Source: a virus. Taken from it: a stretch of 25,968 nucleotides of DNA. Under the pieces are notes generated by a model. It worked only from the letters and a program-made list of their open reading frames with translations, did no database searches and was not told where the DNA came from. Location: IMG/VR virus record IMGVR_UViG_3300042864_000424, positions 1 through 25,968 of that record; one strand, 5' to 3'. The translations under genes and the position numbers were made by a program. This document shows, piece by piece, positions 1 through 25,968 of this stretch (position 1 is its first letter; every line of letters starts with the position of its first letter).

Positions 1-90
1 AGCGAAAAAGAATATAAAATAGAATATATGACAATGGCAGGATGGAACGAATTTGAAAATCTTTTTCATCAATTTATGGATGAAAACTAA
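1..90 (+). CDS. 3' end of an unidentified gene (partial)
   Basis: An open frame enters from the left edge and ends at a TAA at 88-90, giving 29 residues with the ending ...FHQFMDEN. It contains internal Met codons (residues 10 and 12), but the frame is open to the edge, so the gene is treated as 5'-truncated. A hairpin followed by a T-rich stretch lies just downstream, consistent with the end of a transcription unit. The fragment is too short to assign a function. Confidence 0.5.
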   Translation, partial: SEKEYKIEYMTMAGWNEFENLFHQFMDEN

Positions 91-104
91 AAATAAAAAA
101 AAAC

Positions 105-135
105 AAGAGGGGGGTGTAAACTCCCTCTTTATTAT
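105..135 (+). terminator. Intrinsic terminator-like hairpin
   Basis: AAGAGGG (105-111) pairs with CCCTCTT (123-129) across an 11-base loop, and the 3' arm runs into TTATTATTT. It follows the partial gene. The next start codon is at 157, leaving almost no room for an independent promoter, so partial read-through is likely. Confidence 0.55.
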
Positions 136-156
136 TTACCATTAAAAACAAAACAA

Positions 157-420
157 ATGGAAACAACAATTTTTGCAGTTATGTACTTTGGCAATGCCAA
201 AAGATACCAAGACCTAAACTATGAAATCGAAGCCTTTACAAAGCGCGAAGCCGTTGAAAAATTTTACGAACAAATGCGCAACGAGGATTATTTTCCTGAA
301 GACGAATTTGTTTACGGTGGACTTGTTCGCGACTGTGACGGAAACGTAATTGCTGAGCCAGGCAGCGAAAGCATTGAATACGACGGTGGATATTTTTACG
401 CAGAACCAGTAATTCTTTAA
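157..420 (+). CDS. Hypothetical small acidic phage protein (87 aa)
   Basis: An 87-residue acidic protein with no recognised family. It begins METTIFAVMYFG, carries a lysine/glutamate-rich segment (about residues 28-47), and ends in an aromatic stretch GGYFYAEPVIL. There is no signal peptide or membrane helix. The start is the first ATG, behind an A-rich leader (AAAAACAAAACAA) with no Shine-Dalgarno sequence. It ends two bases before the next ATG at 423, so it is probably co-transcribed with the two following genes. The Tyr/Asp/Glu-rich composition is typical of small phage accessory proteins; no function is proposed. Confidence 0.7.
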   Translation: METTIFAVMYFGNAKRYQDLNYEIEAFTKREAVEKFYEQMRNEDYFPEDEFVYGGLVRDCDGNVIAEPGSESIEYDGGYFYAEPVIL

Positions 421-422
421 TC

Positions 423-620
423 ATGAAATTATATAACAATTTTCAAAAAGAAGTACAAAAGTTTCCAATTATTGCTGGTATGCGATTAGACGGAAAAGGC
501 AACAATAAATTAAAAATTGTTGGTTACAGATGGGTTGAATTTACTTACGACGTTAATCCTGAAGTTGCAGACGATAAATTTATTGTTGGAGAAAAAATAA
601 TTAAAAAGACATTTTTATGA
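423..620 (+). CDS. Hypothetical small protein (65 aa)
   Basis: A short 65-residue protein beginning MKLYNNFQKEVQKFP, with a central basic segment (GKGNNKLKIVGYRW) and a predicted beta-rich pattern (VGYRWVEFTYDV). No family is recognised. Its stop codon overlaps the start of the glucosaminidase gene in an ATGA junction (617-620), which usually means coupled translation. That places it in one transcript with the muralytic enzyme, but there is no motif linking it to lysis. Confidence 0.65.
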   Translation: MKLYNNFQKEVQKFPIIAGMRLDGKGNNKLKIVGYRWVEFTYDVNPEVADDKFIVGEKIIKKTFL

Positions 621-1462
621 AAGAGCCAATCATTGAAACCTACGTCCCACAAAATAAGCGGATGCCATATCAGGTAGCCGCTGGCGTTGGCGTTGCCTTC
701 GTTGTTGGGTTAATTTATTCCCCAATCAACACCCAATACCATTACACCTCATTCGTGCCAGTCGTTGAACGCGACACGGTGTATGTTCACAAAATTACAA
801 CGCTTACATTCCCAGCAAAGGAAGAAAAAAGCGAGGTCAATGAAAAGGCGTATGGCTCAAGGTCATACGGCTGGGAAATAAGGAAAATGAATATTCACGA
901 ATTAAGAAAAAACCTTGAAGGCAAAGGTTTCCGAAACCTTGATAAAATCGACTTATTTAAAATGCGTCGTATATGGCTGGCGTATTCCTACGAAGCCATG
1001 CTTATGAATGTTCATCACTTGACCGACTTCCCAGTGTCCATGATCTATTCCTTTTTCATCATTGAGGCAACCACTTCAGGCGTTGAAACCGAACTTTGGC
1101 GTAAACACGCGAACGCTGGAGGCGTAAAGGCTTTGAAAAATCAAAAGTCGGTGACGTACAAAACACGGGAGGTCATTCGCGGACGCGACAAGTACATTCG
1201 CGCCAAGTTCATGAGTGCAAGCACCACGGAAGAAGGCATGAAGCTTTGGGCAGGCGTTTTGAACTCTGGCAGATACGCGGAATGTAAAAAGGCAAATTAC
1301 AAGTTGAAAGGGATAAAGTTGTATGAAAGCATTTGTAAATGTGTTTACAAAAGCGGGTATCACACGGACACCGATTACAAGTTTCGCGCCTCATTAATGG
1401 CTGAGTTCTGGGAGTTGAAAAAGAATCATTACCCGTTGAAAGGGAAAAGAGATGAATTTTAA
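617..1462 (+). CDS. Membrane-anchored glucosaminidase-type muralytic enzyme
   Basis: A 281-residue protein with one hydrophobic segment near the N-terminus (about residues 19-36) preceded by Lys/Arg, so a signal anchor or SAR-type helix. Residues 51-95 look like a linker. The C-terminal half (about 115-275) resembles phage and FlgJ-like glucosaminidase domains: SMIYSFFIIEATTSG carries a candidate catalytic Glu150, then HANAGGVKAL, a region where a Phe/Met-Ser pattern and a Trp211 precede LNSGRYAECK, then KCVYKSGYHTDTDYKF, matching the usual end of the fold. It would cleave peptidoglycan glycan strands from the periplasmic side or from the virion. The amidase and holin lie on the opposite strand, so the two wall enzymes sit in different transcription units. 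The family call rests on motif spacing and is moderately sure. Confidence 0.6.
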   Translation: MKEPIIETYVPQNKRMPYQVAAGVGVAFVVGLIYSPINTQYHYTSFVPVVERDTVYVHKITTLTFPAKEEKSEVNEKAYGSRSYGWEIRKMNIHELRKNLEGKGFRNLDKIDLFKMRRIWLAYSYEAMLMNVHHLTDFPVSMIYSFFIIEATTSGVETELWRKHANAGGVKALKNQKSVTYKTREVIRGRDKYIRAKFMSASTTEEGMKLWAGVLNSGRYAECKKANYKLKGIKLYESICKCVYKSGYHTDTDYKFRASLMAEFWELKKNHYPLKGKRDEF

Positions 1463-1481
1463 ATTATTTTGCATTTATTTT

Positions 1482-1523
1482 TGTAAATATTTTTTTGTTT
1501 AAATATTACTTTGTATATTTACA
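1482..1523 (+). promoter_or_regulatory. Candidate promoter/operator with 9-bp inverted repeat
   Basis: The gap 1463-1568 is very AT-rich. TGTAAATAT (1482-1490) and ATATTTACA (1515-1523) are perfect inverted repeats with 24 bases between. Between them lies TTACTTTG (1506-1513), close to the Bacteroidota -7 element TAnnTTTG, with a TTTTTG about 22 bases upstream that could serve as the -33 element. This is the only sizeable plus-strand gap without a terminator, so a promoter for the 206-aa gene at 1569 is reasonable. The match to the consensus is imperfect. Confidence 0.35.
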
Positions 1524-1547
1524 TATCGAAAGAACGAAACGATATTT

Positions 1548-1564
1548 CACACAACAAAAACAAA
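1548..1564 (+). repeat. A-rich leader repeat, copy 1
   Basis: CACACAACAAAAACAAA lies immediately 5' of the ATG at 1569. The same 17 bases occur at 2234-2250 just upstream of the ATG at 2256. This probably acts as an unstructured A-rich translation leader of the kind Bacteroidota use in place of Shine-Dalgarno sites. Confidence 0.6.
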
Positions 1565-1568
1565 CGTC

Positions 1569-2189
1569 ATGATCTCAATTAACATTTTAGCTCCAAAATC
1601 AGAACTTAGAACATCTTTAAAATCTTACATGGCTGTAAAGAATGACCAGCCAGTTATTTTCAAAAAAACCGCCAACAAATTCTTTGCAGAAAATGGCATA
1701 GAATTACAAGACGCTTCGATGGTTATCATAAAAGACGGCATTTACTGGATGTTAAAGCACACAATATACAAAGGCTACAAAGGTAAAAGAATCGAGGAGG
1801 CATCATATCTTCCGATAGTTGACGTACAGGAAGAAGTAACAACTGCACCAGTAAGCGCAAAAGAAGTGTTCAATTCTATCAATTTTATTAACCCAACAAA
1901 AAATCATGTAAGCTCAGTTGGCTCTTATGTTAGCGAGGCAAGATTAGACGCGATTGCAACGAAGATAAGCGAAATTAAATCTTACCTTCCTGAGGGTTCA
2001 TTGGCTCTAAACATCTTAACAAGCCAGTCAACATTTACTGACAAGCAACTTTGGGTAATTGCTTATGCGCTTGTAAAAACTAATTACCGCCCATCTGCCA
2101 CAAAAAAAGCAGACAAAAACGAGCTACCAACACGCCGCTTAAAATATGTTGACGGCAAATTTTTCACCGAAGAAATTGTTTACGCTTAA
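1569..2189 (+). CDS. Hypothetical phage protein (206 aa)
   Basis: A soluble 206-residue protein beginning MISINILAPKSELR. The N-terminal about 80 residues look like an alpha/beta module (SMVIIKDGIYWMLKH, then a Lys/Gly-rich loop KGYKGKRIEE). A linker rich in Val/Thr/Ala follows (about 85-100), then a mostly helical C-terminal half (LDAIATKISEIKSYL, DKQLWVIAYALVK). The basic end (TRRLKYVDGKFF) could contact nucleic acid, but no known family is recognised. It is first behind the promoter-like inverted repeat and is followed by a strong terminator, so it is probably a monocistronic, highly expressed gene, at least in part. Function unknown. Confidence 0.75.
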   Translation: MISINILAPKSELRTSLKSYMAVKNDQPVIFKKTANKFFAENGIELQDASMVIIKDGIYWMLKHTIYKGYKGKRIEEASYLPIVDVQEEVTTAPVSAKEVFNSINFINPTKNHVSSVGSYVSEARLDAIATKISEIKSYLPEGSLALNILTSQSTFTDKQLWVIAYALVKTNYRPSATKKADKNELPTRRLKYVDGKFFTEEIVYA

Positions 2190-2202
2190 TAATTGTTTCA
2201 CA

Positions 2203-2232
2203 GGGCAGCGCCCCCAGCTGCCCCTTTTTTTT
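2203..2232 (+). terminator. Strong intrinsic terminator
   Basis: GGGCAGC (2203-2209) and GCTGCCC (2217-2223) form a GC-rich 7-bp stem with a 7-base loop, followed after one C by eight T (2225-2232). It ends the transcript of the 206-aa gene. The next start codon (2256) is only about 24 bases away, which argues for read-through or attenuation. Confidence 0.85.
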
Positions 2233-2233
2233 A

Positions 2234-2250
2234 CACACAACAAAAACAAA
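2234..2250 (+). repeat. A-rich leader repeat, copy 2
   Basis: Exact second copy of the 17-base leader found at 1548-1564, again directly upstream of a start codon (ATG 2256). It supports choosing 2256 rather than the in-frame ATG at 2193 as the start of the membrane protein gene. Confidence 0.6.
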
Positions 2251-2255
2251 ATCAA

Positions 2256-2804
2256 ATGGAAAAGAATTTCACAAACACACAATTTAAATGGACATTCGAA
2301 AATATTTCGGATAACATTCCAACCATCATGCTTTTAACCATTATTCTAACGTATGGCATCAATGCCTACTTAACCGCCATTTTTCTCCCTATTGACTTTT
2401 GGCTTGCGATCATTGCCGCCAGTATTTTGCAACTCGGACGCTTCGCCGTGGTTTTCATGGATTTCTTGAATCCAACCAAAGGAAGGAGTACTTATCCGCC
2501 GAAGATTGCCCTGGGTGCAACCCTTGTGGCATTGGTTGAAATCTTCTTTGGCTTGCAGGAAAAGTACGAAGGCGGCGAATTTATCACCATGTTTTTATTT
2601 GTCGGCACCATCGTTGTTTTCGGTTATTTACTTGAAATCAACTTTGTTGACAAGGGCGTGGAGGCTTATGGTATCAATGCACCTGAGCCAAAGCCAAAGC
2701 GCAAAAGGAAACCACGCGTAAAGGTTGAGGCAAAAGAAAACAATGAAACCACGGGAACAACGGCAAAAAACTTTGTATCTTCATTTAAAACAATAACACT
2801 TTGA
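2256..2804 (+). CDS. Four-helix membrane protein with basic tail (182 aa)
   Basis: An integral membrane protein of unknown role. Four hydrophobic segments are visible at about residues 21-42, 46-70, 84-100 and 109-130, followed by a cytoplasmic-looking Lys/Arg/Pro-rich tail (PKPKRKRKPRVKVEAK, about 145-160) and a Thr/Asn-rich end. ATG 2256 is chosen because the longer in-frame start at 2193 would translate through the terminator hairpin and because 2256 has the A-rich leader. The topology could suit a holin-like or superinfection-related inner-membrane protein, but no family motif supports either. Its stop overlaps the TTG start of the resolvase-like gene. Confidence 0.7.
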   Translation: MEKNFTNTQFKWTFENISDNIPTIMLLTIILTYGINAYLTAIFLPIDFWLAIIAASILQLGRFAVVFMDFLNPTKGRSTYPPKIALGATLVALVEIFFGLQEKYEGGEFITMFLFVGTIVVFGYLLEINFVDKGVEAYGINAPEPKPKRKRKPRVKVEAKENNETTGTTAKNFVSSFKTITL

Positions 2805-3277
2805 GGACACTGATAGGCGTTGACCCAGCGTTAAGAATAAAGGGAATGGCGGTTTGCATTATTGCAGACCGCACCATGATTTTTAAAAGGTATAAAAGGT
2901 TTGTCGATTTTATCGGCGACGTTATAACCTGGGTGACATACGAAAACCCCATTGTTTTAGTGGAAGATTCAAGCCTCCAGAATGTGACCTTTAATAATTC
3001 AATCAACCGCGCGATCCTTTCTCGAATGTCCCGCAACGTTGGCATGAATCAAGCCTCTTCCAGGATTGCTTATGAATGGATAAAGGAACATGACATTGAA
3101 GCCTATAATATTAGCCCTGAAGCAAAGGGTAAAAAGTTTAATAAAGACGTCTTTATGCGAGTTGTCGCAAGTGAGCGATTGAAATTTGAACCAGATTTTA
3201 AACCCGCCAAAATAAGTCAAGATGAAATCGACGCTTTCTTTCTTGCGCTTATGGCAAAAAATTATATCAAAAGATGA
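2801..3277 (+). CDS. RuvC-like (RNase H fold) Holliday junction resolvase
   Basis: A 158-residue protein with the layout of RuvC-type nucleases: an N-terminal IGVDP strand with Asp8, VLVEDSS with Glu55 and Asp56, and a C-terminal QDEIDAFFLALMA helix with Asp141 and Asp144. These acidic residues would bind two metal ions and cleave branched DNA during phage recombination or before packaging. The start is TTG at 2801, overlapping the previous stop as TTGA; the next Met (residue 16) would remove catalytic Asp8, which supports the TTG. The length is close to bacterial RuvC (about 170 aa). The fold call is fairly sure; the exact substrate is inferred. Confidence 0.72.
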   Translation: MRTLIGVDPALRIKGMAVCIIADRTMIFKRYKRFVDFIGDVITWVTYENPIVLVEDSSLQNVTFNNSINRAILSRMSRNVGMNQASSRIAYEWIKEHDIEAYNISPEAKGKKFNKDVFMRVVASERLKFEPDFKPAKISQDEIDAFFLALMAKNYIKR

Positions 3278-3516
3278 AAAATCTTGAAACAAAAGCAAAC
3301 GATCCAATACACAACGTTATTAATTCAAAAAAGGATTATTCGGACGATAATATTTATAAAAGTAATGGTCTAACCAAACGCGAATACTTTGCATCAATGG
3401 CAATGCAAGGAATAATAAGTAACAAAGATGGACTTGATATTAAAATTGAACGCATTGTTGAAAGTGCGGTCGACACGGCAGACGCCTTAATTGAGGAACT
3501 AAACAAAACAAAGTAA
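3274..3516 (+). CDS. Hypothetical small phage protein, GLTKREYFASMAMQG motif (80 aa)
   Basis: An 80-residue protein with a central motif GLTKREYFASMAMQGI (about residues 32-47) and a helical end AVDTADALIEELNK. I recognise this arrangement from many small phage and prophage proteins annotated only as hypothetical; its biochemical role is not known to me. The start overlaps the resolvase stop as ATGA, and the next gene starts two bases after its stop (TAAGATG), so these genes are co-transcribed. No membrane segment or nucleic-acid-binding motif is visible. Confidence 0.75.
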   Translation: MKNLETKANDPIHNVINSKKDYSDDNIYKSNGLTKREYFASMAMQGIISNKDGLDIKIERIVESAVDTADALIEELNKTK

Positions 3517-3517
3517 G

Positions 3518-3802
3518 ATGAAAAATAACGAAATAACAGACGGATTAACCAATGAACAATGGAAGGAAGCGCAAAGATGTTTCAACGCTCGCCCAGCTCC
3601 GATAAGATTTGCCGACACGGTAAATAGCAAACAATCGGTAATAAATTTTTACCTTAATCCTTTGATTCCTGAGACCATGCCCACCTATCAATCAATGAAT
3701 AAAGAAAGAATGGTTAGCATTTGTTACCAACTTTATCACTCAAAGGAAACCGATACTTTAAAAGAATCAGCCGCAAAGCTTATAAAACTTATAATTGATT
3801 GA
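3518..3802 (+). CDS. Hypothetical protein (94 aa), last gene of plus-strand block
   Basis: A 94-residue soluble protein beginning MKNNEITDGLTNEQWKEAQ, with a Pro-rich middle (NARPAPIRF, PLIPETMPTY) and a helical, Lys-rich C-terminus (KESAAKLIKLIID). No family is recognised. It follows the previous gene by two bases and is the last plus-strand gene before the convergent terminator, so it is probably the distal gene of the 2256-3802 unit. Confidence 0.65.
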   Translation: MKNNEITDGLTNEQWKEAQRCFNARPAPIRFADTVNSKQSVINFYLNPLIPETMPTYQSMNKERMVSICYQLYHSKETDTLKESAAKLIKLIID

Positions 3803-3836
3803 TTACTAATTTGTTGAATTGTTGATGTGTATATCG

Positions 3837-3864
3837 GGGCTGGCATTTGAACCAGCCCTTTTTT
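3837..3864 (+). terminator. Convergent intrinsic terminator
   Basis: GGGCTGG (3837-3843) and CCAGCCC (3852-3858) form a 7-bp stem with an 8-base loop, followed by six T (3859-3864). It closes the plus-strand block and lies just beyond the amidase stop on the other strand. On the minus strand the stem is not followed by a U-run, so it works mainly for plus-strand transcripts. Confidence 0.85.
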
Positions 3865-3866
3865 AT

Positions 3867-4529
3867 TTAAAAGATTACCCCTTGCGTCTTCGCGTAATCC
3901 ACGACTGCCCGTGCATGAGACAAAGCCAACGTATTTTGAAACACAGGGTCAAACATCATTAAGGCATCATGGTAATTTGTAAAGAAGCCGTTTTCGCTTA
4001 AGACCGCTGGCATATTGGTTTGGGTAATGACAAAGAAACTTTCCTCCTTGTCCTTATCGCCATCCGTGGTATCCATGCGATAAACCCATTTTGGAAAAGC
4101 CTCCTGAACCTCTTTAAAAAGAAACTCCGCGTAAATATCCGAACGCGTTTTGCCCTTGCTGGTGAACACCTCGAAGCCCCTTGCATTGGGCGACGTTGCC
4201 GCGTTGCCGTGGATGCTGAGGTATAACGAAGCCTCATAATTCTGGGCGTTTATATTTGCCTTCGCCACGCGCTTTGTCAATGATACGTCCAAGACAGGAT
4301 CGTACACGCGAACCACGGAAAACCCCCAGTCAATCAAATACTGCTCAATCTTTGCCGCAACGTCACGGTTAAACACGCCTTCAAAGAACCATCCGTAACC
4401 GTGGAACTTTGCGTTGTTATGCTGAGCGCACTTTGAAGGATACGTGGTATAATTGTAAGGTAATTTTTTCTTTGCGTCAATGCCTCCGTGACCCGCGTCG
4501 AGGAAAACACAAAATTTAGATGCTTTCAT
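3867..4529 (-). CDS. N-acetylmuramoyl-L-alanine amidase endolysin (Amidase_3 family)
   Basis: A 220-residue zinc amidase that cuts the bond between N-acetylmuramic acid and L-alanine in peptidoglycan at the end of infection. The Amidase_3 signatures are all present: FLDAGHGG with His14, FEGVFNRDVA with Glu50, LYLSIHGNA with His107 (zinc ligands), and PAVLSENGFF with catalytic Glu179. The fold spans nearly the whole length, with no signal peptide and no wall-binding domain, so it needs the nearby holin to reach the periplasm. It is the last gene of the minus-strand late operon, and a hairpin (4545-4572) separates it from the 97-aa gene upstream. Confident family assignment. Confidence 0.92.
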   Translation of the reverse strand: MKASKFCVFLDAGHGGIDAKKKLPYNYTTYPSKCAQHNNAKFHGYGWFFEGVFNRDVAAKIEQYLIDWGFSVVRVYDPVLDVSLTKRVAKANINAQNYEASLYLSIHGNAATSPNARGFEVFTSKGKTRSDIYAEFLFKEVQEAFPKWVYRMDTTDGDKDKEESFFVITQTNMPAVLSENGFFTNYHDALMMFDPVFQNTLALSHARAVVDYAKTQGVIF

Positions 4530-4544
4530 ATTTTGATATTTTTA

Positions 4545-4572
4545 AGGGCGATGCAAGTCAATGCACCGCCCT
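4545..4572 (-). terminator. Terminator-like hairpin upstream of the amidase gene
   Basis: In the minus-strand RNA, 4572-4562 pairs with 4555-4545 over 11 bp (one G-U pair) around the loop UUGACU. It is followed by UUAAAAAUAU, only a weak U-tract. The hairpin sits 15 bases before the amidase start. It may reduce or delay amidase expression, or act as an RNA processing or stability element. Confidence 0.45.
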
Positions 4573-4612
4573 GTAAAACGCATAAGGTAGCGAATCCTGC
4601 TGCGCCTATTTC

Positions 4613-4906
4613 TTACAAACGAAATCCAATGAGTGAAAAAGCTGCAGAAACCAAAGAAAACTTAGGAGGTAAATTTACAGAAATTTCCTTCCCAGCGCAC
4701 TCCCTTGATGTCTCCTTAATCTTATCCCAAATTATTTGAGCAAGTTGGATATATTCGCGCCAGGTGAACTTCACTTTATTGCCTTCAAGATGAACGTTTA
4801 TCTCCGAAGCCAGCTCCGCAAAGTTCATTGAGTAACAAGCCACGTCACCCATTGGTGACTTTATCCCATCTGCATTTTTCAATGCCTCTTTTAAATTAGT
4901 CTGCAT
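4613..4906 (-). CDS. Hypothetical protein in the lysis cassette (97 aa)
   Basis: A 97-residue protein between holin and amidase. It begins MQTNLKEALKNADGIKS, has a mostly helical middle (FTWREYIQLAQIIWDKIKE, about residues 47-65), and ends in a mildly hydrophobic, positively charged tail (KFSLVSAAFSLIGFRL). There is no N-terminal signal, no lipobox cysteine and no clear transmembrane helix, so it is not a recognisable spanin. Position suggests a lysis accessory or holin-regulating role, but sequence alone does not show that. It starts 10 bases after the holin stop. Confidence 0.6.
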   Translation of the reverse strand: MQTNLKEALKNADGIKSPMGDVACYSMNFAELASEINVHLEGNKVKFTWREYIQLAQIIWDKIKETSRECAGKEISVNLPPKFSLVSAAFSLIGFRL

Positions 4907-4916
4907 ATTATTTATT

Positions 4917-5321
4917 TTAACGATTAAAAAAACGTGTGATTAAAACGCCAAGGTTTACACCTGTTATGCGTTTAATATTTTCCGAAATAGAATAAAGCTC
5001 CACCGTTGCAATTAAGAACGCCGCCATGTACGTTATGTTGAACGGAAGGCTAAAAGTATTTCTTGCACCCTCGAATATCAGGATGCCACAAAAATATACA
5101 ACTATCTTTTCCATTGTCCGATATAACCCTTTGCTATTTATCTTTTGTTGCTCCTTCTTTGCCGCGAGGATTCCCGTTGCCATGTCAGCAAAAACAACAA
5201 ATACCGTAAAAATCAAAAATCCCTTTATTGGTATGAAAAAAGATGCCACCCAGCCAAAACAAATAGCGTATGTTATCTTCTCCCATCCGAGGTGCAAAAA
5301 GTTTATTAAGGTTGTTTTCAT
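4917..5321 (-). CDS. Phage holin (Phage_holin_4_1 / toxin-secretion family)
   Basis: A 134-residue membrane protein that would form the timed inner-membrane lesion releasing the amidase. Hydrophobic segments occur at about residues 14-30, 33-53, 73-86 and 96-110. The family hallmark follows the second helix: FADMATGILAAKKEQQKINSKGLYRTMEK (given here as FADMATGILA at about 44-53 and INSKGLYRTMEK at about 61-72), and then ELYSISENIKRITG near 107-120. It overlaps the upstream 204-aa gene by ATGA, and the amidase lies two genes downstream, the expected lysis context. Assignment is confident. Confidence 0.88.
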   Translation of the reverse strand: MKTTLINFLHLGWEKITYAICFGWVASFFIPIKGFLIFTVFVVFADMATGILAAKKEQQKINSKGLYRTMEKIVVYFCGILIFEGARNTFSLPFNITYMAAFLIATVELYSISENIKRITGVNLGVLITRFFNR

Positions 5322-5932
5322 CGAGTTACTTTTAACTGCCTCAAAATTATTTTACCATCCTGTGAAATATACCTATTTTTTGCCTCCTCCCAATATAAAT
5401 CAATAAATTGCCCTAACACTGGATAACTAATTAATCTTATGGCAAACTTTGAAAATACAATAGCATTTTTTGGCGTTGAACCTTCGACAATGTACCTGAA
5501 TGCACTTGTATTTTTATTGTAATTAAAGTCAACGGCTAAGGTTGTTGTAAGTGCGTTTATCTGCCATTTGTTATCTGTGTAAAATGCCTCATTGTTTTTT
5601 AAAATGGTATCCAATGGATTTTTGCCTGTTAATTCTTGAATGTTATTATTCTCTCTTATGGCTGCTGTTGTTTTCCTTCCGAAGTCATAATAAGCAATTA
5701 CCTTGTCAGCAAAGTTATTTGCATTGTTTTCAAAACTTGCCATAGCACCATTATATAGTTGACTTGTATCACCAATAATAGAAGCCTTTTCATAATATCC
5801 ACCTTCGGTATAATCTGCACGGTAAATAAGGTAATAAGCATTGTCAATAATTTTAACATACGATGTATCAAAAGTGATAGATTGTGCACTTAATTGAGAT
5901 ACAAATAATAAAAAGAAAATGATTTGTTTCAT
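5318..5932 (-). CDS. Secreted hypothetical protein between tail fibre and holin (204 aa)
   Basis: ATG 5932 is chosen: it gives a clean Sec signal peptide, MKQIIFFLLFVSQLSAQ, with likely cleavage after Ala or Gln near residue 16-17. The longer in-frame start at 6052 would lie inside the fibre gene and bury this signal. The mature part has no recognised domain; it is rich in Tyr/Asn/Asp with beta-type patterns (YYLIYRADYTEGGYY, TTTLAVDFNYNK). There is no cysteine lipobox. It ends in an ATGA overlap with the holin. It could be periplasmic and act in lysis or superinfection exclusion, or be a fibre-associated factor; the sequence does not decide. This stretch is more AT-rich than the head genes. 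Confidence 0.7.
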   Translation of the reverse strand: MKQIIFFLLFVSQLSAQSITFDTSYVKIIDNAYYLIYRADYTEGGYYEKASIIGDTSQLYNGAMASFENNANNFADKVIAYYDFGRKTTAAIRENNNIQELTGKNPLDTILKNNEAFYTDNKWQINALTTTLAVDFNYNKNTSAFRYIVEGSTPKNAIVFSKFAIRLISYPVLGQFIDLYWEEAKNRYISQDGKIILRQLKVTR

Positions 5933-5951
5933 GTTTATTTTTTTAAGTTTA

Positions 5952-8318
5952 TTAATACATTGGAGCATAGGATAAAATATACCATTTAGTGCCATCGCTT
6001 TGTATAGTAGTACAATAACCACCAACAATGTCAACACTTGAATTTTCACCATCAGTTCTTACAAATAAATTTGACGATGGAGTAACTAATGTTAACGCCT
6101 CATTACCTTCAGGTATATCAAAAATTGAGATTATAAATTTAACACCAACTGCATCAGACGCATTAGGAATAGTCAATGTTTTATCCGATGTTAATGTTGT
6201 ATAAATAATTGTATGATTATAAGTTGTAGCTGTATAATCTGCATTACTTATTTTTACAATAGGTAATCCCATATTTTTTTTAAACAAAATATTTCCTTCA
6301 AATCTTGCAGAATCATTTAAAATAGTTTTGCCGTCAACTGTTAAAGTATTAGATAAATTTGTTGCACCAAATACACCTAATGTTCCATTCACATCAAGTG
6401 TCTTTGTAGGTGACGCGTAACCAATGCCTACCTTGCTTGTTGACGCATCCACGAAAAGCATGTGTGCGTTTGCTTCACTTTCCACACGGAAGTCGGAATC
6501 AGTTGCGGCTTCATTGAACACGGCGGAGGAATTGACGGTAAGCGGTGCGGATAATGTGGCGTTTCCTGCGATTGTTGTCGAGTGTGGACCGTATAATCCG
6601 TCGCTTGCGCCAATAACAAATCCATTTGCAGCGGAAAATCTTATATTAGCTATTGTGTTTCCTGCGTCGTGAAATCCAATACTTGAAACATCATTTGATT
6701 CAAGCCTTATATTGTGATTTCCCCCTGAGGTTGGAGTATTGTCGGTAAAATTTCCAACAAACGTTTTATTTAGCAATGTGGTTTCGCCTGTTACGCCAAG
6801 CGTTCCATTTACATCTAATTTATAAGCTGGGTTTAATTTACTTATTCCAACCCTGCCTCCATCTTGATTTGCCACAACGGATAAGGTTGTGTCAAGATAT
6901 TGCCCTAATTGACCACTACTAAAATTTTTAGCAGTCATTAAATATATATCAGATGTTCTTACATTATTTGGAAACGTAGATGTTCCAGGTCTATCCGTAA
7001 ATGTTATTTGAGCCGTTTGATTTCCTTTGTTATTATCTCTTTTTGCAAAGTAATTTAATAAATTATAATAAAATGTATTTGCGCTTCCATCGTGTGAGCC
7101 TTCTTGTCTATTTATTGTTCCCGTCATTGTTCCACCCGTCAAAGGCAAATAAGTTGATGCCGCCGTGCCCGTGCGCAAGTAATTTGTAAGCATGGAAGCC
7201 GTGTCAGATAAATTTAATTTAGCTGCAAATCTTGAAGTAAGGTTTAATAAAGATGTATCTGCATCCCTGAAATACGGCGTAAGCATGGAAGCCGTGTCAC
7301 TAACCAAAAGAACCGCGGTTGTATCTCTCCATAATCCTTCACTACTTTTGAAATAAAGTGAAGCGTTATTTGTAGGATTAGAAATTTGAACATCGTGAAG
7401 CTCGTCTAATTCTTGCCCATTTCTTATTTTTACAAATACTTCTCCGCTTCCTGCATTTGTTTTAACGCATACTCCAATATACACGCCATGGATAGGTGCC
7501 TGTGGCTTAGTAGATGTAAGTGCGCCTGATGTGGTTCCTGATAAATAAACCGCACTATCTTGCGTTAATGCAGATGTGTTTATATTTGTTATTAATCCTT
7601 CTGTGATAATGTAACCGCTTGCATTGTTTAATATTTGCTCCGCAACAATGCCAAAAGTATTAGCTGATGTCGGATCACTTGTTGCAATGGCTTTCGCGAC
7701 GGTTATTCTGTTTCCCTGACTTCCTGACAAATAAACAACATCGCCTTTATTAAGAGTTGCGCCTGTTCTGTTATTTACCCGTTGGTGTAATTGTTGACCG
7801 ATGACATTAGTAACTAAACCACCTTTTAAGCCTTGTATTAAAGAGCCTTGTGTATCATTATACTCCACTTCACCAACTCCTACCGTGCCATCTTTTGCCG
7901 TATTAAATGTGATAGAATCAAAGGGCATGGTTAATCCAGGCGCACCGCCGACCAAGTTCCAAACGTTTGAAGTAAAATCAAATGAATAAAATTTTAAATT
8001 AACGGTATCAAGAATAACCCATGCGTTTTGGTTGTTTATCGGTTGAATGGATGCTGTGTCGGACAATGAACCACGCCAAACAAGCCCGTCGCCAGTCGTC
8101 TGGAAACCAAGGCGTTGTTTATTTCCCGTGTTTGGGTATTGCGCGAAAAGGGTAAACGAAAGGAATATAAAAAGAATTGAAGGCAAAGTTTTTTTGCCTC
8201 CAATCTTCTTAATTAAATTACTCCCCAGTTTAAGCAATACTTGTTCCACCAATATTTCACCCACGCGCCCCAATGTTTTTAAAAAACGTCTTTCTTTCTT
8301 TGGTTTTATTTCACTCAT
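5952..8318 (-). CDS. Large tail fibre / receptor-binding protein with internal signal-like helix (788 aa)
   Basis: A modular fibre protein. Residues 1-43 are basic, and 44-60 form a hydrophobic segment ending LFAQ, shaped like a signal peptide. Residues 66-125 (LGFQTTGDGLVWRGS...NVWNLVGG) resemble the N-terminal region of Bacteroidota phage fibres. A segment around 170-300 carries GATLNKGDVVYLSG and a second DSAVYLSGTTSG. SDTASMLT repeats follow, then LPLTGGTMTGTI, a motif frequent in fibres. The C-terminal third has two copies of a KLDVNGTLGV / TLDVNGTLGV module and a beta-rich end (DKTLTIPNASDAVG). It overlaps the connector gene by ATGA. The call as fibre is confident; the receptor is unknown. 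Confidence 0.78.
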   Translation of the reverse strand: MSEIKPKKERRFLKTLGRVGEILVEQVLLKLGSNLIKKIGGKKTLPSILFIFLSFTLFAQYPNTGNKQRLGFQTTGDGLVWRGSLSDTASIQPINNQNAWVILDTVNLKFYSFDFTSNVWNLVGGAPGLTMPFDSITFNTAKDGTVGVGEVEYNDTQGSLIQGLKGGLVTNVIGQQLHQRVNNRTGATLNKGDVVYLSGSQGNRITVAKAIATSDPTSANTFGIVAEQILNNASGYIITEGLITNINTSALTQDSAVYLSGTTSGALTSTKPQAPIHGVYIGVCVKTNAGSGEVFVKIRNGQELDELHDVQISNPTNNASLYFKSSEGLWRDTTAVLLVSDTASMLTPYFRDADTSLLNLTSRFAAKLNLSDTASMLTNYLRTGTAASTYLPLTGGTMTGTINRQEGSHDGSANTFYYNLLNYFAKRDNNKGNQTAQITFTDRPGTSTFPNNVRTSDIYLMTAKNFSSGQLGQYLDTTLSVVANQDGGRVGISKLNPAYKLDVNGTLGVTGETTLLNKTFVGNFTDNTPTSGGNHNIRLESNDVSSIGFHDAGNTIANIRFSAANGFVIGASDGLYGPHSTTIAGNATLSAPLTVNSSAVFNEAATDSDFRVESEANAHMLFVDASTSKVGIGYASPTKTLDVNGTLGVFGATNLSNTLTVDGKTILNDSARFEGNILFKKNMGLPIVKISNADYTATTYNHTIIYTTLTSDKTLTIPNASDAVGVKFIISIFDIPEGNEALTLVTPSSNLFVRTDGENSSVDIVGGYCTTIQSDGTKWYILSYAPMY
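7186..7299 (-). repeat. 21-bp direct repeat within the fibre gene
   Basis: GTAAGCATGGAAGCCGTGTC plus one A occurs at 7186-7206 and again at 7279-7299, 93 bp (31 codons) apart. Both copies encode SDTASMLT on the minus strand. The near-perfect nucleotide identity suggests a recent duplication of a fibre segment. Confidence 0.8.
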
Positions 8319-8854
8319 AATACTATTCCCATCGTGTTATAAATATCAAATATTTCTTCATCCTCGTCGCAAGTTGCCTCAGGACAACCAACGGCGCTGG
8401 GAATGAATCCAAGTAAATTGGTTGCGCAAGTGCATAAATAATCCTTAATCCTTTTCTTTTTTACCTCCAACCTTTGAAGCAAAGTATCTTGATAAAATTT
8501 TAAGCCTTCAACGCCCACGTTTTGCCCGTATTCGTTATCGAGGGTATAAAGTCCATTTGTTCCAAGCTGCATCATCATATAAGGCGCTGCCTCGTAAAGA
8601 ACGGCGTTGGCGCAAAAGGATTTTAATTGGTCATTCCATAACGCTTGATAAGAAGTCGATGTAAACGCCGTTGAACTTCCTTTGTCTGCAACAAGGGCAT
8701 CGTAAAACGTTAAGCCAACGGCTGGAATAATCCAACGGTATTCCGCGTCTTGAATATGTGGGCTTATCAATGACTTATCAAGGCGTATATCTGCAGGCGT
8801 TGGTCTTGCAACACCGCCGCTTATGACCTCAGACGGTTGTATTAATTGGCTCAT
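8315..8854 (-). CDS. Probable head-tail connector / head completion protein (179 aa)
   Basis: A 179-residue protein with an N-terminal segment ADIRLDKSLISPHIQDAEYRWIIPAVG (key part DKSLISPHIQDAEYRWI) and FYDAL. I associate this with the DUF6712-type family of Bacteroidota phage proteins near the portal. Mostly helical middle (SFCANAVLYEAAPYMMMQLG), then a cysteine-rich C-terminus: CTCATN near 142-147 and GCPEATC near 156-162. It starts inside the last 26 bases of the portal gene. Position between portal and fibre suits a connector that closes the capsid vertex. The cysteine cluster may bind metal. Family call is moderate. Confidence 0.6.
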   Translation of the reverse strand: MSQLIQPSEVISGGVARPTPADIRLDKSLISPHIQDAEYRWIIPAVGLTFYDALVADKGSSTAFTSTSYQALWNDQLKSFCANAVLYEAAPYMMMQLGTNGLYTLDNEYGQNVGVEGLKFYQDTLLQRLEVKKKRIKDYLCTCATNLLGFIPSAVGCPEATCDEDEEIFDIYNTMGIVL

Positions 8855-10238
8855 TTGTTTCTATTGGTGAATAACCTAATATTTCCCTCTTTTCATCTTG
8901 CGTCAAATTATCCTCAACCGCAATGTCACCCATGAAAGACACGGGTAAAGTGTTTGATATTGAGAATTGAACGTCTTTTAAGGCTGGGTTATAAAGCCCA
9001 ATTTCGGCTAAATAAGGATTTATAATTTTAGATAACATCAAGTTTTGGCGCGGTTTAATAACCGTACTTTGTAAGTATTCCATTTCCTGACGTATCTGTT
9101 GATTGCTTCCAAGTTGCCCCGCCGTGGCGAAGCCTGCAAGTGACTTGCTCCACCTGTTCGCCACGACAATCGCCGAGGCTGCCAAGTTTTGCAAGTTTAA
9201 AAATTCGCCCTCGTTTTCTTTTGACGTGGGAATCCAATTTGCTTTTAATTTTTCGTCCCTTAGGACTTGAACAAATAACTTATGATTATTTGCCATGCCC
9301 GTGAACTTGCTTTCTATTCCTTCAACCAATTTCTTTGCCTCAGCTGGCGTAATTGAGCCGAAAAATTGCATGATACCCGAAGGCATGAAGCCGTTCTCAA
9401 ATTTGCTTGTATTAAATCGTTGAATGCGGTATTCCATTTCAGCCCACATCTTTGCGCCAATCCACTCAGGTAAGCCAAAGTAAAAATAGCCTGCCGCGTA
9501 TTGCTTAACATGGATAACGCTTCTTTGTGTTCCGTCCTCAAATTTCTTAAAGTCAGGGTACATTGGCACCTCCCTGAATCCTTCGCTTTCGTAAAATACG
9601 CCGTCGGTGGTGAGCGGCACCTCCTCCCAGTTATCGTAAATGCCAACCGATTTTATAAGCTGATCCGCTTCTGCTTTTCTAATACCAATGTTATACACGG
9701 GTACATGATAAATATAAGTAAATGGCTCGCTGCCTACTTTGCCTTTAACAATTTCGCAAAAGCTATTTCCAAAAGCATCATAGTCAAAAGCAAGTTGAGC
9801 CAAAACCTCCTGAAGATTTTGACCATGTAAATTAACCTGAGATATAACATCCTCAATTTCGTTTAAAGAATCGTCGGTGATAACCTCACCCTTCATTGAC
9901 GTGGTAAGCAAAGTGTTTGACTTACCTTTCATGGGAATGAAGCCATCACCGACAACCATGTTTGTTTTATCTTCTATTATTCTTCGTAACGTCGGCGAAT
10001 TATTTACAATGGCGATAAGGCTCTTTAAAAAGTCGTCTTTTTGTGTAAAGAACCGCACCCATTTTGCCCCCGTGAAATCAAGCCTCTCCCGTGACGGCTC
10101 ATTAAAAATATCCTCCCTTACAAGCATTGTATTGGAGGTGTCTAAGGTAACCGAGGCAAGTAAAGGGCTTTGACTCCTTTTACTTACCCTGTTATTCCTG
10201 TTTGGGACTGCCTGTATTTTCTTTAATTGTTGGCTCAT
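8829..10238 (-). CDS. Portal protein
   Basis: A 469-residue portal forming the dodecameric DNA gate at one capsid vertex. Features of phage portals are seen in order: an N-terminal FTGAKWVRFF region, NSPTLRRIIEDKTNMVVGDG, the beta/alpha clip-like LAFDYDAFGNSFCEIVKG, HVKQYAAGYFYFGLPEWIGA, and IVVANRWSKSLAGF before a helical C-terminus. ATG 10238 (MSQQLKKIQ) is chosen because it has an A-rich leader. The longer start at 10277 adds 13 residues and would overlap the 76-aa gene by 86 bases. Size is normal for this family. No terminase lies next to it, unlike the usual arrangement. Confidence 0.82.
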   Translation of the reverse strand: MSQQLKKIQAVPNRNNRVSKRSQSPLLASVTLDTSNTMLVREDIFNEPSRERLDFTGAKWVRFFTQKDDFLKSLIAIVNNSPTLRRIIEDKTNMVVGDGFIPMKGKSNTLLTTSMKGEVITDDSLNEIEDVISQVNLHGQNLQEVLAQLAFDYDAFGNSFCEIVKGKVGSEPFTYIYHVPVYNIGIRKAEADQLIKSVGIYDNWEEVPLTTDGVFYESEGFREVPMYPDFKKFEDGTQRSVIHVKQYAAGYFYFGLPEWIGAKMWAEMEYRIQRFNTSKFENGFMPSGIMQFFGSITPAEAKKLVEGIESKFTGMANNHKLFVQVLRDEKLKANWIPTSKENEGEFLNLQNLAASAIVVANRWSKSLAGFATAGQLGSNQQIRQEMEYLQSTVIKPRQNLMLSKIINPYLAEIGLYNPALKDVQFSISNTLPVSFMGDIAVEDNLTQDEKREILGYSPIETNEPINTTV

Positions 10239-10422
10239 AGCTTTTTTTCTCGGGGGTATAAATGACGTGTTGCCCAACGTCCTGAGGGCTTGATTTGTAC
10301 CAAGCCCTCAATTCGTTTTGTGAAAGTTCGCCGATAGTTTTTCGAATGATTCCAGCTTTGCCCGAAAGGTCTGCACCCACGTAAAGCATTTGTTTGCTTT
10401 TATCTCTAACTATCATATTCAA
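10192..10422 (-). CDS. Hypothetical small protein upstream of portal (76 aa)
   Basis: A 76-residue charged protein beginning MNMIVRDKSKQMLYVGADLSG, with a KAGIIRKTIGEL segment and a Ser/Pro/Glu-rich tail (TPEKKSYEPTIKENTGSPKQE). No family is recognised. It starts one base after the 182-aa gene and overlaps the portal coding region by 47 bases. Its steady reading frame and close spacing support it as a real gene, but with modest confidence because of the overlap. Possible role in head assembly by position only. Confidence 0.55.
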   Translation of the reverse strand: MNMIVRDKSKQMLYVGADLSGKAGIIRKTIGELSQNELRAWYKSSPQDVGQHVIYTPEKKSYEPTIKENTGSPKQE

Positions 10423-10423
10423 A

Positions 10424-10972
10424 TTAATCTAAGGCGTTCATCACTGTTTCGCCGTTAACGATAAACCTCGCTTTGTTCGTGGTTCTGCAAGTAATGGTAA
10501 GCGTTTCTTGGTTTGAATCGGTAAACAATGCACCCGATAAACCTTCGGCACTTGTCAACCTTGCAACCCTTTTCTTACCGCCAACAAGTTCAACGCCCCA
10601 AATCCAATAATTGCCCGTGTTTTCCACGTGAACACAAACCAAGCCACACGCCTGATTTGCCATGTCTTGAATAAGGTTTCTTAATTCCTGGTCGCGGCAA
10701 TTAATGATTCCAACCAAACTTTGCTCAATGGCTACCGACAAAGTATCTGGATCTTGCGTCACCGTTTCCGTGAATGCTCCTGAATTGTCCCTAAATTCAA
10801 CCTCGTAAAACACGGCAGCCGTGGAAGCCATTGTTATTGCCGTGGTTGCTCCCGATGCGTTATTGGTAATGCTTGTTACCTGATTAGCATTGGCAATGTA
10901 AAACTTGCCAATACCACCAGCGCACGTTCCATCTGTACATTGATTAAGCCAACCGCTTGTTATTGCGCTCAT
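10424..10972 (-). CDS. Structural protein downstream of major capsid protein (182 aa)
   Basis: A 182-residue protein, beta-rich and Thr/Ala/Asn-rich. It begins MSAITSGWLNQCTDGTCAGGIGKFYIANA, then AITMASTAAVFYEVEFRDNSGAFTETVTQD, a helical NCRDQELRNLIQDMANQACG, and GNYWIWGVELVGGKKRVARL. I recognise this arrangement as common next to the capsid gene in Bacteroidota phages. Its FYEVEF...ETVT and WIWG patterns could suit a tail-tube or neck protein, and it is the best tail-tube candidate in the window, but no specific family signature is certain. The N-terminal CTDGTC pair is unusual for a tube protein. Confidence 0.6.
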   Translation of the reverse strand: MSAITSGWLNQCTDGTCAGGIGKFYIANANQVTSITNNASGATTAITMASTAAVFYEVEFRDNSGAFTETVTQDPDTLSVAIEQSLVGIINCRDQELRNLIQDMANQACGLVCVHVENTGNYWIWGVELVGGKKRVARLTSAEGLSGALFTDSNQETLTITCRTTNKARFIVNGETVMNALD

Positions 10973-10982
10973 TCATTATTGA

Positions 10983-11966
10983 TTAGTAGCCTAAGCTGAT
11001 TAATGATGGGTGAATATAATTTACGCCCATTTTGAAGCGTGCCTTGATATACACCTTTTCGTCCTTCTGGTCATACCAAAGTTCCAAAGCCGTTTCAGGA
11101 CTTAACACGTCCGTTGCAAGTACCTTGTTTTGAGGCGTGGTATATTCAACATAATGCGGCTTAGTTGTTCCTAAACTTGTTGCAATGTCATCCCAACGGA
11201 ATTGAGGAATCACGGTTACGCCACGGAAAGTAAATTGTTCAACGCCGTTAATCAACTGAAGTAAACCGTAGTCGCCGCCACCGCCGTTTTCAATGTCCTC
11301 ACGAAGCTGAGAATAAACACTTTGCGTCACATTGAACACCTTTTGGTTAGCAGGTAAACCTTTCAACTGCAATGGTGCCTGGTCATACACCGCGCGAAGG
11401 ATCGCGAAGCCGTCACCAGCGCCAAGGTCTGAACCTGATCCCGTGTTGCAACGTGGAACTAAGTCACTTGCAACTAACTGAGGGTAATACACCGTCCAAA
11501 ATCCGTCTAATGAATCAAAGTTTGGGTTATTGCTTGACTGGTCACCGAAGTAAGAAAGACGGGTAATGTCGTTTCTTATCGCCTGTTGTGTACGGGTCAA
11601 AAGAATGTTTTCAATTAATGTTCCCGAAACATCTGGCAGCCTTGTACCTGTTTTCAATAACTCCTCAAAAACTGTGTCTTCAAATTCGTCCCAACACATT
11701 TCAAGATCCACTTTCATTTTTTCAACGTCGATGGTACGCTGATAAATGTCAACCGAACCCACGGGGTTAAATCCGCAGCCTGAGTATTTGCGTACAATGT
11801 TTTCCAACTGTTGTACGAAAACCATTTTCTTTTTATTGGCGACGTTACCAAGAACGCGAAATTGTCCGCGAAGGTCATCGTCAAAAAAGACTGGTTCTAA
11901 AAAAATGTTATTTGCCTCCGTACCTCTAAAGGATACGTCAAGTTGGCTTATTTCAACTAATGCCAT
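10983..11966 (-). CDS. Major capsid protein (HK97-like)
   Basis: A 327-residue protein that forms the capsid shell. It begins MALVEISQLDVSFRGTEAN and has a long helix-rich spine region (about residues 85-140, including LIENILLTRTQQAIRNDITRLSYFGD), a loop-rich centre, GLPANQKVFNVTQSVYSQLRED near 203-224, and the typical end with ETALELWYDQKDEKVYIKARFKMGVNYIHPSLI (key part KARFKMGVNYIHP, about 308-320). It follows the protease-scaffold and decoration genes in that order, as usual. Identification rests on the overall motif pattern and position. Confidence 0.8.
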   Translation of the reverse strand: MALVEISQLDVSFRGTEANNIFLEPVFFDDDLRGQFRVLGNVANKKKMVFVQQLENIVRKYSGCGFNPVGSVDIYQRTIDVEKMKVDLEMCWDEFEDTVFEELLKTGTRLPDVSGTLIENILLTRTQQAIRNDITRLSYFGDQSSNNPNFDSLDGFWTVYYPQLVASDLVPRCNTGSGSDLGAGDGFAILRAVYDQAPLQLKGLPANQKVFNVTQSVYSQLREDIENGGGGDYGLLQLINGVEQFTFRGVTVIPQFRWDDIATSLGTTKPHYVEYTTPQNKVLATDVLSPETALELWYDQKDEKVYIKARFKMGVNYIHPSLISLGY

Positions 11967-11978
11967 TTTGTTTTAATT

Positions 11979-12443
11979 TTAAAGATTTGGGTAAGAAATG
12001 GTTGCAGACGTATTTGTTAAAACAAAAGCATCCTCAATACCAAATGAAAACTCTGTTTTTGCACCTGCGGTTGTTGCCACTGCAAACAAAACCTTCCAAT
12101 CATTACTTGCGTTTAACGCCGAGGTATTGATTTGTAAAATTGCCGTTGGTGCTGAGGACTGCCAATTTGCATAAGCCTCGTTACCTGATTCATCCATTAC
12201 GGTAACCTTATAAAAATCACTTGCACTTGTTACACCTGTCAACGGTGCAAAGTTCAAACGCTTTCCAGCCGAGGAAGTACCATAGGTGAAGGAAACGGGA
12301 ATTCGATCCGTAAAGGTATCAATACCGTATAATTGCTCCGCGTTTATCCCTTGCTCGTTGGCATACGGGTTGGTGCGGTTTAAATTGTTTTGCCCGACGT
12401 ATGTATTTGAATCGAGAAAACCATTAACGTTTGCTGTTGCCAT
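11979..12443 (-). CDS. Probable head decoration protein (154 aa)
   Basis: A 154-residue protein with an N-terminal Asn/Gly/Tyr-rich region (GFLDSNTYVGQNNLNRTNPYANEQG shortened: YVGQNNLNRTNPYANE) and a beta-rich C-terminal part (KRLNFAPLTGV, FYKVTVMDESGNEAYANW, DWKVLFAVATTAG). It starts within the protease-scaffold stop as TAATG and precedes the capsid gene by 12 bases, the slot where lambda gpD-type decoration proteins sit. Decoration is an inference from position and size; no signature motif is seen. Confidence 0.55.
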   Translation of the reverse strand: MATANVNGFLDSNTYVGQNNLNRTNPYANEQGINAEQLYGIDTFTDRIPVSFTYGTSSAGKRLNFAPLTGVTSASDFYKVTVMDESGNEAYANWQSSAPTAILQINTSALNASNDWKVLFAVATTAGAKTEFSFGIEDAFVLTNTSATISYPNL

Positions 12444-12847
12444 TATCTTTGTGAGATTTTAGATTGAACTAATGAAGCGAAAGAATCAAAGTAACTCGAT
12501 TTCGTTATTGTTTCCTGAACCTTTTCGTGGGCTGAGCCGCCGGAAGGAAGTCCAACGCCTTTTTTTACTTGCGCCCTGAGTGCAACCAATTCGTTGCCCA
12601 ATGTTTCAAGAACCGTTTCAATTTCGGTTATTGACGTACTTTGCTCGTTTGATTTTTCAGATAAAGCGGTCATTTCTTCGGCATTTAAAACCGTGTAACC
12701 TTTTGCCTTTAAAACCTCAATAGCCATTTCATCTGTTATAACTACCTCGTCCGCTTTTGAATCAACTGCCGCTGGTGCGTCAATAACCTCATTGGTTTCG
12801 GTTTGGTTTAACAAAGATTTGATTTTTTCTAAAATGGAATTACCCAT
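12443..12847 (-). CDS. Possible nested scaffold protein (internal start, 134 aa)
   Basis: Within the protease gene, Met205 (ATG 12847) lies exactly at the protease/scaffold boundary and is preceded by an A-rich run (AAAAAACAAAAATAACGATG), the type of leader Bacteroidota ribosomes favour. Initiation here would yield a free scaffold MGNSILEKIKSLL..., as in the nested C/Nu3 arrangement of lambda. This is a prediction from leader and position, not a separate frame. Confidence 0.4.
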   Translation of the reverse strand: MGNSILEKIKSLLNQTETNEVIDAPAAVDSKADEVVITDEMAIEVLKAKGYTVLNAEEMTALSEKSNEQSTSITEIETVLETLGNELVALRAQVKKGVGLPSGGSAHEKVQETITKSSYFDSFASLVQSKISQR

Positions 12848-13459
12848 GTCATCGTTATTTTTGTTTTTTATTAATAATGCGGCTGGAACATTTACGAACT
12901 TGCTTAAACTGTTTTGCAACGGTAATAAATCTATATTTTTTTCGTCCGTTTTAACAATTTCATCAATGAAACCGAATTCTAAAGCTTCCTGTGATGTCAT
13001 CCATGTTTCGGCTGCCATCATTTTTTTAATCTTTTTTCTAAGGTCTTTTTCTTCCCCTTTGCGTTTGTAAACAGCTGACAAATAAATGTCAAGTAACTTT
13101 TCTTCCATCTTGTCTAACAAATCAGCCGTTGCCTCAAGTTCGTCGGAATTACCGAAAGCTTGTGACCAAGGTCGATGAATCATTAAAAATGAATTTTCGG
13201 TCATTTTCACTTTGTCAGCCGCCAACAGTACAACCGTTGCAATGCTTGCTACCAAGCCGATTCCTGTTGCCGTGGTTTCGTTTGAATAAGTAGAAATTAA
13301 ATCAGCCATTCCCATTCCTTCGGTAACTGAGCCGCCACCTGATGAAATAGTAAAATCTATTGACGCTCCATTTGCCTCATCTATTTTGTATTTTAGATAA
13401 GGCATTGAATTGTACCACTCTGAAATTTCCCCTATAATATCAACTTTAACATTTGCCAT
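12443..13459 (-). CDS. ClpP-type head maturation protease fused to scaffold
   Basis: A 338-residue two-part protein. Residues 1-170 form a ClpP/S14-like protease: a strand pattern TISSGGGSVTEGMGMADLI, nucleophile Ser72 in GLVASIATVV, His95 in FLMIHRPW, and the ETWMTSQEALEFGFIDEI tail (about 151-169) where the third active-site residue normally lies. Residues 205-338 look like a scaffold: acidic and helical, with coiled-coil-like IETVLETLGNELVALRAQV and a Ser-rich end. It would guide capsid assembly and then process it. The stop overlaps the decoration start (TAATG). Fold and role are well supported. Confidence 0.86.
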   Translation of the reverse strand: MANVKVDIIGEISEWYNSMPYLKYKIDEANGASIDFTISSGGGSVTEGMGMADLISTYSNETTATGIGLVASIATVVLLAADKVKMTENSFLMIHRPWSQAFGNSDELEATADLLDKMEEKLLDIYLSAVYKRKGEEKDLRKKIKKMMAAETWMTSQEALEFGFIDEIVKTDEKNIDLLPLQNSLSKFVNVPAALLIKNKNNDDMGNSILEKIKSLLNQTETNEVIDAPAAVDSKADEVVITDEMAIEVLKAKGYTVLNAEEMTALSEKSNEQSTSITEIETVLETLGNELVALRAQVKKGVGLPSGGSAHEKVQETITKSSYFDSFASLVQSKISQR

Positions 13460-13488
13460 TTTTGTAGATTAATGTGTAAATTTATTTA

Positions 13489-13833
13489 TTATAATTTTTT
13501 ATCTTTTCTTTTTTGCTTGATTTGATAACCAAACCTTTCAGGGTGCTGAACCATGTTATAAACGTGCTTCTTTGAAATACCCGTGCGTATGCTTATTTCC
13601 ATCATGGCATCCATCTTTGAATCATTTGAATAAAGGCTATTTGGATAAAGGTGCATGACCATGTATTTCGCCACCGTCTTTTCCTTTACCACGTCGGTTT
13701 TTACGAGGAAGGAAATCAAGTGAAAAAAACTGGGTGTAATACCTTCCTTATGACAAAAAGCACTGTATTTATTCAAGATTTCATGGGTAAAATCCTGCAA
13801 TAAATCCTCATTAATCATTTCAAATTCATCCAT
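13489..13833 (-). CDS. HTH-like small protein upstream of the protease gene (114 aa)
   Basis: A 114-residue, largely helical protein beginning MDEFEMINEDLLQDF. Residues about 76-97 (AMMEISIRTGISKKHVYNMVQ) have the spacing of a helix-turn-helix with a glycine at the turn, and the last 12 residues are strongly basic (KQKRKDKKL). A DNA-binding role is plausible but not proven, and a winged-helix type structural use is possible. It starts eight bases inside the end of the CPAC gene; the protease begins 29 bases after its stop. A candidate regulator inside a structural operon is unusual. Confidence 0.55.
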   Translation of the reverse strand: MDEFEMINEDLLQDFTHEILNKYSAFCHKEGITPSFFHLISFLVKTDVVKEKTVAKYMVMHLYPNSLYSNDSKMDAMMEISIRTGISKKHVYNMVQHPERFGYQIKQKRKDKKL

Positions 13834-14089
13834 TTTCGTTCCAATATTGTACTATCTGCCTCATTTTACCGACTACTTTTGTCCGACACGCGGGACAATT
13901 TCGCCGCTCAGGCTCATAATGATTAACAAAGTTGTTATAAATATTGAACAAATAATCCATATCGTTCGGGTCAATGCTTAAAACCCTGTAAGTCCTATTA
14001 ACCGTGGCGGTAACTTGCGCCTTGTATTCCTCGGGGATGCGAGAACCAAGTTCTCCCCAAATGCTATCTGTCTTCATACAATTACACAT
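13826..14089 (-). CDS. Small CPAC-motif protein after the tape measure gene (87 aa)
   Basis: An 87-residue protein that begins directly after the tape-measure stop (TAA then ATG at 14089). It carries a CPAC motif (Cys65, Cys68) in the segment ERRNCPACRTKVV, and two more cysteines at the extreme N-terminus (MCNCM) if ATG 14089 is used; the four could form a zinc site. A start at the in-frame ATG 14077 would lose the N-terminal pair. The middle is helical and aromatic (DYLFNIYNNFVNHY). No known family; role unknown. Confidence 0.6.
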   Translation of the reverse strand: MCNCMKTDSIWGELGSRIPEEYKAQVTATVNRTYRVLSIDPNDMDYLFNIYNNFVNHYEPERRNCPACRTKVVGKMRQIVQYWNENG

Positions 14090-17000
14090 TTATAAAGTGG
14101 CGTTTATTTTTAACTTGTTTCCCTCAGCAAGATCGCGCGCAATATCCTCACTCACAACGTACGCCTGCAACCTGTCTATCCTGTTGTTTATCGCGTCGGT
14201 CTTTGCCTCCATGACTTGTAAGAATTCATTCATGTTCCCCTGTAAACCCAAGCCTTGTATTGGTGGGTTAATAGGTGGAACCATACCACCCTCTGCGAAA
14301 CCTTTGATACCAAGTTTCCTGAATGTGGGAGAACCGCCTAATAAACTTTGTTGGCGTTGGTTCAATACAACCTCACCGCGTTTAACGTATGCAAGTACAT
14401 TGTCACCGTTTGACCGTGTTGGTATGTTTTGCTTTTGATTTACCCGTTGCCCTGTGACAACGCCGCCCTCGGCAAGTGGCTGGGCTGCAATGGTTGCAAT
14501 CTGAGCGCCAGATGCAATGCCAACGGCGGCGGCGTTTATAAAATTAATCGGAGGGGCTGAACTTGCTAAAGCTCTTTGAATAGCTAAAGCACCTTGAATG
14601 ATTGCTTGAATAATGGCAATGCGTTTTTCTTCTTTTGCGGCTTTGATTCTTATTGCTTCGGCTTCGGCTTGTTGTTGTTTTAATAATTCCTTTTGGGAGG
14701 CAATATCCCTTTCAATCCTTTTCTTTCTTATTCCCGATGCCTTTTCCGCTTTTGCCTCAAGTTCTTCAATATTATTTTCAGTTGTTTCAATTTGATTATT
14801 AATAGCATCGACTGCCTTTTGGTTTGCAATACTTTGTATAGTTCCAATAAAATTTATTAATTCATTGACACCATTTGCAATAGAATCTGTTAATTTTTCT
14901 CTATCCTCTTTTTCTTTATCCTCTTTATCTTTTTTATATTTATCCTGAATATCTTTAATCTCCTGTTCTGTCTTGTCGGTCAAAAGTTTTCTTAACCTTG
15001 CTTTTTCAGTTTCAGAAGCAAAAATTAAATCTAATTCTTTATTTAAATTATCAAGGTCATCTTGTGCTTTTTGCTTTGCAGCTGCAATTTCTCTTTCTTC
15101 ATCATTTTTAATTCCCTCAATTTGTAACTTATTAATTTTATCGTAAAATGTTTTTTCAGCCGAAACCCTTTTATCATTAATATCTTTTTCCTGCTTTTCA
15201 ATACCCTCTTTGCTTTTTATATAATTTGCCTCAGCCGCACGGCGTTCAACCAGTAAGTTTTCCATTTGCTTTGACCCTGCTTCTTCAAGTGCAATCAACG
15301 CATCAATCCTTTGTATTTCGCTGTTGTAATCATTGTCTAAGACGGTGCGCCGTCTGTTAATGTTTTCTATTTCATCTTCCGTGGTATCTTGTTTTGAGCG
15401 TGCAAGATTGACGATGGATTGAGCGACTTTAAAGTTTTGGTTTATTTCCTCAATGGCATCTTGCTTTTTCTTTTCCGCATTTAGCCCAAGTATTTCATTT
15501 TGTGTTTCAACCGCCGTTTTTATCTGCGCGTTGACCTCATTTAATTTAATGGCTATTTTCTTTTGAGCATCTGAGCCAACCACGGCGTTTGAAAACGCGC
15601 TTTGTAATTTGCTTCTTTCGTCCTCAAGGGCTGCAAGGGAACCTTCGGTAAATGATTTAGCTACATCCTTGCCTCCTTTGTTTGCGGCTTCACTTAACTC
15701 TTTGTTTTGGGCTTTTAATCTTTTCTTTTGTTCTTCGGCGTTTTGCTTTTCAAGTGCAATCCGATCCTTTTCAGCTTTCTCAATAGCTAACTTATCCTCC
15801 TTATCTATCTTTTGTTTTTCGGCTCTAAATACATCTCGATTTGCTTTTAATGCACCGCTGATGCTTCCTGTTGTAAAAAAGGTTGTTAAACCTGCCCCCA
15901 TGGCTTTTAAGGTTGCAGGAAACTCATTTGCAAAATCAAGTAAACCGCCTAATAAGTTGTTAAAAAATATCTTTGCTTTGGAGGATATAATTGTAAATTC
16001 CCCGCCAAACTTTGTGAATGATTCATTTAATTCCGATTGACTTGCTTCTAAATCTAAGTTTGTTTGATAAAGAATTTCCTGTTGTGTTTGATATTGGTTT
16101 GTTGACTTTGTTACATCGTCGGTATTTTTTAAAATCTTTTCCAACGAAAGAATATACGCCAACCCAGCATCTTCACCAGCCGAACCGAAAACGTCTGCAA
16201 TAACCGTTTGTAATTTGTCGCCCGCAACCTCGGTATCACCCATTTTACCGCTAACCAATGATAAGGCTTCGGCGGTTGTAATTGAGCCGTTGTTTAAATT
16301 CTCAAATAATTCACCTGTAAATTCTTCGCCAAATGCACCCACTAAAGCATCTTTTGAAGTCTTTGTTTGCTCCCTAATTCTTAATCCAAATTCCTTTACA
16401 ACATCCAAGCCTTTATCTGAATAAATACCCTGATTTGCCGCCTCGATTGAAATGGCTAAATAATCTTTAATACTTAATCCAGCCGCCGCAAATTGCGCTG
16501 GATATTCTTTTAGGTTATCTAAGAACTCCCCATTACTATCCGCTCCCTTTCTAAATCCTGCCTCAATCGCGTCTAATGCCTCATTAAAACCAATGCCTAA
16601 TGATTTACTTGCCGCGTTGGCTGCAACGGTTATGTCGTTTACATCTTTTTTATATGTTGTTGATATTGCTTTTGACTTGCTTACAAAGTCGGTTAAAACG
16701 TTTCCCGTCGCACCCGTAAACGCTGCCACCTGATTAGAAAGTTCTTTTGTTTCGGCAACCGATTCATTTATACTTTGAAATATTTCAGATATGCCACTAA
16801 ATAGGGTTAATGCTATTCCAATGGCGCCAAGCGATTTATTAAATGCTCCTGTGGTTTGAGTTAATCCATTTATTCCCTGAGATAAACCGCCTATTGTACC
16901 CGTCACTTGTCCCAATGTTCCCCCAAGTTTTGGAAAGAATTGCCCCAATGCCTCAGTATAACCGCCGACGTTTCTTTGGAATTGCCCAACCGTGGCATCA

Positions 17001-17392
17001 ATGCCTTTTAGCTTTTTATCAAGGTTATTGATACTTACCAATAAATCTTTTGCCTCCTGACTTGATTCCTGCTCAGCCGCCGCCAAGTCCTTGTATCGGT
17101 TGCGCTGATCATTCAACTCCTTGCTTAACTTGCGATAAGCTCCATTGGCTTTGTCGGTTGCGGTTATTTCTTCGTTGCGGCTTTTGATTTGCTCCTTAAC
17201 AACTTTGTTGACTTCCATTTGCGCTGCCTTCAAGTCAACCAACTTTGTTTCAAGTTTCTTGATTTCTTGAACGTCCGTTGTTTTCTTTAGCTCCGCGTTA
17301 ACGTCGGCAATGGCTCTTTTCAACTCCGTTGCCGTTTCAACCGTTTTTCCAAGCCCGTCTATTTGTATTTGAAAACCTATTACTTGTGCCAT
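14090..17392 (-). CDS. Tail tape measure protein (1100 aa)
   Basis: Sets tail length and is ejected with the DNA. The N-terminal about 130 residues are coiled-coil (ELKRAIADVNAELKK, LETKLVDLKAAQ). A hydrophobic stretch lies near 190-210 (GAIGIALTLFSGISEIF), and more hydrophobic helices occur around 465-510. A very long Lys/Glu-rich coiled coil follows (about 540-900). The C-terminus has the tape-measure signature FAEGG (about 1030) with GDNVLAYVKRGEVVLNQRQQ. It starts in a TAATG overlap with the 811-aa gene. Its length would suggest a tail of about 160 nm at roughly 0.15 nm per residue. Very confident. Confidence 0.93.
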   Translation of the reverse strand: MAQVIGFQIQIDGLGKTVETATELKRAIADVNAELKKTTDVQEIKKLETKLVDLKAAQMEVNKVVKEQIKSRNEEITATDKANGAYRKLSKELNDQRNRYKDLAAAEQESSQEAKDLLVSINNLDKKLKGIDATVGQFQRNVGGYTEALGQFFPKLGGTLGQVTGTIGGLSQGINGLTQTTGAFNKSLGAIGIALTLFSGISEIFQSINESVAETKELSNQVAAFTGATGNVLTDFVSKSKAISTTYKKDVNDITVAANAASKSLGIGFNEALDAIEAGFRKGADSNGEFLDNLKEYPAQFAAAGLSIKDYLAISIEAANQGIYSDKGLDVVKEFGLRIREQTKTSKDALVGAFGEEFTGELFENLNNGSITTAEALSLVSGKMGDTEVAGDKLQTVIADVFGSAGEDAGLAYILSLEKILKNTDDVTKSTNQYQTQQEILYQTNLDLEASQSELNESFTKFGGEFTIISSKAKIFFNNLLGGLLDFANEFPATLKAMGAGLTTFFTTGSISGALKANRDVFRAEKQKIDKEDKLAIEKAEKDRIALEKQNAEEQKKRLKAQNKELSEAANKGGKDVAKSFTEGSLAALEDERSKLQSAFSNAVVGSDAQKKIAIKLNEVNAQIKTAVETQNEILGLNAEKKKQDAIEEINQNFKVAQSIVNLARSKQDTTEDEIENINRRRTVLDNDYNSEIQRIDALIALEEAGSKQMENLLVERRAAEANYIKSKEGIEKQEKDINDKRVSAEKTFYDKINKLQIEGIKNDEEREIAAAKQKAQDDLDNLNKELDLIFASETEKARLRKLLTDKTEQEIKDIQDKYKKDKEDKEKEDREKLTDSIANGVNELINFIGTIQSIANQKAVDAINNQIETTENNIEELEAKAEKASGIRKKRIERDIASQKELLKQQQAEAEAIRIKAAKEEKRIAIIQAIIQGALAIQRALASSAPPINFINAAAVGIASGAQIATIAAQPLAEGGVVTGQRVNQKQNIPTRSNGDNVLAYVKRGEVVLNQRQQSLLGGSPTFRKLGIKGFAEGGMVPPINPPIQGLGLQGNMNEFLQVMEAKTDAINNRIDRLQAYVVSEDIARDLAEGNKLKINATL

Positions 17393-19827
17393 TATCCTTT
17401 TGTTACTCCGTTTACAATAACTTCATAATTTGCCCCATCGTAATGGGTATCAATGTTTATTCCAATGGTTGAACCACCAATAATATATTGAATCGTTGGT
17501 ATCAACTTTTGCCCGTTCTGGAATACAAGTACATTTGCATTCGTGTTACTTACCTGCGTTATGCCTGAGTTAACCGGTAATACAAGTACGTTTGTCATCG
17601 AGTTAAGGAACGGCGTATAAGATAACTGAATGTTTACCGTTGCCCCATTTGCTCCAACCAAGCCGCTTCCCGATCCTGTCACCGTGCCACCCTGAGGCGG
17701 TGCGCCTGCCAAAGTAATCGTATTTGAAACCTTGTTAAGGTCATTTACATTTGGCTTTTCGTCGTATAAGATAACCGTTCTTGCTGGACTATTGGATTTG
17801 GGATTGTATTCAAGTTCTTGAATGATGAAATTAGAACTTCCAATCATTCCCTTTCGTCTGAATGACAGTTGCGTTATGTCCTTGTTTTCCCATTTGACAA
17901 AGGTCGTATATTGCTTTCCAAGTTCAATGCGTTTATATGTTTGAAGATGGAAGGTTTTAAAAACGCCTTGCATCACATTTGTATAATTTGTGACTTCGTC
18001 GGAAAAAGAAAGGTTAAAATCACCGCCGCTCGGGTCATTGTAATTTACCATGAAAGCCGCAGGAAAATCAAAAGCCGAAGCCGCTGAACTTGCTTCATCG
18101 TACAAACGAACATATCCGTCTAAGCCGCTTCGCCTGCCTGCGTAATAAAGCAAACGAGGTGCCAAGTTATAATTGGGCTCAGCATCGGGAACGGTATTGT
18201 AATCGTCACCGAAAACAAGTGGCATCTGAGCCCCGTATGTTCCACCCGTGGTAATTGTAACGTCGTTTATATGAATGGCTTTTGCAAAGAAATTTGTATA
18301 TAAAAATTCAATGCCATTTGGGAATCTATCCTGGGGGAAATTATAACCCCCTGAATAAATGTTAACTCCGCGCCTTGCTTCCTCTTTGTTCGTCGTGTCA
18401 TCGTCCGTGGCATACGCCAGTACCTGACTTGATTTGTAATTATCTAAAATTGTCAATTCGCTTCCATCAATGTCACGGGTATTTAAGTCATACTTATTCG
18501 TATCCTTAAAAAAGCCGTCAAAAGTTGTAAGGGTAATCGCTCCGCTTGCGTTTGCCCTGTATCTTACCGTATAATTGTCCTTTGGGTATGCATACACTTG
18601 TTTACTTAGTACGTCGGTCTCCCATGCAAGATTGAAAATGGTTGTAAGGTCCACAATTATATCTTTGACATACCATGAATTAGGAATGATGTATTCCAAA
18701 TTTACCGTCTCTCCTTGCTCTAATCCTTCCTTTTGTGCCACCACGGACAAAGAACCATCAATAGTAAGACTAAAGGTTACGTTCTCATACCTCAGCCGCA
18801 TTTTAACCAAGTCACCTGCCACCAAGTCTCCCAGAAATTCAAGGGCAATAGAATCATTTAAAGATGTTTCATTGGTTAAATCATACGTTGAAACGTTGTT
18901 TCCGTTGACCTCAAAGAAAAGAATCAGTTCTGCGAATTGGTTTAAGTCACCAATGGAAGCCGTTAAGGTAACATTTAACTCAGCTATCAACTCGTATAAA
19001 GCATTAATCGGGACCGTGTAAACGCCACCTGAGTAATTGCCTCCTGTGTCAAAGTTGGGTGACGTTGTTTCATTTGTGAATGCAATGTCAACCGTCCCGT
19101 AATCACCTGAGGAATAAACAAAGGATGAAGGCGAAGGATTGGAAGCTCGAAGATTTACGAAGTCTGCAATGTAATCAGCATCAAGATTAAGTCCCATAGG
19201 AATAATCAAGCGGCTGAAAGGATCGGTTTTAAAAATACTGTTTAATTGGTATCCCTTATTTTGAAAAGCCTTTTCCAAGATTTGCCAAATGAAAATTGCG
19301 GGCGTCAACTCATTGTCAACAATGTACGTTTCGTTTTCCCACGCTTTCCATTTCATCAAGATGAAACAATGTTCCGAAGTCAATGGATTATAATTGGTTT
19401 TTACCGTCGCCGTGGATACGGTTATGTCTTGCCAACCCAATGACCTGACTAAGATATTACCCACGTCGGCGAACCAATCCGCATTGTTTCCAATCAATGC
19501 GACTTTGTAATTATTCGCCTTGAATCCGTGGTTCATGGCGTTTAATTCCCCTGAATCCAACCGTGCTTTTCCCGTGAGTATTGGAACGCCATTTGCCTCA
19601 AGCCGTGCAGGAAGTAACTTGTAAGCATTGGTGACAATGACATTTGGCGTCTCAATGTTTTCAAAGATTTCAATGTTTGTCTTTGTTCCGGGTAATGTTA
19701 CATTCCTTTTAGAATGCGCGCCCGATATGTTTCCAAGTTCAATATTTTCAATAGAGTAATCAATGGTTACATTGACATCCTTTTGGTTTAAATCGACTTC
19801 TTGATTATTTATAAATAGTTTTATCAT
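17392..19827 (-). CDS. Large distal tail / tail-hub protein (811 aa)
   Basis: An 811-residue protein upstream of the tape measure gene. The N-terminus (VDLNQKDVNVTIDYSIENIE, then GAHSKRNVTLPGTKTNIEIFEN, about 36-57) matches a pattern common in Bacteroidota phage tail proteins: a small beta domain with a SKR...LPGTK...IF motif. A long beta-rich middle holds no enzymatic motif that I can identify. The C-terminal about 110 residues (GGTVTGSGSGLVGANG and later repeats) look like a glycine-rich beta module. I infer a hub or Tal-like protein that contacts host surface; the name is by position and pattern. Overlaps neighbours by ATGA (upstream) and TAATG (downstream). Confidence 0.65.
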   Translation of the reverse strand: MIKLFINNQEVDLNQKDVNVTIDYSIENIELGNISGAHSKRNVTLPGTKTNIEIFENIETPNVIVTNAYKLLPARLEANGVPILTGKARLDSGELNAMNHGFKANNYKVALIGNNADWFADVGNILVRSLGWQDITVSTATVKTNYNPLTSEHCFILMKWKAWENETYIVDNELTPAIFIWQILEKAFQNKGYQLNSIFKTDPFSRLIIPMGLNLDADYIADFVNLRASNPSPSSFVYSSGDYGTVDIAFTNETTSPNFDTGGNYSGGVYTVPINALYELIAELNVTLTASIGDLNQFAELILFFEVNGNNVSTYDLTNETSLNDSIALEFLGDLVAGDLVKMRLRYENVTFSLTIDGSLSVVAQKEGLEQGETVNLEYIIPNSWYVKDIIVDLTTIFNLAWETDVLSKQVYAYPKDNYTVRYRANASGAITLTTFDGFFKDTNKYDLNTRDIDGSELTILDNYKSSQVLAYATDDDTTNKEEARRGVNIYSGGYNFPQDRFPNGIEFLYTNFFAKAIHINDVTITTGGTYGAQMPLVFGDDYNTVPDAEPNYNLAPRLLYYAGRRSGLDGYVRLYDEASSAASAFDFPAAFMVNYNDPSGGDFNLSFSDEVTNYTNVMQGVFKTFHLQTYKRIELGKQYTTFVKWENKDITQLSFRRKGMIGSSNFIIQELEYNPKSNSPARTVILYDEKPNVNDLNKVSNTITLAGAPPQGGTVTGSGSGLVGANGATVNIQLSYTPFLNSMTNVLVLPVNSGITQVSNTNANVLVFQNGQKLIPTIQYIIGGSTIGINIDTHYDGANYEVIVNGVTKG

Positions 19828-21026
19828 AGCTGAGCGACTGGCGTATTTTGGTAAATGATTTCAAAGGAAACACCAATATCCGTCGCCCTGTTGTTATCCT
19901 TGTTTATCTCACCGTTGGCAATGGTAACGTTAACATATTTGCCATTCTCAATGATGTACACCTCAGGGGAGTTAAACATTGTGGCAATGTACAAAGCATC
20001 CTCATGACTTACCGCCACCGTGACCGTCTTACTTTTGTTTGACCTTTGATTAACCTTGATAACATTTTTATCAAACGTGTTAGCCTTTGGACTTGCGGCA
20101 ATGTTCCACCGTTGCGCAAGGTTAATCGTATCTGCGTTGCTCGTTTGCTTATCAATCATTAAGCCTGTAAACTGGTAACTTTCCGCGCCACCATGTTTTC
20201 CGAACCAATGAAGCTCAATGTTATCGTTGCAATTTGGGTAAATGTAAATGCGTTGCCTTTCGCTTAGGCGCGTGTATGCCCCGTCATAAGAGCCAACGGA
20301 CACGTCGTAATAATCGTATAAATCTGGATTGGTTGGAAAATTGCCAGCGTGAAATATGGCAGTGTTTCCAAATATATTTGATACACCAACGGACAATGAA
20401 TATAAATCATTGTTTGCCGTGGAGTTTAAATTGTCAACAATGGTGACGGCTGAAGAACCAGACTTTAAATAAAACTCAAATTGAGCTGCGTTTGTTCCAC
20501 GTCCGAGGTAACTTAAAAATATGTTACCTGAGGAATTGCATTTAATAAAATCATTCCTTTGTGTTAAGAATAAGAAAGGATTTGCTGAGGGTTGGTAAAA
20601 ATCCCCCATGTCATATTCCCCATCGACAAACAAGGAAGGTAAAACGTATGCCGTGGTGCTGCTTTGCGAAGCCGTGGAGGTAACGACAAAACCCGATGAA
20701 TTAACCGTTTGATTAAACGCCGTGCAATACAAAGATGAAATAACGTCGGTATTATTTGTAAGGCTGAACCCATAAAGGTTTCCGAAGAAACTTGTTTTGG
20801 CGTTTGTCTTTGGTGCAAGCTGAGTAATCAAGAACGATTGGACATTTGTGTCAAACACTGCCGACGTTCCACTTGTCCCCGTTTGCGCTGCCAAGAAAGA
20901 ACCTTCCAATGTTTCATCAAGGTAAACATTGATTTGTTGCTGAATAACTCCCGACGGTTCAATGGAGCGAAACGCCACGGGGTAAAGGCTGCTTGAAATT
21001 GTATCGGGGTTTATCGTGTAACTCAT
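19824..21026 (-). CDS. Tail structural protein, possible distal-tail component (400 aa)
   Basis: A 400-residue beta-rich protein. Stretches such as NNDLYSLSVGVSNIFG and NDNIELHWFGKHGGAESYQFTG (key part ELHWFGKHGGAESYQF, about 272-287), and the end with VAVSHEDALYIATMFNSPEVYI, resemble Bacteroidota phage tail proteins. It sits between a gp10-like gene and the 811-aa hub-like gene, the expected region for a Dit-type protein. It overlaps both by ATGA. A tail-surface role is inferred; no catalytic motif is seen. Confidence 0.58.
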   Translation of the reverse strand: MSYTINPDTISSSLYPVAFRSIEPSGVIQQQINVYLDETLEGSFLAAQTGTSGTSAVFDTNVQSFLITQLAPKTNAKTSFFGNLYGFSLTNNTDVISSLYCTAFNQTVNSSGFVVTSTASQSSTTAYVLPSLFVDGEYDMGDFYQPSANPFLFLTQRNDFIKCNSSGNIFLSYLGRGTNAAQFEFYLKSGSSAVTIVDNLNSTANNDLYSLSVGVSNIFGNTAIFHAGNFPTNPDLYDYYDVSVGSYDGAYTRLSERQRIYIYPNCNDNIELHWFGKHGGAESYQFTGLMIDKQTSNADTINLAQRWNIAASPKANTFDKNVIKVNQRSNKSKTVTVAVSHEDALYIATMFNSPEVYIIENGKYVNVTIANGEINKDNNRATDIGVSFEIIYQNTPVAQL

Positions 21027-21550
21027 CTGTTTAAAATTGATTTGTAAAATGTTTCAACCGTGGTTTCAATGCTATATGTAATCGCCCTGTTTATCAACTC
21101 AGCCATTTCAGCCTCTTTCTTTTCCAACGCCTGTTCAATAAAGCCCGTGCGCTTTCCTGTTTGTGAATGCTTTTGACTTTTAATCGTTGGCATTCCTTCT
21201 TTTTTATGTTTACTTGCAATGGCGAAGGCTATTGATTTAGCTTCTTTATCGGAAGCGCCAAACCTTTGTTTAGCATATTTCATTAAGCCTTTAATGTATT
21301 CGCTTTCCTTCCGTCCGCTTCCTGGGTAATACGGAATCTTTGTTGCAAGTACCCCTTTGTTATTTATTGCCATGTAATCAGGAACAAAGCCCTCAATGAT
21401 TAATTCATTTGTTTGGAATCGTATTACCGTTTCCATATTCTTTATGGCTGCCCCTGTCAAGTTATGCCCTTGCGATTTCCATTCATTCGCCACGGCGTCA
21501 ATCGCCATTTGCGCAATGTTATCCGCCAACTTTTGCAATTCTTTCTCCAT
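21023..21550 (-). CDS. Tail completion protein, HK97 gp10-like (175 aa)
   Basis: A 175-residue protein with an amphipathic N-terminal helix, DAVANEWKSQGHNLTGAA near residues 18-35, then a short beta segment (IRFQTNELIIEGFVPDYM) and a basic middle (KHKKEGMPTIKSQKHSQTGKR). The C-terminal helix (GFIEQALEKKEAEMAELINRA) fits the gp10/Mu gpG-like tail-terminator pattern, where NLTG and GFIEQAL motifs recur. It starts just five bases beyond the terminator at 21555-21579, and its stop overlaps the 400-aa gene by ATGA. Family call is moderate. Confidence 0.65.
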   Translation of the reverse strand: MEKELQKLADNIAQMAIDAVANEWKSQGHNLTGAAIKNMETVIRFQTNELIIEGFVPDYMAINNKGVLATKIPYYPGSGRKESEYIKGLMKYAKQRFGASDKEAKSIAFAIASKHKKEGMPTIKSQKHSQTGKRTGFIEQALEKKEAEMAELINRAITYSIETTVETFYKSILNR

Positions 21551-21554
21551 AATG

Positions 21555-21579
21555 AAAAAGGTAACCCCGAAGGGCTACC
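21555..21579 (-). terminator. Intrinsic terminator with UUCG tetraloop inside the late operon
   Basis: In minus-strand RNA, GGUAGCCC (21579-21572) pairs with GGGUUACC (21567-21560), one G-U pair, around UUCG (21571-21568), followed by five U. The stable cUUCGg-type loop and U-run make a clear intrinsic terminator. It lies between the 129-aa fibre-like gene (ends 21586) and the tail completion gene (starts 21550). Confidence 0.8.
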
Positions 21580-21585
21580 GTGTTT

Positions 21586-21975
21586 TTATGCCACTGTCAA
21601 AGCCAATGCACTCGCGTTAAATTTCACCTCATCCCCCGTTGCAATGGTCTTACTTGCCGTCAACGCGCCTGCAAATAACATATTTCCACCCGTGATGGTA
21701 TCAAACACTGCCACGTGCGTAGCCGTTGCGCCCGATGCTGCACTTGATGTAATCGTAATCGCTGCCGTGTTCGTCAATGTCCCTGCGCCACCTGTTCCCC
21801 GTGTCCATCCACCTGCTGCAACGGCTATGCGTGTGTACAAAGCACCTGTGGCAGAGCCTGCATCAGTTGGGTCTTGTGAATACAATTGGACAAAGGTAGA
21901 CGTGGGAGCGGAAGCGAAGGTTGAGCCGTTTATCCACCCTGTGATTTGGTCTTCTAAATAATTTGAAAATGCCAT
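21586..21975 (-). CDS. Small beta-rich tail protein (129 aa)
   Basis: A 129-residue Ala/Thr/Gly-rich protein. The N-terminus SNYLEDQITGWINGSTF and the following TFVQLYSQDPTDAGSATGALYTR match a phage family usually annotated as small tail-fibre or tail-associated protein, in which YLEN...GLY..DP..AG recurs. The middle contains GATATHVAVFDTITGGNMLFAGAL, the typical HFGIFDA.TGGNLLF-type strand. It is followed by the UUCG terminator, so this gene may mark an expression step. Function in host contact is inferred from the family. Confidence 0.65.
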   Translation of the reverse strand: MAFSNYLEDQITGWINGSTFASAPTSTFVQLYSQDPTDAGSATGALYTRIAVAAGGWTRGTGGAGTLTNTAAITITSSAASGATATHVAVFDTITGGNMLFAGALTASKTIATGDEVKFNASALALTVA

Positions 21976-21994
21976 GATATTTATTTTTTGTTTA

Positions 21995-22234
21995 TTAATT
22001 TAATTCTGGGTAAATCACTGTAAATTCAATTGGTTCGCCCAAAACAGGAAGCAAGGTTTCATCGTAAATAATGTACCAAAATTGAGGGTCGTTTAATTCT
22101 GCAAATTGGTAATCTACCCAATTTTGAGTTACATCATTTGGATTCAAAGGAATGCCATAGTATTCATTGCATTGCAACTTTGCCTCAATGGCTTGGTTCT
22201 CCGTTGTATATTTGTAGCCTTTAATAGATTGCAT
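21995..22234 (-). CDS. Small fibre-associated protein (79 aa)
   Basis: A 79-residue acidic, aromatic protein beginning MQSIKGYKYTTENQAIEA, with PNDVTQNWVDYQFAE and a GEPIEFTVIYPELN end. Small proteins of this kind often follow fibre genes in Bacteroidota phages, where they might assist folding or assembly. The start overlaps the end of the chimeric tail gene by 14 bases, supporting coupled expression. The pairing is from experience of the family; no biochemical role is known to me. Confidence 0.6.
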   Translation of the reverse strand: MQSIKGYKYTTENQAIEAKLQCNEYYGIPLNPNDVTQNWVDYQFAELNDPQFWYIIYDETLLPVLGEPIEFTVIYPELN

Positions 22235-24011
22235 AATATGTGTTTATATTTGTTTCTATTCCTGTTCGATTTGTGGATTGGTAGCTATCCCATATAATTG
22301 CTTCGTTGGTTCTTATATCACTACCGCTTGCATTATTAAGCATAATTGAGTTAACTTGTGAATTAGTAGTTGGTGATATGGTTAATGATGTGTTTTGAGC
22401 ATTTAAAGCACCGTTACGATAGTGCTGTTGTTGTACAGAACCTTGAATGTATGCTCCTAAGAGAAAATAAGCATTATTGGCGGTAGCGTTTACTCCAATT
22501 GAATTACTTGATGCTCCACTACCAACATTACTTTTTATTATATTGCTATTATTAAATTGTCCAATTAAACCATTTACTAAAGTATCTGCACCACCAGCCA
22601 GAGCTCCTAAGTATACTTTATAACTTGCTATGGCATTTGTCACATTATATAAAGTAATTAAATAAGTCCTATTTGCAGATAAAGAGAATGATGGAGTATT
22701 TAAAACCTGAGCGCTTGATGTGAATCTCATAATCGGTCTACCGCCTTGGGTTAGTAATGTTCCGCTTACTACTATTTGCGGCTGATTTGCCGCGGTTGAT
22801 TGTGTTGCGTTATTTGCATTCCCACTTTGGTCATACCACGTTGTTACAAAGCCATTACCAACTCCACAAAAGGTTGTTAATGCTGATTCATCCAAATTAC
22901 CACTTACAAAACCAATATCTTGTTCTGTGTTATCACTTGACCTCCTAACCCTTATTGCACTTCCTGCATAAGCCGTGCGCAATTTACGCAAAGAATAAGC
23001 CGCTCCTGCATTTGGATATAAATCAAGTAAAAATGAAGCAGATGAAGTCACCGTCAAATTCGCTGCCGTTGTCCCTGCCCCTGTCAAAGATGCACTTGCT
23101 AACTTTGATACTAAGGCACTTGCAGCAAGGGAGTTAGATGAAGTGAGTGAGGATGCTAAGTTCTTTGCAATGGTTGCATTGGATACCAATGTGCCATTTG
23201 CATTTAAAGATGATTCAAAAGTCTTTGCAATTTTCAAGTCACTTACCAATGTTCCATTTGCGTTTAATAAAGATTCAAAAGTCTTTGCTATTTTTAAATC
23301 ACTATTCAATAAACTTGATGCCATTATACTTGATTCCATTGTCTTTGCAAGTTGCAAATTGGAAATCAAGGAAGAGGAAGTGTCTAAACTTGATGCAACT
23401 TTTTGAACGAAGGAAATGTCAGCCGTCACCGTTGCCCTGCCTTCCAAGCTTGCGGCAAATTTCAACACCGTGGTCAATGATGCGGTTAAGTTGCTCGATG
23501 TTACAATGTTGGCAATGCACTGAACCAATGCGATAACGCCTGGCTCACAGTTGGTCGGTACAACCAAGTTGAAGCTAAGTTGCACGGTAATCATTCTTTG
23601 AAGCCCCGTAAAGGAATCAAAGGTAATCGACGGCGCTTCGGGAATAAAAAGGTAATTGGGTAAAATGCTTTGTTTTATCTTGTTCAACCTTTGTACAAAG
23701 TAATTTGCATATTGTTGAAGATTTGCCCATTTGTCAATTTGTAACGTCGGGTCTTCGTCGCCTTCATTATCATATCCAAGTAAATCGTCAAAGAACAAGG
23801 TCACTTGATACGTGTCTTGTTTCCTTGTTTGGTCTGAGCCTGTTATCGTTGGCACGGCAAAGAAGACGCGCGGGAACTCGTTCAACTCCTGAAAGTCCTC
23901 AGTGTTTCCTTGTCGAACACGGTCGGAAGCCCAACCGAAATTGTAGCTTTTTATCGCCGTTATATTATCCGCGGTATCCTTGAAAATGTCGCTTATTTCC
24001 CTAATATTCAT
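22221..24011 (-). CDS. Chimeric tail protein: completion-like N-terminus, 20-residue repeats, arabinofuranosidase-like C-terminus (596 aa)
   Basis: Three parts are visible. Residues 1-155 (IREISDIFKDTADNITAIKSY, FFAVPTITGSD, QVTLFFDDLLG, MITVQLSFNLVVPTNCEPGV) look like a conserved tail protein. Residues 176-316 are seven near-perfect repeats of about 20 residues, unit form SDLKIAKTFESSLNANGTLV. Residues 326-430 (AYSLRKLRTAYAGSAIRVRR, NLDESALTTFCGVGNGFVTTWYDQSGNANNATQ; key part TTWYDQSGNANNATQ) match the arabinofuranosidase-B-like domain (ArabFuran-catal) seen in phage tail proteins; the rest (431-596) is a beta-rich tail. It would bind, and perhaps trim, host surface glycan. Catalysis is uncertain. 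Starts in ATGA overlap with the frameshift extension. Confidence 0.72.
   Translation of the reverse strand: MNIREISDIFKDTADNITAIKSYNFGWASDRVRQGNTEDFQELNEFPRVFFAVPTITGSDQTRKQDTYQVTLFFDDLLGYDNEGDEDPTLQIDKWANLQQYANYFVQRLNKIKQSILPNYLFIPEAPSITFDSFTGLQRMITVQLSFNLVVPTNCEPGVIALVQCIANIVTSSNLTASLTTVLKFAASLEGRATVTADISFVQKVASSLDTSSSLISNLQLAKTMESSIMASSLLNSDLKIAKTFESLLNANGTLVSDLKIAKTFESSLNANGTLVSNATIAKNLASSLTSSNSLAASALVSKLASASLTGAGTTAANLTVTSSASFLLDLYPNAGAAYSLRKLRTAYAGSAIRVRRSSDNTEQDIGFVSGNLDESALTTFCGVGNGFVTTWYDQSGNANNATQSTAANQPQIVVSGTLLTQGGRPIMRFTSSAQVLNTPSFSLSANRTYLITLYNVTNAIASYKVYLGALAGGADTLVNGLIGQFNNSNIIKSNVGSGASSNSIGVNATANNAYFLLGAYIQGSVQQQHYRNGALNAQNTSLTISPTTNSQVNSIMLNNASGSDIRTNEAIIWDSYQSTNRTGIETNINTYYAIY
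23064..23486 (-). repeat. 60-bp tandem repeats encoding about 20-residue units
   Basis: Seven adjacent units encode residues 176-316 of the chimeric tail protein. The period is 20 codons except one of 21. Nucleotide identity is highest between the two units around 23161-23340, where motifs such as GATTCAAAAGTCTTTGC recur exactly 60 bp apart. Others are conserved only at protein level. Confidence 0.85.
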
Positions 24012-25086
24012 TTTTTACTTTGCTTTTGTATTTCATGATACAAGTTATCCTCAGCCGCTTTGGACGCAAGGTATTGAAATACCTCGTACAAATTTGCCCT
24101 TTCGCTTGATTGTAAGGGCGTCAACCCTGCCAAGTTAAACAAGCCGCACTCAGCTATTTTTTTAATCGTCAAGTACCAACCGTATTTGTCATTCAATTGT
24201 CTTGAAGCGCTGGCATACTTTCCATCGCCTTTTTGAGCATAGAGGTCTGCAAATCTACTTGATAACTCTCGCTTAACTTCGTCAAAAAAAAACCAATTTC
24301 AAAGCCAACTTGTAAAGGCAATTTTAAAAAGTCAAGACAATTCCTTTGAAAAACCTCGTCGCTATATGCCTCGTCCTTCTTCCTGAGCAACACGGCTATA
24401 ACATGAAGCAAGCCCTGTGCGTCATTGTTTTCAATCGCCTTGCGCCCCTTGTCAAATTGGGCTGCTTCCGCGAATTCAAGTAACGTGGACTTTGCCATTA
24501 GCTTATCAGGAAGATAATACAAAGTGCCATTGAAGTCGTAAATCTGTTTATACTTAAGTTCTTCGGGAACGCTAATCGCATTGAGTATCTTTGAAAACAT
24601 GAAGGTTAAATATTTCAGCTCCAGACTTTCCGCAACTTTGCCATAACAAGCATCTAAAGGAATGCCCGTGAAATAGTTTACCACCTTTGCCATGTACGGG
24701 TATTTTACCTGAGCCTCCCAGACTTCGTCCATGATTTCAAAACACTTGTCTAATGCCTTTTGATTTACGTTGAATTGGTCAATCAATGCTGGAAGGAAAC
24801 GGCGCACATTGTCTTTGACATTATCTGTCAAAAGGATTATTTCACATTCTTGAACCACGTCCGCCCACAACTTATTCAAGTCAATGCCAATTTTCTTTGC
24901 ATACGGTTTAATTTTTTCATACGCCGCGTTCATTTGCTTTTGTGCAACAAGGGCATCAAGTTCAACCTCGGGGTATTGAGGTAGGATAAATTTATGGAAG
25001 TAAACGTATTGTTCCAATGTTATATCAGCTGCGGTCTCAGGATAAAAATACTTTGTATCGGAGTGGCTTAAATGAAATTGTACCAT
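24008..25086 (-). CDS. Probable -1 frameshift product (gpGT-like, 359 aa)
   Basis: After residue 267 the -1 frame is open with no stop from the nine-T run to 24008: FDEVKRELSSRFADLYAQKG, then a continuation KYASASRQLNDKYGWYLTIKK to EIQKQSKK. One slip on U UUU UUU joins it to the 297-aa frame, giving 359 residues, matching the gpG/gpGT pair typical of siphophage tail chaperones. Read as a separate gene, the last 62 residues would need a TTG start at 24196 and would lose the conserved-looking lead-in to KYGWY. A sequencing indel in the homopolymer is the alternative. Confidence 0.62.
24193..25086 (-). CDS. Tail assembly chaperone-like protein, unshifted product (297 aa)
   Basis: A 297-residue helical protein beginning MVQFHLSHSDTKYFYPETAADITLEQYVYFHKFIL (key part ITLEQYVYFHKFIL, about 22-35). 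Pattern and position resemble gpG-type tail chaperones, which coat the tape measure before the tube polymerises. The zero-frame C-terminus after the slippery run is 30 residues (LTKLSESYQ to LQDN). The start overlaps the previous gene as TAATG. Size is larger than many gpG proteins, and the family match itself is weak; the frameshift arrangement is the main support. Confidence 0.6.
   Translation of the reverse strand: MVQFHLSHSDTKYFYPETAADITLEQYVYFHKFILPQYPEVELDALVAQKQMNAAYEKIKPYAKKIGIDLNKLWADVVQECEIILLTDNVKDNVRRFLPALIDQFNVNQKALDKCFEIMDEVWEAQVKYPYMAKVVNYFTGIPLDACYGKVAESLELKYLTFMFSKILNAISVPEELKYKQIYDFNGTLYYLPDKLMAKSTLLEFAEAAQFDKGRKAIENNDAQGLLHVIAVLLRKKDEAYSDEVFQRNCLDFLKLPLQVGFEIGFFLTKLSESYQVDLQTSMLKKAMESMPALQDN
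24284..24292 (-). other. Slippery T9 run for -1 ribosomal frameshift
   Basis: Nine consecutive T in the minus-strand coding sequence, in frame GGT TTT TTT TTG. Positions 24292-24286 give the heptamer U UUU UUU, which allows tRNA-Phe in both sites to re-pair after a -1 slip. No strong downstream stem-loop was found by eye. Confidence 0.65.
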
Positions 25087-25385
25087 TATTTTCGCTTGCT
25101 TTTTCTTATTGGTTCTGGAATATTATCTGCGATGCTTGCGCTCGGCTCAATGTTCTTTTGATTTTCATTAACCTTTGGGGTTAATACTTTTTCATGGCTC
25201 ACCAATGGCAATGATTCAGGTCTTTTTAATTCCCTGTACCTTCCTGTGCCAGTCAAACGAACCGCCTTTTCCAAGTGAGAACGAAGCAAAAGAAGTTGTT
25301 TCCTTTTCATTGGGTGTTCCTGTATCTCTTTGGTTATTTCCTCAATCAAGTGAATGATGTAAACCGCCTTTTCGTTGTTTGTCAT
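25086..25385 (-). CDS. Hypothetical helical protein (99 aa)
   Basis: ATG 25385 is chosen: it makes an ATGA junction with the upstream gene and starts MTNNEKAVYIIHLIEEI, close to the MTxxEKAxxL start of its neighbours. The longer in-frame start at 25469 overlaps the 80-aa gene by 88 bases. The protein is helical and basic in the middle (EHPMKRKQLLLLRSHLEKAVRL) and ends in a Lys/Arg-rich tail (PEPIRKSKRK). It may be a divergent member of the tandem paralog set, with a lengthened C-terminus. The next gene overlaps its stop as TAATG. Confidence 0.6.
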   Translation of the reverse strand: MTNNEKAVYIIHLIEEITKEIQEHPMKRKQLLLLRSHLEKAVRLTGTGRYRELKRPESLPLVSHEKVLTPKVNENQKNIEPSASIADNIPEPIRKSKRK

Positions 25386-25624
25386 TTCGTTATGATATTT
25401 TTTAAATGCAATTCCACTTCGCACCAGTACGCCGTGTTTTCGTCCACGTCTGAGCCAAGTTGTCCGCAAATCGTTTGATTGTTACTTATGATTATGTCGG
25501 TCAAAAGCAAAGCTATTTTCTTTGCCTCAAGCCAACTGTCGTATTCACCCGTTACCACGTGTCGATAAGGCAATGTGTCGTAAATTATCAAATGCAATTC
25601 CCTTGCTTTTTCCTGAGCCGTCAT
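25382..25624 (-). CDS. Small helical paralog, copy 3 (80 aa)
   Basis: An 80-residue protein beginning MTAQEKARELHLIIYDTL and ending NTAYWCEVELHLKNIITK. Both ends match the next gene upstream (MTPKEKADEL and EYYWWEEVEHEIENI). Middle: EAKKIALLLTDIIIS aligns with KQSALYAVREVLK. Function unknown. It joins both neighbours by ATGA. Confidence 0.7.
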   Translation of the reverse strand: MTAQEKARELHLIIYDTLPYRHVVTGEYDSWLEAKKIALLLTDIIISNNQTICGQLGSDVDENTAYWCEVELHLKNIITK

Positions 25625-25848
25625 ATATTTTCTATTTCGTGTTCAACTTCTTCCCACCAATAATATTCAGCTTCGCTGCCAGGTACCATAATTCTCCACT
25701 TTTGTTTCAAGACCTCCCGTACCGCATACAAGGCGCTTTGCTTTGCAAGGATGGAGACAAGGATCTCTTGCCCAAGTTCGCCTCCGATGCTTTGAATAAG
25801 GTTGTGATAATGGGTAAATAATTCGTCTGCTTTTTCTTTCGGGGTCAT
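25621..25848 (-). CDS. Small helical paralog, copy 2 (75 aa)
   Basis: A 75-residue protein beginning MTPKEKADELFTHYHNLIQ and ending EYYWWEEVEHEIENI. It shares these ends and the central ALYAVREVLK-type segment with the copies on either side, so the set arose by tandem duplication. No membrane segment or catalytic motif; probably a small soluble helical protein. Function unknown. Confidence 0.7.
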   Translation of the reverse strand: MTPKEKADELFTHYHNLIQSIGGELGQEILVSILAKQSALYAVREVLKQKWRIMVPGSEAEYYWWEEVEHEIENI

Positions 25849-25968
25849 AATTTTTCAAGTTCTTGTTTAACTTCTTTCCAATAATTAATGGAAGGGGATG
25901 TGTCATGTGTAGCCGTTAAAAGATAATGGATTTTTATTAACTCATCCACGGCAACCAAGGCGCATTTT
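25845..25968 (-). CDS. Small helical paralog, copy 1 (partial)
   Basis: The end of a gene entering from the right edge on the minus strand. The last 40 residues are visible: KCALVAVDELIKIHYLL, a spacer, then INYWKEVKQELEKL and a TGA at 25845-25847. The segments CALVAVDELIK and NYWKEVKQELEKL align with ALYAVREVLK and YWWEEVEHEIENI of the next gene. Its stop overlaps that gene's start as ATGA. Confidence 0.65.
   Translation of the reverse strand, partial: KCALVAVDELIKIHYLLTATHDTSPSINYWKEVKQELEKL

Follow-up and report, generated by a model that had tools for sequence, protein, structure and literature searches.

A conserved RNA hairpin between two virion genes of an uncultured phage: a possible decay barrier at a module seam of the late operon

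In phages with one long late transcript, hundreds of capsid subunits are made against few tail parts, mostly by way of promoters, terminators and translation. Two described systems come closest to the element reported here. In Escherichia coli, according to one study, stable hairpins without a uridine tract bound operon segments that decay differentially (PMC5927463), and in phage T7 another places the leaky terminator T-phi behind capsid gene 10 (PMC5592923). The window analysed here, one entire virus record of 25,968 bases that is probably a fragment, has its structural genes on the minus strand (Table 1), and a hairpin between two virion genes of this uncultured phage is real. We read it best as an mRNA hairpin that lies between two cistrons where modules meet and that probably acts as a barrier to decay and, in the focal copy, perhaps as a leaky terminator as well.

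Table 1. Positions in the window of the focal hairpin, its neighbours and the hairpins used for comparison
Feature	Position	Strand	Basis
596-aa virion gene, head of cassette	22221-24011	-	N-terminal part 45% identical to the L085 151-aa protein
79-aa cassette gene, no family (Pfam, PHROG)	21995-22234	-	
Upstream gene gp80, 129 aa, Gp80 family	21586-21975	-	Pfam PF23140, E 1e-28; PHROG 240 'head protein', E 1.3e-17
Hairpin GGTAGCCC-TTCG-GGGTTACC, 8 bp, UUCG tetraloop	21560-21579	-	Sequence, fold, identity among GGTA-class sequences
T-run TTTTT behind the stem	21555-21559	-	Sequence; interrupted or shifted in several relatives of the GGTA class
Downstream gene, 175 aa, no family found (Pfam, PHROG)	21023-21550	-	
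Second hairpin of the late operon, lacking a U-tract, behind the 97-aa gene (4613-4906) and before the amidase gene (3867-4529)	4545-4572	-	Covariation in relatives
Reference terminator-like hairpin with T8 run, after 1569-2189	2203-2232	+	
Reference terminator-like hairpin with T6 run, convergent gene ends, after 3518-3802	3836-3866	+	

Read 5' to 3' on the minus strand, the junction is TAA-AAACAC-GGTAGCCC-TTCG-GGGTTACC-TTTTT-CATT-ATG, with the stem beginning 6 nt past the gp80 stop and the next start at 21550. The stem has eight pairs, five of them G-C, and its TTCG loop is closed by a C-G pair, which gives a stable GC-rich stem-loop as expected of a terminator. An earlier note, made from the letters of the window, had described a UUCG terminator in the middle of the structural operon, and sequence and fold agree with a UUCG hairpin that has a T-rich tail and stands within a same-strand structural operon. 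The distance to the next start, put there at five bases, is 4 bases from the T-run to the ATG and 9 from the stem. That no promoter has room between the two genes is borne out by an intergenic gap of only 35 nt. No TAnnTTTG box was found within 200 nt before the next start, and one sigma-70-like match (9 of 12 positions, 21704-21677) lies inside the gp80 gene.

The focal fold reaches -16.0 kcal/mol over 51 nt (z -2.77), and three of 200 shuffles were equally stable. Among 6,484 minus-strand windows of 32 nt (step 4), 22 fold equally well, three of which are the focal hairpin. Terminator-like patterns show no excess in positions 8000-25968 (22 found, 19.2 expected, sd 4.0), so that the focal hairpin stands above chance because of its position and its conservation in relatives, not by the pattern alone. 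Rfam gave no match at gathering score in the whole window. The host is probably a member of the Bacteroidota, as suggested by A-rich, G-poor leaders, by TAnnTTTG boxes, which we take to be the Bacteroidota promoter consensus, and by DUF6712, presumably linked to the same group. Protein searches bearing on the host gave distant matches or none, and one search of genome contigs found no prophage copies with a named host.

Relatives were collected in scans of viral contigs, with at least 80 loci per scan for gp80 and 28 loci for the 175-aa gene, and open reading frames were called by our own script from ATG starts only (contigs G018 and G019 resemble each other). Among the listed loci, 57 of the 61 distinct 45-nt sequences behind close gp80 relatives fold at -8 kcal/mol or lower, compared with 53 of 587 other distinct gene ends at the same loci. 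These 57 hairpins form three sequence classes, again among the listed loci: GGTA, to which the focal hairpin belongs (14 distinct), CCTGCC-TGAAATAT (23) and TAGG (20). Two of the four sequences without a hairpin have a relative of the 175-aa gene starting 3 nt behind gp80, and the other two stand before a third, unrelated gene. Of the 13 further distinct sequences of the GGTA class, 11 match the focal hairpin at 18-20 of 20 nt, although for 10 of these 11 the gp80 DNA is just 54-66% identical; in the other two the stem persists with altered pairs and a different loop. The stem begins 0-10 nt behind the gp80 stop (55 distinct; median 5 nt in 15 distinct). Seen from the 175-aa gene, 14 of its 28 loci have the hairpin, and in the other 14, where another gene precedes, there is no strong one (-1.3 to -6.5 kcal/mol). 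We found no description of such hairpins in these phages in the literature, which is no proof of their absence from print.

That a hairpin follows every gp80 was rejected. Six of the seven distant gp80 matches in named phages were examined (Roseobacter CRP-4, Methylophilales MEP401, Sporosarcina Lietuvens and three Manatee Spring records), and in five of the six the gap is only 1-15 nt long and leaves no space for a hairpin. In the remaining one, L116 (2879-2922; MW202481, uncultured podovirus), a gap of 44 nt behind gp80 folds at -10.2 kcal/mol.

Elsewhere in the listed gp80 loci, folds of -16 kcal/mol or lower occur in 29 distinct intergenic gaps 20-110 nt long. Ten upstream proteins were tested, eight of them from these gaps; seven match PHROG 10, major head protein, and three PHROG 1407 or 4542, major tail or tail tube protein. 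Two of the 29 gaps belong to other genes, namely the 97-aa gene of the window and L008:6604-6918. When genes were clustered, 13 of the 86 clusters with at least four members had a hairpin in at least half of them, and since the first and second pieces share 501 bases in 17 of the 20 contigs used, a few genes are possibly double in the cluster counts, while the T counts below use distinct sequences. Within the 20 contigs plus the window, seven of the eight members of the capsid cluster carry a hairpin (one capsid junction, L265, was counted as hairpin-less because an ATG lies within its stem), and the 97-aa gene before the amidase gene has one in all 13 members, the window included; the stems of the latter vary, and the loop mostly stays TTGATT-like. 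The hairpin before the amidase gene may regulate lysis. U-poor hairpins with compensatory changes were also seen behind major capsid genes of relatives (L016:1291-1348, L077:1097-1154, L139, L149, L170 and others), and long ones of -21 to -26 kcal/mol behind major tail or tail tube genes (L009:6533-6603, L031:4058-4135, L014 from 6985 onward). Both L014 and L019 have a hairpin behind a tail tube-type gene, the gene match having been tested for L014. The possible virion gene at 10983-11966, with PHROG matches mostly to unknown proteins, has no hairpin behind it in the focal lineage, and a rule that hairpins follow high-copy genes is therefore not shown for the focal phage.

Pairs changed on both sides number 2 of 8 in the GGTA class (9 of the 10 distinct hairpins, one with a longer loop omitted), 3 of 8 in the CCTGCC class, 5 of 10 in the 97-aa hairpin (8 stems, one variant with another tail omitted) and 6 of 11 in the capsid hairpin (7 hairpins of a single loop type, other loop types omitted). 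The covariation score was reached by 10, 1, 0 and 0 of 500 shuffles, respectively, counts that are no probabilities because the sets are small (7-9 rows) and related, and it lay above every slid version in all four sets. Read on the sense strand, five sets contain 35 cells with G.U and one with A.C, which would be G.U on the opposite strand, besides 12 cells with other mismatches (the TAGG class contributed 8 of its 10 hairpins and the 97-aa set 7 of its 8). The stems covary and the wobbles fit sense RNA, so that what is conserved is an RNA hairpin of the sense strand.

Our main reading, to which we give a probability of about 0.4, is that this intercistronic RNA hairpin closes the gp80 frame in the late transcript and acts post-transcriptionally as a decay barrier. 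The long late mRNA would be cut in the AU-rich leader behind the hairpin, and the hairpin would then halt 3'-to-5' exonucleases, so that the upstream segment would be more stable than the downstream one; some polymerases may also stop at the hairpin in the focal lineage, with its U-rich tail. A stable hairpin does lie between co-oriented genes, its structure is conserved as RNA, and three unrelated stem sequences occupy one position, all of which argue for a decay barrier. The frequency of hairpins behind gp80, the low T counts of the non-GGTA hairpins and the short distance from stop to stem (both given below) count for it too, and the E. coli hairpins of PMC5927463 are a precedent. The further feature of such barriers, the lack of a uridine tract, fits the CCTGCC class best and the TAGG class less, and the focal class does not fit. 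Against a decay barrier stand the focal sequence itself, with its T5 and a score of 30.2 that falls within the terminator range (our own rendering of the d'Aubenton-Carafa score for E. coli and its constants), the 4 of 61 gp80 downstream sequences among the listed loci that have no hairpin, and the short gaps in five of the six distant gp80 relatives. An element that purely protects gp80 is further opposed by the tie of the GGTA class to one downstream family and of the other classes to another. For the 97-aa hairpins the distance to the stop is 27-41 nt, so that the hairpin group as a whole does not always stand close to a stop codon.

A leaky intrinsic terminator, at which some polymerases stop in the T-run so that upstream genes are in excess, is a possible alternative and, in the focal lineage, a close second to the decay barrier; T-phi is a precedent (PMC5592923). 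The focal tail and score favour it, as do positive scores in six of the seven scored GGTA-class hairpins (range -12 to 37) and a T content in these seven (T count in the best 8-nt window behind the stem; 5-7 of 8) that equals that of convergent gene ends (median 6 in both). A promoter-like TAnnTTTG box behind the hairpin in 3 of the 61 gp80 downstream sequences among the listed loci also points this way. In L008, L031 and L032 a TATATTTG box, which resembles what we take to be the Bacteroidota promoter consensus, lies about 60 nt behind the gp80 stop and behind the hairpin, which may there divide two transcription units.

Several observations weigh against a terminator. All eight scored hairpins of the CCTGCC and TAGG classes are negative, with 2-5 T of 8, and the focal tract itself (T5CATT, 6 of 8 T) is broken in several close relatives. 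The T-richness before the 175-aa ATG is nearly the same with and without a hairpin (7-8 T in 10 nt at 14 loci vs 6-7 at 14 loci, the loci being not all distinct), and in the 20 contigs plus the window the leader T fraction is 0.262 behind hairpins (87 distinct) and 0.236 elsewhere (98). What appears to be conserved behind gp80 is the hairpin, not the U-run. The stem is also very near the stop codon. In E. coli, according to one study, translation near the stop codon represses terminators, and more than 27 nt is needed for full effect (PMC4824070), compared with 6 nt in the focal copy and a median of 5 nt behind gp80; the host of the phage may not obey this E. coli rule, and nearness to the stop is thus compatible with a terminator.

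Four clusters, 6, 10, 15 and 76, were taken as terminators, one of them convergent and three before gaps of 66-140 nt, and the T-runs behind their stems reach 6-9. Their median T content is 7 of 8 (n = 38 distinct) vs 3 for the gp80, capsid and 97-aa hairpins together (n = 35; Mann-Whitney P 2e-10), a contrast that flatters the decay reading, since the clusters were chosen after their tails had been seen, three being labelled post hoc and only convergent cluster 6 being an operon end on independent grounds, and since gp80 alone has a median of 5. Neither group includes the amidase ends of the late strand, which are the convergent hairpin read from its opposite strand (0-4 T in 12 distinct), or a 152-aa cluster (3-6 T in 8 distinct). 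Against the convergent cluster alone, the three kinds together still differ (median 3 vs 6, P 0.004), the gp80 hairpins show no significant difference (median 5 vs 6, the latter from 9 distinct; P 0.18), and the 8 distinct non-GGTA gp80 hairpins have fewer T (2-5 of 8, P 0.017). Cluster 6 is itself weaker, 3 of its 9 distinct sequences having 3-4 T of 8 and 6 of 13 scoring below 0. Score medians in the terminator clusters are 18-48, and positive scores also occur in 2 of 7 capsid hairpins and in 3 of 12 behind the 97-aa gene, some clear (13.8, 14.0) and others slight (0.6-0.8). From stop to stem the median distance is 5 nt behind gp80 (15 distinct), whereas the four clusters have 24 nt (42 distinct; P 3e-8) and the convergent cluster alone 32 nt (P 7e-6). 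The retest against the convergent cluster alone lowered our probability of a decay barrier from 0.45 to 0.40 and raised that of a terminator by the same small amount. The UUCG terminator of the earlier note is thus supported in part: the focal copy, taken alone, looks like a fair terminator candidate, but as a general explanation a terminator is not supported, the other gp80 classes being U-poor, and the hairpin family as a whole does not look like a set of terminators. Nothing met in passing suggests the antiterminator that the note offered as another possibility.

It is unlikely that the hairpin is a translational insulator, blocking re-initiation after gp80 or keeping an A-rich leader without Shine-Dalgarno sequence unpaired, so that the next gene would be translated independently. 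The spacing from stem to AUG is very even (9-14 nt for 15 distinct gp80 hairpins in the contigs examined, 11-17 nt for capsid and 13-20 nt for 97-aa hairpins), the leaders are A-rich and G-poor, in many of the clusters listed, genes abut or run into the next one (median gap -4 to 12), and the GGTA hairpins track the downstream family, all of which speaks for an insulator. However, the 175-aa gene does without a strong hairpin at the half of its loci where another gene precedes, even in L085, where its start lies inside the preceding reading frame.

Gene order places the hairpin in a second context. In L085 a 151-aa gene directly precedes the 175-aa gene, and the two overlap; in the window, the rest of the 596-aa gene, the 79-aa gene, gp80 and the hairpin lie between the 151-aa relative and the 175-aa gene. 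Across 20 gp80 genes, most come after a long virion gene plus one or two others, and three mutually dissimilar families follow (9, 8 and 2 of the 20; one is cut off). GGTA hairpins precede the 175-aa family only (14 of 14), and CCTGCC and TAGG hairpins the second family (42 of 42, with one more lacking an ORF), in which both classes occur behind gp80s that are 96-98% identical. Because the classes follow the downstream families while near-identical gp80s differ in class, we infer that the hairpin is also the seam between exchanged modules. In L128, L019, L283 and L285, gp80 stands before a 620-aa gene, the start of which presumably encodes a tail sheath protein, with no hairpin behind gp80. 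The 596-aa protein resembles a fusion of a relative of the 151-aa protein with a further C-terminal part; its residues 337-409 match an arabinofuranosidase model (Pfam), its gene contains a 60-bp tandem duplication (87% identical, window 23184-23303), and a 26-nt repeat (88% identical) joins 7574-7599 and 22238-22263.

A seam raises the alternative that the short conserved block is kept mainly as an exchange site for tail modules, which we consider very unlikely. In its favour, four relatives that lack gp80 become closely similar in DNA again from 21557, two bases beyond the stem, gp80s sharing 92-96% identity differ both in hairpin class and in the family that follows, and the near-identical GGTA hairpins sit between diverged flanks. 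The compensatory changes and the sense-strand wobble bias nevertheless demand a role as RNA, and hairpins occur also after capsid genes and before the amidase gene. The target-site hairpin of a diversity-generating retroelement (DGR) is similar in anatomy (a GC-rich stem of 7-10 bp and a 4-nt loop, 4-34 bp behind the variable region; PMC3240598) but is rejected as far as the contigs reach and hardly credible, the loop being TTCG and not the GRNA given there, and reverse transcriptase being found in none of 25 related records, which are fragments, and by Pfam in none of 29 window proteins. A stimulator of stop-codon read-through or frameshifting, considered for a stem 6 nt past the stop, was rejected because the gap lengths (35, 36, 43, 44, 45 nt and others) are not constant modulo 3 and the next gene is therefore in no fixed frame.

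Hairpins kept without a clear U-run need not be a simple transcription stop, and may shape the lifetimes or the separateness of two messages. A wider proposal, which we regard as doubtful, is that U-poor hairpins behind high-copy genes (major capsid, major tail, perhaps gp80) and before the amidase gene set virion protein ratios by segmental mRNA decay, not by promoters and terminators, and that hairpins of new sequence return after tail modules have been swapped. If so, conserved U-poor hairpins would make mRNA decay or translational separation a further level of control, and hairpin-based predictors may overcall terminators in such phages.

Among known systems, the decay-barrier hairpins such as those of malE-malF and puf, surveyed in E. 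coli in PMC5927463, are like the focal one in being stable hairpins between genes of one operon; they often have no uridine tract, their structure is conserved, and the upstream message is thought to outlive the downstream one. The gp80 hairpin differs from the E. coli barriers in standing in a phage late operon of a probable Bacteroidota host, very near the stop and, in the focal copy, with a T5 tail, and it is known from sequence; moreover, 17 of the 26 E. coli hairpins in that survey lie inside the downstream gene, whereas the focal one is intergenic. T-phi is likewise a hairpin in the midst of late genes, beyond which genes would be reached by read-through, but it acts on the phage's own polymerase and is experimentally established (PMC5592923), whereas two of the three gp80 classes have no clear U-tract. 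The DGR hairpin of Bordetella phage BPP-1 is also a short GC-rich hairpin just behind a virion gene, and the focal one differs from it in its loop and in that no reverse transcriptase was found. Nearest at hand are the terminator-like hairpins of the same phages (those at 2203-2232 and 3836-3866 on the plus strand of the window), which share the short GC-rich stem-loop but have T8 and T6 runs and lie farther from the stop, with a median of 24 nt in the four clusters.
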